59,528 bases of DNA from an uncultured Granulosicoccaceae bacterium (lineage in GTDB: Bacteria > Pseudomonadota > Gammaproteobacteria > Granulosicoccales > Granulosicoccaceae), in the NCBI GenBank assembly GCA_937922015.1, contig CAKZVB010000010.1, positions 1 through 59,528 of the forward strand, written 5' to 3'. Below are positions 1-59,528 of this stretch, piece after piece. A model generated the notes under the pieces. That model ran no database searches. It was not told the origin of the DNA and saw only the letters and a list, made by a program, of their open reading frames with translations. The translations under genes were made by a program, and so were the position numbers. How positions within the stretch are numbered: the stretch's first letter is position 1; each line of letters begins with the position of its first letter.

Positions 1-827
1 TCGGTGCATATCAGTCGAAGTGCTTCATGAATGGCAAGTACGCCTGATACCGGTGCAGTGTAATGGTAGGATTTCTGGTACCAGAACTGATCGGCCAGAC
101 GTGCATCAAGACACCAGTGGCGCATCTTTGCCTTACGATCATTTATTGCTGTCCAGGCTCGGGTTGAAAAAGCCACCAGTGATACACCCGGGATCGACGA
201 CAGGCCCTTCTGGCCACCGGTAATAACCGCATCGATGCCCCATTCGTCCATATTCAGTGGCATAGTGCTCAGGGTGCAGACTGCATCGACGATGATCAGA
301 CAGCCATAGCCTCTGGCCATTTTGCAAATTTCTGCCAGATTTTTGTTGCACACTGTGTTGGAGGTTTCGCCCTGAACGATGGTAAGGATTTTCGGGTGAT
401 GTTCATTTATATACTGCTCGACCAGCTCGACCGTGGCAGAAGATGCCGGTGCGACGTTAACCCTGCTAACCTGGCCATCAGCACGCTCTGCCAGTTCTGC
501 CAGTCGATTGCTGAAAAATCCGTTGCAAACAGAAAGACATCGATCGCCGGGCTCTACGAGGTTGGCAACTGCCATCTCCATTGCCGCCGAGCCCGGTCCC
601 GCCACACCTAGAATTCTTGCTGATTCGGTTTGGAATACATACGCTGACATACTCTTCACCTGGTCGACGATCTGTGCCATCGTATCGCCCAGATGGTTAA
701 TCACAATTGAGTTAGCCGCCGCCACTCTGGCTGGGATTGGCACCGGGCCAGCGCCCATCATCAGTAGCGGCTCGTCCGGAAGAATGTTGTCCAGAGGTAG
801 GATATTAGGGGGAGATGCTATGTCCAC
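1..827 (-). CDS. Class V aminotransferase, alanine/serine-glyoxylate type (3' end outside window)
   Basis: PLP-dependent aminotransferase of the alanine-glyoxylate/serine-glyoxylate/ureidoglycine-glyoxylate group. About 275 residues are read and the C-terminal third lies beyond the left edge. The frame is open from the only reasonable start, a GTG at 827, with no ATG upstream of it before the in-frame stop near 887. Visible landmarks are MGAGPVPIP near the N-terminus, the cofactor-loop stretch GPGSAAMEMAV, IIVDAVCTLS (the Asp that contacts the PLP ring nitrogen) and ITGGQKGLSS with the Schiff-base lysine at about residue 207. The family moves an amino group to glyoxylate, giving glycine. That fits a cell also carrying malate synthase G, but the amino donor cannot be decided here. 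No Shine-Dalgarno sequence is obvious before the GTG. Confidence 0.85.
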   Translation of the reverse strand, partial: MDIASPPNILPLDNILPDEPLLMMGAGPVPIPARVAAANSIVINHLGDTMAQIVDQVKSMSAYVFQTESARILGVAGPGSAAMEMAVANLVEPGDRCLSVCNGFFSNRLAELAERADGQVSRVNVAPASSATVELVEQYINEHHPKILTIVQGETSNTVCNKNLAEICKMARGYGCLIIVDAVCTLSTMPLNMDEWGIDAVITGGQKGLSSIPGVSLVAFSTRAWTAINDRKAKMRHWCLDARLADQFWYQKSYHYTAPVSGVLAIHEALRLICT

Positions 828-1172
828 GGTGTTTTTTCGTAAAATAGTTTCAGAAGCGAAGTCGAATGACTTACATGCGATATGTCAACAATATCACCGT
901 TTGGCAGGAAAGTGAGTCTCTTTTTCGAAAAATAGACAGATCAACGGAATAACGGTGGCTGGCGAGGTCGGAGCTCTGATTTGTCCGGAGTCAGTCAAGA
1001 CACGAGTTAATTAAACAAAATCATTGGATTGGCGTAATCCCGGTGGCCTGTATTGTCAATCTTGCAGCGGCAAAGAATCGGTGTATCGGGCGGTCGTGTT
1101 GTGTTACGGGATTACGTATAATTGTGAGTCACAGATTGCCGTGCTAACCCCTTAGACTCATTGAGACCTCAA
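828..1172. other. Intergenic region with a candidate -10 box
   Basis: This gap separates the divergent aminotransferase and aldo/keto reductase genes, so it should hold both promoters. A perfect TATAAT lies at 1117-1122, 51 bases before the reductase ATG, but no convincing -35 box sits at the right distance. I see no convincing open frame or strong inverted repeat in the rest. Confidence 0.4.
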
Positions 1173-2147
1173 ATGCAACAAAGAAACATCGGATCATTAA
1201 AAGTGTCAGCTATCGGGCTTGGCTGCATGAACATGTCATCTGGTTACGGCCCGGCCGACGATGCAGTTTCAACACGCTTGTTGAACGAGGCGATTGATGT
1301 CGGCTACACGTTTTTCGATACGGCTCAGGTGTATGGTTTCGGCCACAATGAAGAATTAATTGGAAAAGCGCTGGCTACGCGTCGGCAGGAATTTGTACTG
1401 GCGAGCAAGTGTGGCTTATCCAAAGATGGCATAAACGGCGATCCTGACGGGATTATTAAAAGCTGTGAGGCAAGTCTGAGGCGATTAAAAACTGATGTCA
1501 TAGATCTTTATTATCTTCATCGTGTTGATCCCGACATTGATATTGAAGAAAGCACCGCTGCACTTGCCACACTGGTGAAGCAGGGCAAAGTGCGTGAGAT
1601 CGGATTGTCCGAGGTGTGCTGCGATAATCTGCAGCGCGCCCACGCGGTCCATCCGATTGCAGCGCTGCAATCAGAATACTCTTTGTGGTCGCGAACCCCT
1701 GAACGCGGAATACTTGAAGCATGTGACAATCTGGGTGTCACGATGGTGCCGTTTTCGCCACTGGGGCGCGCCTTTTTAACCGGCAAGGCTTGTGATGTCA
1801 GTCAGCTGCCTGAAAAAGATCTGCGCTGTACGATTGCCCGACCGCGTTTTGAGCCGGAAGCGTTTGCAGAGAATTCCCGGTTATTGATCCCCTACGCTGA
1901 AATTGCCGAACAAAATAACTGCACCATGGCACAACTGGCGCTGGCCTGGCTGCTGAATCGGCAAAATGATGTGCCGATTCCAGGGACCAAACACATAGAG
2001 TTTATGAAAGAAAATGCCGGTGCCGCTGACGTGGTGCTCGATACTGAAACGGTAGCGAAGCTCAACCAGCTCATCAATGAGTCAACTGTGGTTGGTGCGC
2101 GTTATGAAGACAAGCGCATGGCTGAAGCAGACGCCGAGCGGGACTAG
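1173..2147 (+). CDS. Aldo/keto reductase
   Basis: NADPH-dependent carbonyl reductase of the aldo/keto reductase superfamily, 324 residues as a single TIM barrel. The frame extends to a TTG at 1161, but the ATG at 1173 gives the usual N-terminus (MQQRNIGSLKVSAIGLGCMN). The catalytic tetrad is visible: Asp in FFDTAQVYG, the Tyr of that motif, Lys in LASKCG and His in YYLHRVDP. The C-terminal IPGTKH loop is the usual nicotinamide phosphate-binding segment. Sequence style resembles the AKR13-like family, whose substrates are often unknown. It stands alone, followed after 43 bases by an unrelated small membrane protein. Confidence 0.9.
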   Translation: MQQRNIGSLKVSAIGLGCMNMSSGYGPADDAVSTRLLNEAIDVGYTFFDTAQVYGFGHNEELIGKALATRRQEFVLASKCGLSKDGINGDPDGIIKSCEASLRRLKTDVIDLYYLHRVDPDIDIEESTAALATLVKQGKVREIGLSEVCCDNLQRAHAVHPIAALQSEYSLWSRTPERGILEACDNLGVTMVPFSPLGRAFLTGKACDVSQLPEKDLRCTIARPRFEPEAFAENSRLLIPYAEIAEQNNCTMAQLALAWLLNRQNDVPIPGTKHIEFMKENAGAADVVLDTETVAKLNQLINESTVVGARYEDKRMAEADAERD

Positions 2148-2190
2148 TTGTCCATCCACGCTACTCAACCCTGGATTTTAGGAAAACTAC

Positions 2191-2547
2191 ATGTATAAAC
2201 TCGCCGCTCTTGCCGTAGTGCTCAGTGCAATCATGCATTTCGTTGCGTTTGTGCTCGGGCAATTTAAAGCCGATGTGCTGCCGCTGGCGATATTCGGTGC
2301 GGTTTATTTGATGTTTGCGATATTGCTTTATAGAGAGAGACGCAGAACAGCCTGGCTGTCGTTTTTCGTTATGTTGATTGGCATGTCAGCGGCGCTGACT
2401 TTCATCAATAGCGGCACTGCAGCCCCGGATTGGGTGTTTGTTGCTATTTCTATTCTAAATGTCGTTAGTGCGGTGTTTTTGTTCTTTGTTTTGTGGAAAT
2501 CCAAAGGGCAGGGGAGCACTTCAGTTGCCGGAGGTCCGCGGCTGTAA
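2191..2547 (+). CDS. Small integral membrane protein, unknown
   Basis: 118 residues with four predicted transmembrane segments (about 3-22, 30-47, 54-72 and 82-102) and a short polar tail. The start ATG has an AGGAAA ribosome site ten bases upstream. No conserved catalytic residue or family motif is recognisable. It lies just upstream of two DUF805 membrane proteins on the same strand and may be co-expressed with them. I assign no function. Confidence 0.65.
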   Translation: MYKLAALAVVLSAIMHFVAFVLGQFKADVLPLAIFGAVYLMFAILLYRERRRTAWLSFFVMLIGMSAALTFINSGTAAPDWVFVAISILNVVSAVFLFFVLWKSKGQGSTSVAGGPRL

Positions 2548-2599
2548 CTTCAGTCTGGTGAGTATTAGAATATGATAGTGGTGAATTCTGGATGGAGAG

Positions 2600-3157
2600 A
2601 TGACCGTGGCAATAGACAGTAACGACGTATTCGACGCCCCTCAAGCGACTCTTTCAGAGGCCGCTGTTCCTGAAAATACCGGACTATGGAGTAAAAGCGG
2701 AAGGCTGGGTATTTTAAAATACTTTTCGCATTCGATTTTACTCATGTTGGCTTTCGCGGCCATATTAATGGGGATAGCCAGCTTCACCGGTCTCTTTTCG
2801 TCTGGTATCGAGGCTTTTGATCCTGAGCAAATGAGCCCTTTGCTCGGTATTGTCGGCCTGATTGTATTGCTGCCATTTGCCTGGCTGGGCATCGTGTTTT
2901 TCATTCGCCGTCTACACGACTTCAATCTGACAGGCTGGTTTGCACTGGTTACCTTTATCCCGGTCATCGGTGCAATATTCACATTGGTTGTGCTCGTTAT
3001 TCCGGGTGCGAAGGAAGGCAACAAATATGGAGCACCAGCGAAAACTGTATTCTGGGAAAAAATCATTGGTGGGATAGGACTGGTTGTTATTATCGCTACC
3101 GTGGTGGCTGCGGTTGTTGGTATGGTCGCACCTGCATTGTTCGGACTTGCAGTCTAA
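2600..3157 (+). CDS. DUF805 family membrane protein, copy 1
   Basis: 185 residues. After a polar N-terminus comes the stretch SGRLGILKYFSH and then four hydrophobic segments. The family hallmark RRLHDFNLTGWFAL and the closing NKYG motif are both present, which identifies DUF805 (YhaH-like inner-membrane proteins of unknown role). A GGAGAG ribosome site precedes the ATG. Its C-terminus runs past the usual family end with an extra hydrophobic segment. The next gene has the same layout, so the pair arose by tandem duplication. Confidence 0.85.
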   Translation: MTVAIDSNDVFDAPQATLSEAAVPENTGLWSKSGRLGILKYFSHSILLMLAFAAILMGIASFTGLFSSGIEAFDPEQMSPLLGIVGLIVLLPFAWLGIVFFIRRLHDFNLTGWFALVTFIPVIGAIFTLVVLVIPGAKEGNKYGAPAKTVFWEKIIGGIGLVVIIATVVAAVVGMVAPALFGLAV

Positions 3158-3237
3158 GTTAGCACATCTGCTTGTTGGTACTGGTGTGCCTCGGGCTCGA
3201 TTGTGTTGGTGTGTTGAATACTCATCAGCCTTGACTC

Positions 3238-3819
3238 GTGTCTGATATCAAACCAGTATTTTACTCAGGAACTCTAGTGGCTGACTCAAACGACGCTTCG
3301 CCGGAAACCCGATCGCCTGGCACGCCTGAAGTAAATACCAGTATCTGGAGTAACAGCGGCAGGTTGGGGGTGCTGAAGTACATGTCGCACTATCTGATTC
3401 TTGTGCTTGTCCTGGGTGCTTTGTTATTGGTTGTGCTGGGACTCAATGATTTCATTTCTCCGGACGCGGCAGGGCCGCTGAGTCCTTTGTTGACAGCCAT
3501 TCTTGTAGCAGTTTGTCTGCCGCTTTTGTGGGTGGGTATAGCATTGTTTGTGCGCAGGCTTCACGACTTAAACCAGTCAGGCTGGTTAGCTCTGGTTTTA
3601 CTTATCCCTGTTGTCGGAGCGTTCTTCAGTCTGTTGGTAGGTCTTTGTCCCGGTAATAAAACCATTAATAATTACGGGTCACCTGTCGTAGCCGCCCCCT
3701 GGGAAAAAGTACTTGGTGGTATCGGCGTGGTTGTCGCCATCGGTTTTGTACTCACTGCGATTGTTCGTCTGGTTGCACCTTCATGGTTCTGGCTTGCTGT
3801 GTCGATGTTAACCAGCTGA
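3238..3819 (+). CDS. DUF805 family membrane protein, copy 2
   Basis: 193 residues, starting at GTG (no nearby ATG gives a full N-terminus). It shares with its upstream neighbour the stretch SGRLGVLKYMSH, the DUF805 hallmark RRLHDLNQSGWLAL, the NNYG motif and an extra C-terminal hydrophobic helix. Eighty bases separate the two genes. The N-terminal polar tail differs most between copies. The function of DUF805 is unknown. Family membership is certain from the hallmark, and the GTG start is less so. Confidence 0.82.
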   Translation: MSDIKPVFYSGTLVADSNDASPETRSPGTPEVNTSIWSNSGRLGVLKYMSHYLILVLVLGALLLVVLGLNDFISPDAAGPLSPLLTAILVAVCLPLLWVGIALFVRRLHDLNQSGWLALVLLIPVVGAFFSLLVGLCPGNKTINNYGSPVVAAPWEKVLGGIGVVVAIGFVLTAIVRLVAPSWFWLAVSMLTS

Positions 3820-3861
3820 CGGGCTGGTGTCTTGCAATGGATCTATGTTACCAACCGCGAG

Positions 3862-4368
3862 CTATAACATAGCCTGACACTTTTCGACGAGTGCCATCAG
3901 TGAGTCGCGTTGGGCATTTGTAGGATTCAGACTCAAGCCGCGACGCGCTAACTGCAAGGCCTGGCCGGGTTGATTCATGGCCAGATGACTCTGTGCCAGG
4001 GCCTGAAAGGTTAACGGGTCATCGGGCGAGATTCGAAGTGCTCTCTCCAGCAGTCCCAATGCTCTTGAATGATTGTCAGCCGCTGTCGCGTTTGCTGCCT
4101 GATCGCGAAGTGCGATAGCCGCTGGCAAACTTCTCACTGCCTCAAGTGGTGGTGCCATGGTGGTTGGTTTAATTACCGGATCTACCGGGGTGTTTTGTAT
4201 TGTATTGTCGACAGAGGGGAGTTGTGTTGGGACCGGCGGCGCTGACGGGGTGGTGGTGGAGTACTTGGTGCCGCATCCGGTAGACAATACTGCGGTTGCC
4301 ACCACGGTCAGAAACAATGGGCGGCAGGTGAGCAGCCTGTGGTCAGGCAATGAGATTGTGTGGTCCAT
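3862..4368 (-). CDS. Outer-membrane-type lipoprotein with TPR repeats
   Basis: 168 residues from the ATG at 4368. The frame also opens at a TTG at 4395, but the ATG places the signal peptide properly. The hydrophobic stretch ends in a lipobox (VLSTGC), so the mature protein should be lipid-anchored at that Cys. A Pro/Thr-rich linker follows, and the C-terminal half holds about two TPR-like helical hairpins (RALGLLERALRISPDDP, QALQLARRGLSLNPTN). Such proteins usually act as scaffolds in the periplasm or at the outer membrane. The partner cannot be told from context. Confidence 0.7.
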   Translation of the reverse strand: MDHTISLPDHRLLTCRPLFLTVVATAVLSTGCGTKYSTTTPSAPPVPTQLPSVDNTIQNTPVDPVIKPTTMAPPLEAVRSLPAAIALRDQAANATAADNHSRALGLLERALRISPDDPLTFQALAQSHLAMNQPGQALQLARRGLSLNPTNAQRDSLMALVEKCQAML

Positions 4369-4487
4369 GTCGTTTTGTCGCTTAGTAGGGTGCAATACAG
4401 CTAGAATAGCGGATTTATCTGCGAGTCGTCATCCCGGACACAGGTTTTTGCAAATCCAGGGTTGGTAACAGAAAAAAGGATGATTTT

Positions 4488-4904
4488 TTGAATTCAGCTT
4501 CCACTGACAAATTACTCTCTGGCGAGTGTTTTTGCGGCGCCGTCAAATACCAGATCAATGGCCCACTGGGGGATGCCAAGTCCTGCCATTGTTCACGCTG
4601 CAGAAAAGCGTTTAGTTCACAGGCATCCGCGTCAGCTCTGGTTGTGCCCGGCACCTTTAACTGGACAGCAGGTGCGGAAAACCTGACATCGTATGTTGGT
4701 GGTCACGGGTTTGGATTTCAGTTTTGCAAAACATGCGGGTCGACTTTATGTACTGTGTATGAAGGCGCGGTATTCCAGATAATGCTCGGCTGTATAAACG
4801 GTGATCCCGACATTGAAATCGGTCACCATATCTACGTGGGTTCGAAGGCGGGCTGGGAGAAAATACCTGACGGAGTCACACAATATAAGGAAAATAAAAT
4901 ATAG
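4488..4904 (+). CDS. GFA/CENP-V family zinc protein
   Basis: 138 residues of the family named after glutathione-dependent formaldehyde-activating enzyme. Zinc ligands are visible in order: GECFCGAVKY, CHCSRCRK and FCKTCGSTL. The start appears to be TTG at 4488, seven bases after an AAAGGA site. No in-frame ATG lies near. Most family members are not proven formaldehyde enzymes, so the link to formaldehyde released by TMAO demethylation about 12 kb away is only a possibility. It is divergent from the lipoprotein gene. Confidence 0.8.
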   Translation: MNSASTDKLLSGECFCGAVKYQINGPLGDAKSCHCSRCRKAFSSQASASALVVPGTFNWTAGAENLTSYVGGHGFGFQFCKTCGSTLCTVYEGAVFQIMLGCINGDPDIEIGHHIYVGSKAGWEKIPDGVTQYKENKI

Positions 4905-4962
4905 CCGTTTCAACCCGTTGTGTGACCGTCACAGTGTGCGCATGCGAGTTTTCCATTGGCCT

Positions 4963-6315
4963 TTATTTAAATAGACGATTAAACAAAGATCGAATCGCTC
5001 CCTGTTCGTTTTCAGGCGGGGCTATCGCACTGCCTGCCTCTTCCACGGTGGGCTGGCTTGAAGATTCTGCGTAAACTGCATCTGCAGGATCAATAGAGTA
5101 CGCACTTTGCGTGGCGTCAGCTTTAGCCGTGCGAACAGTCTGGCTGGTTTGTGACTGTGCGCTGTCTTCATCGCCCCATCCAAAGGTTCCGTGGTTTTCA
5201 ACGTTAACTTTTAATGTGGGCCATTTAACTATTCCTTCTTGTCCGTTGGGATCTGACCACCAGATTTCATTGCCTATGTGCAAGCCGGACAACACCATGT
5301 TTTTATCAGGCCAGCGTGGTGCCGGATACCCGCGCGGGTCCGCTTTGGACATCATTTGTTGTGCTTCACTGCTGCTTTCCAATAGCGGTCGCATGCCGTT
5401 CTGCGCCCAGTCCATAACGTTGTTGATTGACAAGCTGGTGATCGGGCCGTTTACCGGTATAAGCGCTATATAGCGGAAGTAATTTCCACCCCCTGTTTCG
5501 ATTTTTAAGATGACATGGAATGACTGGCCGGCAATATCTGTTACGCCAATGACTTTACCGCCGGCCCATGCGCCGTCGGGTCTGTCGGTATTGCCATTGT
5601 TCTGGTCTGGCATGCGGAACCAGACATTTATGTTATAGGCTTTTGTGCGGTTGCTGTTTATAGCGTTCAGGTCACCAAGCAGTGATGCGTGCGAGGCTGT
5701 CTGTGGATTGTCTATATCGTGCAGGTACATGTCCAGAAAAGTGTTGACGGTGGGGTTGCCGGAGTACGACGTTACAACTGACAAGTTAGTCTGTGGCAGA
5801 TCAGCCAGTTTACAGGGAAACCCGGTTGTCCTTTGTGCAGGCTTTAGATCGAATATAGGGGTCTGCATGCCTTCCCCTTTCATTCTGAATTCGTTGTCCA
5901 ATCCGGGCAGCGGTTCGAGTTTTCCGTTGGTTTCCCATCGTCCACCCATAGTGCCAAGCACGGCGCATGGAAACGCTTTTACTCGGTATTGGTCACTGTT
6001 AACACAGCGGAACTTCATATACGTGCCCGGACCGTCTATGTGCCATTCGATATAACTGTCGAGCGGAATCTGATAAGAGTAACCATACGCGTTAGTGAGA
6101 AATAACAGACCGTGAGCTTCCTGTTTGGCGAATGCTCCGGATGGCGCGGTATCGCTTTGTTTTGGCTCGCCACGTAAATATACCTTTGCGCGTTTGATCG
6201 CAGTCATACCCCTATTGATAGTGGCGGCGCTGAATACCGACGCGGCCGAAATAGATGAGAAAGGTGCGGTAACAGCCAGCGCTATAGCTGCCCTGATAGT
6301 GTCTCGTCGATTCAT
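4963..6315 (-). CDS. Tat-exported protein with GH12-like fold, probably non-catalytic
   Basis: 450 residues. The N-terminus MNRRDTIRAA plus a hydrophobic stretch ending near SAA looks like a twin-arginine signal peptide. Residues about 175-372 match, block by block, the glycoside hydrolase 12 domain of the protein at 51514-53016: LPQTNLSV / LPNFKVRY, NTFLDMYLHD / NVALESFFHT, YNINVWF / FEMMIWV, and LSGLHIGNEIWW / MGAIEIGTETFW. The Glu at the expected acid/base place is kept (Glu350), but the expected nucleophile Glu is Asn228. An acidic, Ser/Gln-rich tail of about 70 residues follows. It may be a glucan-binding or scaffold protein. I recognise no closer named family. Confidence 0.6.
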   Translation of the reverse strand: MNRRDTIRAAIALAVTAPFSSISAASVFSAATINRGMTAIKRAKVYLRGEPKQSDTAPSGAFAKQEAHGLLFLTNAYGYSYQIPLDSYIEWHIDGPGTYMKFRCVNSDQYRVKAFPCAVLGTMGGRWETNGKLEPLPGLDNEFRMKGEGMQTPIFDLKPAQRTTGFPCKLADLPQTNLSVVTSYSGNPTVNTFLDMYLHDIDNPQTASHASLLGDLNAINSNRTKAYNINVWFRMPDQNNGNTDRPDGAWAGGKVIGVTDIAGQSFHVILKIETGGGNYFRYIALIPVNGPITSLSINNVMDWAQNGMRPLLESSSEAQQMMSKADPRGYPAPRWPDKNMVLSGLHIGNEIWWSDPNGQEGIVKWPTLKVNVENHGTFGWGDEDSAQSQTSQTVRTAKADATQSAYSIDPADAVYAESSSQPTVEEAGSAIAPPENEQGAIRSLFNRLFK

Positions 6316-6529
6316 AAAGGCACCGTAGTTTGGGAGGCGAATGGCTTAGCGTAGCCAGTGGAATTGAAGGCAAATACTTGTTAGCGATATTGTCGCTACT
6401 GTGAGACATTCAGTTGTCCCTTCGGGTTCATCTTTTGTTATGCCTGGTAATGGGTGATCGCTGTTTAACCGGCCTTTCGGCCGGTATCTTTTCACCCAAA
6501 ACGCATTTTCGAAGATGATAACAGCGCTG

Positions 6530-9523
6530 TTACCATTTAATTTTTTGCCAAACACCATTTTGCTGGTTTGCGGTCAGATTGACCCCGTTCCATTTACCGG
6601 CGGAATAGTAGCTACCGTCTCCGCGCTGGTTAAACATGGCGACACTGAGTCTGGCGGTGGCGGAACTTGAGTTCGTGCTGATATTGTCAATAGAGACATC
6701 GAGCCGGTCATAGCGTTGAAACATCTTGCGCAGAAATTCAGTACGTTCATCTGGCAGTGAGTCACTGACCTGCAATACTCGATTTAGATTTTTACTTTCA
6801 ATTGCTGTACGCAGTTGATTGAGGTGTTGAGCAGTAGCGTCATTGCCGCTTATGAAGCTTTGACGAGGTGCTGATGGCAGTGGTTCAGGATCATCTATTG
6901 CCGGCGTGACGTCTTGATCGATAGGAGCGGTTATCGCGGCAACCGTATTTTCAGTCTGCAGCGGCTCATCGACTACTGCTGGTGTACTTGTAACTACTTC
7001 AGGTGCACTTGTTACCGCTTCAACTTCAACAGGTGTTAACGGTAAATCTGTATCGACAGTTTCCGGTGATAATACCCGGGATTCAGGCCCGGCTGTATCG
7101 TCTGTCGACTGCGGTGTGGACGTGTCGGTTTTTGCCGCTGCAATTTGATCGCGTATTTTTTGCGATAGCGCGGCATCGGCGATGTACTTGTCGGTTTCCG
7201 AAAACAAGGTCTCTGCTTCTGAGAGATTTCCGTCACCAATCAGTTTTTCAATGTCGGTTATCCTGCCCGTTAACCAGGGTGACAAGGTCGGATATGTATC
7301 TGCTAAAAGGTTTCCGCCAGTGCCATTAGTCGGGTCGATGTCCTCGCTGCTGGCAGGCTGGTCCCGGACAGCTGGGGCCGAGCTGTTTGGCAGTCCGTCA
7401 ATCTGTAAGCCTGCATCGTTCGCTCTGGACAGCAACCGGTTGGCTTCCGGTAAATCGTCTGCATCAATGCTATCGATGATTTGACGTTTCACTTCGGTTT
7501 GAATGCGACTGATGCCCTCCAAAGCCTGGGTGTTTGCCGGATCACTGGACAGAATCAGCTGGTAGTAGTCGAGTGCAGACTCACCGACGGGAAAAATAAT
7601 CGCTTGCTGGTCCATTTGCTGTTGCGCTTTCTCAATGGCCGTCGCCGTTGTCATCTCGGGTGCCGACGAAAAGTTGAACAGCTCAGGTCTGTTCACAAAA
7701 AGCACTGAAGCACCAACGATTGCCATAAGCCCGACAGTGGGGACAACCCAACGCCACTTTGAGGGTGGAGCCGGTGGTTCATAGTTCCAGTCGTTGTCAT
7801 CAAATTCTATTTCATTGCGAACCGGTGCCCGTTGGACCGGCTCTCTTGCCGGCGGTGTTGTTTGAAACTGCTCATGCCCGCGTTGTGCTATGCCTGATTT
7901 TCGCGGATTGTCGATGTTGTTGTCGGGGTCGCTGATGCCATTGGCATGGCCATACGGCGGTGGGTAGTTTGCTGCTGGTGGTTTTTCCGGCGGGTTATCA
8001 GGATCACGTTTCATGATATCCCGACGCAACACGTTGCGGATTTCCTGGGTGTGAGTGGTCTGTTTGTTATCAGCTGTCTGAGCAGTGGCAATATTCTGCA
8101 GTGTTTCGTTGTGCGCCTGATTAGCCGATGTGCCGTTTAAAATCTGTTGCTGGTCGGTTGCGTAATCTGCAGAAGTTCCGGACGGCTGAGGAGTCACGTT
8201 TGCAGGATTACTTGCGAAAGGACTGGAGCCGGCAGTTTCAGCAGGAGCGGTTGATGGCACTCCCCGTGGTGCCAGAGGAGTCGGCGTCGGGAATGAATTG
8301 CTGGCGTTTCCGGTGTCAACTGACGGGCTGTGCGAAGGATTTAGCGGTATAATTTCAACATCGTCTAAATCATGGTCGAACCTTGAGTCCATCCGGTTGT
8401 TGCCAACATCAACGCTCAAGTGCGGCTCTGTTGTGTCAGGGGATGTGCGTGCAAGCGGAGAGTTGACGACCTGAGATGGATGTTGCTCATGACTTAGGTC
8501 TGGCGGCGGTAGCATTGATGCGGCATTTTCACGCATTTTTCCGGCTTTTGGCGGCAACGGATCTTTGCTTCTTGTTTTTAATTTTGACGGTCGGCCGGCT
8601 GGTTTTTTGTTCAGGTACGCTGTGGCCGGTTTAAATATGCCGTTGAAAGCGTCTCGCCATTGTTCAATACTTTGTGGCCGATCTTCGGCTTCCATATGAA
8701 GCCCCCAGTCAATTGCTCTGAGAAAATCCTCAGAATAGTGTTGCTGTGCTTTGTCTGCAGCGGGTGGCAGGGGATCGTTGCTGGTGGTCAGTACGCTCGA
8801 CGCTCGTGTAACAGAATCCACCGGCATCTCACCGGTGACAGCCTCATAGAGTACGGCCGCCAATGCGTAAATGTCAGACCATGGTCCCTGATCGTTATCG
8901 GAGACGTTATATTGTTCGATAGGTGTGTAGCCGACAGTGACCACGGCGGTAAGCTGCTGAGTGGTTTCACTCAGGGTGTATCGTGCAGCGCCAAAATCCA
9001 GCAGTACCGGCGAGCCGTTATCGCGCAGGTAGATATTTGACGGCTTGATGTCCCGATGTGCCAGTCCGTGCCGGTGAATTTCTTCAACGCCATCGAAAAT
9101 CGGAAATAAAATTTCTCGCAATGCTTCTTCGGAGAGAGTCTGCTGGTCGCCCAGAACTTCGGCGAATTCCTGCCCCTGTTCATAATCCATCACCATGTAG
9201 GCAGTGTTATATTTATGTACCACTTGATGGACCCGGACAATGTTCAAGTGCTTGAATCGGGCCAGAGTTTTTGCCTCGCGGGCGAAATTACTCAGCCCGA
9301 TATTGTAGTCTTCGACAAATTCGGGTCGTCGCGCGGACACGTTGAGTTGGTCATCTCGCTGAATGATCTCGCGTGGCAGATACTCTTTGATTGCCACGTG
9401 CACGTCTAGATTCAGATCAACGGCGAGGTAGGTCACGGCAAATCCGCCGCGCCCGAGTACGTCCTCGATCTGATAGCAGCTGATCATATCGCCGCGTTGG
9501 AGGGTGTCTGAATAGCTGGTCAC
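6530..9523 (-). CDS. Membrane-anchored serine/threonine protein kinase
   Basis: 997 residues starting at GTG. The PknB/Hanks-type kinase domain covers residues about 18-295: glycine loop GRGGFAVTY, ATP-binding Lys46, catalytic HRDIKPSN (Asp158), DFGAA (Asp176) and the activation segment GYTPIEQY. A long Pro/Ser/Thr-rich, low-complexity cytoplasmic linker (about 300-585) leads to one transmembrane helix (about 590-610). The outer part contains TPR-like helical stretches, an acidic linker and a C-terminal conserved-looking domain ending NQQNGVWQKIKW. This is the architecture of bacterial signalling kinases with an external sensor. No phosphatase or FHA gene lies beside it. It stands alone, with a divergent promoter gap to the TMAO operon. 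Confidence 0.88.
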   Translation of the reverse strand: MTSYSDTLQRGDMISCYQIEDVLGRGGFAVTYLAVDLNLDVHVAIKEYLPREIIQRDDQLNVSARRPEFVEDYNIGLSNFAREAKTLARFKHLNIVRVHQVVHKYNTAYMVMDYEQGQEFAEVLGDQQTLSEEALREILFPIFDGVEEIHRHGLAHRDIKPSNIYLRDNGSPVLLDFGAARYTLSETTQQLTAVVTVGYTPIEQYNVSDNDQGPWSDIYALAAVLYEAVTGEMPVDSVTRASSVLTTSNDPLPPAADKAQQHYSEDFLRAIDWGLHMEAEDRPQSIEQWRDAFNGIFKPATAYLNKKPAGRPSKLKTRSKDPLPPKAGKMRENAASMLPPPDLSHEQHPSQVVNSPLARTSPDTTEPHLSVDVGNNRMDSRFDHDLDDVEIIPLNPSHSPSVDTGNASNSFPTPTPLAPRGVPSTAPAETAGSSPFASNPANVTPQPSGTSADYATDQQQILNGTSANQAHNETLQNIATAQTADNKQTTHTQEIRNVLRRDIMKRDPDNPPEKPPAANYPPPYGHANGISDPDNNIDNPRKSGIAQRGHEQFQTTPPAREPVQRAPVRNEIEFDDNDWNYEPPAPPSKWRWVVPTVGLMAIVGASVLFVNRPELFNFSSAPEMTTATAIEKAQQQMDQQAIIFPVGESALDYYQLILSSDPANTQALEGISRIQTEVKRQIIDSIDADDLPEANRLLSRANDAGLQIDGLPNSSAPAVRDQPASSEDIDPTNGTGGNLLADTYPTLSPWLTGRITDIEKLIGDGNLSEAETLFSETDKYIADAALSQKIRDQIAAAKTDTSTPQSTDDTAGPESRVLSPETVDTDLPLTPVEVEAVTSAPEVVTSTPAVVDEPLQTENTVAAITAPIDQDVTPAIDDPEPLPSAPRQSFISGNDATAQHLNQLRTAIESKNLNRVLQVSDSLPDERTEFLRKMFQRYDRLDVSIDNISTNSSSATARLSVAMFNQRGDGSYYSAGKWNGVNLTANQQNGVWQKIKW

Positions 9524-9845
9524 ACAAGCACCGTTAGTAATTAAATCAATGGTTTAGGGTTAAATGGTCGCCGGGCTTGTGGTACACAGACCGGTGACAA
9601 CCTGTATTCTAATAGATTATCGCGCGGTTAGCGTTGAAGAAAGGTGAATGATAATAAACAGTCGTTTATACACGGCGCGTCACACGGGCAGCAAGCTGCC
9701 TCAGTGACGTTGGAACCGGGTCAGGGCCCATTACATCACTCGAGGCTTATTCGCAGCTGAATGACGCCCGAAGCATCAACCCGACGCATCAATAAGGGAA
9801 CATCACCGGACCCGGGTAGGTTTAGGTGCCAGGGCGCCCGGGATG
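9524..9845. other. Intergenic region between kinase gene and tmm
   Basis: Both neighbours are on the minus strand. The part next to 9523 should contain the kinase promoter and leader, and the part next to 9845 the 3' end of the TMAO operon. A GC-rich palindromic patch (GGGCGCCCGGG around 9833-9843) lies just after the tmm stop but lacks a T-run, so I do not call a terminator. No convincing open frame is present. Confidence 0.35.
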
Positions 9846-11186
9846 TCAGGTTTTAAGGTACGCTTTCATTGAGTCGTCCATCGCTTCAGACCATTCAGTA
9901 TGGTGAGCAGGAGACTGGCTGCCGGTGATCAGCGACTTATAGGCGTTATTGCGAAAACCCATGATGTTTTCATGTTTGTGATGTTCCCACTCAACAAAGG
10001 TTTTGTTGACCCCGTCTATGTCAAAATCCGGGTAGTCGGTCTGATCGATCAGCTCCTTGGTGTAGTCGCCCTGAAAGTAGATCATGTCCTCGTCGGTTTC
10101 GAGGGTCGCCTCGCGTGCCAGCCATTTATCACTGTGCGCTTTCATTTCGGCGATCGGTGGTATGTTGATTTTCCCCATGATGGCATCCCGTGCCCACCAC
10201 GCCTGTGCGTCAAACATATTAAATGTGTAAAACTGATCCTGCATGCCCAGGTACATCACTTTCGGGTTGGGTTCAAATGCCACGCCCTGATACAGGTCAG
10301 GTGTGCACATACGGTTGGTGGTCACCAGTCGAAGTTCGTCTTCCATAAATGGAAAATGGTGCAGGTAGCCTGTACACAATATGATCGCGTCAATGTCTTT
10401 GCTGCTGCCATCTTTGAAATGGCAGGTTTTACCCTCAACCCTGGTAAGCAGCGGTTTGGTTTCCCAGTTATCCGGCCAGTGAAATCCCATCGGATTGGTG
10501 CGGTAACAGGCGGTCAATGATTTCGCACCATACTTCCAGCACTGTGAGCCAATATCTTCAGCTGAGTAACTGGCACCGATGATCATCACGTCTTTATCTT
10601 TGAACTCAAGTGCATCGCGAAAATCATGTGCGTGAAGTACCCGGCCCTCGTATTTTTCCATGCCTTCAAAGTAGGGCACATTGGGTGTTGAGAAGTGTCC
10701 GTTGGCAACGATCACGTAGTCAAAGTCTTCAACTACCTGCTTATCATTGACCAGGTCGTGTGCCTTGACGGTGAAATTATCGGCGTCTTTATTGTACTGG
10801 ACGTTTCTCACCGGGTGGCGAAATCGACACCAGTCACGTACCCCGGCTTTTTCAACTCGACCTTTGATATAGTCTGCCAACACTTCACGTGGTGGAAAGC
10901 TGGCAATAGGTTTGCCGAAGTGTTCGTCAAAAGAGTAGTCGGCAAACTCGAGGCATTCCTTCGGGCCGTTTGACCACAGGTATCGGTACATCGAGCCATG
11001 TACCGGCTCACCATATTCATCAAGGCCCGTGCGCCAGGTGTAATTCCACAAACCGCCCCAGTCTTCCTGTTTTTCGAAACAGACAATTTCAGGGATTTCT
11101 TCACCATTTTGTTTGGCGGACTGAAATGCTCTGAGTGCTGCGGTGCCGCATGGACCTGCACCAATGATTGCCACCCTTTTGCCCAT
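9846..11186 (-). CDS. tmm: Trimethylamine monooxygenase (flavin-containing)
   Basis: 446 residues, the usual size of bacterial Tmm. It oxidises trimethylamine with NADPH and O2 to trimethylamine N-oxide. FAD-binding GAGPCG is at residues 9-14, the [12 protein letters not shown] and [13 protein letters not shown] stretches are typical of Tmm, and the NADPH-binding [10 protein letters not shown] follows an [19 protein letters not shown] fingerprint of flavin monooxygenases. The [11 protein letters not shown] segment is also characteristic. A strong ribosome site (AGGAG) precedes the ATG. It is the last gene of the gntR-tdm-tmoX-gcvT-tmoWV-tmm set. The 116-base gap to tmoV leaves room for a separate promoter. 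Confidence 0.93.
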
Positions 11187-11200
11187 GATTTTTCTCCTGG

Positions 11201-11212
11201 CTCTATATAGAG
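11201..11212. promoter_or_regulatory. 12-bp perfect palindrome upstream of tmm
   Basis: CTCTATATAGAG is self-complementary and lies 15 bases before the tmm start codon, just outside the ribosome site. It could be an operator or a small RNA hairpin that tunes tmm translation. One short palindrome is weak evidence. Confidence 0.25.
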
Positions 11213-11302
11213 GCTACAACGATTAACAATTTTCTCGCTGCTTTAACGAAATTGCTGCGTAAAAGTATACTGGAATTACCGGTAATATTTCTTAAAGATT
11301 AA

Positions 11303-13363
11303 TCACTCCATCCCGAGGGCGGCCTTGCGCTGATTTGCCCAGGTACGTAATATCTGATCGATCGCCAGGCCGATAAATGCCACACATATACCCAGTATCA
11401 GTCCATTGCCAACGCCGTCTTTATCAGACAATGACCCGAGGATTAATTGTCCAAGATCATCTGTTCCGATCATCGCACCAATGATCACCATGGAAAGTGC
11501 GAACACAACTGTTTGATTAATGCCAAGTGCCATATGTGGAAACGACAGCGGCAATTCAATAGATATCCATCGTTGGAAGCGGTTAACGCCGGCCATGGAG
11601 CCTGCTTCGTGGAGTGATTCAGGGACGCTGCGCAACCCCTCTACCGTGTAGCGGGCGGCGGGAATAGTGGCATAGATAACGATCGCTATTAACACAGAAG
11701 TATCGGTGACACCAAACAACATCATTACCGGTATAAGATAGATGAAGGACGGGAAGGTCTGGAAGGTGTCGCATAAAGTGAGTAAGACCCGTGCTGTGGT
11801 TTTGTTTTGCGCGCACAGCGTGCCCATCGCGATTCCAATCACCCCGGAGATAACAACAGCTACACTCATAAGATACGTTGTGATCAGGGCTCTGTCCCAC
11901 CACTCGGTCAGCGCAATGAACAATAGCAGTGCGCCGACAATCAATGCCGAGCGGATGCCGCCAACTATAAAGGCGACTCCCATTGCCAGAGTAAATGTGG
12001 CAACCACCGGCATGCTGAGGTAAGCGTTTTTAATGGGGATCAATACATCAACGATAAACCACTCATTAAAACCTTTTAGTGAATAGAAAAAGGTATCCCA
12101 TAACCAGTCCACACCGGCCTGCCAGAACCCGGCGGTGGTGATGCCTTTGTTGTGCGGAATCAGGTAAAGGTAATTAAACCCTTCTTTAAAAAAGAACGAC
12201 CCGACCCAGGCCAGCAGAACGCCAGCAAAGAAAACCATCAGAAATAACAGCAAATGTTTATGTCTTTCCTTAAACGACTGATCGGCAAAGTAGTCTGTCT
12301 GTTTGTTGGCCCAGGCCAGCGACATGCGGTCTAACACAATGGCAATCAGTACAATGCATATACCTATTTCCAGTGCCAGACCGATGCGCAGCCGGTTCAG
12401 CGCAATCAGCAGATCACTGCCCAGTCCTTTGGCACCGATCAATGAGGCGATTACCACCATCGCAAGGCACTGCATAATAACCTGATTAACCCCAATCAGT
12501 ATGTCGCGCCTTGCTGTTGGAATAAGCACCCGGCGCATCAGTTGCCAGTTACCGCAGCCGCTCATCAGGCCGGCTTCTGCTACTTCAGGTGGAACTTTTT
12601 TTAAGCCAAGCATGGTCAGGCGTACCATAGGGGGCGTTGCAAAGATGATGGTTGCAATCGCACCGGCGTGGTCACCTATACCAAAGAATACCATTACCGG
12701 TATCAGGTAGGAGAAATGGGGCACAATTTGCGCGACGTTTAATAAGGGGTTAAGTATGGTTTCGACGGTTTTACTTTTATAACCCCAGATACCCAGCAGC
12801 AGGCCCAGTAGAATGGCCACTGGTGCGGCAATAAGTACAAAAGACAGTGTCTGTATTGATGGTTCCCATTGACCGAATACAGCGATATACACAAATGCCG
12901 CGCCGACAAAAAGCGCCAGCTTAATACCGTTTAGCGAGTACGCCAGAATTGCAGCGCCACCTGCAACAACTGTCCATGGCAGTCCGGGCCAGCGGGCCCA
13001 TTTGTTTTCAGTTGCCCAATCCCAACTGGTGAAGCTCACTATGGTTTTTACGCCGCCGAGCATTAGCTCGCGTACAAATTCGATCATAAAAAGCACAAAG
13101 CCCGATATCGCGCGTGTCACTTGTCGCATCAAAGGTTTTTGTTCGAACTCTTCAATGTCGGGGTCGTAAACACTGATCGGCCACGCTTCAAACATCAGGT
13201 AGTCAATGCCGTCTTTGATGAGTATCGGGAATTGCTTGAGAAGCGGCGGCAGTCGCCACAGCCAGTTGGTGTCGGATGGCGCTATTACCTTGCACAGGAA
13301 AATGAAAATGATAAGCAGCAGTATGAACTGCAGATACTTTTTTTCCTGTAGTGCTTCAATCAC
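11303..13363 (-). CDS. tmoV: TMAO ABC transporter, double-length permease
   Basis: 686 residues. Two complete permease halves of the glycine-betaine/proline (ProW/OpuAB) type are fused. Each carries the cytoplasmic EAA loop that docks on the ATPase: PPEVAEAGLMSGC near residue 259 and PESLHEAGSMAGV near residue 581. More than ten hydrophobic segments are evident, including an extra membrane helix at the N-terminus. The start overlaps the tmoW stop by four bases (ATGA), implying coupled translation. Together with TmoW and the binding protein TmoX it should form the TMAO importer. The TMAO specificity is inferred from the surrounding tmm and tdm genes, since betaine importers look similar. Confidence 0.88.
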   Translation of the reverse strand: MIEALQEKKYLQFILLLIIFIFLCKVIAPSDTNWLWRLPPLLKQFPILIKDGIDYLMFEAWPISVYDPDIEEFEQKPLMRQVTRAISGFVLFMIEFVRELMLGGVKTIVSFTSWDWATENKWARWPGLPWTVVAGGAAILAYSLNGIKLALFVGAAFVYIAVFGQWEPSIQTLSFVLIAAPVAILLGLLLGIWGYKSKTVETILNPLLNVAQIVPHFSYLIPVMVFFGIGDHAGAIATIIFATPPMVRLTMLGLKKVPPEVAEAGLMSGCGNWQLMRRVLIPTARRDILIGVNQVIMQCLAMVVIASLIGAKGLGSDLLIALNRLRIGLALEIGICIVLIAIVLDRMSLAWANKQTDYFADQSFKERHKHLLLFLMVFFAGVLLAWVGSFFFKEGFNYLYLIPHNKGITTAGFWQAGVDWLWDTFFYSLKGFNEWFIVDVLIPIKNAYLSMPVVATFTLAMGVAFIVGGIRSALIVGALLLFIALTEWWDRALITTYLMSVAVVISGVIGIAMGTLCAQNKTTARVLLTLCDTFQTFPSFIYLIPVMMLFGVTDTSVLIAIVIYATIPAARYTVEGLRSVPESLHEAGSMAGVNRFQRWISIELPLSFPHMALGINQTVVFALSMVIIGAMIGTDDLGQLILGSLSDKDGVGNGLILGICVAFIGLAIDQILRTWANQRKAALGME

Positions 13364-14430
13364 GAAAATGCCCCGGACGACTGGATTGAACGACCGCCGA
13401 AGAGCACACTGACCACTCTTGGCGCACTGACTGAGCCGACAACCTGCCCCGATTCGTCGATCACTGAAAGGGGAGTGCTGGCATTGAGTACGGTTTCAGC
13501 CACAGTTTCGATAATCGCATCTTTTGACACCTTCACGTCGCTGACCGCGTCTCCCGGATGGACTTCATCCATCACGGTTTCGATCTTCAGGACTTTTTCA
13601 CGTGGCACTTCTTCAGTGAATTTGCGAACGTATTCGGTGGCCGGGTTGAGTACGATGTTAGCCGGTGTATCGAGCTGTTCGATAATGCCGTCCTTCATAA
13701 TGGCTATTCGATCAGCCAGGCGCAGTGCCTCGTCGAAGTCATGGGTGACAAAAAGAATGGTTTTGCTCAGTACGCCTTGCAGTCGCAGGAATTCATCCTG
13801 CATTTCTTTGCGTATTAACGGATCGAGGGCGGAGAAGGGTTCGTCCAGAAACCAGATGTCCGGCTCGATCGCCAGTGAGCGCGCAATTCCAACCCGTTGT
13901 TGCTGTCCGCCGGAGAGTTCACGTGGAAAATAGTTCTCTCGTCCGGACAGACTCACCAGATCAATCATTTCCTTTGCCCGTGCGATGCTGTCATTGGTGT
14001 TGACACCTTTCACCTGCAATGGAAAAGCAATGTTTTCTAATACGGTTTTGTGCGGCAACAACGCAAAGCTCTGAAACACCATGCCCATCTTGCTGCGCCG
14101 CAACTGAATAAGCTGCTTGTTGTTCATTGCCGTGATGTCTTCACCCTCGATGAAGATTTTTCCGGCGGTAGCATCAGTCAGCCTTGATATGCAGCGCAGC
14201 AAGGTTGACTTGCCTGATCCTGATAAGCCCATGATGATCAGTAGCTCACCGGGATATACCTCGAAGGAAGCATTGTTTACCCCGACAATGCACCCGGCCT
14301 CCTGGAACCTGGCTGCATCAACGCTGCCGCCGCTTTCCTTTAACATCTTTTTTGCGTTGTCGCCGAATATTTTATAGACGGAATCACAGCGAATAACCGG
14401 GTCGTTCGAATTGCTGGTCACTGAAGACAT
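13360..14430 (-). CDS. tmoW: TMAO ABC transporter, ATP-binding protein
   Basis: 356 residues. Walker A GLSGSGKST is at residues 68-76, followed by the Q-loop FQSFALLPHKTV, signature LSGGQQQR, Walker B IWFLDEPFSALDP and the switch His in FVTHDFDEA. A C-terminal extension (about 290-356) with a single CBS-like stretch (LSVIDESGQVVGSVS) is typical of the ProV/OpuAA betaine-type ATPases and in relatives is linked to ionic or nucleotide sensing. The insertion before Walker A (ESGGSVDAARFQEAG) is also of ProV type. It drives TmoV at the cytoplasmic face and overlaps its gene by four bases. Confidence 0.9.
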   Translation of the reverse strand: MSSVTSNSNDPVIRCDSVYKIFGDNAKKMLKESGGSVDAARFQEAGCIVGVNNASFEVYPGELLIIMGLSGSGKSTLLRCISRLTDATAGKIFIEGEDITAMNNKQLIQLRRSKMGMVFQSFALLPHKTVLENIAFPLQVKGVNTNDSIARAKEMIDLVSLSGRENYFPRELSGGQQQRVGIARSLAIEPDIWFLDEPFSALDPLIRKEMQDEFLRLQGVLSKTILFVTHDFDEALRLADRIAIMKDGIIEQLDTPANIVLNPATEYVRKFTEEVPREKVLKIETVMDEVHPGDAVSDVKVSKDAIIETVAETVLNASTPLSVIDESGQVVGSVSAPRVVSVLFGGRSIQSSGAFS

Positions 14431-14567
14431 AGATATATGGTTATCTCATTGAGGGGTGATTTCGGGGCTGTGACAACAAGCTTCTTGAATCAAGATATGC
14501 CCCGGCGTTATAGAGAACATCGGCTACGAATAGACAGACGGATTAACAATCGAGCACAGATCATTTG

Positions 14568-15749
14568 TTAAGCCCTGTCCGGAATGTCAATCAGCTTACC
14601 ACGCTGTATCTCGCCCTTTTTATCGTACAAAGGCAATGATGCCAGTTCGCCTTTGTAGTAATTTCCGTCAGTGCAGCCGATACTGACGACAGTGTCAGCG
14701 GCGTGACCGGCCTCATCCATGAGTGCGATGCCAATGCCTTGTTTCAGATAAGGAGATATAGCTCCTGCGGTGACTTTCCCTGCTTTTTTCCGATCAATCA
14801 CGATGGCGGCGCCGATGTGTGGCTCTGCTTCGCAGAGCAGACCGGTGAGCCGGGTTTCTTTTGCTGCACTCTGTAGTGCAGTCTTGCCGATAAAATCGTT
14901 TTTATCCATATCGACAAAGATTCCAAGTCCGGCATCATAAGGCGTAGTGCTTTGATCAAAGTCAGAACCGGCATTGAGAATGCCCGCTTCTATACGACGT
15001 ATGTGCATGGAGTCGAGTCCGAAAAGCCGCATGCCGAATGGTTTACCTGCTTTTTCCAGGTGCGCCCATAGCGCCTCTGCGTCATGATGAGCCTCTGTAT
15101 AATACTCCCAGCCTAATTCGTTGGTGTAGCCGGTGCGAGTAACGACTACAGACTGACCACCAAACTTCACGGTGGCGATAGCGAAGTACCCGAATGGATC
15201 AGGCAGCCCGCCGTCTGCCGCAGCGTCAAGAATTTTCAGCGCATCGGGACCCTGTACCTGCGATACGAAAATCCGGGGATCGGAGATGGTGACGTCCATT
15301 GTCGATGAGTGCGCACGCGCCCAGCTGTAAAAATCGCCGTCTGCCTGTGCATACCAGAACTTGTCTTTGCCCAGTCGCAACAGAATGCCATCAACCAGTA
15401 AACCGCCATCTTCATAGCAGGCCAGTCCGTAGGCGCAGCGGCCGGGTTTCAGTCTGGTGATGTCTTTAGTGAATAGTTTGTCCAGCAAGCGCTCAGCGTC
15501 CGGTCCTTCGAACTGCAGCGGGTACTCACCGGTATGTAGTACAGCCGCTTTCTGGCGAAGCTGCCAATAACCGTCTTCGGTGGACAGGCTGTCGAAGCAA
15601 CAGGCCATCAGGCGGCGGTTGTAAACACAATAGTGTGGTCCCAATGGTCTTTCGACTTCGTGATAGGGGTGTCGGGTCAGGCCGAAATCCCAACCGGCAC
15701 CGGGCATTGTTGTAACCAGATCCCGTGTACTCCCATCGCTGGAGCTCAT
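14568..15749 (-). CDS. GcvT/DmdA-like tetrahydrofolate-dependent methyltransferase
   Basis: 393 residues of the aminomethyltransferase fold. Folate-binding family landmarks are present: LLDKLFTKDITRLKPGRCAYGLACYEDGG, YTNELGWEYY and RRIEAGILNAGSDFD. The opening (PHYCVYNRRLMACCFD) and overall layout resemble DMSP demethylase DmdA and its non-DmdA relatives more than glycine-cleavage GcvT, and no gcvH/gcvP lie nearby. Set between tmoX and tmoW, it most likely takes a methyl or C1 group from an N-methyl (or S-methyl) compound onto tetrahydrofolate. The exact donor is open: a TMAO-derived methyl, dimethylglycine and DMSP are all possible. Confidence 0.75.
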   Translation of the reverse strand: MSSSDGSTRDLVTTMPGAGWDFGLTRHPYHEVERPLGPHYCVYNRRLMACCFDSLSTEDGYWQLRQKAAVLHTGEYPLQFEGPDAERLLDKLFTKDITRLKPGRCAYGLACYEDGGLLVDGILLRLGKDKFWYAQADGDFYSWARAHSSTMDVTISDPRIFVSQVQGPDALKILDAAADGGLPDPFGYFAIATVKFGGQSVVVTRTGYTNELGWEYYTEAHHDAEALWAHLEKAGKPFGMRLFGLDSMHIRRIEAGILNAGSDFDQSTTPYDAGLGIFVDMDKNDFIGKTALQSAAKETRLTGLLCEAEPHIGAAIVIDRKKAGKVTAGAISPYLKQGIGIALMDEAGHAADTVVSIGCTDGNYYKGELASLPLYDKKGEIQRGKLIDIPDRA

Positions 15750-15786
15750 TGTTGTTCCTCAATAATTTTTTACAGCTTAAACGAAG

Positions 15787-15815
15787 AACCCTCTGGTGCA
15801 ACTCACCAGAGGGTT
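15787..15815 (-). terminator. Perfect 12-bp hairpin after tmoX (attenuator or mRNA stabiliser)
   Basis: Arms AACCCTCTGGTG (15787-15798) and CACCAGAGGGTT (15804-15815) pair perfectly around a CAACT loop. Read on the minus strand it lies 60 bases after the tmoX stop and is followed by TTCTTCGTTT, a poor T-run. Such hairpins after binding-protein genes commonly protect the upstream mRNA and reduce read-through, letting the binding protein outnumber permease and ATPase. Confidence 0.65.
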
Positions 15816-15875
15816 TTACCTGCGGCCTGAATCACGCAATTAATCTTATCCGTGGTCCGGGCATTGTGCTGTAGA

Positions 15876-16829
15876 TTACTTAGTCCACGGCATCCATACG
15901 TCTTCGTTATCCTTTAGCCACTGTGCTGCGGCATCTTTATGATCCATCTTATCGACATCGACAAGTGCAGCCATTTGACCAATCTGAGTGGTAGAGAAAT
16001 CAAGCTTGGAAAAAGCAGTGTATGCAGCGGGGTGTGTTTTGGGAAACTTGTAGTTTGCCGCTTTCTTCAACCAGCCTTTTGGAGAGCCGCAACTACCATC
16101 GCCACCATCTTCTATTCTGCATCCATCTGTATAGGGAGGGAATTCGATAAACGTAAAGCCATCAGCGTCGGTGAAGTTAGGTGTCCAGTTAAAAACGATA
16201 GTGCCTCGTCCTTCTTTTTTCGCTGCCGCCAGCTCTGTCCACAGCGCGTCTGCACCACCTGCAAATTTCACCGTCCATTTGTCGTCGAGACCAAGAGCTT
16301 TAACTCGGTCGGGCATGGTGTCACCGTGCCAGCTTTGCGGACCTTCCAGCCATCGGCCTTTACCGCCGGAGTCAGGTGTAGTAAAAGCCTCGTGACAGTC
16401 TTTTAACGCTTCCCAGTTAGGCAGGCCCGGGCATAAGTCCTGTTCGATCACCCAGGTCGGTACACCCATTTCTTCAAGGGTAGTTGCAGAGTGGGTGCCG
16501 GCGTCTATGACTCCGCCCTTTGCCATGGCGTTGTAGAACGACTTGCCAAAGGTAGACTGCCAGACTTCATGGGAGATAGTCACATCGCCATTGCGGATAG
16601 ACTCGTACACGGCTTGTGAATCTGCGGGGACGTATTCGACATTATTGCCCATTTTTTCGAACATGCCGCCGATCACATAGGCCATCACTACCTGGCTTGA
16701 CCAGTTGTGAATGGGTATGACGATAGGGGCGGTACTGTCGGCGGCTTTAACAGCGCCGGTAACAGACAGCAATGACATACAACTTGCCACTACCAGTGTT
16801 TTAAACGCTTTTGGTGTTTGCAGCTTCAT
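15876..16829 (-). CDS. tmoX: TMAO-binding periplasmic protein of the ABC importer
   Basis: 317 residues. A signal peptide ends near AVKA-AD. The mature domain is an OpuAC/ProX-type substrate-binding protein (VIPIHNWSSQVVMAYVIGGMF, EVWQSTFGKSF, FNWTPNFTDADGF) with the many Trp and Tyr residues that form aromatic cages for quaternary amines and TMAO. Two Cys pairs (DLCPGLP...DCHEAF and DGCRIE...GSCGSP) may form disulfides. It sits 72 bases after tdm and before the attenuating hairpin. TMAO as ligand rests on operon context. Betaine or choline cannot be excluded from sequence alone. Confidence 0.9.
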   Translation of the reverse strand: MKLQTPKAFKTLVVASCMSLLSVTGAVKAADSTAPIVIPIHNWSSQVVMAYVIGGMFEKMGNNVEYVPADSQAVYESIRNGDVTISHEVWQSTFGKSFYNAMAKGGVIDAGTHSATTLEEMGVPTWVIEQDLCPGLPNWEALKDCHEAFTTPDSGGKGRWLEGPQSWHGDTMPDRVKALGLDDKWTVKFAGGADALWTELAAAKKEGRGTIVFNWTPNFTDADGFTFIEFPPYTDGCRIEDGGDGSCGSPKGWLKKAANYKFPKTHPAAYTAFSKLDFSTTQIGQMAALVDVDKMDHKDAAAQWLKDNEDVWMPWTK

Positions 16830-16901
16830 AAATTCTCCTGAGTGTCTTCAATGCCCGTGTTATGTAAAGACGGGCGGCTAGTTCAACTGCGGCTGCGCAC
16901 A

Positions 16902-19301
16902 TTACATGCGTACCCGCGATTTATCCGGATCGTAAAACGGATAGTTCACCACTTTAGCCAGCAGGCGTTTTTGATGACCATCAAGCTTGCCGACTTCTAC
17001 TTCAGTACCTGCTTCTGTGTATTCAACTGACATTCTGCACAGAGCGATGTTCTTTGATAATACGGGCGACTTTGTGCCGCTGGTGATGACTCCTATTTGC
17101 TGACGTCCGATATGGACACAGTCGCCGTGCTCGGCTATTTCATCACCGGATAATTCAAGACCAACCAGTTTTCTCTGTGGATGCTCTTTTTTCAATAATA
17201 ATGCATCGCGACCAATGAAGTCGTCGGTTTTGCTTTTGAGTGGTACGGTGAACGAAATACCTGCCTCATAGGGGTCGGTTTCGTCGGTGAATTCGTAATT
17301 GGCGAATATCAGACCCGCTTCGATACGCAGTGTATCAAGGGCCTCGAGTCCCAGCGGAGTGATGTCGTGTGGCTTACCCGCTTCCATTACGGCATCCCAT
17401 ACTTCATTGCCGTCTTTGGGATGGCACCAGACTTCATAACCCAGTTCACCGGTATAGCCTGTGCGGGACACCAATAACGGCACACCGTGTTCATGGCCCA
17501 GTCTTGCGACTGAAAAGCGAAACCAGGCAAGGTCTTTTACCGGTGTCTGATCGGGGCGTGTCCAGATTATGTCGGAGAGTACATCGCGACTCTTCGGGCC
17601 TTGTACCTGCAGATTGTGTAATTGATCGGTGGCTGATTTTACCCAGCAATTCAAGCCCATCCTGCCGGCTTGTTCTCTTAACCACAGGCCGCTGATATCT
17701 GAGCCGCCGACCCATCGGAAATTGGTCTCGCACATTCTAAAGATGGTGCCATCGTCTACCATGCCCCCGTTTTCGTAACACATGGCGGTGTAGACGACTT
17801 GTCCCGGGGACAGCTTTTTAACGTCGCGGGTTACACAGTGTTGCAGTAACTTTTCTGCATCTGGCCCGAGGATTTCATACTTTCGCAGTGGAGATAAATC
17901 AGTGACAACAACACCTTCACGACAGGCCCAGTATTCGTTTACCGGTCCGTGGTTATTAAACCGGTTAGCAAGCCAGTAACCATTGTATTCGGTGAAGTTG
18001 CTGGTGAGCTTTGAAGTTCTATCGTGAAAAGCGGTTTCTTTGGTCAGTTGTGGATCAGCATCAGCAGTCATTCTAAAAGCCACCGCAGTAGAGAATTTAT
18101 TTTTGGCAGGGTATACACGCACGTGTATATCTGTAGGGTTCCAGCCGTTTGCCGGATCGATATCATCGGGGCAGGCAGAAGAGATACAAACAAGATCTTT
18201 TAACGCTTTTAACAACACATAGTCACCCGGTCGCGACCAGGGTTCGTCACCCAGAAGCTGGTTGTGTTCATCAACGGCGGTGTTAAAAAAGAAGTTCATC
18301 GCCATCCAGCCGGGGCGTGGTGCGATGTCAAATTCAGCCAGCGCGTGGTTGAAATTGTCTGAGCAGTTGACGTGTCCGGGGTAGCCTGCATCGTCGTAGT
18401 ATTTGGCCGTGCAGGCCAGGCCAAAGGTGTCGTGTCTGCCACAGGTGTCCTGTATGACCTCGACCATCGCCTGCATATCCTGATCATAAAATTTGGCGTG
18501 CAGGCCCGGCTGCGGGTAGGCGCTGGTCATCAGGGTTCGAGTGGTGGTGGCGTCAAGGCAGCGTTCTGTGCCTTCAGCGAGTTGCGCCATATCGAAACAC
18601 TGAAAATCACTGCACTCGCGTCCTTCAACATCGATAATCTGGATATAGTCGCCGGCGTTAACGGTAAAGACTTTGGCGGTGCGTCGTTCAACCCTCATGT
18701 CCAGAGACATATCTGCCAGCGGTTCCGGGAGTACGGGTTCTGCAGGTTCGGTCGGGTTGGCTCTTTCAATAAAGACGATCAGGTCAGTCGGCGGCAGTTG
18801 TTCGTGAACCAGCATGTCGGTCGCGGGCGCTGCAATAATACAACTCAGTGCTTGCTCGGCTGTTGCGTGGTAGCTGTGGCCGGCTGTAGTCTGACCCTGC
18901 ATCACTGTGGCTGGTTTGATGTCGGCCGGGTTGATGTTTCGTCTTTTCAGACCTGCGAGTACTTTGTTGAGACTGTCTTTGGTAGCGGGGTTGCTGGCTG
19001 AGCTTAACATTTTGCCTGTGTGCCGGCCTGCAGACGATGGTGTGTCTGAACTGAGTGCTTCGTTACACGCTGAACCAGAACTGTCGAATGCGGCTACTTC
19101 ACACGTTTGCAGTCCTTCAGGATCAACCACCTGTATTTTGTCGCCGGACTTAAGGTCAATGACTAATATGCCGCCTGCTACCAGAAGGTGCCTTTCTGTG
19201 CCTGCGGGCAGAGTAGGTACACCGGGCTTTATAACACCCGACACGCTTGGTACTGGCGAGCCTGATAATCCAGACGCTACGAGTCCGTGCGGCATGTTCA
19301 T
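16902..19301 (-). CDS. tdm: TMAO demethylase (TMAO aldolase)
   Basis: 799 residues. This enzyme splits trimethylamine N-oxide into dimethylamine and formaldehyde. The architecture matches known Tdm: an N-terminal half with the DUF1989 zinc domain (about residues 205-395, with VEGRECSDFQCFD and likely zinc ligands in DTCGRHDTFGLAC and CISSACPDD), then a GcvT-like tetrahydrofolate-binding domain (about 435-799, with ILGPDAEKLLQHCVTRDV, RTGYTGELGYEVW and LRIEAGLIFANYEF) thought to capture the formaldehyde. The N-terminal 200 residues look like a second, partial DUF1989-like copy (GDKIQVVDPEGLQTCEV). Its start overlaps the gntR stop by four bases, so regulator and enzyme are translated together. 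Confidence 0.93.
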   Translation of the reverse strand: MNMPHGLVASGLSGSPVPSVSGVIKPGVPTLPAGTERHLLVAGGILVIDLKSGDKIQVVDPEGLQTCEVAAFDSSGSACNEALSSDTPSSAGRHTGKMLSSASNPATKDSLNKVLAGLKRRNINPADIKPATVMQGQTTAGHSYHATAEQALSCIIAAPATDMLVHEQLPPTDLIVFIERANPTEPAEPVLPEPLADMSLDMRVERRTAKVFTVNAGDYIQIIDVEGRECSDFQCFDMAQLAEGTERCLDATTTRTLMTSAYPQPGLHAKFYDQDMQAMVEVIQDTCGRHDTFGLACTAKYYDDAGYPGHVNCSDNFNHALAEFDIAPRPGWMAMNFFFNTAVDEHNQLLGDEPWSRPGDYVLLKALKDLVCISSACPDDIDPANGWNPTDIHVRVYPAKNKFSTAVAFRMTADADPQLTKETAFHDRTSKLTSNFTEYNGYWLANRFNNHGPVNEYWACREGVVVTDLSPLRKYEILGPDAEKLLQHCVTRDVKKLSPGQVVYTAMCYENGGMVDDGTIFRMCETNFRWVGGSDISGLWLREQAGRMGLNCWVKSATDQLHNLQVQGPKSRDVLSDIIWTRPDQTPVKDLAWFRFSVARLGHEHGVPLLVSRTGYTGELGYEVWCHPKDGNEVWDAVMEAGKPHDITPLGLEALDTLRIEAGLIFANYEFTDETDPYEAGISFTVPLKSKTDDFIGRDALLLKKEHPQRKLVGLELSGDEIAEHGDCVHIGRQQIGVITSGTKSPVLSKNIALCRMSVEYTEAGTEVEVGKLDGHQKRLLAKVVNYPFYDPDKSRVRM

Positions 19302-19996
19302 CTGCTGGCTCCGATCAGATCGTCTCGTGCCTTGTCCAGATGATTTATGCAGTGGCGTTGTGCGCTGTCTGCATCGCGGCTGACAACGGCCTCGTAGATT
19401 GAACGGTGCTGAAGGTTATATTTTTCAATTTGCGATGCAGTGAGAATTTGATCTTTCATCGCACTCCATTGCCGGTGAGAGCGAACATCATTGATGTGCT
19501 GGCACAGCCAGAACATAAGTGCGTTATCTGTGCATTCTGCCAGTGCAAGGTGGAATGCCTGGTCTGCTGCAGTAAATGCCTCAGGGCTGCAATCGTTTTG
19601 CAGATTCTCAAGTAGATCCAGAGATTGTTCCAGCTTACCGAGGTGGATGGCTGTGGCATTAATGACTGCCAGTCTGGCTATTTGAGGTTCCAGCCCCATG
19701 CGTACGTCGATGAGTTCGAGCGGGCTGGTGATGTTGGCAATTTCTGATTCATCAGCGAATGCGCGATGGTTTACAAAGGTGCCTGCACCGATACGGCGCT
19801 GAATAAGATTGAGTTGCTGTAGCTTTTCCATTGCCGCGCGAACTGTACCGCGCGAGCAACCGAATTGTTGCGCGAGTGATCTTTCAGCGGGAAGCCGTTC
19901 ATCGTGGCGGAATTCACCGTTTAGTATTTTTCGTCGCAACTCTGCAGACAAGCTGCCAGCGTCCCCTGAGTAGGTGTTGCCTGTCGCTTCAGACAT
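19298..19996 (-). CDS. GntR-family (FadR-type) transcriptional regulator
   Basis: 232 residues. Winged helix-turn-helix at about 10-80 (LPAERSLAQQFGCSRGTVRAAMEKL, then GAGTFV) and an all-helical FCD effector domain at about 88-225 with metal-ligand candidates in EAFTAADQAFHLALAEC and NLQHRSIYEAV. It is the first gene of the TMAO operon, directly upstream of tdm (ATGA overlap), and faces the divergent glutamine-synthetase-like gene. It therefore probably controls both directions and itself, responding to an amine or a pathway product. A near-ideal operator lies 60 bases upstream. Confidence 0.9.
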   Translation of the reverse strand: MSEATGNTYSGDAGSLSAELRRKILNGEFRHDERLPAERSLAQQFGCSRGTVRAAMEKLQQLNLIQRRIGAGTFVNHRAFADESEIANITSPLELIDVRMGLEPQIARLAVINATAIHLGKLEQSLDLLENLQNDCSPEAFTAADQAFHLALAECTDNALMFWLCQHINDVRSHRQWSAMKDQILTASQIEKYNLQHRSIYEAVVSRDADSAQRHCINHLDKARDDLIGASR

Positions 19997-20055
19997 GGGT
20001 GACTCTTGTAGCCGTACCTTTGTTCATTAGGTTCCTCCTGCCGAGTACAAACGTC

Positions 20056-20078
20056 AAACCAATTTGGCAAATTGGTTT
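20056..20078. promoter_or_regulatory. Perfect inverted repeat, candidate GntR operator
   Basis: Two perfect 11-base arms, AAACCAATTTG and CAAATTGGTTT, flank a single G. The centre is 71 bases upstream of the regulator start codon. FadR-type regulators bind short pseudo-palindromes near their own promoters, so this is the obvious candidate site. The long perfect symmetry is unlikely by chance. Confidence 0.7.
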
Positions 20079-20263
20079 TTATCAAGTCTAAACTGGTCAT
20101 ATTCCAGTCATTATTACGCTAACGTGTTTATTCATCCATTACAACTGAACTTTGCGTCAATATGCGCCTTAAAAGGGTAAAAATAAAATATTGATGAAAG
20201 TTATGATGGAAAAGTCAAAAGAAAGCGAGTTATAGTATTGGGTAGAAATGGTTCATAAATGGT

Positions 20264-20279
20264 TGGCGAAATCGGTGCT
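20264..20279 (+). promoter_or_regulatory. Possible sigma-54 promoter of module 1
   Basis: TGGC at 20264-20267 and TGC at 20276-20278 have the fixed GG-N10-GC spacing of -24/-12 elements, 70 bases before the ligase ATG. Seven of ten consensus bases match. Nitrogen-linked genes often use sigma-54, but the match is only moderate. Confidence 0.3.
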
Positions 20280-20349
20280 TATTCGCTGGCGTGCCTTTCA
20301 ACAATAAAAGCTTATTTCAGGTGTTTCTAATAAAAACCAGGGGGAAACA

Positions 20350-21828
20350 ATGACAGATCTAGACAAGTACGTCAGTGCTGCAGGCCGCGACAAGATGGTC
20401 AAAGATGTGCGTAAAAAAATCGACCAGCTCGGCATAACCTATATCTATTACCAATTCATTTCCGTCACCGGACGTATTGTTGGTAAAGGTATTCCTGCCA
20501 ACCACTGGGAGCGCACTGCAGAAAAAGGGTTCCAGTTGGTGTACGGCTCTACTGCAAACCTTTTTACCAATCGTGCCGGAGAATATATCGGTTACGGGCC
20601 GGAGTCATCAGAACTTGTCGGTATCCCTGATCCGGAAACTTTTTGTCAGTTGCCGTGGGATAAGAGAATTGCACGTGTCTATTGTGTTTGTTTCCGCAAC
20701 CGTGAAGAGAAGGAAAATCCGGGTGGTCATCTAACATCAGACTGTCGAGGCAATCTGATCTTTCAGCACGCGGCTTTTAAGAAGAAGCACAAGATGGATA
20801 TGCGTTGCGGTACTGAGCCTGAAATGATGTGGCTTAAGAAAGGCGACGATGGCAAAGCCAACGGTGGTTTTTCCAATCCTTATTGTTATCACATTGATCA
20901 ATTTGAATCGCTTCGTCCGGTATTCATGAGAGTGCTTGAATATTCTCAGGCGATGGGCCTCGACATGATCCAGGGTGATCACGAAGACGCACCGGGCCAG
21001 CTTGAAATGAACTGGATGTTTGACGATGTACTGCGTAATGCAGACAGGCTGTCAACCTATCGTCAGATCTGCGCGCAGGTGGCACGGGAGTTTGATCTTA
21101 TAGCCTGCTTTATGACTAAACCGTTTATGGGAGTCTCTGCATCGGGTTGTCATCACAATACCTCGCTGTGGAAAGGCGGCAAGGATGTGGTGAATAAAAT
21201 TGTCTACGATAAACCGGGTGATCTTCCCGGAATGCCGGGGGTGTTCACGTATCGCGAAGGTGGCACCAATACCTTTATGCCTGATGGTAAAAAAGACCAG
21301 CAAAAGCCCGGGCAGATTGGTTTGTGGGCAATAGGCGGAACCATGAAACACATCAACGCGATGACGGCAATTGGCTGCTCGACAGTAAATTCGTATCGAC
21401 GATTGTGGGATACCGGATTCTGGGCGCCTGTATTTGCAGACTGGGGTTACCAGAACAGAACCACAGGTATGCGGGTATCTGCACCGGGCCGGTTTGAATT
21501 TCGTTCAGTAGATTCAATGGTCAACCCCTATCTGATGGGCTCTGCAATTCTTGCGGCATTTGAAGACGGCATCGTTAACAAGACTGATCCGGGTGAGCCG
21601 GAAGAGCGTAACATTTACGCTGCGATGGATGCCGGTAAAGAAGTTAAGAAATTGCCAATGTCACTGGGCGATGCGCTGGTGGCACTTGAGAATGACGACG
21701 TCATTAGAGCTTCTATGCCTGATGAGATGTACAAAGTGTTTTCCGAGTACAAGACAGACGAATGGGAGAACTTTATGGCTACAGTCACTGACTGGGATAC
21801 TGATACCTACATGGACTGCCTGCCTTAG
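20350..21828 (+). CDS. Glutamine-synthetase-family gamma-glutamyl ligase, divergent (module 1)
   Basis: 492 residues with a strong AGGGGG ribosome site. The glutamine synthetase catalytic fold is clear: CGTEPEMMW, QGDHEDAPGQLEMNW (metal-binding Glu/His), GCHHNTSLW and the closing GRFEFRSVDSMVNPYL. It differs from the GmaS at 30684-31991 by about 57 extra residues, including inserts around FRNREEKENPGGH and after KGGKDVVNKI, and by different residues around the amine pocket. It heads an operon with GlxB/C/D-type glutamate-synthase-like proteins. The family ligates glutamate to an amine using ATP. Which amine is used (ammonia, methylamine, dimethylamine or other) is unknown. Its place directly opposite tdm suggests a dimethylamine or nitrogen-recycling role, which is inference. 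Confidence 0.8.
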   Translation: MTDLDKYVSAAGRDKMVKDVRKKIDQLGITYIYYQFISVTGRIVGKGIPANHWERTAEKGFQLVYGSTANLFTNRAGEYIGYGPESSELVGIPDPETFCQLPWDKRIARVYCVCFRNREEKENPGGHLTSDCRGNLIFQHAAFKKKHKMDMRCGTEPEMMWLKKGDDGKANGGFSNPYCYHIDQFESLRPVFMRVLEYSQAMGLDMIQGDHEDAPGQLEMNWMFDDVLRNADRLSTYRQICAQVAREFDLIACFMTKPFMGVSASGCHHNTSLWKGGKDVVNKIVYDKPGDLPGMPGVFTYREGGTNTFMPDGKKDQQKPGQIGLWAIGGTMKHINAMTAIGCSTVNSYRRLWDTGFWAPVFADWGYQNRTTGMRVSAPGRFEFRSVDSMVNPYLMGSAILAAFEDGIVNKTDPGEPEERNIYAAMDAGKEVKKLPMSLGDALVALENDDVIRASMPDEMYKVFSEYKTDEWENFMATVTDWDTDTYMDCLP

Positions 21829-21849
21829 CTGATTTGCAGGCCCACTGCG

Positions 21850-21889
21850 CCTGCTGTGCTTATACGCATGGCAGGTGCAGCCTTTTTTT
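21850..21889 (+). terminator. Possible attenuator hairpin between ligase and glxB
   Basis: CCTGCTGTGC and GCATGGCAGG pair (two G-T wobbles) around TTATAC, and a run of seven T follows at 21883-21889, seven bases after the stem. It may partly terminate transcription so that the ligase is made in excess of the downstream genes. The gap between stem and T-run weakens the call. Confidence 0.4.
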
Positions 21890-21920
21890 CATAAAGTAAC
21901 TGACTAATGGAGGGTATGCC

Positions 21921-22856
21921 ATGTGTGGCATCGCCGGACTGATACATCGCGGTTCAAGCGCTGATATCGGGTCACAAATGACCTCGATGTTGCAGGCGTT
22001 AAAACACCGCGGACCAGACTCAACGGGTTTTGCGTTATACGGGCAGGAGCCGACAAAAGACTATGTGATGCGTTTTAAAGTTGCCGAACAGGAAGACCTG
22101 GCCACAGGCTTTGATATTCACGATGAAATTAAAGCTCGAATGACAACAGTTGATGAACGACTCAAAGAGTTGGGTGTCACTATAAAAAATACCGAGCAGG
22201 TCACTGAGTATGCATTGAGATATACCTTTAGCCATGAAGGTGATTTAAAACGTGTGATTGACTTTGTCGAAGACATAGAAGGTGTTGAGATTCTGTCAAT
22301 CGGTCACGCGCTTGAGCTGATCAAAGACATGGGCGATGCGACCGTCGTGTCCGAGCAGTACAAGCTGGGTGGTTTTAACGGCACTCATGCAATTGGTCAC
22401 ACCAGAATGGCAACCGAGTCTGATGTTGATATTCGCTCAGCACACCCGTATTGGGCGTATCCGTTTAACGACGTGTCTGTAGTTCATAACGGTCAACTCA
22501 CCAACTACTGGTCAAACCGTCGCGATCTTGAACGGCGCGGTCACCGGTTTATGTCTGACTGTGACTCCGAGCTTATCGCGGTGTATATCGCTCACCGGAT
22601 AGACGAGGGTGATGATCTGCACACAGCGATGAGCCGATCTGTAGATATGTTAGATGGTGTATTCACTTATCTGGTCGCCACCGCTGACTCTCTTGGTATG
22701 GCTAAAGATGTAATGGCAGCCAAACCCATGGTGCTTTACGAAAGCGATGAACTAATAGCACTGGCTTCGGAAGAAGTCGCAATTCGCAGCATTTTTCCAC
22801 ATGAAATAGATACGTTTGATCCTTACGAGGGGGAGGTTCGGGTATGGCAGAGCTAA
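21921..22856 (+). CDS. glxB: GlxB/MgsA-type glutamine amidotransferase subunit (module 1)
   Basis: 311 residues. Class II amidotransferase domain with the N-terminal nucleophile Cys2 (MCGIAGL), HRGPDSTG, IGHTRMATES and VVHNGQLTNYW, corresponding to the glutaminase part of glutamate synthase and to N-methylglutamate synthase subunit A. It would hydrolyse an amide, glutamine or gamma-glutamylalkylamide, and pass the amine to the synthase core. An insertion of about 70 residues (about 55-125) is shared in position with the module 2 homologue. It overlaps the next gene by 13 bases. The symbol is given by family, since the true substrate is unproven. Confidence 0.82.
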   Translation: MCGIAGLIHRGSSADIGSQMTSMLQALKHRGPDSTGFALYGQEPTKDYVMRFKVAEQEDLATGFDIHDEIKARMTTVDERLKELGVTIKNTEQVTEYALRYTFSHEGDLKRVIDFVEDIEGVEILSIGHALELIKDMGDATVVSEQYKLGGFNGTHAIGHTRMATESDVDIRSAHPYWAYPFNDVSVVHNGQLTNYWSNRRDLERRGHRFMSDCDSELIAVYIAHRIDEGDDLHTAMSRSVDMLDGVFTYLVATADSLGMAKDVMAAKPMVLYESDELIALASEEVAIRSIFPHEIDTFDPYEGEVRVWQS

Positions 22857-23689
22857 ATTCAGATCACGAGTCACACAAGCTTGGTATGCATACCGAGCAA
22901 CTTGCCGGTCGAACACAACAGGTTTTTTTCTCTCCGTCTGCGGAAGAAAACTTTACCTACCCTGATGGTATTAATGTCGACTTTGCGAAAGAAACAGAAT
23001 TCGACGCGGGTTCTATGGAAATTCGCGACGTCAATCGTAAACTTCGGGAATTGATGAAAGAGGGCTACGGCACAATTACCATCAGAAACCCGGGTGCAAA
23101 ACACTCACTCGGGGTCGGAATTCTCAACCGTTTAAACCTCAATTTTGATGGCAGTCTTGGCTACTTTGGCTGTGGGCTGTGTGATGGCCCCAACATACGC
23201 ATCAGTGGCCGTGTCGGCTGGTCATGCGCTGAAAACATGATGGCCGGTACGATTGTCGTTGAAAAAAATGCCGGCTCTACCTTCGGTGCAGCAATACGTG
23301 GTGGTGATCTGGTTTGTATGGGAGATGTCGGATCCCGTACCGGGATTGATCAGAAAGGCGGCACCATTATCGTCGGTGGTCGTTCAGGTGCATTCTCCGG
23401 TTTTATGATGCAGCGTGGCCGCATGATCATACTGGGAGATGCAGGTAAAAACCTGGGTGACTCCATGTATGACGGCACTATCTTTGTGGGTGGCAAAATT
23501 GAAGACCTGGGAGTCGATGCCATAGAGGGTGAGATCACTGATACTGAAGTCAAGTGGCTTGAGGCCAAGCTGGGTTTGTATGGCCTGGAGGCACCCAATG
23601 GTGTGAAAAACCTGACCAAGATTGTAGCCGGCAAGCAATTGTGGAACTACGACAATCTAGAACCTTCCGAAAAGAAGCTGGTGCTTTAG
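22844..23689 (+). CDS. glxC: GlxC/MgsB-type GXGXG-domain subunit (module 1)
   Basis: 281 residues. The C-terminal 220 form the right-handed beta-helix (GXGXG) domain found at the end of glutamate synthase large subunits, with repeating Gly-rich turns (GRVGWSCAENMMAGTIVVEK, GDLVCMGDVGSRTG, GGRSGAFSGFMMQRGRM). It matches N-methylglutamate synthase subunit B but is 56 residues longer than the module 2 copy, with an extra N-terminus and a C-terminal extension ending in KKLVL. It forms the structural core linking amidotransferase and FMN subunits. Confidence 0.82.
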   Translation: MAELNSDHESHKLGMHTEQLAGRTQQVFFSPSAEENFTYPDGINVDFAKETEFDAGSMEIRDVNRKLRELMKEGYGTITIRNPGAKHSLGVGILNRLNLNFDGSLGYFGCGLCDGPNIRISGRVGWSCAENMMAGTIVVEKNAGSTFGAAIRGGDLVCMGDVGSRTGIDQKGGTIIVGGRSGAFSGFMMQRGRMIILGDAGKNLGDSMYDGTIFVGGKIEDLGVDAIEGEITDTEVKWLEAKLGLYGLEAPNGVKNLTKIVAGKQLWNYDNLEPSEKKLVL

Positions 23690-23712
23690 ACAGCGCGAGC
23701 AGAGGATTTCAA

Positions 23713-25047
23713 ATGACAAATAGAAATAAAGAAGTTATCGGTCAGAGTTTCATGTTTCCGCCGCATGTGATCGACGATATTCATATCAAGGCAGAGCTTG
23801 GTCGATACCGGATGCGTGGGTTTTCTTTGTTTAAGAAAATACCCTCATGGGACGACCTGACTTTTCTTCCCGGTACCTTAACCCGTTTTGTAATTGAGGG
23901 TTATCGGGAAAAGTGTATTACCAAAACCGTACTTGGCCCGCGTGCCAAGCGCCCACTCGAGCTGGACATCCCTGTTTACATTACAGGTATGAGCTTTGGT
24001 GCACTGAGCTTCGAGGCAAAAACCGCGCTGGCACGTGGTGCCACCATGGCAGGTACGGCAACCTGTTCAGGTGAAGGCGGCATGATCCCCGATGAACGCC
24101 GTTTCTCGGAGAAATGGTTTTATCAATGTATCCAGTCGCGTTATGGATTTAACCCTCACCACCTGCGTTTAGCCGATGCCTGTGAATTTTTTATCGGTCA
24201 GGGCTGCAAGGTAGGTCTCGGTGGTCACCTGATGGGACAAAAAGTAACCGACCAGGTGGCGGAGATGCGTTCACTGCCAGCTGGGATTGATCAGCGTTCA
24301 CCGGCTCGCCATCCCGACTGGCTTGGCCCCGATGATCTGGCGTTAAAAATACAGGAAGTCCGTGAAGCCACTAATTGGGAAATTCCCATTCAGTTAAAGC
24401 TTGGTGCTGCGCGCGTATACGATGATGTTCGCATGGCGGCCAAGTGTGACCCTGACATGATCTACATCGATGGTATGGAAGGAGGCACAGGTGCCGGACC
24501 TCACATTGCAACAGAAGAAACCGGTGTGCCGGGTATCGCTGCCATCAGGCAGGCGCGCAAAGCACTGGACGATGTAGGAAAATCCGGTGAAATATCTCTG
24601 GTATACGCAGGTGGTATAAGAAACGGTGGCGATTTAGCCAAGGCTATTGCACTGGGTGCGGATGCCGTGGCTATTGGTCACTCTTCGCTGATGGCGCTTA
24701 ACTGCAACAAAGATATTCCTGAAGCCGATTATCCAAAGGAGATGGGAATTGAAGCCGGCCATTGTTATCACTGTCATACCGGGCGTTGTCCTGTAGGGGT
24801 GGCAACACAAGACCCGTTGTTACGTGCCCGCCTGGATCCTGATGCCGCTGCAGAGCGTGTGTACAATTTTCTGCACACCCTGACCATCGAAGCACAACTG
24901 CTGGCCCGTGCCTGTGGCAAAACCTATATGCATTCATTGGAGCCGGAAGATCTGGCGGCACTGACAATGGAAGCATCTGCACTGGCGCAGGTACCTTTGG
25001 CAGGTTCACAACACACTGTCGGTCGTCCCGACATGACTCGTTACTAG
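23713..25047 (+). CDS. glxD: GlxD/MgsC-type FMN glutamate-synthase-like subunit with Cys cluster (module 1)
   Basis: 444 residues from the ATG at 23713 (AGAGG site upstream). The longer frame from 23641 overlaps glxC and is rejected. The FMN-binding glutamate synthase barrel is marked by YITGMSFGALSFEAK, GEGGMIPDER, DGMEGGTGAGP and YAGGIRNGGDLAKAIALGADAV. CYHCHTGRCPVGVATQDP keeps three cysteines (351, 354 and 359), which correspond to the [3Fe-4S] ligands of true glutamate synthases. The module 2 homologue has lost them. It would reduce the imino intermediate formed from 2-oxoglutarate and the amine, giving glutamate or an N-substituted glutamate. Confidence 0.85.
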   Translation: MTNRNKEVIGQSFMFPPHVIDDIHIKAELGRYRMRGFSLFKKIPSWDDLTFLPGTLTRFVIEGYREKCITKTVLGPRAKRPLELDIPVYITGMSFGALSFEAKTALARGATMAGTATCSGEGGMIPDERRFSEKWFYQCIQSRYGFNPHHLRLADACEFFIGQGCKVGLGGHLMGQKVTDQVAEMRSLPAGIDQRSPARHPDWLGPDDLALKIQEVREATNWEIPIQLKLGAARVYDDVRMAAKCDPDMIYIDGMEGGTGAGPHIATEETGVPGIAAIRQARKALDDVGKSGEISLVYAGGIRNGGDLAKAIALGADAVAIGHSSLMALNCNKDIPEADYPKEMGIEAGHCYHCHTGRCPVGVATQDPLLRARLDPDAAAERVYNFLHTLTIEAQLLARACGKTYMHSLEPEDLAALTMEASALAQVPLAGSQHTVGRPDMTRY

Positions 25048-25056
25048 GAGAACAAC

Positions 25057-25443
25057 ATGGCTAACGAAGATATTGATCACTTCATCAATACCGATGGTCT
25101 TGACTCAGAGCGCGAGAAAACCATTGGTCAGCATATTGGTTATCGTTACGACGTAAATCTGGTTCCTGACTACAGTCGCATCACGCCGTTTCTAACAAAA
25201 TATATGGAAACGATGGGCTGGAAAGATCTTAACTGGCTTGAAGATGTGCACATGGGTTACGAAGAAAGCCGTGCCGCGGTATTTGATCGCAACATTAACG
25301 GATGGGTGACTGTGCCGGAAGAGATGACCCTGCCGGACAATCAGCAGGACCGGGACATGATCGCAAGAGAGCTGTTAATCAAGTTTCAAATGTCTCCTGC
25401 GCATCCAATGGTTGAGCTTAACAAGGCCTATGCTAAGTTCTAA
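25057..25443 (+). CDS. Unknown 128-aa protein, last gene of module 1
   Basis: I do not recognise this family. It is a soluble, acidic protein of 128 residues with no signal peptide or membrane helix. It starts nine bases after glxD with a GGAG site and is followed at once by a terminator, so it belongs to the module 1 operon. Recognisable traits are IGYRYDVNLVPDYSRITPFL, a Trp-rich middle (MGWKDLNWLEDVHMGYEESRA), INGWVTVPEEM and a Met/His/Pro stretch (KFQMSPAHPMVELN). No counterpart exists in module 2, so it marks whatever is specific to module 1. It may be a subunit or a regulator. Confidence 0.75.
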   Translation: MANEDIDHFINTDGLDSEREKTIGQHIGYRYDVNLVPDYSRITPFLTKYMETMGWKDLNWLEDVHMGYEESRAAVFDRNINGWVTVPEEMTLPDNQQDRDMIARELLIKFQMSPAHPMVELNKAYAKF

Positions 25444-25452
25444 CGGTTAATC

Positions 25453-25485
25453 GGCTGGCAGCAGCAATCTGCCAGTCTGGTTTTT
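25453..25485 (+). terminator. Rho-independent terminator of module 1
   Basis: Arms GGCTGGCAG and CTGCCAGTC (one G-T pair) enclose a seven-base loop and are followed by TGGTTTTTA. It lies ten bases after the stop of the 128-aa protein and separates module 1 from the Amt gene. Confidence 0.75.
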
Positions 25486-25969
25486 ATGTAAGCGTATATC
25501 AGGCTAAAGTTCATGTGCGTCGCCTCATGAATAATGCAGGGATTGCTGTTTTACAATCCCTTTTACCAGACCATGCCGGATAGCCCCGCGCGTCATAGTG
25601 CGTGCCTGCAGATCGACTGGCCGATTGTCGATTGTCGATCGAAATTGTGGCAATCACAATTGGACGTGAGAGCCACTTAGGCAGAGAATTCCAGCTTGCC
25701 GTGGCTGATTCATGGCATGAGTAAGGGTATTTTGTCATTCCTGCTTCGACATTGATCCACAATACCCTTGCTAAATGCTGTCCCCTAATAAATACTGGTG
25801 GGGTAAATGAAAGCGCTGGAAAAAGCGCTATTTGCGTAAATCGGTGTTGATCGGCTTAGCGAACAAAAATGTCCTGTTCAGACAGTCCTGAATCGTTTCG
25901 GTTAACACCCATTGCATTGCCGTCAGGCAAATAACAGTGTATCCATACGGACAAAACAGGGGAAAGTCT
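25486..25969. other. Long structured leader region upstream of amt
   Basis: No convincing gene. Several inverted repeats are present: AATTGTG/CACAATT at 25643-25661, AAGGGTATT/AATACCCTT at 25723-25731 and 25761-25769, and two copies of AGCGCT at 25812-25829. Tandem GATTGTC heptamers lie near 25623-25636. The region must hold the amt promoter, and the repeats may be binding sites or a folded leader. Confidence 0.45.
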
Positions 25970-27469
25970 ATGAATGAAGAAGCAGTGCAAGCCGCGATCG
26001 ATGCAGCGCTTGCCGGCCATACAACCATCAACCTGGAGATCTACTACTGGTGGTGTACGGCCCTGATGATTGCCATCCATGCGGGCTTTCTAGCCTACGA
26101 AATGGGGGCTTCACGAAGTAAAAACGCACTGGCGTCCGGTGTAAAGAATATTCTCGCTTTTGCCTTTATGATTCCGACCTTCTTTGCCTTCGGTTGGTTT
26201 ATTTACCTCTCTTTCTATAACTGGCAGCCATTTGCTGAAGGCTTTTCGTTGCTCGGCTCGATAGATGTGGCCGGTGACGGGCAGGGTGGTGTTCCTTGGA
26301 GTGCAGGCATGGGGCCGAATCTGCAGGATCAGGCTACCGGCGTATTCTGGGCGGCCTTTACCTTATTTGCCTGTACTACGGCTTCTATCTACTCTGGTGC
26401 CGTTATCGAAAGAATCAAACTCAGTGCCTTTATTATCACAGCGGTTTTTCTTGGCTCTGTGGTGTGGATTATCGGTGCTGCCTGGGGCTGGCACCCGGCT
26501 GGCTGGATGGTCGTGGAGTGGGGCTACCGTGATGTAGCGGCTGCCGGTGTGGTGCATACCATCGCGGGCTTTTTTGCACTGGGTATTTTAATTCCTCTCG
26601 GACCTCGTATTGGCAAATACAACGCCGACGGCTCGGCCAATGATCTGCGCGGCCACAATATGCCGTTAACGGTTGTTGGACTGATGCTGATTATCCTGGG
26701 CTTCTTTGGCTTCCTGGGCGCGTGCCTGATTTATGATCCGGCCGCTCAGTGGGTTAACATTTACGGTATTCCATCCAATCTTTCTGCTTTTGTTTTTAAT
26801 ACGCTGATGGGTATGGCCGGTGGTATTATCGGTGCCTACTTCCTGACTCGCGATCCGTTCTGGATGATGTCCGGTGCGCTGGGTGGTATTTTTTCGGTAG
26901 CAGCGGGACTGGATCTGTTTTATCCGCCTCTGGCCTTCCTGTTAGGTTTTGTGGGTGGTTGCCTGATTCCAATAGCGGCAAAAGCGATTGAAAAAATGGG
27001 TATCGATGACGCTGTCGGCGCTGTTGCTGTCCACGGTGTGTGTGGTGTCTGGGGTATTCTCGCAGTAGGAATCTTTTGCGCCGGTTATCCTGGTGTAGGC
27101 GATATTCCTGCGATCAGCTTTATAGGTCAGCTTAAGGGGGCTGTTGTAATGATGTTGCTCGGCTTTGTACCTGCTCTGGTGCTGGGTTACCTGCTGCGGA
27201 TGTTCGGCTTACTGCGCGTGCGTAACGAAGTTGAATTACTCGGATTGGACCCCGCAGAAATTCCATCAATCGGTTATCCGGAATTCGCAGTGTGGGCTGA
27301 AGAAGTAGAACCTGCTCGCGGTTTACAGCGAAGCTACCGGGATGATCCACCACCCAGACGTGATGACGTTCCACCCAGACGTGACGACATTCCACCAAGG
27401 CGTGACGACACCACGCGAGGCCGACCGGCTTATCCGGAACGTCCACAACCACCTACCAGGAGACAATAA
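25970..27469 (+). CDS. amt: Amt/Mep/Rh-family ammonium (or methylammonium) transporter
   Basis: 499 residues from the ATG at 25970, which has an AGGGGAAAG ribosome site. Eleven hydrophobic segments are evident, with an external N-terminus and no signal peptide. The twin pore histidines are in VVHTIAGFF and AVHGVCGVWG, and Phe/Trp gate residues are present around ASIYSGAVIER. After the last helix a cytoplasmic tail of about 85 residues ends in three 7-residue repeats (PPRRDD plus V, I or T) and a Pro/Arg-rich end, far from the usual Amt tail that GlnK binds. It sits between two amine-assimilation modules, so it may import methylamine or recapture ammonia. No glnK is adjacent. Confidence 0.9.
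   Translation: MNEEAVQAAIDAALAGHTTINLEIYYWWCTALMIAIHAGFLAYEMGASRSKNALASGVKNILAFAFMIPTFFAFGWFIYLSFYNWQPFAEGFSLLGSIDVAGDGQGGVPWSAGMGPNLQDQATGVFWAAFTLFACTTASIYSGAVIERIKLSAFIITAVFLGSVVWIIGAAWGWHPAGWMVVEWGYRDVAAAGVVHTIAGFFALGILIPLGPRIGKYNADGSANDLRGHNMPLTVVGLMLIILGFFGFLGACLIYDPAAQWVNIYGIPSNLSAFVFNTLMGMAGGIIGAYFLTRDPFWMMSGALGGIFSVAAGLDLFYPPLAFLLGFVGGCLIPIAAKAIEKMGIDDAVGAVAVHGVCGVWGILAVGIFCAGYPGVGDIPAISFIGQLKGAVVMMLLGFVPALVLGYLLRMFGLLRVRNEVELLGLDPAEIPSIGYPEFAVWAEEVEPARGLQRSYRDDPPPRRDDVPPRRDDIPPRRDDTTRGRPAYPERPQPPTRRQ
27350..27412 (+). repeat. Three 21-bp in-frame repeats in the amt tail
   Basis: Units begin at 27350, 27371 and 27392 (CCACCCAGACGTGA-type) and encode PPRRDD plus one hydrophobic or Thr residue. 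The spacing is exactly 21 bases, so the reading frame is kept in any copy number. Confidence 0.85.
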
Positions 27470-27471
27470 AA

Positions 27472-27648
27472 ATGAACTCGAGTCCTGTTGAAGCAATGGA
27501 AGGTGCTGCGGCAATTTTTACCTTCGCAAACAATCCCGGTATGCTCCAGACCATCTTCTGGGTCATGTGTGCAGTATTGGTGGTGGTGGTAGTATCCAGC
27601 ATCATTCATGAAATACGTGTCGGGTCAAAAGTCGCCAGACGAAGATAA
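27472..27648 (+). CDS. 58-aa single-span membrane microprotein downstream of amt
   Basis: A short gene starting two bases after the amt stop codon. It encodes 58 residues: a polar amphipathic N-terminus (MNSSPVEAMEGAAA), one strong transmembrane helix (about 26-45, rich in Val) and a basic tail (GSKVARRR), suggesting a cytoplasmic C-terminus by the positive-inside rule. A GGAG motif lies within the end of amt. A terminator follows, making amt plus this gene a two-gene unit. It is probably an accessory or stabilising subunit of the transporter. No family is recognised. Confidence 0.75.
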   Translation: MNSSPVEAMEGAAAIFTFANNPGMLQTIFWVMCAVLVVVVVSSIIHEIRVGSKVARRR

Positions 27649-27661
27649 CTTTACTGGCAGA

Positions 27662-27694
27662 AAGGGCCCCGGCATTGCCGGGGCCTTATCTTTT
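27662..27694 (+). terminator. Rho-independent terminator after amt and the microprotein
   Basis: GGCCCCGGC (27665-27673) and GCCGGGGCC (27677-27685) form a perfect nine-pair stem with an ATT loop, followed by TTATCTTTT. It ends only 26 bases before mgsA, so module 2 has either a very short promoter or depends on read-through. Confidence 0.85.
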
Positions 27695-27720
27695 GCACTA
27701 ACTAAAATCGAAGTGGCACT

Positions 27721-28620
27721 ATGTGTGGAATAGTCGGTCTCTATATTAAAAACCCGGAGCTCGAGCAGTCGCTTGGTGTACACGTCGCGGCGATGTTGCT
27801 GGAAATGTCAGAACGTGGTCCCGACAGCGCCGGTGCCGCAGTGTATCGCAACGACGTTGGTGATGGTCGTTTGAAACTGACTCTGCTGTCTGATGATGCA
27901 AATCCAGACTGGTCGGCGTTTGAAAAATCATTACTTGAAAATATTGATTCACAGGGGGTTGTCACACCGCTGCTAAACCATGCGGTGGTCAGTGCGGCGT
28001 CATCGCTTGAGTCGTTACAGCACTGGCTTAAAGACAACTATCCACAAATCAGGGTAAATAGCTCTGGTCAGAAAATAGAAATATTCAAAGAGAAAGGGTC
28101 ACCACAGGAGTTTATAGAGAACTTCGGTGTCGCCAGCTATACCGGCAGTCATGCGTTGGGTCACACCAGAATGGCCACTGAGAGCGCGGTTACTACAGAG
28201 CATTCTCATCCATTTTCAACCGGTGACGATCTCTGTCTGGTGCATAACGGTTCATTATCAAATCACAACAGGCTGCGCGAGAAACTACAGTCTTACGGCA
28301 TCAGTTTTCAAACCGACAATGACAGTGAAGTGGCGGCGGGCTATTTGTCGTGGCGCTTGCAGGAAGGCGACGGTCTGGACGATGCGCTGCATCATGCGAT
28401 CGAAGACCTCGATGGCTTTTACACTTTTGCCATTGGTACTAAAGACGGTTTTGCCGTATTGCGAGATCCTATCGGATGTAAACCTGCCATTATGGCTGAA
28501 ACAGATGACTGGGCGGCGATGTCTTCAGAGTATCGCGCGATAGCTCAATTGCCGGGTGCTAAAAACGCCAGAATCTGGGAGCCCGAGCCGGCGCAAATTT
28601 ACAGCTGGCAGAGGGGCTAG
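27721..28620 (+). CDS. mgsA: N-methylglutamate synthase, amidotransferase subunit A
   Basis: 299 residues. Class II glutamine amidotransferase with N-terminal nucleophile Cys2 (MCGIVGLY), SERGPDSAG, LGHTRMATES and LVHNGSLSNH. In the N-methylglutamate pathway this subunit releases the amine from its donor for the synthase. It is the first gene of mgsABC-gmaS. The module 1 homologue is similar in layout but clearly divergent. The ATG follows the upstream terminator closely and no strong ribosome site is visible. Confidence 0.85.
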   Translation: MCGIVGLYIKNPELEQSLGVHVAAMLLEMSERGPDSAGAAVYRNDVGDGRLKLTLLSDDANPDWSAFEKSLLENIDSQGVVTPLLNHAVVSAASSLESLQHWLKDNYPQIRVNSSGQKIEIFKEKGSPQEFIENFGVASYTGSHALGHTRMATESAVTTEHSHPFSTGDDLCLVHNGSLSNHNRLREKLQSYGISFQTDNDSEVAAGYLSWRLQEGDGLDDALHHAIEDLDGFYTFAIGTKDGFAVLRDPIGCKPAIMAETDDWAAMSSEYRAIAQLPGAKNARIWEPEPAQIYSWQRG

Positions 28621-28623
28621 AAC

Positions 28624-29301
28624 GTGCAGACAATTGACGTGTCCGTCGAGGGCATACGAACACTAAACCAGCTATTGCATACTGAAGATCATACCGGTGC
28701 TATTGAAGTTCAAAATCCCAATGGTCGTCATTCGATTGCAGTCGGTGCAACTATACCGGTTGACGTCACCGTGAACGGGCATGTGGGTTACTACTGTGCG
28801 GGGATGAACCAGCACGCTAATATTCAGGTTAACGGTAATGCCGGCCCGGGTCTGGCTGAAAACATGATGTCGGGCCAGGTGCGTGTCACCGGTGATGCTT
28901 CTCAATACTGTGGTGCTACCGCTCACGGCGGTTTGTTGGTGGTGCAGGGCAATGCCGCTGCGCGTTGTGGTATCTCCATGAAGGGTGTTGATATTGTCGT
29001 TGGTGGCAACGTCGGTCACATGTCTGCCTTTATGGCACAAACCGGTCGCCTGGTGATCTGCGGTGATGCCGGTGACGCACTGGGTGATTCAATCTATGAA
29101 GCCCGAATCTATGTCAAAGGGCTGGTTAAAAGTACCGGTGCAGATTGCGAACTGAAAGAAATGCGTGATGAACATCTTGAAGAACTGACGCAACTACTGG
29201 CAGCGGCCAACATAACAGAGCACAGTGCGAAGGACTTCCGTCGTTATGGCTCGGCCCGAAAGCTCTATCATTTTAATATCGACAACGCCAATGCATACTA
29301 G
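28624..29301 (+). CDS. mgsB: N-methylglutamate synthase, GXGXG subunit B
   Basis: 225 residues starting at GTG three bases after mgsA. It consists almost wholly of the Gly-rich beta-helix domain (GHVGYYCAGMNQHANIQVNG, AENMMSGQVRVTGDAS, GGNVGHMSAFMAQTGRLVICGDAG), like the C-terminal domain of glutamate synthase. It lacks the N- and C-terminal extensions of the module 1 copy. It assembles with MgsA and MgsC. Confidence 0.86.
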   Translation: MQTIDVSVEGIRTLNQLLHTEDHTGAIEVQNPNGRHSIAVGATIPVDVTVNGHVGYYCAGMNQHANIQVNGNAGPGLAENMMSGQVRVTGDASQYCGATAHGGLLVVQGNAAARCGISMKGVDIVVGGNVGHMSAFMAQTGRLVICGDAGDALGDSIYEARIYVKGLVKSTGADCELKEMRDEHLEELTQLLAAANITEHSAKDFRRYGSARKLYHFNIDNANAY

Positions 29302-29318
29302 AACCGGAATGGTGGCTA

Positions 29319-30641
29319 ATGACTGATGACTATCACTCAAGGCTGAGAGAGTCAGCTACTTTTCCACGTCACGTCATCGCAGAGATACAGCGTGCGGCCC
29401 GGGAGGGTATTTATGATATCCGCGGCTTTGGTGCCAAGCGGCGTGTGCCTGACTTTGATGATCTGTTGTTCCTTGGTGCCAGTATGTCCCGTTATCCGCT
29501 TGAAGGCTACCGCGAAACCTGTGATACCAGTGTCACACTGGGTGCGCGCTTTACCAAAAAGCCCATCGAACTGAAAATACCTATTACCATCGCAGGCATG
29601 AGCTTTGGTGCGCTGTCAGCTCAGGCCAAAGAAGCACTTGGCCGTGGTGCCAGTGCAATGGGTACCAGTACCACGACCGGTGATGGCGGTATGACCCCTG
29701 AAGAGCGCGGTCATTCTGATCTGCTGGTCTATCAGTATTTACCGTCGCGTTATGGCATGAACCCGGATGATCTGCGTAAGGCCGATGCCATTGAAATTGT
29801 AGTCGGGCAGGGTGCCAAGCCGGGAGGTGGTGGCATGCTGTTAGGGATGAAAATCAGTGAACGCGTGGCCGGTATGCGTGACCTTCCGGAAGGTATTGAT
29901 CAACGCAGCGCCTGCCGCCATCCCGACTGGACAGGCCCCGATGATCTGGAAATAAAAATAAACGAGCTTCGCGAAATAACAGACTGGCAGATACCCATCT
30001 ACGCAAAGATAGGTGCATCGCGGCCTTATTTCGATACCGCGCTCGCAGTTAAGTCAGGTGCCGACGTCGTGGTACTGGATGGCATGCAGGGCGGCACCGC
30101 TGCAACGCAGGATGTCTTTATTGAACATGTCGGCATACCAACACTGCCTGCGGTACGCATGGCGGTAGATGCGCTTAAAGAACTGGACATGCATCGCAAG
30201 GTGCAACTGATCGTATCCGGTGGGATACGCAGCGGTGCTGATGTTGCGAAAGCGCTGGCACTGGGCGCAGACGCTGTATCTATAGGGACAGCGGCATTGA
30301 TCGCGCTTGGTGATAACAGCCCTGAACATGAAGAGGAATACCGCAAGCTTGGAACCTCTGCCGGGTACTACGATGACTGGCAGGATGGCAAAGACCCGGC
30401 GGGTATTTGCACACAAGATCCAGAGCTTGCGGCGCGGCTTGATCCGGAACTTGGCGGGCGTCGCCTGGCAAATTATTTAAGCTGTCTGACACTCGAGACT
30501 CAAACACTGGCCAGAGCCTGCGGTAAAAGCCATGTGCACAATCTTGAGCCGGAAGATCTTGTGGCACTGACAGTAGAGTCGGCGGCCATGGCGGGCGTGC
30601 CACTTGCGGGCACACAGTGGATACCGGGCAGCGGGTACTAG
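29319..30641 (+). CDS. mgsC: N-methylglutamate synthase, FMN subunit C
   Basis: 440 residues. FMN-dependent glutamate-synthase-like barrel: ITIAGMSFGALSAQAKEAL, GDGGMTPEERGHSDLL, LDGMQGGTAATQD and VSGGIRSGADVAKALALGADAVSIG. Where module 1 has a Cys-rich [3Fe-4S]-type motif, this protein reads YYDDWQDGKDPAGICTQDP with no paired cysteines, so it should carry FMN only. It combines 2-oxoglutarate with methylamine equivalents and reduces the product to N-methylglutamate. It lies 17 bases after mgsB. Confidence 0.88.
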   Translation: MTDDYHSRLRESATFPRHVIAEIQRAAREGIYDIRGFGAKRRVPDFDDLLFLGASMSRYPLEGYRETCDTSVTLGARFTKKPIELKIPITIAGMSFGALSAQAKEALGRGASAMGTSTTTGDGGMTPEERGHSDLLVYQYLPSRYGMNPDDLRKADAIEIVVGQGAKPGGGGMLLGMKISERVAGMRDLPEGIDQRSACRHPDWTGPDDLEIKINELREITDWQIPIYAKIGASRPYFDTALAVKSGADVVVLDGMQGGTAATQDVFIEHVGIPTLPAVRMAVDALKELDMHRKVQLIVSGGIRSGADVAKALALGADAVSIGTAALIALGDNSPEHEEEYRKLGTSAGYYDDWQDGKDPAGICTQDPELAARLDPELGGRRLANYLSCLTLETQTLARACGKSHVHNLEPEDLVALTVESAAMAGVPLAGTQWIPGSGY

Positions 30642-30683
30642 GCTGGTTTCTAAACACACTTATTAAAACTCGGGAAAAGCAAA

Positions 30684-31991
30684 GTGGCAAAAGATCTGGA
30701 GAAGTGGGCTAACACCAAAAAGGTAAAATACTTTCTGATCAGCTTTGTTGATCTATTTGGTGTTTTGCGTGCCAAGCTGGTACCGACACGCGCCATAAAA
30801 GGTATGCAGAAGGATGGTGCCGGTTTCGCAGGCTTTGCCTCCTATCTCGATATGACACCCGCCCACCCCGATATGTTTGCCATCCCTGATGCAGACAGTG
30901 TTATTCAGTTGCCCTGGAAGCCGGAAGTCGCATGGGTCGCGGCCGACCTGTGGATGGATGGCAAAGAAGTTGAGGCATCACCGCGGGTGGCATTAAAAAG
31001 GCAGCTGGCGAAAGCGCAAAAGCTGGGCTACCGCATGAAGACAGGTGTCGAGTGCGAGTACTTTTTAATCAACAACGACGCAACCGCAATATACGACTCC
31101 ACAGACACACAAGCCAAACCCTGTTATGACCAGCAGGCACTGATGCGTCGATACCCGGTCATCAGTGAGATCTGCGATGCAATGATCGACATGGGCTGGG
31201 GACCGTACCAGAACGACCACGAAGACGCCAATGGTCAGTTTGAGATGAACTGGGACTACGACGACGCCCTGAAGACCGCTGATCGGCATGTGTTCTTTAA
31301 GTACATGGTTAAAACCGTCGCCGAAAACCACGGAATGCGCGCCACCTTTATGCCCAAGCCATTTGCCAATCTGACCGGTAATGGCTGTCATGCTCACGTG
31401 TCGATCTGGGATAAGGCAGGTAAAAAGAATCTCTTTTTAGACAAAAAGGATGATCTCGGTTTATCACCGCTTGCCTACCAGTTTCTGGGGGGGATTATGG
31501 ACAGCGCCACGGCCCTCTGTGCGGTGTTTAACCCGTCAGTAAACAGCTACAAAAGAATTGGTGCTCCAGTCACCAGTTCAGGTGCAACATGGTCGCCCAA
31601 CTCGGTGACCTACTCAGGTAATAATCGAACCCATATGATTCGCGTACCGGAAGATGGCCGCTTTGAATTGCGCTTGATGGACGGTGCTGCTAATCCGTAT
31701 CTGATGCAGGCCGGTTTTCTCGCGGCGGGGCTTGATGGGATCGAAAATAAACGCGACCCGGGCAAGCCGGTGCATCTGAATATGTATGAGGAAGGCCATA
31801 AGGTCAAAGGCGCTAAAAAGCTGCCGTCAACGCTGCATGATGCACTGCGTTTGTTCGAAAACAGCAAGGTGCTTAGAAACGGTCTTGGCGATGATCTGGT
31901 CAATGCCTACATTAAACTTAAGATGCAGGAATGGGTTGACTATACGTCCCATTTGAGTGAGTGGGAGCGACAGAATACACTTGATTGCTAA
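30684..31991 (+). CDS. gmaS: Gamma-glutamylmethylamide synthetase
   Basis: 435 residues starting at GTG, the standard length of GmaS. It ligates glutamate and monomethylamine with ATP to gamma-glutamylmethylamide. The sequence is of GmaS type throughout: AGFAGFASYLDMTPAHPDMFA, GVECEYFLI, YQNDHEDANGQFEMNWDYDD, TGNGCHAHVSIWD, NRTHMIRVPEDGRFELRLMDGAANPYL. Glutamine synthetase catalytic metal ligands (Glu in VECEYF and GQFEMN) are kept. It follows mgsC by 42 bases, giving the order mgsABC-gmaS, the reverse of the frequent gmaS-mgsABC. No mgdABCD (N-methylglutamate dehydrogenase) follows. Confidence 0.92.
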   Translation: MAKDLEKWANTKKVKYFLISFVDLFGVLRAKLVPTRAIKGMQKDGAGFAGFASYLDMTPAHPDMFAIPDADSVIQLPWKPEVAWVAADLWMDGKEVEASPRVALKRQLAKAQKLGYRMKTGVECEYFLINNDATAIYDSTDTQAKPCYDQQALMRRYPVISEICDAMIDMGWGPYQNDHEDANGQFEMNWDYDDALKTADRHVFFKYMVKTVAENHGMRATFMPKPFANLTGNGCHAHVSIWDKAGKKNLFLDKKDDLGLSPLAYQFLGGIMDSATALCAVFNPSVNSYKRIGAPVTSSGATWSPNSVTYSGNNRTHMIRVPEDGRFELRLMDGAANPYLMQAGFLAAGLDGIENKRDPGKPVHLNMYEEGHKVKGAKKLPSTLHDALRLFENSKVLRNGLGDDLVNAYIKLKMQEWVDYTSHLSEWERQNTLDC

Positions 31992-32075
31992 AGTTGCTAA
32001 CTGCGTTCAGACTCAGCAGTCAGCAGCTGCGATTATACCAGTAATAACCGCCCAGTGACGCTCGGGAGCACACAG

Positions 32076-32645
32076 TTGAACGTACAGAATCATCCGCTGA
32101 TGGAATATTTCATCGGCTGGCAATGCCGGATCAGACAGCACGCGGTGCGCAAGGACGACGGTCGTCCCGGTTCCGGGATGCAGGCCGGAGTATTTGTAAA
32201 AATCAGCGACCGTGATCTGGGGCCTGTGAACACCAATATTGTGTTGCGAGATCCTGTGGAAATCACCAGTGAATTCCGCCATATCGTTAAAAAAACCTTT
32301 GATCCGAAAATACGCAGGGACTCAGCCATAAAAATACTGAGCTCGGCCTACTATCAGTACCCGAAAGATTTTAACGAAACGCTAACCGCGACATTTCTAC
32401 TGGGCTCTGAACTCGCCGAACTATTAGTGGCGCAACAGGAATGTGATCTGGTGTTCCAGCAATATCAGCAGACCTTTAAGCTGCATTGCAGTGTTGCAGA
32501 ACTCCCTGAAAACGATCCCATGTATCAGGCTACGTTCTGGCACAACAGCATGTTTAACTCGACCATGCCAGCGCGCATCCATGTGCTTGGCTTTACCCCC
32601 GACTGGGAGGTCAGCATCGCTGATCCACCCAACACACGCGGTTAA
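32076..32645 (+). CDS. Unknown 189-aa protein, amine operon
   Basis: I do not recognise this family. The likely start is the TTG at 32076, seven bases after GGGAG. A GTG at 32055 in the same frame would add seven residues. The protein is soluble, with LMEYFIGWQCRIRQHAVRK, a DLGPVNTNIVLRDP stretch, a helical middle with many Tyr (ILSSAYYQYP) and a C-terminus rich in Phe, Trp and Met (QATFWHNSMFNSTMPARIHVLGF). It lies 84 bases after gmaS and 27 before the acyl-CoA synthetase, so it belongs to the operon. Its role is open. Confidence 0.7.
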   Translation: MNVQNHPLMEYFIGWQCRIRQHAVRKDDGRPGSGMQAGVFVKISDRDLGPVNTNIVLRDPVEITSEFRHIVKKTFDPKIRRDSAIKILSSAYYQYPKDFNETLTATFLLGSELAELLVAQQECDLVFQQYQQTFKLHCSVAELPENDPMYQATFWHNSMFNSTMPARIHVLGFTPDWEVSIADPPNTRG

Positions 32646-32672
32646 CAGTCTCGCACTAGCCTGAGTTATAAC

Positions 32673-34286
32673 GTGCAACTATTTAAGCCCGGTCAGTACA
32701 ATTACAACGAGTTGTACAGCAATTTTCGTTGGGATATTCCACAGCATTTTAATATTGGAGTGGCGGTCAGTCAGTTTGGCATAAGCCACCCTGATCGCAT
32801 CGCCTTGTACTATGAAAATGATACCGGTGCGCAATCGCAGTTTACCTTCGGTCAACTGGCCCGTGAATCCAACGCTCTGGCAAATGCCCTTGTGGGGCTT
32901 GGGGTGCAGACCGGTGATCGAGTGGGCATTGTACTGCCACAACGATATGAGGCGGGTTTGGCCCATGTGGCAACGTATAAGATCGGCGCTGTCTCTCTGC
33001 CATTGTCTGTGATGTTTGGTGAAGACGCACTAAAGTACCGGCTTGCTGACAGTGGTGCAAAAATAGTAATAACTGATGCCGCACATCGTGAACTGCTTGA
33101 ATCGCTGATACCGGAACTTCCGGATCTGACACAGATCATTGATTGCGATGACCACACGACCTTAAACGGGCTTGAATCACTGCTAGTCAAAGGTCGCGAC
33201 AAATACACATCGGTTGATACCTTATCGGATGATCCGGCATTTCTTATCTATACCTCCGGCACTACCGGCCCGCCCAAGGGTGCACTGGGCGCACACCGTT
33301 GTTTGATCGGTAATCTGACGGGCTTTGAGCTGTCACAGAATTTTTTCCCTTCTGACGATGACGTGTTCTGGACACCGGCTGACTGGGCGTGGACCGGCGG
33401 ACTACTGGATGCACTGTTGCCTTCATGGTATTACGGCAAACCGGTGCTTGGTTATGAAGCGCAGAAATTTGACCCTGAGCGCGTTTGTCACCTGTTGCAA
33501 AAGTACCGTGTTACCAACGGTTTCGTGCCACCTACTGCATTAAAAATGTTGCGTCAAAGTGAGGCGGTAGATCGGTTCGATTATTATTTTCGCAGCATGA
33601 TGTCGGCCGGTGAAACCGTGGGCGCAGAGATTTTTCACTGGACTCGCGATACCTTTGGTATAGAGGTCAATGAAATGTGCGGGCAGACAGAATTCAATTA
33701 TATCGTTGGTAACTGTTCGGCGTTGTTTCCGGTTAAGCCCGGCTCTATGGGTAAGGCTTATCCCGGGCATCGTGTTGAGCCGGTAGATAGGGACGGTAAT
33801 ATAGTCCCTGTAGGTGAGACCGGAGAGCTGGCGGCATTGCGAGATGATCCGGTGATGTTTCTGGGCTACTGGAATAACAAGCAGGCAACTCAAAGCAAGT
33901 ATCGCGGCGAGTACTGGGGGCTCGGTGATCTTTGCTATCGTGATGATGAGGGCTATCTCTGGTTTCTTGGCAGAGATGATGATGTGATATCTACATCAGG
34001 CTACAGAGTAGGGCCGGGTGAAGTTGAGGACAGCCTGCTAAAATATCCCGCTGTTGCGCAATGTGCCGTAGTGGGGGTCGATGATGCGATCCGGGGGCAG
34101 GCTATAAAGGCGTTTATCGTATTGGCAGAAGGATATGTAGCCTCGGATGAATTAGCACAGGAGATTCAGGCATCCGTAAAAGATCGATTGGCAAAACATG
34201 AATATCCGCGTCTGGTTGAATTTATAGACGAATTGCCAATGACGACTACCGGCAAAGTCAGGCGTGTTGCATTGCGTGAAATGTAA
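32673..34286 (+). CDS. AMP-forming acyl-CoA synthetase
   Basis: 537 residues starting at GTG. ANL-superfamily ligase that activates a carboxylic acid to acyl-AMP and then acyl-CoA. Motifs: P-loop YTSGTTGPPKGALGAH, the acyl-binding/ATP motif MCGQTEFN, YWGLGDLCYRDDEGYLWFLGRDDD, STSGYRVGPGEVEDSL and the catalytic C-terminal Lys in TTTGKVRR. It resembles short/medium-chain acyl-CoA or acetyl-CoA synthetases. As the last gene of the amine operon, with a DmdA-like methyltransferase in the divergent set, a DmdB-like role on methylmercaptopropionate is possible but not shown. Confidence 0.82.
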   Translation: MQLFKPGQYNYNELYSNFRWDIPQHFNIGVAVSQFGISHPDRIALYYENDTGAQSQFTFGQLARESNALANALVGLGVQTGDRVGIVLPQRYEAGLAHVATYKIGAVSLPLSVMFGEDALKYRLADSGAKIVITDAAHRELLESLIPELPDLTQIIDCDDHTTLNGLESLLVKGRDKYTSVDTLSDDPAFLIYTSGTTGPPKGALGAHRCLIGNLTGFELSQNFFPSDDDVFWTPADWAWTGGLLDALLPSWYYGKPVLGYEAQKFDPERVCHLLQKYRVTNGFVPPTALKMLRQSEAVDRFDYYFRSMMSAGETVGAEIFHWTRDTFGIEVNEMCGQTEFNYIVGNCSALFPVKPGSMGKAYPGHRVEPVDRDGNIVPVGETGELAALRDDPVMFLGYWNNKQATQSKYRGEYWGLGDLCYRDDEGYLWFLGRDDDVISTSGYRVGPGEVEDSLLKYPAVAQCAVVGVDDAIRGQAIKAFIVLAEGYVASDELAQEIQASVKDRLAKHEYPRLVEFIDELPMTTTGKVRRVALREM

Positions 34287-34320
34287 CCATTAAACACCGC
34301 AGTGTTGACGGCAGCAATTC

Positions 34321-34698
34321 TCAGGCGCTGAAACAGCTGTCTATGCATTCGTTCAGAGTCGCGCACTTGCAGCTTGTTAATTGACTCAGTATATAGTCCA
34401 TTTGTTTTATCTGATCCATTTTACTCTGTAACTCCTGCCTTCTCTTCTTAACTATTTCCCGCCATTGACGGGAGGAAGGCGAGGCGTGAGCGGCGCTGTC
34501 GAGAAGTGCTTTCATTTCCTCGAGGCTAAAACCCGCGTTCTGTGCAAGCTGGATAAATCTAAGGGAATCCAGTGCTTTTTTATCAAAAATGCGATTACCA
34601 GACACGCGCGGCTGTGGCTTTAATAATCCAATCTTTTCGTAGTAGCGAATCCTGGATGCGGGCATGTCCAGTTTTTTAGCAATATCTCCGATGTTCAA
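34321..34698 (-). CDS. MerR-family transcriptional regulator with C-terminal cysteines
   Basis: 125 residues. The start is TTG at 34698, overlapping the stop of the upstream membrane-protein gene as TTGA. The much longer frame reaching 34884 is rejected because it reads through that gene. N-terminal winged helix (NIGDIAKKLDMPASRIRYYEKIGLL), a dimerisation coiled coil (REIVKKRRQELQSKMDQIKQMDYIL) and a Cys-rich tail (CKCATLNECIDSC) form the build of metal- or thiol-sensing MerR proteins. It probably represses and activates the long-spacer promoter at 34972-35002, which drives its own two-gene operon. Confidence 0.88.
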   Translation of the reverse strand: MNIGDIAKKLDMPASRIRYYEKIGLLKPQPRVSGNRIFDKKALDSLRFIQLAQNAGFSLEEMKALLDSAAHASPSSRQWREIVKKRRQELQSKMDQIKQMDYILSQLTSCKCATLNECIDSCFSA

Positions 34699-34940
34699 TG
34701 GGTTTTCTCGTCCGCTGTGTTGGATTGACGTTTTGCTAAAAATATAACGACTGACACCATAATAAGCATAGCAATCAAAATAGCGATTATAAGTGCAGCT
34801 GGTAAATCCAACAGAAACACACTGACTGAAAAGCCGCCAATGCCCAGTATCGCTGCAATGAATGGAATGCCGCAGATCATGCACAGAAGGGCGGCGACTG
34901 TGAGCCCTGCAATGCCGGTACGACGATTAAAAAATGCCAT
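34695..34940 (-). CDS. Small membrane protein of the MerR operon (MerF/MerT-like layout)
   Basis: 81 residues from the ATG at 34940, with AAGG eight bases upstream. The frame opens earlier at 35072, but that would start upstream of the promoter. There are two transmembrane helices: the first with the Cys pair CMIC followed by GIPFIAAILGIGG, the second Leu/Ile/Ala-rich, then a short basic tail. Small two-helix proteins with a Cys pair in helix 1 and control by MerR recall the mercury uptake proteins MerF and MerT, but the usual adjacent CC and the second Cys pair are missing. A role in metal or thiol stress is inferred from the regulator. Confidence 0.7.
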   Translation of the reverse strand: MAFFNRRTGIAGLTVAALLCMICGIPFIAAILGIGGFSVSVFLLDLPAALIIAILIAMLIMVSVVIFLAKRQSNTADEKTH

Positions 34941-34971
34941 AAAATTACCTTGATTGAGCTTTGGAGAGACC

Positions 34972-35002
34972 AGTGTGGCACTTAAACCATGGTTTAAGTC
35001 AA
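34972..35002 (-). promoter_or_regulatory. MerR-type promoter with 19-bp spacer and 20-bp palindrome
   Basis: On the minus strand TTGACT (-35, 34997-35002) and CACACT (-10, 34972-34977) are 19 bases apart. The 20-bp perfect palindrome ACTTAAACCATGGTTTAAGT (34980-34999) fills the spacer. Over-long spacers with an internal dyad are the hallmark of promoters that MerR proteins untwist. The start of transcription would be about 25 bases before the membrane-protein ATG. Confidence 0.85.
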
Positions 35003-35118
35003 GCTGTTTTTTCACAGACATCGGGTTTTGTGGATTCATCTTGTGATTACCGGGGAGGTAATACACAGGCACTTGAATTGACCTGCTTAGTCACCAGACT
35101 GATTTAACCGCTATCAAC

Positions 35119-35451
35119 ATGGTGACATTGATGACCTTTCGAAGCACTGTGCGAAACACGCTTCTGGCACTGGTGTTTGTGCTGATGTCTGGTGGATATC
35201 TGATTACGATGATACCCGCCGGTGCAACTTATCAGGTGCAGGCGCAAGTACAATCAAGAGCATCCAGATCCGGGCCAACCGGAAATGTCGGCGTGCTGAT
35301 TTGCACACTCTCAAATGGTCAGCGTGTATCTATTGAAGTACCACCTGTTGCCACTGTTCAGACGGGTGATCGTGTAGTATTAAACTCTCATGCACGGTAT
35401 TTTCTCGGGCCTAAATACAGTTTTGCCGGAAAATTGATTTCTGAAGGTTGA
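35119..35451 (+). CDS. Small membrane-anchored or exported protein, unknown
   Basis: 110 residues. An N-terminal hydrophobic helix (about 12-33, NTLLALVFVLMSGGYLITMI) is followed by a small beta-rich domain (VGVLICTLSNGQRVSIEVPP, TGDRVVLNSHARYFLGPKY) resembling a short beta-barrel. The ATG at 35119 overlaps a second ATG five codons on, either of which could be used. No family name can be given. It is divergent from the MerR operon, but its own promoter is not evident. Confidence 0.6.
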   Translation: MVTLMTFRSTVRNTLLALVFVLMSGGYLITMIPAGATYQVQAQVQSRASRSGPTGNVGVLICTLSNGQRVSIEVPPVATVQTGDRVVLNSHARYFLGPKYSFAGKLISEG

Positions 35452-35561
35452 CTTTTGTATCCGATAAAATTGAACTGTGATTCGAAAGTGAGTGATTGTC
35501 CCGGGATACAGAGGCCTGACCTTGCCTTACTTAATAATCTGCGTATTGGTTGAACAGAACG

Positions 35562-36278
35562 ATGAAACTACTGGTATTTCAACATATAGAGTGTGAGCAT
35601 CCTGGCTCGCTAAGACGTTTTCTGGCAGCAGACGGTATCCAATGGGATGCGGTGCAGCTTGACCGGGGCGAAACTATCCCCGAGTTATCAGACTATGACG
35701 CCCTGTGGGTGATGGGTGGGCCAATGGATGTATGGGATGTTGAAGAACATCCCTGGCTTGTGCCCGAGAAAGCTGCCATTTATCAGTGGGTCAGGGAAAT
35801 GAACAAACCGTATTTAGGTTTATGCCTTGGGCATCAGTTACTGGCTGATGCACTGGGAGGTAGCTGCGCTCCGCAACAACCCGGTGAAATCGGCGTGATG
35901 GATGTAAAGCTAACGCAGGCGGGTCTTAATGATCCGTTGTTTGCAGGCACACCCGAAGTGCAAAAATGTCTGCAATGGCATTCTGTGCAGGTGGATCATC
36001 CCCCGCAAGACTCTATTATCCTCGCCGAATCCGATGTGTGCCCGGTGCAAGCGATGCGGGTAGGCAGGCACGCATGGTCTATGCAATACCACGTCGAAGT
36101 TGAACCGGACACGGTCGCAAACTGGGCAGAGATACCGGCTTACTACAATGCACTCATCAATACTTTAGGTAAGGACGGCTATAACGAGATGGCCAGAGGT
36201 GCTGAACAAGGGATGGATGACTTTGTTGCTTGTGCTGAGAAAATCTACCGCAACTTTATGTCGGAAGTGAAGCGCTAA
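35562..36278 (+). CDS. Class I glutamine amidotransferase (GuaA-like)
   Basis: 238 residues. Stand-alone triad amidotransferase: nucleophile Cys in YLGLCLGHQLL, WVMGGPMDVWD near the N-terminus and the His/Glu pair in MQYHVEVEPD. The start is set at the ATG at 35562 rather than the TTG at 35550. Homologues are annotated as GMP synthase-like amidotransferases and some act as gamma-glutamyl peptidases. No synthetase domain is attached. It is convergent with the MFS gene, with only 13 bases between stops. Confidence 0.85.
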   Translation: MKLLVFQHIECEHPGSLRRFLAADGIQWDAVQLDRGETIPELSDYDALWVMGGPMDVWDVEEHPWLVPEKAAIYQWVREMNKPYLGLCLGHQLLADALGGSCAPQQPGEIGVMDVKLTQAGLNDPLFAGTPEVQKCLQWHSVQVDHPPQDSIILAESDVCPVQAMRVGRHAWSMQYHVEVEPDTVANWAEIPAYYNALINTLGKDGYNEMARGAEQGMDDFVACAEKIYRNFMSEVKR

Positions 36279-36291
36279 TAACTGATGGATT

Positions 36292-37434
36292 TTAATCCTC
36301 GCACTGTGGTGTTCGCAGCCGTAATGCCGCTATCGCCGAGGCCAGCGACAGTGCCATAGCTAACAACATTGAGTAGCGATAGCTCTGCGTTGTATCGTAT
36401 AAAAGACCGGCGATAACGGGAGCTGACAGACCCGCGATGCCCCAGGCAATAAATATTCGACCATAAGCTGTTGCTGAGTTTGTCAGTCCAAAATGCCTGG
36501 CGATTGCTACAGGATATACTGCGATTAAAGCACCATAGGTAAAGCCGATCACCACCAGCATAGCAAGTGCCATCGCTGCATTCGGTGCGACAGCGGCTGA
36601 CGCCAGTGCAATTGCAGCCACACATGGAAGCAGGGTAATAATGTGTTGTGTGCTAAAGCGGTCGCAGGCAAGACCAGCTATTAGGCCGCCGATTGCATTA
36701 CCGATACCAAGGACGATAGCGCCCCATAGGGCCAGTGAAAGATGAGTGTTTCCATATGAGGTTATAAATGGTGTGGCATGAGCGATGGCCATTAGCCCTG
36801 CAAAGACAGCAAGACCGTAGCTAAGACGGTACTTGTTTATTAGTTTGTTGCTTATATCTATTGGCTTAATTCGAATATTGCTCACTGAATATTCTGCCTT
36901 ACCGGTGTGTATTAGAATTGCCAGCACAGGTGCAAGAACCAGAAAACTGATCCCGTGAAGCCGTAGTGTCGCAAGTGAACCGGTCACCGCCACCAGAGTG
37001 CCCAGAATCTGCGCGCCAGCTGTCGCGCCTAGTGCGTATGTCGCGGTAGTAACTCCCATGGCAAATCCACTGCGATGTGAAAATACTCTGGCGGAAAGTT
37101 GCAGGGCAAAGCCATAACCGATGCCGTTGGCGATTCCAAATACGCCACTGTAGCCTGCAAACAGCATCACCTCAGAGCCGCTGGATGCACAAAGCAGCCC
37201 AAGGCCGGCACCAGTGGCAGAGCCGGCAAAAAGCATCGCTGGCGATAGTCGATTAAAAAGTGGAACGGCGAAGAGCACTGTTGCTGTCAATGCCACCAGC
37301 GCCAGTGAATACACCAGTGAGGATTGAGTTCTGGATAAACCCAGTACCAGCTCAATGTCGGCGCTAAAAACTGACCAGGCGTGGAGCGTACCCATTGCCA
37401 GTGTCATTAAGCAGCATGTTGCAAGAGCCAGCAT
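36292..37434 (-). CDS. Major facilitator superfamily transporter
   Basis: 380 residues, twelve hydrophobic segments in two halves. The style (TLHAWSVFSADIELVLGLSRTQSS, IGYGFALQLSARVFSHRSGFAMG, GRIFIAWGIAGLSAPVIAG) resembles the oxalate/formate antiporter-like branch of MFS carriers, which exchange small carboxylates. GGACAAAT precedes the ATG. The substrate is unknown and the neighbouring amidotransferase gives no clear clue. Confidence 0.85.
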   Translation of the reverse strand: MLALATCCLMTLAMGTLHAWSVFSADIELVLGLSRTQSSLVYSLALVALTATVLFAVPLFNRLSPAMLFAGSATGAGLGLLCASSGSEVMLFAGYSGVFGIANGIGYGFALQLSARVFSHRSGFAMGVTTATYALGATAGAQILGTLVAVTGSLATLRLHGISFLVLAPVLAILIHTGKAEYSVSNIRIKPIDISNKLINKYRLSYGLAVFAGLMAIAHATPFITSYGNTHLSLALWGAIVLGIGNAIGGLIAGLACDRFSTQHIITLLPCVAAIALASAAVAPNAAMALAMLVVIGFTYGALIAVYPVAIARHFGLTNSATAYGRIFIAWGIAGLSAPVIAGLLYDTTQSYRYSMLLAMALSLASAIAALRLRTPQCED

Positions 37435-37768
37435 ATTTGTCCAATAGCTATTCCGAGTACGTGTCAGGCCTGATCTCGCCTCGCGAGCGGGAGCCGGTAG
37501 TGAATTTTAACTTGCGAATTTCCAGCGAATAAAGGCATGTAGTTGATGATGTTTACTATACTGATGTGGTATTGGCAACGGAAGTTCGACAAGCGCGATA
37601 GTTTCTGCAGGTCTAATAGGGCTGGAGCGGCTATTCGCTGACTTGATGTATTTCGTTTTTTTCTGATGTTGCGGCAACGCTGTACTAGTGTTATATCTGA
37701 GGCGACGATGTAATGCTGAATTGTGTCCGGGCACCGGATTGACTGGCTATACCAATCAGGGAGGGATT
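37435..37768. other. Intergenic region between divergent MFS and ABM genes
   Basis: Should contain both promoters. I see no strong inverted repeat, RNA gene or convincing small open frame. A 75-codon frame on the minus strand has no recognisable protein character. A strong GGGAGGG ribosome site at the right edge belongs to the next gene. Confidence 0.4.
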
Positions 37769-38071
37769 ATGATTGTTGAATATCTTCGCTATACCATCGC
37801 AGAATCACAGCAGGCTGATTTCATAAAATCCTATCACAAGGCTGCCGGATTCCTGCTTGAGTCTACCTATTGCCTGTCTTATGAATGCTGCCAGTGTGAA
37901 GAGGACCGCAGCCAGTTTATTGTGCGTATTGAATGGACCTCTCCCGAAGATCATCTGCAGAAATTTAGAAAAAGTGCCGAATTCAGAAAATTCTTCAGTC
38001 ACATCAAAGCGTACATCGATGATATTGACGAGATGAGGCACTACCGGCAATTAGAGCTCAGGCCCGGTTAG
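37769..38071 (+). CDS. Antibiotic-biosynthesis-monooxygenase (ABM) domain protein
   Basis: 100 residues from the ATG at 37769, which follows a strong GGGAGGG site. The frame reaching 37688 is rejected. It is a single dimeric ferredoxin-like ABM domain: MIVEYLRYTI at the first strand, SYECCQCEEDRSQFIVRIEW in the middle and HLQKFRKSAEFRKFF at the last helix. Relatives include YgiN-type quinol monooxygenases and haem-degrading IsdG. The two adjacent Cys in ECCQC are unusual. Its substrate is unknown. Confidence 0.8.
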   Translation: MIVEYLRYTIAESQQADFIKSYHKAAGFLLESTYCLSYECCQCEEDRSQFIVRIEWTSPEDHLQKFRKSAEFRKFFSHIKAYIDDIDEMRHYRQLELRPG

Positions 38072-38157
38072 TTTTACGGAGCTTTGATGGTGCACGATTC
38101 TGGTTTGTTGCCTGAGGTCATCGATCGAATCGCACTGAATATACATAAACCAGATTA

Positions 38158-39168
38158 ATGAAACGCTTTATCGATAACATTCAGAGTGTCATTTTGTACT
38201 CATCAGTGCTTGCTTTGATGTGTCAGTCTGCCTGGTCGCAAGCCACTGGGAAAACAGAGGGTGTGCCGGTTTATATCGATCGCTGTGCAGCAATAAAGGC
38301 ATCTGTTGTCGATGCTGGTTTTGCCGATAAAGTGACTGTTAGCTGTGATTCAAAGCATGCACATTTGAGTTCCAACAGCTTTCCGGATCATGAGCTGATG
38401 ACTGGCATTGTTGCATCGAATGAGCAAGTACCCGTGCCCGCCGACTATACGGTACCTGTTCCATTACAAGCCACACCTACCACTACACCAAAGACGCGTG
38501 ATGCTGCGCTTGCAGTGGCCGTGAACGGTGTGCTGATTTTTGATTATACCAGTGGGGGTGAAATGAGTAGCGCCGATCTACATCACCACCAAAGCAGACA
38601 CGATACCCTTCAAACAAGGCAATTGGATAAATGTGGAGGGCACGCCGGGAGGGGCAGTGATTACCATTATCATGTATCACCGACTTGCATGATTGACGTC
38701 ATGAAAAATGCAGGTGACGACGCGATCATTGGCTGGGCATTTGACGGTTTTCCGCTTTATGGAGACAACAATCCTGATGGCACGGTAATCGATGACCGGG
38801 TTCTGGATGTCTGCAATGGACAACCGGACGAGGACTTTGGCTACCGGTATCACACTTCAAAAGACGCGCCCTATATTATTCAGTGTCTGATGGGGAAGGT
38901 CGAAAACTTAACAGACCTGCCACGGATTTCACCGTTGAGACATGCCGAAGGGAGCCGTCGAATGGAACCAGGCAGATCGCCCGAAGGCGGGGTAGAGAAC
39001 CTTACCTTTACCCGCAGTAACAGCGGCGTAAACAGCATGGATTACTCTTATGATGGCGAAGAATTTTATATTCGTTATAAACCTTCAAACATACCGGCTT
39101 GCTATGATATGGAATCGCGCACGGTCACTGATAAAGGACTAATCAACACCGGGGTGTATTGTCGTTGA
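38158..39168 (+). CDS. Secreted YHYH-domain protein
   Basis: 336 residues with a signal peptide (ending near SAWSQA). The central domain carries the family signature: DLHHHQSRHD, GRGSDYHYHVSP, IIGWAFDGFPLYG and the later FGYRYHTSKDAPYIIQCLMG. The His-rich motifs suggest metal binding. YHYH proteins are found in marine and other environmental bacteria, and their function is not established. The six or more Cys in the mature part (for example DKCGGH, PTCMID, LDVCNG, IQCLMG) would suit periplasmic disulfides. Confidence 0.85.
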   Translation: MKRFIDNIQSVILYSSVLALMCQSAWSQATGKTEGVPVYIDRCAAIKASVVDAGFADKVTVSCDSKHAHLSSNSFPDHELMTGIVASNEQVPVPADYTVPVPLQATPTTTPKTRDAALAVAVNGVLIFDYTSGGEMSSADLHHHQSRHDTLQTRQLDKCGGHAGRGSDYHYHVSPTCMIDVMKNAGDDAIIGWAFDGFPLYGDNNPDGTVIDDRVLDVCNGQPDEDFGYRYHTSKDAPYIIQCLMGKVENLTDLPRISPLRHAEGSRRMEPGRSPEGGVENLTFTRSNSGVNSMDYSYDGEEFYIRYKPSNIPACYDMESRTVTDKGLINTGVYCR

Positions 39169-39367
39169 ACATCAAGTGCTTTTTAATACTGCGTAACTCG
39201 ATTCTATAGTTGTCTGACCATTTTTTTCGTATCATATTACTGGCAGCGGTGGGATTTCCTTCAGAGATAATCAGTGCCGCCTGAAAAACAGCATCAGAGT
39301 CGGGCGTATAGATTCGACCGACAACCGTGCACGGCGGCCTCTGAACATTATGATGAATTACTACTTT

Positions 39368-40828
39368 TTACACATCATAGGTGGTACTGGAAACGTCTCC
39401 GCCTTCACCGGTCCAGTCAGTGTGAAAGTGCTCACCCCGGGGTCGGTCCACACGCTCATAGGTGTGTGCACCAAAGTAATCGCGTTGAGCCTGAATCATA
39501 TTGGCTGGTAGTTTTTCGCTGCGATATCCGTCGTAGAATGCCAGTGCCGAGCTCATTGCCGGCATAGGTGTGCCGTGGTTCACTGCAGAGGCAACAATTT
39601 TTCTCCAGCCCGGCTGGGTACGTTGCATTTGTGCTGCGAAGTAATCATCCAATAGCAGGTTAGACAGATCCGGATTTTTAGCGAAGGCGTTTTGAATGTC
39701 GTCCAGAAATACTGATCTGATGATGCAGCCTTCCCGCCACATTTGCGCAATATTGCCGTATTGCAGATCCCAGTTGAATTCTTCCGCCGCGGCTCGAAGC
39801 AACATATAGCCTTGTGCATAGGATATTATTTTGGATGCCAGTAACGCCTGACTAAGTTGATCCGTCAGTTCATCTGCGTTGGTGACAGATGCGGGATCAG
39901 CAACACCGTGGCCCTGCAGTTGTTTAGAGGCGGAGACTCTTTCATCTTTCAGTGCCGACAAAGCACGGGCGAAAACGGCTTCTCCGATAAGTGTCAGCGG
40001 TATGCCAAGCTCAAGCGCGTTGATACCCGTCCATTTACCGGTGCCTTTCTGACCGGCTTTGTCCAGAATGATATCCAGCACGTGACCGTCCTGATCTTTA
40101 AACGCCAGTATGTCTGCGGTGATCTCAATAAGGTAACTGCCAAGATCTGTATTGTTCCAGGCGCTAAAGATCTGGTGCATATCATCATTGGATTTACCCA
40201 GTACATCACGCATGTAGTGGTATGCCTCGGCGATCAATTGCATATCGCCGTATTCAATGCCGTTGTGCACCATCTTGACGAAATGACCGGCGCCGTCTTC
40301 ACCCACCCAATCGCAACATGGTTTGCCATCGGCCGTTTTGGCGCTGATCTTTTGCAGAATATCTTTTACCAGTGGCCAGGCTTTCGGGTTGCCGCCGGGC
40401 ATAATTGATGGACCACGGCGAGCCCCTTCTTCACCACCGGAGACACCGGTGCCTATGAATAGAATGTTTTTGTCGGTTAACCAGGCGTGACGCCTGCGGG
40501 TGTCCTGGTAGTTTGAATTACCGCCGTCAATGATAACGTCACCATCGTCAAGCAGTGGCAGCAGGCTTTCGATAGTGGCATCGACTGCCTGACCGGCTCT
40601 GACCATTAGAAAAATTTTGCGCGGGGAGCTGAGGCTGTCGACAAATTCCTGAAGGGTGTCGGCTCCTGTTATGTTGGTGTCCTTAGCGGGGCCCTGCAGA
40701 AACTCATCAGTGCGAGCGGTTGTGCGGTTGTAGGCGGTGACCCTGAAGCCATGATCATTCATGTTCAAAATCAGGTTCTGACCCATCACGGCCAATCCAA
40801 TTAGTCCTATATCGCTTTTATCAGTCAT
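39368..40828 (-). CDS. gnd: 6-phosphogluconate dehydrogenase, decarboxylating
   Basis: 486 residues, the length of the long (E. coli-type) enzyme. It oxidises 6-phosphogluconate to ribulose 5-phosphate plus CO2 and NADPH in the pentose phosphate pathway. NADP-binding GLAVMGQNL is at residues 11-19, and VSGGEEGARRGPSIMPGG, catalytic Lys/His-region FVKMVHNGIEYGDMQL, DKAGQKGTGKWT and the C-terminal AQRDYFGAHTYER tail are all present. It stands alone, with no zwf or pgl nearby. Confidence 0.96.
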   Translation of the reverse strand: MTDKSDIGLIGLAVMGQNLILNMNDHGFRVTAYNRTTARTDEFLQGPAKDTNITGADTLQEFVDSLSSPRKIFLMVRAGQAVDATIESLLPLLDDGDVIIDGGNSNYQDTRRRHAWLTDKNILFIGTGVSGGEEGARRGPSIMPGGNPKAWPLVKDILQKISAKTADGKPCCDWVGEDGAGHFVKMVHNGIEYGDMQLIAEAYHYMRDVLGKSNDDMHQIFSAWNNTDLGSYLIEITADILAFKDQDGHVLDIILDKAGQKGTGKWTGINALELGIPLTLIGEAVFARALSALKDERVSASKQLQGHGVADPASVTNADELTDQLSQALLASKIISYAQGYMLLRAAAEEFNWDLQYGNIAQMWREGCIIRSVFLDDIQNAFAKNPDLSNLLLDDYFAAQMQRTQPGWRKIVASAVNHGTPMPAMSSALAFYDGYRSEKLPANMIQAQRDYFGAHTYERVDRPRGEHFHTDWTGEGGDVSSTTYDV

Positions 40829-41127
40829 AAAATAGTCCGGGCTGTTTTGCCTGCCCCTCGTGCGTGGGCAGAATAATATTTGCTTGTGAACGTCGGTGGA
40901 ATTTCTGCAATGTAAACATGAGACTGCAGCTAGCTGATGGTCCGGTTGGTATCCTGTGCAATAAAACGTCGCTGCTCCCGCAGCGTGTCCCCGGGAGGTG
41001 TTGCCGCACCACCCACAATAACATCGCCAGCCTTACCTTCGGTATGGTGCGGGATCGCATAAAGTGTCTTTGAGCTGCGCATTGCAATCCTTGTAAGAAC
41101 GATTCGTAGTTAACGAGACAGGCAATG

Positions 41128-42030
41128 TCATGTAGGTTCCGGTAGTGTTAACCCGGCGCTTTCAGCGTATATTTTTGCCACGGCGGCATCATCTTCACCG
41201 CCATAGCCGGCACTCGATGCAGCGGCAAATTGCTGCAATGCTGCTGCTGCGATTGGTGCCGGAAAATTTGCCTGCCCGGCAATGTCTAGAACTATGCCCA
41301 GGTCTTTTGGCCATATATCGACTGAAGAGTGGGGAGTGTAATCTCCAGCGGCAATATGTGGCGCACGGTTTTCCAGCATCCAGCTGGTGCCTGCACACTT
41401 TGGTATGATCTCGAGAAATTTATCTGCTGACACGCCCTGAGTCATGCCAAAGGTCATCGCCTCTGCCATGGCTGCGATATGAACACCGGCAAGCAACTGG
41501 TTAACAGCCTTCATGGCCGAGCCGGCACCGGCGCTGTCACCAAGCTCGAATACGGTTTCGGCGATAGCATCCAGCACTGGTCTGGCTGCAGTGAAGGCTG
41601 CCGGTGTACCGGATGCCATAATACTAAGCTGACCGTTTGCGGCCTTGACAGAGCCGCCAGAGATTGGTGAGTCGAGATAATGTACCCCGTGTTCCGTGCA
41701 CTGTTTTGCCATTTGCCTGGCAAACTCTGGCGGCACTGTGGCGCAAGCCAGAACCACCGCGCCTTTTTTAAGTGAAGGAACGACACCGTGTTCGCCGAAC
41801 AGGACAGACTCGGTTTGCGCTGCATTGAGTACAACAATAATTACAGCGTCTACTGAAGTCACTGCATCGGCGAGTTTCTCTTTAGAGCCTCCGTCTGCCT
41901 GAAAACGTTCCACCTGAGCTTGCGCAACATCAAAGCCACAGGTATTGATACCGGCCCGCAGTGCAGATTGCGCAATGCCGTATCCCATTGATCCCAGTCC
42001 GAAAACGCCAACCTTTAACGGATTACCCAC
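41128..42030 (-). CDS. ltnD: Beta-hydroxyacid dehydrogenase, L-threonate dehydrogenase-like
   Basis: 300 residues starting at GTG, with GGAG upstream. NAD-binding GLGSMGYGIA, substrate loop DSPISGGSVKAANGQLSIMASG, catalytic Lys in MKAVNQLLAGVHIAAMAEAM and WPKDLGIVLD place it in the 3-hydroxyisobutyrate dehydrogenase superfamily, closest in style to L-threonate dehydrogenase (LtnD/YgbJ). The partner genes of the four-carbon acid sugar pathway (ltnK/otnK, otnC) are absent here, so the substrate is tentative. Confidence 0.8.
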   Translation of the reverse strand: MGNPLKVGVFGLGSMGYGIAQSALRAGINTCGFDVAQAQVERFQADGGSKEKLADAVTSVDAVIIVVLNAAQTESVLFGEHGVVPSLKKGAVVLACATVPPEFARQMAKQCTEHGVHYLDSPISGGSVKAANGQLSIMASGTPAAFTAARPVLDAIAETVFELGDSAGAGSAMKAVNQLLAGVHIAAMAEAMTFGMTQGVSADKFLEIIPKCAGTSWMLENRAPHIAAGDYTPHSSVDIWPKDLGIVLDIAGQANFPAPIAAAALQQFAAASSAGYGGEDDAAVAKIYAESAGLTLPEPT

Positions 42031-42369
42031 CCTGATTACTCCTCAAGTATTTGTTTGTGCACCTCAATCCCTGTAACCATGTGTTCCAAAGCAATCTGAA
42101 AGGGATACCTGCTGCGGGTGATTATACGGTATTTGGGCGCATGGATGTGTCCTGCCGTTATTGTTCAGTCTGTAGAGATCTTTCACCGCTCGCCTCACCG
42201 GGCAGCTTGCGCAATCAGTTCCTGTAGGGCAGTCTGATCAGAGACCGGCATCACCATAGATTTCCAAACCGGATTGACACTGGCGTTGTTTCGAAAAGGT
42301 GCAGTGGTTATTCTTGCCGCACGTCAATCAGTAGCTTACTAAATAAATCAGATGGAGGAAAAAAAAGCG
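42031..42369. other. Intergenic region with a possible coding remnant
   Basis: Divergent promoter gap between the dehydrogenase and phosphatase genes. On the minus strand, 42195-42323 is an open stretch of 42 codons with protein-like composition but no usable start, which may be the remnant of a lost gene. Nothing else stands out. Confidence 0.3.
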
Positions 42370-42930
42370 ATGCGACTATGCACATTGGTAGTTAGTGTGT
42401 TTTTGTGTCTCTGTAGTGCTGGCAGCTTTGCCGACACAGAGGCTGGATTACTGGCATTAGTAAAAAAAGGTAGTCATGTTGCGTTGATGCGGCATGCAAT
42501 TGCCCCCGGCACAGGTGACCCGCAGAATTTTTCGATCGACGATTGCGCCACGCAACGTAATTTATCCGACGAGGGCAGACAACAGGCAACGAACACCGGT
42601 GAATTTTTGCGCGCTAACGGCATTGAAAATCTCGCTGTGTACACCAGCCAGTGGTGTCGATGCGTAGAGACAGCGACGCTGCTTCGCTATGACAAGGTCG
42701 AGGACTTACCTTTTCTCAATTCGTTTTATCAGCGCAGGGAGCGCGAAAAATCACAGACAACCGAATTGCAGAACTGGCTGGTTGAATTAGACAAGGATGT
42801 ATCAACACTGCTGGTGACACACCAGGTAAATATTACTGCACTGACCGGGGTGTATCCTTCGTCTGGAGAGATTGTGGTAGTGGAAGTAACGGATGGAGGT
42901 GTGCAGGTGACAGGTACAATAAAACGTTAG
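42370..42930 (+). CDS. Periplasmic histidine-phosphatase-family protein
   Basis: 186 residues from the ATG at 42370, with a GGAGGA site nine bases upstream. A signal peptide ends near GSFA-DT. The phosphatase core shows LMRHAIAPG (phospho-accepting His in the usual RHG/RHA motif), LSDEGRQQA, an Arg in YTSQWCRCVETA and the second catalytic His in LLVTHQVNITAL. Two Cys pairs (DDCATQ and WCRC) may form disulfides. The phosphate-ester substrate is unknown. Confidence 0.85.
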   Translation: MRLCTLVVSVFLCLCSAGSFADTEAGLLALVKKGSHVALMRHAIAPGTGDPQNFSIDDCATQRNLSDEGRQQATNTGEFLRANGIENLAVYTSQWCRCVETATLLRYDKVEDLPFLNSFYQRREREKSQTTELQNWLVELDKDVSTLLVTHQVNITALTGVYPSSGEIVVVEVTDGGVQVTGTIKR

Positions 42931-42939
42931 GCGTGGTTA

Positions 42940-43440
42940 CTATTCATCGATTGACTCAAAGCGGCTGAGTTCACGGTTTTTACGCACTTTTGTACCATCG
43001 AAAACACAACCATTCATCGTGATGTAGACGCCGGCTGATTTACTTAACAAAGCACCGACCGCGCAGCCGATATTGAACTCTGCATCAGATACCTGAAACC
43101 TTGCCGGTGTCATTGAGCCGGTGAGTACAATGGTTTTATCTGCAATGCCGGCAACAGCTCGAGCTGTCTCTGGCATGGTGTCAGTGCCGTGTGTGATCAG
43201 AACATGACGGGCATCGCACTGCTCGATAGTTTGTCTTATCAGCTGGCGGTCATCGTCTGTCATATCGAGACTGTCTTTGCGCATCAGTGGCTCGATTGAA
43301 TACTCAAAGCTCACGCCGGCTTCCCGGAAGATGGTTGCAATTTGGGGTTCGCCGACTTCGTAGTTGCTCTTGGCATCAAAGTAGACTTTATCAATTGTGC
43401 CACCGCAGGCGATAATGTGGATATGAAGTGGGTTTGTCAT
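42940..43440 (-). CDS. Asparaginase-domain protein, N-terminal domain only
   Basis: 166 residues, about half the normal L-asparaginase. It keeps both catalytic threonine motifs, ACGGTIDKVY and LITHGTDTMPETA, plus LTGSMTPARF, but the C-terminal domain that completes subunit contacts is absent. The frame ends cleanly with RFESIDE, as in other stand-alone half-length proteins of this type, so it is not simply truncated. It is convergent with the phosphatase gene, ten bases apart. Whether it hydrolyses asparagine is unknown. Confidence 0.82.
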   Translation of the reverse strand: MTNPLHIHIIACGGTIDKVYFDAKSNYEVGEPQIATIFREAGVSFEYSIEPLMRKDSLDMTDDDRQLIRQTIEQCDARHVLITHGTDTMPETARAVAGIADKTIVLTGSMTPARFQVSDAEFNIGCAVGALLSKSAGVYITMNGCVFDGTKVRKNRELSRFESIDE

Positions 43441-43684
43441 GGTGTCTCAATGATTGAAGTTTGAATGCCCGGTACCGGTAATGGTAGCAAGGTACTGTTG
43501 CACTGTTTGAATTCTATGACTCTTGTAAAAATTGTCAGCCTGGTAGTCTGCGTGGCAGAACCTCCGACATCAATAAACACCGCATTCAAACCGGCTGTAA
43601 ATTCAGAGGCTGGTGTGTCAATCCAACATTCAGCGTTAAAGTTAAGTGCGCTTTAATCAAATGACTTGTTTGTGTACATGAAGG

Positions 43685-44323
43685 TCAGGCTTCACTGGAT
43701 ATAACCTGATCCGCCGCAAGCCTGCACGATGCCACCAGGCGGGCGTTGGGCAGATCATTGGATTCTGCCCGCAATATCGCTTCGGCAGGGGTATGATCAT
43801 GATCGATCCATCTTTGTTGCAGTCTCTCGGTCAGCAGTGCTTCCGGCACATCAAGGTAGATTCGGTAATTGTATAAGTCGTACATATCCGACCAGGGTTT
43901 TTGATCCAGTAACAGATAATTACCCTCCACCAGTATGATCGATTGTGTGGCGAGTACGCGTCGGGCACCGGCGCGTGCGAGATCGAGTTGCCGGTCAAAT
44001 ACGGGCACGAAGATCTCTGATTGTGTCGCCGAGATGCGTTTTACGCAATCGACAAAGCCTTGTGCATCGAAGGTGTGCGGTGCGCCTTTGCGTTGTCTGG
44101 TTTGTTGTTGATCAAGAATGCTGTTGTCGAGATGAAAGCCGTCCATCGGCAGCACAGTGGAGGTGTCTGAGTTTGTCAGTTTATTTATTTCAGGCGCAAG
44201 TGCTTCGGCAAATGTAGATTTGCCGGATGCCGGTGGTCCGGCGATAGCCACCAGAACTCTGCTGCTGCCGGTAACCAGACTACAAATTTTGTTTGCTGTT
44301 GCTGTGAGATTTTCGGCATTCAT
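43685..44323 (-). CDS. Nucleoside/nucleotide kinase family P-loop protein
   Basis: 212 residues. Walker A GPPASGKST is at about 29-37, followed by LPMDGFHLDN (the Asp and His typical of uridine-kinase/phosphoribulokinase-like enzymes), RKGAPHTFDAQGF, VPVFDRQLDLAR and VEGNYLLLD (Walker B-like). The type is that of PanK-like/FrcK proteins, which phosphorylate sugars or nucleosides. No sugar transporter lies nearby to name a substrate. Confidence 0.85.
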   Translation of the reverse strand: MNAENLTATANKICSLVTGSSRVLVAIAGPPASGKSTFAEALAPEINKLTNSDTSTVLPMDGFHLDNSILDQQQTRQRKGAPHTFDAQGFVDCVKRISATQSEIFVPVFDRQLDLARAGARRVLATQSIILVEGNYLLLDQKPWSDMYDLYNYRIYLDVPEALLTERLQQRWIDHDHTPAEAILRAESNDLPNARLVASCRLAADQVISSEA

Positions 44324-44953
44324 CGGGTAAACCGGACAGTGTGGCTGTGAATAAACAATACAGGTAATACCTTTATTATCAATTTAAACCTTTTGATCGG
44401 CAGTTAAGATCAAGAAGAGGCAGAGCGGGGTGCCTGCGGGTTTTGCAAAGTTACCGACTTCACTCTTGAATATGATCGTAAAGCCATGGAGACACGGGCA
44501 TGCAACAGTTTATCCGGGCCTAAGCTGTTGACGATTCAAAGTTTTCACAGTCGGTTGGATTCTTTCCGGCGGGCAGCGGCAGGCCCGTAGTCGTGGCGCC
44601 TGCAGCGGCATTTGGACCATTGATTACGATGGGCAGACCAACAGCATCGCCCGGTGAGAGCGCTTATGCCGGTTAAATTGCAGGATTACACAATGTCAGG
44701 TGCGGCTAGCTTTAATGGCCGCCAGTGCTGTGCAATGAACGGCAATCTGTGTCCGACAGTGAAAGTTCAGGTAGTCGCTTGTTTTTTTTGGGAAAACCCC
44801 TAAATTTCACACTGTGGAGTAAAAATTCCTGATTTTAATACACAAAAGTGGCAATACCGGCTGGATAGCCGGTACTTATTTGCCCCGCGATCTGTATAAT
44901 CGCGCCTCTATTCTTTAAACCTATTGGCCTTACGGCCCGTTCCTGCAAATAAT
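44324..44953. other. Long intergenic region upstream of typA
   Basis: 630 bases without a convincing gene. An inverted repeat TACCGGCT/AGCCGGTA lies at 44855-44874 with a four-base loop, and a perfect TATAAT at 44895-44900 is the likely typA -10 box. The rest shows short frames only. A short regulatory RNA cannot be excluded. Confidence 0.45.
44855..44900 (+). promoter_or_regulatory. typA promoter with inverted repeat over the -35 region
   Basis: TATAAT at 44895-44900 is 54 bases before the typA ATG. The position for the -35 box (about 44872-44877) carries no good consensus and is partly covered by the 8-bp inverted repeat TACCGGCT/AGCCGGTA. That arrangement suggests a regulated promoter. 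Confidence 0.45.
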
Positions 44954-46780
44954 ATGTCTACAACCACTACTGAGAAGTTGCGCAATATCGCGATCATTGC
45001 GCACGTCGACCATGGCAAAACCACTTTGGTCGACAAACTGCTGAACCAATCGGGCACACTGGACCGGAAGTCGCAGGACGCAGAACGCGTCATGGATTCG
45101 AATGACCAGGAGAAAGAGCGGGGCATTACCATTCTGGCCAAAAACACCGCCATTGAGTGGCAGGATTTCCGCATCAATATCGTTGACACCCCGGGACACG
45201 CAGATTTCGGCGGGGAAGTTGAGCGCGTATTGTCGATGGTTGACAGCGTACTTTTGCTGGTTGATGCGGTTGATGGTCCGATGCCGCAAACCCGCTTTGT
45301 CACCTCCAAAGCGTTTGAGCAGGGCCTGAAGCCTATCGTTGTGATAAATAAGGTCGACCGTCCGGGTGCACGTCCTGACTGGGTGATGGATCAGGTGTTT
45401 GATCTGTTTGATCGCCTCGGTGCCACCGATGAGCAATTGGACTTCCCGGTCATGTTCGCCTCGGCGATTAATGGTGTTGCCGGTGCGGACCACGAAGATC
45501 TGGCCGATGACATGACCCCCTTGTTCCAAATGATCACCGACAAAGTACCCTCTCCCCAGGTCGATATAAACGGCAGTTTCCAGATGCAGATTTCGGCACT
45601 CGACTACGACAGTTACGTCGGCGTTATCGGAATCGGGCGCATTACCCGTGGTGCATTGTCGCCGAACCAGAACGTTGTCATTAAGTCTGCCGACGGTGCA
45701 GAGCGCAAGGGTCGAGTTCTAAACGTAAAAGGCTACATGGGGCTGGAGCGTGTCGACACAAAGAAAGCAACAGCCGGTGACATTGTCTGTATTACAGGGA
45801 TTGACGGTCTGGGCATCTCAGACACGCTGTGCGATCCCGAAAACGTCGAAGCATTGCCGCCATTATCAGTAGACGAGCCGACAGTTAGCATGACTTTCAG
45901 GGTCAATGACTCTCCGTTTGCGGGTAAGGAAGGTAAGTATGTAACTTCCCGAAATATTCGCGAGCGACTGGATCAGGAACTTATCCATAACGTTGCGCTG
46001 CGGGTTGAAGAAGGCGATACCGCCGATAAATTCAAAGTGTCCGGCCGCGGCGAGCTGCATCTGTCTGTTTTGATCGAAACCATGCGGCGCGAAGGCTTTG
46101 AGCTGGGTGTGTCGCGTCCTGAGGTAATCCAGAAAGAAATTGACGGTAAAATACAAGAGCCTTATGAGCTTGTGGTGGTCGATGTCGAAGACCAGCACCA
46201 GGGCTCAGTCATGGAAGAGCTGGGAGTTCGAAAAGCAGAACTGAAAAACATGGAACCCGATGGTAAAGGCAGAGTGAAGATGGAATTCATCATTCCGTCG
46301 CGTGGCCTGATTGGTTTCCGTGGCCAATTCCTGACATTAACTTCCGGCTCAGGTATTCTGACCAGCGTATTTGACCACTATGGCGAAGTTAAATCCGGCA
46401 AAGTCGGTGCGCGTCAGAATGGCGTAATGGTCTCCATGGTTCACGGTAAAACCGCAGCGTTCTCGTTGTTCAACCTGCAGGATCGCGGCAAGCTGTTTCT
46501 AGGACACGCGGTAGAAATATACGAAGGACAGATTGTCGGTATTCACTCTCGTTCAAATGATCTGACGGTAAATGCCACCAAAGGCAAGCAGCTGACTAAC
46601 GTGCGTGCATCAGGTACTGATGAAGCATTAACGCTGGTAACTCCGATTACACACACTCTCGAGCAGGCACTGGAATTTATCGAGGATGATGAACTCGTTG
46701 AGGTAACACCGGACAGCATTCGGTTGCGGAAAAAAATGTTGAAAGAGACTGATCGGAAGCGAGCCTCCCGGGCAGCATAA
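44954..46780 (+). CDS. typA: Ribosome-associated GTPase TypA/BipA
   Basis: 608 residues from the ATG at 44954. The frame extends to a TTG at 44924 without conserved sequence. Translation-factor GTPase with G1 [10 protein letters not shown]2 region [11 protein letters not shown]3 [14 protein letters not shown] and G4 [12 protein letters not shown], then EF-G-like domains III and V and the BipA-specific C-terminus (GAKNGV-like [42 protein letters not shown]). It binds 70S ribosomes and aids growth and ribosome assembly under stress or cold. Confidence 0.96.
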
Positions 46781-46790
46781 AGACTGATCA

Positions 46791-46817
46791 AAAGGCCAGC
46801 GCAACGCTGGCCTTTTT
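46791..46817. terminator. Bidirectional terminator between typA and glcB
   Basis: AAAGGCCAGCG and CGCTGGCCTTT form an 11-pair perfect stem with a CAA loop. T-runs follow on both strands, so it serves the two convergent genes. Confidence 0.92.
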
Positions 46818-46863
46818 GTTTAAAGATAACGGTTGCCGTATAGGCAAACAGTTCTGCCTGAAG

Positions 46864-49044
46864 TTAGCTGGCGTTTTTAACTTCAAGTCGTCGATCATAC
46901 AATATGAATTCAGTATAACCGTTTGGCTGCTCGCGACCTTTCAACGCCAGATCGAGTGATGCCTGAAAAGTAATGCTGTTATCAAAGTCCGGTGCCATCG
47001 GGTGGTAGTCCCCGTCGCCTTTGTTCTGCTCATCAACGTAGACGGCCAGTCTTTGCATAGACTCTGTGACTTCTTCTTTACTGATGATTCCGTGATGCAG
47101 CCAGTTGGCGATGTGCTGACTTGAAATGCGCAGCGTAGCGCAGTCTTCCATCAGTGCAATGTTGTTGATGTCCAATACCTTTGAACAACCAATGCCTTGT
47201 CCTACCCAGCGTGCAACGTAGCCAAGAATACCCTGACAGTTGTTGTCCAGTTCATCTTTGATTTCCTCAGCGCTGAGGTTGCGGCCAGCCGGCAGCAGTG
47301 GAATGGTGATGATGTCGTCAACGTTTGCCGCGGTGCGTTTTTTCAGCTCGTTTTGACGATCCCGCACATTGATGTTGAAGTAGTGCGTCGCGTGCAGAGT
47401 GGCTGCGGTGGGCGAGGGCACCCATGCGGTGTTGCCGCCTTGTTGAAGATGCTGAATTTTGGTGTCGAGCATCGCTGCCATTTCATCGGGCATGGCCCAC
47501 ATGCCTTTACCGATCTGCGCGTGATCCTGTAGCCCGCATGCCAGCCCGCAATCGACGTTATTGTCTTCGTAGGCGTTAAGCCATTTGGCTTGTTTTATTT
47601 CTGCCTTAGGCAGCATGGGGCCGGCTTCCATACAGGTGTGTATATCATCGCCGGTGCGATCCAGAAAACCGGTGTTAATGAATACCACTCTTTCATGCGC
47701 AGCATTGATAGCGGCTTTCAGGTTGACGGTGGTCCGTCGTTCTTCGTCCATGATACCCATCTTCAGGGTATTGGGTTCGATCGACAGCGCGGCCTCAACG
47801 CGTCCGAACAATTCGGTTGCCAGGGCGACTTCTTCCGAGCCATGCATCTTTGGCTTCACAATATAAACCGAGCCGTTGCGGCTGTTGCTGAAATCACCCA
47901 GGCCCATCAGATCGTGTTTTGCACATAGTGACGTGACCATCACATCTATCAGGGTCTCCGGAATATCTTCGCCTTTGTACTGGACCGAATCGATAGTCAG
48001 CTGTGTTCCTACGTTGCGTACCAGAAGAACGGATCGGCCCGGCAGGGTGAGTGAGTCTCCGTCGGGCGAAGTATAGGTTCGGTCTGCGGCAAGTTTTCGG
48101 TCGATGGTAGTGCCGCCCTTGCTGAATGTGTGCGCAAGCTTGCCAGTCATTAAACCCAGCCAGTTTCGATAAACCATGCATTTGTCGTCGGCGTCGACTG
48201 ATGCCACTGAGTCTTCGCAGTCGCAAATGGTGGTGATGGCAGATTCCAGGATGATATCGCACAGGTGTGCCGGGTCCGTCTTGCCGATCGGATGGGTGTT
48301 GTCGAAGCAAAGTTCAGCGTGCAGATTATTTTTACCTAACAGCACCTTGGCGGGTGCAGTTGAGTCGCCACAAAAGCCCTTGAATTGTTGTGGGTCTTGC
48401 AGCGAAGTTGTATTTCCGTTATCCAGTTTAATTTGCAGTGCACCATCGGTGTTCTGGTAACCGACCGCGCTGCTGTGCGAGCCGTTGTCAAGTGGAAAGT
48501 GCTGGTCCAGGAAATCACGACACCAGGCAACTACCTTTGCACCGCGTGCAGGATTGTAGCCACCGGCACGTGTGGCACCATCTGTTTCCGGAATCGCGTC
48601 GGTACCGTACAGTGCGTCGTACAGGCTGCCCCATCTCGCGTTGGCTGCATTGAGTACAAAGCGGGCGTTATCCAGTGGTACCACAAGCTGTGCCCCGGCG
48701 ATGGTGGCAATCTCCGGGTCTACTTTGCTGGTTGCAACACTGAATGATTTGACCTCCGGTTCCAGGTAGCCGATCGCTTGCAGGTGATCTTTGTAAGCTT
48801 TTGCATCGTAGTCGGGACCTTTGGCATTGTCCTTATGCCACGTGTCTATTTTGCTTTGCAGATCATCGCGGATTTGCAGATGCTTTTTAATACGTGGCGC
48901 GAAATCTTTAACGATAAGTTCAAGCTCTGACCAGAACTTGTCGGGCGCTACACCGGTACCCGGGCATATCTCCTCAGCGACGAGTTTGTGCAGTGCTGTT
49001 GCAATGCTGAGGTCGCCGTGCGGGGTGTAATCTTTTTTACTCAT
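46864..49044 (-). CDS. glcB: Malate synthase G
   Basis: 726 residues from the ATG at 49044, the usual GlcB length. The frame reaching 49134 has no conserved N-terminus. It condenses glyoxylate and acetyl-CoA to malate. Landmarks: LDNARFVLNAANARWGSLYDALYG, ICDCEDSVASVDADDK, FINTGFLDRTGDDIHT, MWAMPDEMAAML, TAWVPSPTAATLHATHY and the CoA-side C-terminal domain ending YTEFILYDRRLE. Isocitrate lyase and glycolate oxidase genes are not in the window. Glyoxylate could come from glycolate or from the aminotransferase route. Confidence 0.96.
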   Translation of the reverse strand: MSKKDYTPHGDLSIATALHKLVAEEICPGTGVAPDKFWSELELIVKDFAPRIKKHLQIRDDLQSKIDTWHKDNAKGPDYDAKAYKDHLQAIGYLEPEVKSFSVATSKVDPEIATIAGAQLVVPLDNARFVLNAANARWGSLYDALYGTDAIPETDGATRAGGYNPARGAKVVAWCRDFLDQHFPLDNGSHSSAVGYQNTDGALQIKLDNGNTTSLQDPQQFKGFCGDSTAPAKVLLGKNNLHAELCFDNTHPIGKTDPAHLCDIILESAITTICDCEDSVASVDADDKCMVYRNWLGLMTGKLAHTFSKGGTTIDRKLAADRTYTSPDGDSLTLPGRSVLLVRNVGTQLTIDSVQYKGEDIPETLIDVMVTSLCAKHDLMGLGDFSNSRNGSVYIVKPKMHGSEEVALATELFGRVEAALSIEPNTLKMGIMDEERRTTVNLKAAINAAHERVVFINTGFLDRTGDDIHTCMEAGPMLPKAEIKQAKWLNAYEDNNVDCGLACGLQDHAQIGKGMWAMPDEMAAMLDTKIQHLQQGGNTAWVPSPTAATLHATHYFNINVRDRQNELKKRTAANVDDIITIPLLPAGRNLSAEEIKDELDNNCQGILGYVARWVGQGIGCSKVLDINNIALMEDCATLRISSQHIANWLHHGIISKEEVTESMQRLAVYVDEQNKGDGDYHPMAPDFDNSITFQASLDLALKGREQPNGYTEFILYDRRLEVKNAS

Positions 49045-49299
49045 CGAACAATAGTCCTTGGATGCGGTTTGTTGATAACAATGGAAAGGGCAAACGTGTA
49101 AAATGCGACGGACACGGGGCTGTTCGACTGGCAATTGCCACAGAATACGTCGGTTTGATCGACGAGAGCGCCAACCGTACTCTTACATAATCAATAACTA
49201 TGCACAATTATAAGCTTTAATTGCATTGCCTCAAGCCGAGTATCGGCAGATGGCGTAGACGATAAGCTTATTGGTGCAATTCGACCGGTATGTTCTGTC

Positions 49300-50964
49300 A
49301 TGGCTCAATACGTCTACACAATGAACCGCGTGGGGAAAGTGGTTCCACCCAAACGCGAAATTTTAAAAGACATTTCACTGTCGTTTTTTCCTGGCGCAAA
49401 GATTGGTGTACTGGGCCTGAATGGTGCGGGTAAATCGACGCTGCTGAAAATCATGGCCGGGCTCGATACAGAAATCGATGGTGAGGCTCGTCCGATGCCT
49501 GACATCAAAGTAGGATATCTGCCACAAGAGCCGCAACTGCAGGACGATCAAACGGTTCGCGAAGCGGTCGAAGAAGCCGTCGATGAAATAAAGGCAGTCA
49601 AGGCGCGTCTCGATGAGGTATACGCCGCCTACGCAGAGCCTGATGCAGACTTTGATGCACTGGCAGCAGAGCAGGGCAAGCTGGAGGCCATGCTGCAGAC
49701 GTCCGGCGGTCATGACCTGGAGCGCCAGCTCGATATCGCGGCCGATGCGTTGCGACTGCCACCGTGGGATGCCGTGATCAAGAACTTATCAGGCGGTGAA
49801 AAACGCCGCGTGGCGCTGTGTCAGTTGCTGCTGTCGTCGCCAGACATGTTGCTGCTGGATGAACCAACCAACCACCTGGACGCTGATTCAGTCGCCTGGC
49901 TCGAACGATTTCTGCATGATTTTGATGGCACCGTAGTCGCTATCACCCACGATCGATACTTCCTTGACAATGTGGCGGGCTGGATTCTGGAGCTCGACCG
50001 CGGGCGGGGCATTCCATTTGAGGGAAATTATTCCGGATGGCTGGAGGCCAAGGCCGATCGTCTGGATCAGGAATCCAAACAGGAATCCTCCCACGCTAAA
50101 GCCATGAAAGCAGAACTTGAGTGGGTTCGTAAAGGCGCCAAGGCCCGCCAATCGAAGTCAAAATCACGGCTGGCGCGTTTCGAGGAAATGCAGTCACGTG
50201 AATTTCAAAAGCGTAGTGAAACCAACGAAATATACATACCCACAGGCCAGCGGCTGGGCGAAAAAGTGCTGGATTTCAAAGGGGTGTGCAAAGGGTTCGA
50301 TGATCGACTGCTGATCGATGACTTGAGCTTCTCAGTACCGCAGGGCGCAATTGTTGGCGTGATTGGTGGCAACGGTGCCGGAAAATCCACCTTGTTCCGA
50401 ATGATTATGGGTACGGAAAAACCAGACAGCGGTACCATCGAAAAAGGCGAAACCGTTGATATTGCCTGGGTAGATCAAAGCCGTGATGTTCTCGAGGGCG
50501 ACAAAACCGTGTTTGAATTGTTGGCTGACGGGCAGGATCAAATTGTCATTGGCAACTTTGAAATGCCCTCCCGGGCTTATATCGGCCGCTTCAACTTCAA
50601 AGGTGCCGATCAGCAGAAGCTGGTGAAGGATCTCTCCGGTGGCGAGCGCGGGCGGCTGCAGCTGGCCATGACATTAAAGCAGGGTGCCAATGTTCTGCTA
50701 CTCGATGAACCGTCCAACGATCTCGATGTTGAAACGCTGCGTGCGCTTGAAGAAGCGCTGTTGGATTTTGCCGGTGCGGCGATTGTGATTTCTCATGACC
50801 GTTGGTTTCTGGATCGGGTGGCAACGCATATTCTGGCCTATGAAGATGATTCCCATGTGGAGTTCTTCACAGGTAATTATGCAGAATATGAAGAAGACCG
50901 TAAGCGGCGACTGGGTGATGATGCGTCGCAGCCACACCGCATACGTTACAAAAAACTGGCGTAA
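49300..50964 (+). CDS. ettA: Energy-dependent translational throttle protein EttA (ABC-F)
   Basis: 554 residues with two ATPase domains and no membrane segment. Walker A motifs are GLNGAGKST and GGNGAGKST, signatures LSGGEKRRVALC and LSGGERGRLQLA, Walker B LLLDEPTNHLD and LLLDEPSNDLD. The arm and linker (AKAMKAELEWVRKGAKARQSKSKSRLARFEEM) that reach the ribosomal E-site tRNA are present. The C-terminus RRLGDDASQPHRIRYKKL is typical of EttA. It gates the first translation steps according to ATP/ADP ratio. It is divergent from glcB, and the ATG at 49300 is conserved. Confidence 0.96.
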   Translation: MAQYVYTMNRVGKVVPPKREILKDISLSFFPGAKIGVLGLNGAGKSTLLKIMAGLDTEIDGEARPMPDIKVGYLPQEPQLQDDQTVREAVEEAVDEIKAVKARLDEVYAAYAEPDADFDALAAEQGKLEAMLQTSGGHDLERQLDIAADALRLPPWDAVIKNLSGGEKRRVALCQLLLSSPDMLLLDEPTNHLDADSVAWLERFLHDFDGTVVAITHDRYFLDNVAGWILELDRGRGIPFEGNYSGWLEAKADRLDQESKQESSHAKAMKAELEWVRKGAKARQSKSKSRLARFEEMQSREFQKRSETNEIYIPTGQRLGEKVLDFKGVCKGFDDRLLIDDLSFSVPQGAIVGVIGGNGAGKSTLFRMIMGTEKPDSGTIEKGETVDIAWVDQSRDVLEGDKTVFELLADGQDQIVIGNFEMPSRAYIGRFNFKGADQQKLVKDLSGGERGRLQLAMTLKQGANVLLLDEPSNDLDVETLRALEEALLDFAGAAIVISHDRWFLDRVATHILAYEDDSHVEFFTGNYAEYEEDRKRRLGDDASQPHRIRYKKLA

Positions 50965-51020
50965 CCGGCGGTTTTCCTGTTGGCAGCGTGCCCGGTCCGG
51001 TAGATTCAGCGAAAATCGTT

Positions 51021-51034
51021 GTGAGACATCTCAC
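51021..51034. repeat. Inverted repeat 1 (GTGAGA-CA-TCTCAC)
   Basis: Perfect 6-base arms around CA, 57 bases after the ettA stop. No T-run follows, so it is not a standard terminator. It shares its half-site with the repeat about 100 bases downstream. Confidence 0.55.
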
Positions 51035-51123
51035 AGTCAGGTTATAGGTCACGCTTCATATATTACCGGACTGTTATGGGTAATTCTCAGGATAAGCTAT
51101 TAAAATACAATAGGTTAAGCTGA

Positions 51124-51139
51124 TATCTCACATGAGATA
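51124..51139. repeat. Inverted repeat 2 (TATCTCA-CA-TGAGATA)
   Basis: Perfect 7-base arms around CA, 375 bases before the glucanase start. It has the half-sites in the opposite order from repeat 1. It may be a regulator binding site. Confidence 0.5.
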
Positions 51140-51513
51140 CAGGGTTGTAACCTGGTATTTGACCTTGGGCCTTGTACAAATTCTGCAGCAATTTCGCTGA
51201 GATCAACTAAAAATACGGGCAGGCGTGAGTCGCGGACAATATCTGTGCCTTTAGATGGACTTTGGGTAATGTTTTTAAAGAACCGCCAGCTGGCAGGGCG
51301 GTACAAGACACACTTAAAGCAAAATCTAGCTTGAAATCATTGTATTACGGTTGTTTAACCTGACTCCTTTGATGCCCTATTTATAATTGTTCACGTTTCA
51401 CACACAGTGATGTACAGCGCAAGGGCGACCGCATGCTCTTGTGACCGCGAAGGACTGCCTTACTCACAAAAACAAACACTGGTCCTATAAAACCAGCAAA
51501 CCGGAATAGACTG

Positions 51514-53016
51514 TTGATTCGATCCTATTTGAGAAAGGCCGCGTTTTTGCTTTTGAGTGCGCCTATATTAATTTCAGTTTCCACTTCTACAACCTTTGCA
51601 CAATCCTCCGCTCCAAGCTGCACCAGTGCTATTACCGATATCGATGGTGATGGCTGGGGCTATGAGTTTGGTCGTTCCTGCAAATTTTCAGCAGGTTACC
51701 CGACCTGTTCATCAACAGCTGTTGTCAACGGCTCCTGGGGCTTTGAGAACGGAAAATCGTGTAAGGTAAAAAGTAACACATCCACCAGGCCCGTCTGTAC
51801 TGCGGCGGCCGTCAATAACGGCAATGGCTGGGGGTGGGAAAACAACCAGTCCTGTCGGATAACGACAGATTCAAACGGCAACACCGGAACTTCCAAGTAT
51901 CCCACCTGTAGCTCCTCTGCTAAAAATAATGGCAATGGATGGGGTTGGGACAACAACAAGACCTGTCGCTACGATAGCAATAATGGTGGCGGTGGTGGCG
52001 GTAGTGACACAACGCCACAGTGTTCAGCAGTGGCCACAGACAACGGTGACGGCTGGGGATATGAACACGGTCGTTCCTGCAAATGGGGCGACGTGAAGCC
52101 GGGAACCGGTGACACAAGTGATGGAGCACGTCCGCCCGTCGCTGCAGCCACACGTGGATACGACGACAACGGTAAGCCGATATGTCTGACCGATTCCAGC
52201 GATGGCAACGCAGATGGTTTTGGCTATGAAAACAATCGCACCTGCACCGTGGTCAGCGGTATTACTGCAACCGCCGACAATCCTTTGCTCAATACGCGCT
52301 GGTGTCAGCCGTGGGCAGAAATATCCTACGGTGACTACGTACTGCAAAATAACACCTGGAACGACAGCGATGTGTGGACCGACAACTGGTCGCAATGCAT
52401 AGAGCTGGGCGGCAGCAAGGGTAACTACGTCGCAAAGTGGGATTACAACTGGCTTCGTCGCGATCAGGGTAACGAGTATTCTGTGAAGAGTTACCCGCAG
52501 GTGTATTACGGTCGTAAAACCAAGAATACTCAATCCGGAACTGCAGCGAAACTTGGCCTGCCGGTTGAATTACATAAACTGCCAAATTTCAAAGTGCGTT
52601 ATAAGTACTCTGAAACCGGCAGCGCAGAGCGCAACGTTGCGCTGGAATCTTTCTTCCACACCAGCTGCGAAGCAGAAGAATGGAACAAGCAGTTTGAAAT
52701 GATGATCTGGGTCGGGAAACCAACCACTAAAACGCCGGGCAGATTGGTGGCAGAAGCCACGATTGACGGCAAGCAGTGGGATATCTACACCAACCCGGCT
52801 CTCGGTTGGGGATACGTCGCTTTTGTTGAGAAACAGTCGTCGACGGAGGGTTGGCTTGACTGGAAAAAATTCGTTGACTGGACTCGATATCAAGGCCCTC
52901 AATACGGTGTATGGCCCATTGGCAATAACACCTGCATGGGAGCGATTGAGATAGGAACCGAGACCTTCTGGGGACACGGTACGTTTACCCTCCATGAGTT
53001 TCGGGTGACGAGATAA
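51514..53016 (+). CDS. Secreted GH12 endoglucanase with six CBM10-like mini-modules
   Basis: 500 residues starting at TTG, with GGAATAG upstream. A signal peptide ends near FAQ-SS. Residues about 36-244 hold six short modules, each two Cys 18-20 residues apart enclosing GWGYE, GWGWE, SWGFE or GFGYE (Cys pairs 36/56, 65/83, 95/114, 132/151, 170/189 and 224/244). They resemble the C-terminal half of carbohydrate-binding module 10. A Gly-rich linker lies at 157-163. Residues about 264-500 form a glycoside hydrolase 12 domain, with nucleophile Glu395 in FEMMIW and acid/base Glu483 in GTETFWG. It should cleave beta-1,4-glucan, such as cellulose, outside the cell. It is a single-gene unit with its own terminator. 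Confidence 0.85.
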   Translation: MIRSYLRKAAFLLLSAPILISVSTSTTFAQSSAPSCTSAITDIDGDGWGYEFGRSCKFSAGYPTCSSTAVVNGSWGFENGKSCKVKSNTSTRPVCTAAAVNNGNGWGWENNQSCRITTDSNGNTGTSKYPTCSSSAKNNGNGWGWDNNKTCRYDSNNGGGGGGSDTTPQCSAVATDNGDGWGYEHGRSCKWGDVKPGTGDTSDGARPPVAAATRGYDDNGKPICLTDSSDGNADGFGYENNRTCTVVSGITATADNPLLNTRWCQPWAEISYGDYVLQNNTWNDSDVWTDNWSQCIELGGSKGNYVAKWDYNWLRRDQGNEYSVKSYPQVYYGRKTKNTQSGTAAKLGLPVELHKLPNFKVRYKYSETGSAERNVALESFFHTSCEAEEWNKQFEMMIWVGKPTTKTPGRLVAEATIDGKQWDIYTNPALGWGYVAFVEKQSSTEGWLDWKKFVDWTRYQGPQYGVWPIGNNTCMGAIEIGTETFWGHGTFTLHEFRVTR

Positions 53017-53046
53017 AGCACGAAAAGTAATTTCGAGCCTAAAGTG

Positions 53047-53071
53047 AAAGAGCCGCAAATGCGGCTCTTTT
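53047..53071 (+). terminator. Rho-independent terminator after the glucanase
   Basis: AAAGAGCCGCA and TGCGGCTCTTT pair perfectly over 11 bases with a two-base AA loop, then TTGC. It starts 31 bases after the stop codon. Confidence 0.85.
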
Positions 53072-53166
53072 GCATTCTGAGAAATAAATTAACCCCTTTT
53101 CCAGTTCTGTTGCGATTAGTATTAGCAGGCAGGGTTACTCAACACACAGGCCGGTTTCGATGAGCA

Positions 53167-53721
53167 ATGCGGGGTAAGTTAAAATACGCATTAAAATCAG
53201 ATGTATCCTTGTTGCATGCCTATGCGAAAGGGGAGTTATCTGCTTTTGAAGCGCTCTATTGCCGGCATAAGGACGGTTTATACAATTTCCTGCTTCGCAG
53301 CTTGTCCCGGCATGCGGTAGCCGAAGAGGTGGCGCAGGAAGTCTGGATGGGAGTGATCGCCCAGGCGGCCAGTTTTGAATTGAAGGATGCAGCGTTTCGA
53401 ACCTGGCTGTATCGCATTGGCCGGAACAAGGTAGTTGATTACCTGCGTCGCAGTGCGAATCAGCCTCACATGGCGCTTGATACCCAGGACGACCTTCTGC
53501 CGGCCAACCAGCTCAGCGTCGAAGACAATTTCCTGTTGAGGCAGTTAATGTCAGCACTGGATGAGCTCCCGGCAGAGCAAAGAGAAACATTCATCCTGCA
53601 ACAGGAAGGGTTCTCAAATAGAGAGATTTCCCAGATCACAGGAGTCGGTAGTGAAACCGTCAAAAGCCGCCTCCGATATGCAAAGTCTGCCACCCGGCAG
53701 CGTCTGGAGACAGGTGCATGA
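53167..53721 (+). CDS. ECF-type RNA polymerase sigma factor
   Basis: 184 residues. Region 2 (EALYCRHKDGLYNFLLRSLSRHAVAEEVAQEVWMGV, with RTWLYRIGRNKVVDYLRR at 2.3-2.4) and region 4 (DELPAEQRETFILQQEGFSNREISQITGVGSETVKSRLRYAK) are separated by a short linker, and region 3 is absent, as in sigma-70 extracytoplasmic-function factors. The next gene overlaps its stop (ATGA) and encodes a membrane protein in the position of an anti-sigma factor. The target regulon is unknown. The giant coiled-coil gene downstream is a candidate. Confidence 0.93.
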   Translation: MRGKLKYALKSDVSLLHAYAKGELSAFEALYCRHKDGLYNFLLRSLSRHAVAEEVAQEVWMGVIAQAASFELKDAAFRTWLYRIGRNKVVDYLRRSANQPHMALDTQDDLLPANQLSVEDNFLLRQLMSALDELPAEQRETFILQQEGFSNREISQITGVGSETVKSRLRYAKSATRQRLETGA

Positions 53722-54833
53722 CCGAATTAGTTAAAAAGTACCGGGCGGCACCAAGGCAACGCTCACCCGAACGGCTCGATAACCTTATTTTGTCCAAAGC
53801 AGCACATGAGAGGCCTGTTCAGCGACCCGCAAATTCGCTGTTTTCACCATGGAAAGCGTTGGCCGTATCCTTCTCCGTTGCCGGCCTCGGAGTGGCATTG
53901 TTGTTGAGAAATGGCGTGCCTCCGCTGAACGGAATTGCTGAGTCGGAGGTGGCGGATTTGTCGCGGGATCGTATGGTCGCGATGAACAGCACCAGTGATG
54001 CTGTCAGCGCATCGGCCGAAGAGTCGGTTTTTCGCCATCGGGATGATTCCGCACAGAAATCAGCCGGAGCCGTGACAGTCCCGGATGCCAAACAAGAGTC
54101 GGGGCTGCAAATGTCAGAGCAGATTGCTGCTCCTCAGCCGGGGCTGGTGACCCTCGATGAAACAACAACCACAGCGTCGGATTCAACGCTCGTTTTACCA
54201 GCACCGGTTGCTGTTGAATCGGCCACAGTGCCTGAGTCGATACCTCTGGAAGAGACAGACACTCTCGCGCAGGTGACCGAGTTGTCCGATATCGCAGCGA
54301 TGGCAGATTCCGCATCCGGGTCTGCGACTGCAGCCGGCAATGAAAATAAATTGGCCGACAATATCTCCCGCTTGCAGGGATCACGCGAAATTAAAGAAAG
54401 GCGCAGTGGCATAGCAGCCAAAGCCGGAACAGAAGCCGATCAGAGCAGCAAGGCAGCGTCGCCACCGGTGACGGGCTTGCCAACCACCGCGTCTAAGCAA
54501 CTCTCTCGCAGTGAGTCGGCAGACAGGTTTTCAGGTGCAGTCGCAAATAACTGGCTGCTTGGCCAGTCTGACAATCGTTTTACGTTGCAGCTTGCCACAG
54601 CAGATGATGTTGATTATCTAATTCAATTTGGCGCTACTCTGAATATGCCGCCACCCTGGTATGTAGTTCGGTTAAAAACGGATCAAAGTGATAGTTTTGT
54701 TTTGCTATCCGGTTTGTTTGAAACGTTTGAAGCAGCTACTTTGCACATTGAAAAGCTGGCACCTGCAGCGCGACAATTTAAGCCCTGGGTTCGTAACTTT
54801 GGCGTGCTTAAAGGAGAATTAGTAACGCCATAG
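53718..54833 (+). CDS. Membrane protein, putative anti-sigma partner with SPOR-like C-terminus
   Basis: 371 residues. A short cytoplasmic N-terminus (about 1-44) resembles a minimal anti-sigma segment but lacks the zinc-binding HxxxCxxC. One transmembrane helix (about 45-63) follows, then a long Ser/Ala/Glu-rich periplasmic region and a C-terminal domain from about 277 (NWLLGQSDNRFTLQLA, PPWYVVRLKT, LLSGLFETFEAATLHIEKL) with the look of a SPOR peptidoglycan-binding domain. The ATGA overlap with the sigma gene supports a paired signal role, perhaps sensing the cell wall. Function is inferred from position. Confidence 0.7.
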   Translation: MTELVKKYRAAPRQRSPERLDNLILSKAAHERPVQRPANSLFSPWKALAVSFSVAGLGVALLLRNGVPPLNGIAESEVADLSRDRMVAMNSTSDAVSASAEESVFRHRDDSAQKSAGAVTVPDAKQESGLQMSEQIAAPQPGLVTLDETTTTASDSTLVLPAPVAVESATVPESIPLEETDTLAQVTELSDIAAMADSASGSATAAGNENKLADNISRLQGSREIKERRSGIAAKAGTEADQSSKAASPPVTGLPTTASKQLSRSESADRFSGAVANNWLLGQSDNRFTLQLATADDVDYLIQFGATLNMPPPWYVVRLKTDQSDSFVLLSGLFETFEAATLHIEKLAPAARQFKPWVRNFGVLKGELVTP

Positions 54834-55096
54834 TCTCATCAAATCAGAGCCATTTTATTGGTTATCCCGTCCTGAGTTTCCTGACTTTTTTACAAAAGCG
54901 AACAGTTTTAGACGTTTTTCGTAACAAAATATTACCTGATAATCTATTCCTGCGGGTATTATGTAACACGTTGGAAAGATTTGAGTTCTTAATATCTGGC
55001 TCAAGCCACCCCTTGCGTTTGTGCTGATTCACGGTTGTTCCGGTAGTAATCAGCAGGCAAATGTGGGTGGTCAATATTTAAGAAAGGGGTTTATTG

Positions 55097-58000
55097 ATGC
55101 AATATCTTATTGGTGAGATCGGTCTGTCGTTACTTATAGCAAGCCTTATAGGCTTGTTGGTTGGCTGGTTGCTCAGTCGGTTCTTCAAGTCCAGGGCCGC
55201 TGCTAACACCAGACTTAAGCTCGAAGAAGATATACGCAGACGAGATCATGAAATCCATCGATTGCACGGTGATCTAAGATATGCCAGAGAATCCGGTAGC
55301 TACTATGCATCGGGCTCTGCGCGCAATGCAGCAAGCGTTGGCTCCGGCGTCCGGCAGAGCAATACCGGTCAGGTGAGCAGAAAAGCGACTGGCAGGGCCG
55401 ACTACAGCGTAGCCAGCAAAGAGATGCGTGGCGATTCCGCTTCACTGACTATTCGTGGTACCGGTGACAGAAAGTTTGCCCCCAACCCGCGCGGCCGAAC
55501 GGCAGCAACGCAACACAATGCCCGTTCATCCGGTCGCGGCGGCGAACAAAACGTACGTACTGCCAGCGAACAGGAATCCATTCTTAAATCAAAACTCGAA
55601 GAAGAGTCATTTGCAAAGATCCAGGCCCTGGCAAAGCTGGGTGAAAGGGATCGGCAACTGGCGGGACTTGCCAGTCAAAACAGTCAACAATCTGTGACTA
55701 CCGTCGGTGATCAGCAATCCAGTCTTAAGGTAAAACTAGAAGAAGAGTCGTTTGCAAAGATCCAGGCGTTTGCGCAGCTCGGTGAAAAAGAACGGCAGCT
55801 GGAGGGTCTTATGCAAAGATCTTCTGCGGTGTCGACAAGTGATCGATCCAAAGATCAGAATCTACAGGCATTCCAGGGCCTGCTGCAACAAAAAAACAGA
55901 CAGGTAGATGAGCTGCAGAAAAAGTTACGCGAACTGCTTGCACTTAATCAACAGCGGACGCAACCGGCCCAGCCAGTCGAGGATGGTGCCTCCAGAGAAC
56001 GTTTACGGCTGTTGAAGTCCAGTCTGGAAGACGAGTCATTTGCCAAAGTGCAGGCGTTTGCAGCTCTGGGTGAAGCAGAACAGGAGCTAAAGCTCGCAAA
56101 GCAAGTGAAGGGCTCCGGTGATCATCCTGAGCTGGCACCGTTGCGTCGTCGGGCAGAGCAACAAGATGCCATCATTATGGATCTGCGTAGAAGAATCGAC
56201 ATTCAGCAAAATCAAGCGGGTGTGATGCAGCAGGAGTTCGATCGCAAGCTGCGAGGTCGAGATGCAGATTTGGCCATTCTCAAAGCTGATTTTAAATCAG
56301 GCACCGGCAATGCGTCTCAAGCGGAAATAGACAGTTACAGAAGAAAACTGGCTGAATCTGATCGTGCTCATCAGAGTCGCATAAAAGACTTCAACGACAC
56401 TCTTGAAGCACGTAATCGTGAATACGATCAGTTGGGTCGGCGTCTGGAAGATTTGCGCAAGCAGATTGTCCAGAAAGACAGCCAGCTTGTAGAGGTACGA
56501 ACCGAGCTTGATAAACTCAGCAGGGAAAAGGTAACTCTTGAAGCCAACAGTAACAAGTGGCGGGAAGATCTTGGATCACTGAAAATTCGCTTGCAGGAAA
56601 AAGAATCAACCATCAACTCGTTGCAAACCCGTGCAACAAGTCTCGAGAGTACTGGCGTGGAAGTCAGGGAAATGGAAGCTCAGCTTGCGCAGTTCACCAG
56701 GAGCACAGAAGAGTCATCGAAAAAATTCGAAGCTATAATTCTGGAGCAACGTAAGAAAATAGAGGGCTATGAAACGGAAATCGGTCAACTTAAAATGGCC
56801 GGTGCCAGCCGTGAGAAAGAGTTGGAAACCCAGCTGCTCGGTCTGAAGAAATCGGTTAAAGAAACCGAAGGCAAGCAAGTTACGCTATTGGCAGATACCA
56901 ACCGCTACCGTTCACAGCAAAACGCAAAAGACGCGGAAATTTCTCAGCTGAGTAAAGATTTAAAACTGGCGGTGGGCAATGCAGATAGATCACGCAAGGA
57001 GATTCAGCGCCTGGGAGGTCAGTTAAAAGACGCAGAGAGTCTGCGAAAGACACTGCAAGACAAAGAAGCGCAACACCAGCAATTAGAGCAACAACTGAAG
57101 GCTGTGCGTGGTCAGCATGCCAGTGCCATAGAAGAAAGCAAAGCGGCGATTGCAGCAAAAGAGGGAGAAATCAGTCGACTGAATGCCAATTTGACTACGG
57201 CACGCGACGCCCTGGACACTGAAAAGAAAGAATCGATAAAATTTAAGCAGTTGGCTGATGCCGAGAAATCAAACGTACTGCAGCTAAAGCAGAGCGTTGA
57301 ACAGGAGAGCAAAAAAGCAGGTGAGCTTGAACCACTGAAGTTAAAGCTGCGCGAATACGAAACCACCGCTGAAAAGCTGCGCAATGAGCACAAGCTTGCG
57401 TTAGTAAAATCATCCGATGAACTGCGAGCCGTGCGAGAGCAGTTGACTCAGCTGCAGAAAAGCACTGCCGAGACGGCTGCCAGCAAGGAAAAAGAACTGT
57501 CAGAGCTTCGCGCCAACGCACGTCAGGTACAGACGTTGCGCGCCGATGTCGGGCAGAGAGATGGCAAGCTTACAGCGCTAAACGCCGATCTTGACCGACT
57601 CAGAAAGCAAAAGGGTGAATACGACAGCGAAATAGCACGATTAAGCCGTGAAGTGGATGCTTCGAAAAGTGAGGCGGCGACTCTTAGAAAGAGTCTCGAC
57701 ACAGAAAAACAGACACTGGCCTCCAAGGCAAAAGAACTTGAGGTGCTGCAGGCGACAGTCCGGCAGCATGAAAGCGCTGGTGAGAAAGATAAAAGGGCCG
57801 CTACTGAGTTACAGGATAAGCTGGCAGCAACCAGCCAGGCACATAAGAAAGAGCTGGATGCTCGTGAATCACAGATTTCAGAGTATAAACAAAAGCTGCA
57901 GTCACTTGATTCTTTGCGTGCTGAGAATAATAAGTACACCGAGCAGATAAAATCGGTATCAGCAAAGTTAGCTGAAGCTGAGAAAGCAAGCCAGGCCAGG

Positions 58001-59528
58001 CAACTGGAAATTACACAGTTGAAGAAGGCAGTAGATGATAGCCGGGCCACGGCTGCCAGGGAAAAAGCGCAGCTCAGTGCCGAGCTTGAAAAAGCCAAAC
58101 AACACGCAGAGCAGGTTGAGACGTTGCGCAAGCAATCTGATTCGTATCAATCGCAGATTGTAACTCTGAAGCAAGAGGTGCAGACGAAGTCCGAACAATA
58201 CGAAAAGCGCGTTAAAGAGTTAGAGCCGTGGCAGCAAAGGTTTAAAGAAGTCGAACAGCAAGCCAGAACTCATGAGGCGAATATAGTTAAGCTCAAGGCG
58301 GATACCGGATCGCAGCTTGAGCAGAAAATTTCGCAGATAGAAAAACAAAATGCCGAGCTGCTGTCACAGCGTGACAAGCGTATTGCCGAACTGGATTCAA
58401 AAGTTAAGTCCCTTGACAATCTGCGGGCAGATTTGGCTCAGCGTGATAAAAAGCTCAACGACCTCAACAATGAACTCGCGCAGGCTCGAAAGCAGTCATC
58501 TGAGTATCAACAACGCATTACTGCCGCAGAGCAACAGGCAAAGTCTTACCAGACCAACCTGAGTCAGCTCAAGTCAGATCAGGGATCCGCCGGTGCGAAG
58601 CACAAGGCCGAACTGGAGGCGCGCGAAAAGCAAATTGCAGATCTGAAGCAACAACATTCGGCGCTGGAAAGTAAACAAGCGGCGATGATAGAAGAACACA
58701 CCGGTTCGCTGGATCGATTGAAGCAGCAAATAGCTGAAAGTGAGCAAAAGATTGCTGAGAACAACAAAAAGTCACAACAAGCCAAGGCGCAATGGGAGAG
58801 TGAAGTAGCAGGCCTGAAGAAATCCAGTGAGAGCAAAATAGTCGCGTTGGAAAATGACTACAAATCAAGGATGGATAGTCAGCGTGCCGCGAGTGATAAA
58901 TCCGCGGGTGAAGTAGTCGCACTGAAAAATAAAATCAGCCAGCTTGAGCCATTGCAGGCAAAACTCGCAGCCAGAGATAGTGAATTTCAGAAACTGCAAC
59001 AGTCACATAAGCAATCGAGTGAAAGCAAGGCCACCGAGCTTGCAGCTCTGCAAAATAAAGTGAAAGAACTGGAGCCACTGAAGCAGATGCTGGCATCGCA
59101 GGAAGCGCAGTACCAGGAGCTGCAGGAAACGCAGAAATCGACGGCGGAGAAATCTGCCGGAGAGTTGACCAGGCTGCAGGCGACAGTACGAGAACTGGAG
59201 CCATTGAAGCAGAAGCTGGCAGCGCAGGAGTCAGAAAATAGAAAGCTTCAGGAGACGCAGAAGGCCTCGGCAGATAGATCAGCAGGTGAAGTGAAAGCGC
59301 TGCAGTCTAGAGTGCAGGAGCTGGAGCCTTTGAAGCAGAAGCTGGCAGCGCAGGAGTCGGAAAACAGAAAGCTTCAGGAGACACAGAAAGCGTCGGCGGA
59401 TAGATCGGCAGGTGAGCTCAAAGCACTTCAGGCTAGAGTGCAGGAGCTGGAGCCTTTAAAGCAGAAACTGGCAGCGCAGGAGTCAGAAAATAGAAAGCTT
59501 CAGGAGACGCAGAAGGCCTCGGCAGATA
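55097..59528 (+). CDS. Giant membrane-anchored coiled-coil protein (3' end outside window)
   Basis: The frame is open from the ATG at 55097, with AAAGGGG seven bases upstream, to the window end: at least 1,477 residues. A transmembrane helix (about 5-27) is followed by a basic low-complexity region. Then come three copies of a 30-residue motif centred on EESFAKIQAFA (about residues 165-190, 210-240 and 305-335). The rest is almost unbroken heptad-rich coiled coil (Glu, Lys, Gln, Leu, Ala), ending in a 42-residue tandem repeat. It resembles TolA/SMC-like or giant structural coiled coils only in composition. It follows the sigma/anti-sigma pair by 263 bases. A role in envelope structure or cell shape is a guess. 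Confidence 0.8.
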   Translation, partial: MQYLIGEIGLSLLIASLIGLLVGWLLSRFFKSRAAANTRLKLEEDIRRRDHEIHRLHGDLRYARESGSYYASGSARNAASVGSGVRQSNTGQVSRKATGRADYSVASKEMRGDSASLTIRGTGDRKFAPNPRGRTAATQHNARSSGRGGEQNVRTASEQESILKSKLEEESFAKIQALAKLGERDRQLAGLASQNSQQSVTTVGDQQSSLKVKLEEESFAKIQAFAQLGEKERQLEGLMQRSSAVSTSDRSKDQNLQAFQGLLQQKNRQVDELQKKLRELLALNQQRTQPAQPVEDGASRERLRLLKSSLEDESFAKVQAFAALGEAEQELKLAKQVKGSGDHPELAPLRRRAEQQDAIIMDLRRRIDIQQNQAGVMQQEFDRKLRGRDADLAILKADFKSGTGNASQAEIDSYRRKLAESDRAHQSRIKDFNDTLEARNREYDQLGRRLEDLRKQIVQKDSQLVEVRTELDKLSREKVTLEANSNKWREDLGSLKIRLQEKESTINSLQTRATSLESTGVEVREMEAQLAQFTRSTEESSKKFEAIILEQRKKIEGYETEIGQLKMAGASREKELETQLLGLKKSVKETEGKQVTLLADTNRYRSQQNAKDAEISQLSKDLKLAVGNADRSRKEIQRLGGQLKDAESLRKTLQDKEAQHQQLEQQLKAVRGQHASAIEESKAAIAAKEGEISRLNANLTTARDALDTEKKESIKFKQLADAEKSNVLQLKQSVEQESKKAGELEPLKLKLREYETTAEKLRNEHKLALVKSSDELRAVREQLTQLQKSTAETAASKEKELSELRANARQVQTLRADVGQRDGKLTALNADLDRLRKQKGEYDSEIARLSREVDASKSEAATLRKSLDTEKQTLASKAKELEVLQATVRQHESAGEKDKRAATELQDKLAATSQAHKKELDARESQISEYKQKLQSLDSLRAENNKYTEQIKSVSAKLAEAEKASQARQLEITQLKKAVDDSRATAAREKAQLSAELEKAKQHAEQVETLRKQSDSYQSQIVTLKQEVQTKSEQYEKRVKELEPWQQRFKEVEQQARTHEANIVKLKADTGSQLEQKISQIEKQNAELLSQRDKRIAELDSKVKSLDNLRADLAQRDKKLNDLNNELAQARKQSSEYQQRITAAEQQAKSYQTNLSQLKSDQGSAGAKHKAELEAREKQIADLKQQHSALESKQAAMIEEHTGSLDRLKQQIAESEQKIAENNKKSQQAKAQWESEVAGLKKSSESKIVALENDYKSRMDSQRAASDKSAGEVVALKNKISQLEPLQAKLAARDSEFQKLQQSHKQSSESKATELAALQNKVKELEPLKQMLASQEAQYQELQETQKSTAEKSAGELTRLQATVRELEPLKQKLAAQESENRKLQETQKASADRSAGEVKALQSRVQELEPLKQKLAAQESENRKLQETQKASADRSAGELKALQARVQELEPLKQKLAAQESENRKLQETQKASAD
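58890..59528 (+). repeat. 126-bp tandem repeat array (42 aa, six heptads) within the coiled coil
   Basis: Matching points recur at exact 126-base spacing (58969, 59095, 59221, 59347, 59473). Each unit encodes a Ser-Ala-Gly-Glu turn, then LQxRVQELEPLKQKLAAQES and ENRKLQETQKASAD. Early units are diverged and the last three are almost identical, which points to recent expansion or gene conversion toward the 3' side. The array runs off the window. Confidence 0.92.

Follow-up and report, generated by a model that had tools for sequence, protein, structure and literature searches.

Gene content of the locus

The window is a stretch of 59,528 nucleotides from an uncultured Granulosicoccaceae bacterium (contig CAKZVB010000010.1), and the genes discussed here are listed in Table 1. 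Beside tdm, whose product is dimethylamine (DMA), lie two modules of ligase and split glutamate synthase genes, module 1 (LIG1-glxB-glxC-glxD-orf128) and module 2 (mgsABC-gmaS). All genes originally predicted for the two modules are present at the expected positions, and both modules are real and neighbouring; that an Amt-family gene lies between them had gone unmentioned. The GntR/FCD regulator gene is directly divergent from LIG1, overlaps tdm by 4 bases, and is kept adjoining LIG1 in many loci.

Table 1 Amine-related genes of the window, in order of position
Feature	Position	Strand	Remarks
tmm, trimethylamine monooxygenase	9846..11186	-	NF058570 820 bits, cut-off 675
tmoXVW-like betaine-type ABC transporter (proW-type long permease, proV, proX)	11303..16829	-	
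Extra GcvT-like gene inside the tmoXVW-like transporter stretch	14568..15749		
tdm, TMAO demethylase	16902..19301	-	NF053776 1204 bits, cut-off 1100
GntR/FCD regulator, between tdm and LIG1	19298..19996	-	PF07729, PF00392
LIG1, GmaS-like ligase, proposed glutamate-dimethylamine ligase	20350..21828	+	492 aa; Gln-synt_C match
glxB1, class II glutamine-amidotransferase subunit	21921..22856	+	GATase_6/7; N-terminal MCGIAG
glxC1, GXGXG domain subunit	22844..23689	+	281 aa; PF01493
glxD1, glutamate-synthase-domain (FMN) subunit with Fe-S type cysteines	23641..25047	+	PF01645
orf128, small conserved protein, fifth gene of the cassette	25057..25443	+	66-85% identity to 31 homologues
Amt-family transporter, between the modules	25937..27469	+	PF00909; under NCBIfam amt cut-offs
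mgsA (module 2)	27721..28620	+	51% identity and same gene order in P. aminophilus pAMI6
mgsB (module 2)	28624..29301	+	225 aa; 61% to P. aminophilus
mgsC (module 2), without Fe-S type cysteines	29319..30641	+	79% to P. aminophilus
gmaS (module 2)	30684..31991	+	435 aa; TIGR03105 677 bits

The assignment of module 2 to the known methylamine route held. Its GmaS scores above the curated cut-off of the NCBIfam GmaS profile (TIGR03105, 469.6 bits) and its gene order is that of P. aminophilus pAMI6; the best PDB sequence match of this GmaS is the apo GmaS structure 7cql (622 bits). Module 1 does have the longer ligase that had been noted (492 − 435 = 57 residues) and a longer GlxC (281 aa in GlxC1, 225 aa in MgsB). 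The domains of GlxB1, GlxC1 and GlxD1 are those of the three kinds of N-methylglutamate (NMG) synthase subunit (amidotransferase, GXGXG and FMN synthase domain). The description of GlxD as cysteine-containing was borne out: GlxD1 has cysteines that align with those of E. coli GltB that we take to be its Fe-S ligands, and one further cysteine besides, and the Fe-S type cysteines are present in 6/6 GlxD1 rows and missing in 4/4 MgsC rows. The extra 128-aa protein is likewise conserved, with a tblastn match in 66 of 80 LIG1 loci. It had no Pfam match, and naming it by fold was dropped because its predicted model (mean pLDDT 76.7) had no PDB match at E ≤ 0.001. The GTG start called for glxD1 overlaps glxC1, and the true start may lie downstream.

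Phylogeny and active site of LIG1

GmaS of module 2 passes the TIGR03105 cut-off and LIG1, at 296.7 bits, fails it; against TIGR00653 (GlnA), LIG1 reaches 235.2 bits, under the cut-off of 429.15. In the ligase phylogeny, LIG1 does not group with ammonia-specific GlnA and forms its own clade (support 100/98) outside the GmaS clade (100/99), the LIG1 superclade and the GmaS side sharing a fork (92/78). The seven methylamine-pocket residues of RhGmaS and Trp300, as named in passages of PMC7948447, are all identical in the LIG1 alignment (8/8), and K46, Y180, Q208, D210, E212, E219, N221 and W358 of LIG1 are invariant among 33 aligned LIG1 sequences. Among 34 rows of the glutamine synthetase family, only 19 rows, of LIG1, its relative LIG1b and GmaS, hold all eight RhGmaS residues. 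Residues specific to ammonia-using glutamine synthetases are absent from LIG1, in which Asp50 is replaced by Val (beside an invariant Tyr) and the flap Glu by Trp; both GlnA rows carry the ammonium Asp and the flap Glu.

Because the ammonia residues are gone and the GmaS pocket residues are kept, ordinary ammonia assimilation by LIG1 appears unlikely, and on profile scores, residues and tree together we rejected its classification as a glutamine synthetase of the ordinary or ‘type III’ kind. The predicted LIG1 model has the glutamine synthetase fold, with a GmaS as best match and true glutamine synthetases close behind; it gives no argument about the pocket, since pLDDT is low in the active-site stretches. 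As all pocket residues match GmaS, sequence cannot separate DMA from methylamine as the substrate. RhGmaS itself takes DMA, with its lowest Km for methylamine, according to passages of PMC7948447.

Distribution and neighbourhood of module 1

Module 1 is a conserved cassette in Gammaproteobacteria, SUP05 among them, in SAR11 and in other alphaproteobacteria, often beside tdm. Its internal order is kept within the same genus, and SAR11 loci repeat the succession of module 1, Amt and mgs-gmaS, which argues that the arrangement is not due to chance; in several same-genus loci (L038, L040, L041), mgsABC-gmaS lies away from module 1. A transporter like tmoXVW adjoins tdm in SAR11 loci as well. Of 80 loci, 77 have glxB directly 3′ of LIG1. 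Two more (L082 and L096) end at that point, and the sole exception is L065, where LIG1 adjoins sox-like genes and mgsABC-gmaS and its own glxBCD is not in view. Outside the cassette, the commonest neighbours within the flank are Amt (52/80 loci) and tdm (50/80).

Of the 36 tdm genomes with LIG1 that are analysed below, 31 keep GmaS (TIGR03105 match at E ≤ 1e-140). Its loss was considered as a sign of a bypass and rejected, since at this threshold, and with genome completeness not given, it is missing from 5/36 LIG1 genomes but also from G460 and G697, which carry neither module 1 nor DmmC.

Mutual exclusion of module 1 and DmmC

To compare module 1 with the DMA monooxygenase genes, we scored 48 tdm-positive genomes from class samples that had been chosen without regard to module 1 (15/369 and 33/385, the window's own genome being one of the 15). 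LIG1 was found in 36 of the 48, and module 1 in 37 once G125 is included, in which a glxB-glxC-glxD-orf128 run extends into the contig end; in 23 of these 37, no more than 25 kb separates module 1 from tdm. The proteins scored as DmmC orthologues show 60-74% identity to DmmC of P. aminophilus, whose dmmDABC genes have been tested by mutation. With many of the genomes being MAGs or derived from single cells, any single absence is weak evidence. Across the set, 37 genomes carry module 1, 8 carry DmmC, none carries both and 3 carry neither (G460, G697, G773). DmmC is thus present in 8 of the 11 tdm genomes that lack module 1. The exclusion is significant over all 48 genomes (Fisher p = 4.4e-7), when the window's genome is left out (5.2e-7), and in the 41 genomes whose Tdm scores above the curated cut-off (1.6e-6). 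On the Tdm tree the Dmm label needs 5 changes, of which supported branches force at least 4.

Treating PF11927 (DUF3445, DmmC) as one class was abandoned, because comparison to P. aminophilus DmmC showed that it mixes DmmC with distant paralogues. Under this first scoring, strong matches (E < 1e-40) occurred in 1/36 LIG1-positive and 10/12 LIG1-negative genomes, with weak matches of 51-59 bits in three further genomes (G468, G697, G775); the matches in G367, G125 and G460 are paralogues only, and G597 has both kinds. The exclusion is significant under both scorings. PF11927 was also looked for in 50 genomes out of the 80 named ones with LIG1; it occurs in 3, all of them distant paralogues with 26-30% identity to DmmC. 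Neither DmmA nor DmmB had a match in the 80 LIG1 loci (E ≤ 1e-20) or in the window (E ≤ 1e-5).

The same pattern was recovered in the window's family (25 genomes), in which LIG1 occurs in 16 and PF11927 in 4 with no overlap, and no DmmC was found in the 16 LIG1 genomes. The window's genome, at 80.6% completeness, has no PF11927 match.

A proposed route for dimethylamine

Passages of PMC5520151 report that dmmDABC was absent from all SAR11 genomes examined there, and propose a bottleneck at which DMA accumulates and feeds marine aerosols. The SAR11 strain HTCC1062 nevertheless grows with TMAO as sole nitrogen source, and a DMA enzyme not yet known was supposed (passages of PMC8918994). The reported lack of dmmDABC in SAR11, the growth of HTCC1062 on TMAO and the exclusion of DmmC therefore make module 1 the best candidate for the missing DMA step. 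We consider it probable that module 1 is a DMA assimilation cassette acting in place of DMA monooxygenase, a reading with genomic support. The original prediction of a branch for a second amine is strengthened by the GmaS-type pocket, the separation from GlnA and the mutual exclusion with DmmC, and of the amines first put forward DMA fits best.

In the proposed route, the established enzymes Tmm and Tdm would provide DMA from trimethylamine and TMAO. LIG1, judging from its GmaS-type active site, would join DMA to glutamate with ATP to give gamma-glutamyldimethylamide. GlxB would hydrolyse this amide and pass the amine, with GlxC, to the FMN centre of GlxD, where reaction with 2-oxoglutarate and reduction would yield N,N-dimethylglutamate. 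As GlxD keeps the Fe-S type cysteines that MgsC is without, its electrons would probably come from an external, ferredoxin-like donor, in contrast to the internally balanced NMG synthase. N,N-dimethylglutamate would then be converted to NMG and glutamate with transfer of the methyl groups to folate; genomes that have FAD442, a SoxB-like FAD enzyme, could use it for this step, and NMG dehydrogenase would be the other possibility. In support of this route, part of the module 1 loci have C1-type neighbours, namely folD, fhs, soxB-like genes and FAD442. The 128-aa protein may be accessory, and the GntR regulator may jointly regulate tdm and module 1.

Alternative functions of module 1

Module 1 could also be a set of isozymes for monomethylamine that serves under different conditions, which would accord with the identity of the LIG1 and GmaS pocket residues and with the adjacency of the modules, seen in the window as well as in SAR11 loci. 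We regard this as improbable, since LIG1-positive tdm genomes mostly retain GmaS as well and a second methylamine route gives no reason to expect the exclusion of DmmC.

Equally improbable, in our estimate, is that module 1 acts on a secondary amine of different origin, for example sarcosine or one of the other N-methyl compounds in the glycine betaine route, and that it lies near tdm because both supply the same folate C1 pool. FAD442 is related to sarcosine oxidase beta and may serve dimethylglycine, 10 SUP05-type loci have a BHMT gene 5′ of the cassette, a FAD442 relative lies beside a Rieske oxygenase in G597, and module 1 occurs in two genomes without detected tdm (G066, G085), in which DMA need not come from Tdm. 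The exclusion, however, is with DmmC and is seen among tdm genomes, and tdm is the commonest non-cassette neighbour after Amt. FAD442 occurs in 30/36 LIG1-positive and 1/12 LIG1-negative tdm genomes, with G287 scored as absent although part of the gene is present where a contig ends. It was rejected as an obligatory sixth cassette gene, being missing (E ≤ 1e-60) from the window's genome and from each of the 16 family genomes with LIG1; in two members of the family that lack LIG1 it is present, one copy having an internal stop.

The suggestion that module 1 recycles ammonia did not fare well. Here a second glutamine synthetase and glutamate synthase, fed by Amt, would recapture methylamine-derived ammonia, which we judge very improbable: an Amt gene adjoins module 1 and GlxD1 keeps glutamate-synthase type cysteines, but LIG1 lacks the ammonium Asp and flap Glu, scores below the GlnA cut-off and falls outside GlnA, and recapture leaves the exclusion unexplained, as Dmm genomes would need it equally. 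Least probable of all is that LIG1 handles DMA, the amide is demethylated to gamma-glutamylmethylamide for MgsABC and GlxBCD has another job, as L065 and the retention of GmaS in most LIG1 genomes might suggest, since glxB directly follows LIG1 in every other locus that extends far enough.

Relation to known systems

Assimilation of DMA by module 1 would parallel the monomethylamine NMG pathway (GmaS, MgsABC and MgdABCD), with which module 1 has in common a ligase of the glutamine synthetase fold, a split three-subunit synthase and, as proposed, folate-linked demethylation. LIG1 and GmaS have identical amine-pocket residues, whereas overall identity is only 29-33%, and LIG1 is longer and in a separate clade; module 1 further differs from the MgsABC route in orf128, the Fe-S type cysteines of GlxD1, linkage to tdm and exclusion of DmmC. 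DmmDABC would fill the same gap after Tdm, as the exclusion suggests, with unrelated proteins and an oxygenase instead of an ATP-dependent ligase. GlnA with GltBD resembles module 1 in fold, reaction logic and the Fe-S type cysteines of the synthase subunit, and type I GlnA has the Asp50 and flap Glu that LIG1 lacks.

No paper proposing gamma-glutamyldimethylamide or a glutamate-dimethylamine ligase was found in a search of titles and passages that covered few subscription papers and no preprints; within the same scope, dimethylglutamate and dimethylglutamic acid appeared, by title, only in work on mammalian metabolism and fungal peptides. We see evenly balanced grounds for the wider reading that SAR11, SUP05 and many other marine bacteria use DMA by first gamma-glutamylating it and then transferring it reductively to give N,N-dimethylglutamate. 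This would be an unreported, monooxygenase-free counterpart of DMA monooxygenase and would close the proposed marine ‘DMA bottleneck’. Module 1 would offer a concrete gene set for the SAR11 gap in very abundant ocean bacteria and could alter estimates of DMA emission from the sea. Searches with gmaS as a marker need checks for LIG1 look-alikes, and PF11927 annotation for DmmC paralogues.

Passages of PMC3160333 describe a SAR11 ‘glnT/glxBCD’ (SAR11_1313-1316) with the same kinds of gene, but its glxBCD-then-glnT numbering fits module 2 (mgsABC-gmaS), and these passages make no mention of module 1. LIG1b and actinobacterial relatives (Paracoccus sp. TOH, Ruegeria sp. SCSIO 43209, Rhodococcus plasmids) belong to the LIG1 superclade at 38-61% identity, and LIG1b has a complete GmaS-type pocket, as LIG1 does. 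With no glxBCD match in the plasmid stretches examined, these genes adjoin aldehyde dehydrogenase, type 1 amidotransferase, P450 or ABC transporter genes.

Organization of the two modules

The window (G+C content 50.4%, from a genome 80.6% complete) carries tmm, followed rightwards by a betaine-type ABC transporter cluster with a GcvT-like gene, the TMAO demethylase gene tdm, and a GntR/FCD regulator gene; further right, on the opposite strand, lie module 1 (LIG1-glxB-glxC-glxD-orf128), an Amt-family gene, and module 2 (mgsA-mgsB-mgsC-gmaS). Gene calls and domain matches upheld the sizes and gene content given for both modules in the original prediction. Module 2 is ordinary and matches the known methylamine route, as predicted: its GmaS scored 677 bits, above the cut-off of the curated profile TIGR03105, its best PDB sequence match was a GmaS (7cql), and all four genes were 51-79% identical to the P. 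aminophilus pAMI6 cluster. Its order also fits SAR11_1313-1316, the glxBCD and glnT genes proposed for methylamine in part of PMC3160333. A further ligase of the window genome (G000:C197, locus L004) also passed TIGR03105, with 543 bits, yet differs from GmaS at two pocket residues, so this profile may also cover non-GmaS enzymes.

Module 1 subunits and ligase active site

The N-termini of GlxB1 (module 1 GlxB) and MgsA both read MCGI, as in class II amidotransferases. The Cys-containing GlxD predicted for module 1 was recovered: all six aligned GlxD1 sequences have cysteines at the GltB cysteine columns, which we take to be Fe-S ligands, plus one more, whereas none of four MgsC sequences has cysteines at these columns. 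Module 1 would therefore need electrons from an outside donor. The extra 128-aa protein also held up, as orf128 is conserved, with 31 homologues at 66-85% identity; it matched no known family or fold in Pfam or PDB fold comparison, and its role, like that of the GntR regulator, is putative. A PHROG match (E 0.0072) was not significant.

LIG1, the module 1 ligase, reached no NCBIfam cut-off. A tree of 34 proteins from the glutamine synthetase family resolved separate groups for LIG1 (9 sequences, support 100/98), the related paralogues LIG1b (6, 95/91), GmaS (4, 100/99), and GlnA (2), and the attachment of the LIG1 superclade on the GmaS side was modestly supported (92/78); the phylogeny suggested as a check thus sets LIG1 in its own clade apart from GlnA. 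A section of PMC7948447 names the residues around methylamine in RhGmaS and reports that in GmaS Ala replaces the ammonia Asp and Trp the flap Glu. In the 34-sequence alignment LIG1 carries all seven GmaS pocket residues and the Trp, with Val at the ammonia-Asp column, and these eight residues are invariant across 33 LIG1 sequences. The full set occurs in 19 of the 34 sequences, exactly those of LIG1, LIG1b, and GmaS. It is incomplete in the remaining 15, among them two actinobacterial LIG1 relatives, seven further family members encoded in the window genome, and GlnA and PuuA of E. coli. Because this pocket is identical to that of GmaS, methylamine is a possible alternative to dimethylamine as the module 1 substrate.

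LIG1b paralogues (56-61%; loci L167, L168, L170) occur in alphaproteobacteria that also carry LIG1; the L168 copy lies close to ORFs resembling, by eye, a spermidine/putrescine-type ABC transporter. A 39% LIG1 relative on Gordonia sp. KTR9 pGKT2 (L033) lies between a P450 gene and a FAD oxidoreductase gene; over most of this relative the incomplete PLSDB table lists no gene.

Distribution and neighbours of module 1

Scanning named genomes yielded at least 565 LIG1 relatives among 594 candidate stretches, and the counts here refer to the best 80 (73-93% identity), within flanks that were in many cases cut. Pelagibacter-type titles account for 33 of the 80, the rest including SUP05/Thioglobus, Rhodospirillales, Arenicellales, and Oceanospirillaceae. 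In the flanks in view, glxB directly follows LIG1 in 77 loci, with orf128 in 66, tdm in 50, and an Amt ORF in 52. The SAR11 locus L134 reads tmoXVW-like genes, tdm, a 116-aa ORF, FAD442, LIG1, glxB, glxC, glxD, orf135, Amt, mgsA, mgsB, mgsC, and gmaS. FAD442, which is SoxB-like and belongs to the DAO family of oxidoreductases, has matches of at least 58% in 47 loci. Other neighbours were folD-type genes (five loci by neighbour clustering; L072 and L073 profile-scanned), fhs 3' of orf128 (L072, scanned; L069, by eye), a soxB-like gene (L059, L065, L091, L126, and L128, by neighbour clustering; 450 bits in L091, under the 529 cut-off) accompanied by soxA- and soxG-like ORFs (by eye), and BHMT (10 SUP05-type loci). 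Together with FAD442, these neighbours point to folate-linked methyl-group metabolism.

Mutual exclusion with dimethylamine monooxygenase

P. aminophilus mutants in each dmm gene do not grow when dimethylamine is the sole source of carbon and energy (portion of PMC4543880), and a Dmm route is described in Ruegeria (part of PMC13390433). We chose 48 tdm-positive genomes blind to module 1: 15 of 369, including the window genome and two relatives already known, and 33 of 385 from the class to which G066 belongs, a genome with LIG1 in which tdm was not detected. Five were counted with Tdm below the cut-off of the curated Tdm profile NF053776 (G018, G314, G611, G645, G784). LIG1 was found in 36 (E<=1e-60; partial at contig ends in G287 and G784), and counting G125, LIG1-negative by search, whose glxB-glxC-glxD-orf128 runs to a contig end, brings module 1 to 37. 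PF11927 (DUF3445), the DmmC family, occurred in 14 (11 strong) and comprised DmmC orthologues, 60-74% identical to a P. aminophilus DmmC identified through gene order, and paralogues at 31% or less, so annotation by PF11927 only would overcall dimethylamine monooxygenase. This second group is seen in L139, L140, L141, L142, L148, L149, and L150.

Thirty-seven genomes had module 1 only, eight DmmC only (G016, G018, G263, G314, G597, G690, G721, G748), none both, and three neither: G460 and G773, with Tdm-like proteins below the cut-off, and G697, which has tdm on a short contig and a Tdm that clusters with the Tdm proteins of two module 1 carriers, G468 and G775. Fisher p was 4.4e-7, 5.2e-7 without the window genome, 1.6e-6 for the 41 genomes with Tdm above cut-off, and 1.1e-7 under a first, cruder scoring; species are not independent, so these values are not literal. 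The Dmm label requires five changes on the Tdm tree, at least four forced by supported branches, and the exclusion is therefore not one ancestral split. Among 25 same-family genomes, 16 had LIG1 and four PF11927 (all DmmC), without overlap; of 50 named LIG1 genomes hand-picked for spread from the 80, three had PF11927, all paralogues. These sets partly overlap and are not additive. In 23 of the 37 genomes module 1 and tdm lie no more than 25 kb apart; in 13 they are on different contigs, and in one they are far from each other. DmmC lies within 16 kb of tdm in five of eight.

With the observed gene content, conservation, active-site residues, phylogeny, and exclusion with DmmC in view, we conclude that module 1 is probably a variant N-methylglutamate pathway that is specific for dimethylamine and takes the place of Dmm. 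Whether the full scheme, with N,N-dimethylglutamate as a would-be intermediate, operates in SAR11 is about evenly balanced. The consulted portion of PMC5520151 states that dmmDABC is missing from all SAR11 representatives, a "metabolic bottleneck", and that there was then no evidence of SAR11 dimethylamine oxidation. In the literature searched, outside which lay preprints and most subscription papers, we found no proposal of a glutamate-dimethylamine route; an earlier description is possible. Counting against the dimethylamine reading are the lack of FAD442 in the window's clade, FAD442 without LIG1 in G019, G020, and G597, module 1 in two genomes where tdm was not detected (G066, G085), and LIG1 without glxBCD in view in L065.

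Additional genes near the modules

In L065, LIG1 has soxB-, soxA-, and soxG-like ORFs as well as mgsABC-gmaS after it and two more weak GmaS matches (25-26%) upstream. The window's Amt-family protein, which may carry methylated ammonium ions, has a C-terminal tail enriched in repeated Pro-Arg-Asp stretches; in L134 an Amt gene fills the same slot, followed by a 75-aa ORF. The GcvT-like protein of the TMAO transporter cluster, the second GcvT-like gene, is only 25% identical to P. aminophilus DmmD and may serve to load formaldehyde onto folate. No Pfam or NCBIfam profile matched orf196, which lies near module 1 in 14 of the best 80 loci, including loci without tdm in view.

Coordinates of individual features in the window and in homologous loci
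Feature	Sequence	Position	Remark
997-aa protein	window	6530-9523	adjoins tmm; PknB-type Ser/Thr kinase match 155 bits, below cut-off
GcvT-like gene	window	14568-15749	
Amt-family transporter	window	25937-27469	between modules; below NCBIfam amt cut-offs
orf196	window	32055-32645	
LIG1 relative	L033	6001-7131	
LIG1 to mgsABC-gmaS	L065	4469-21106
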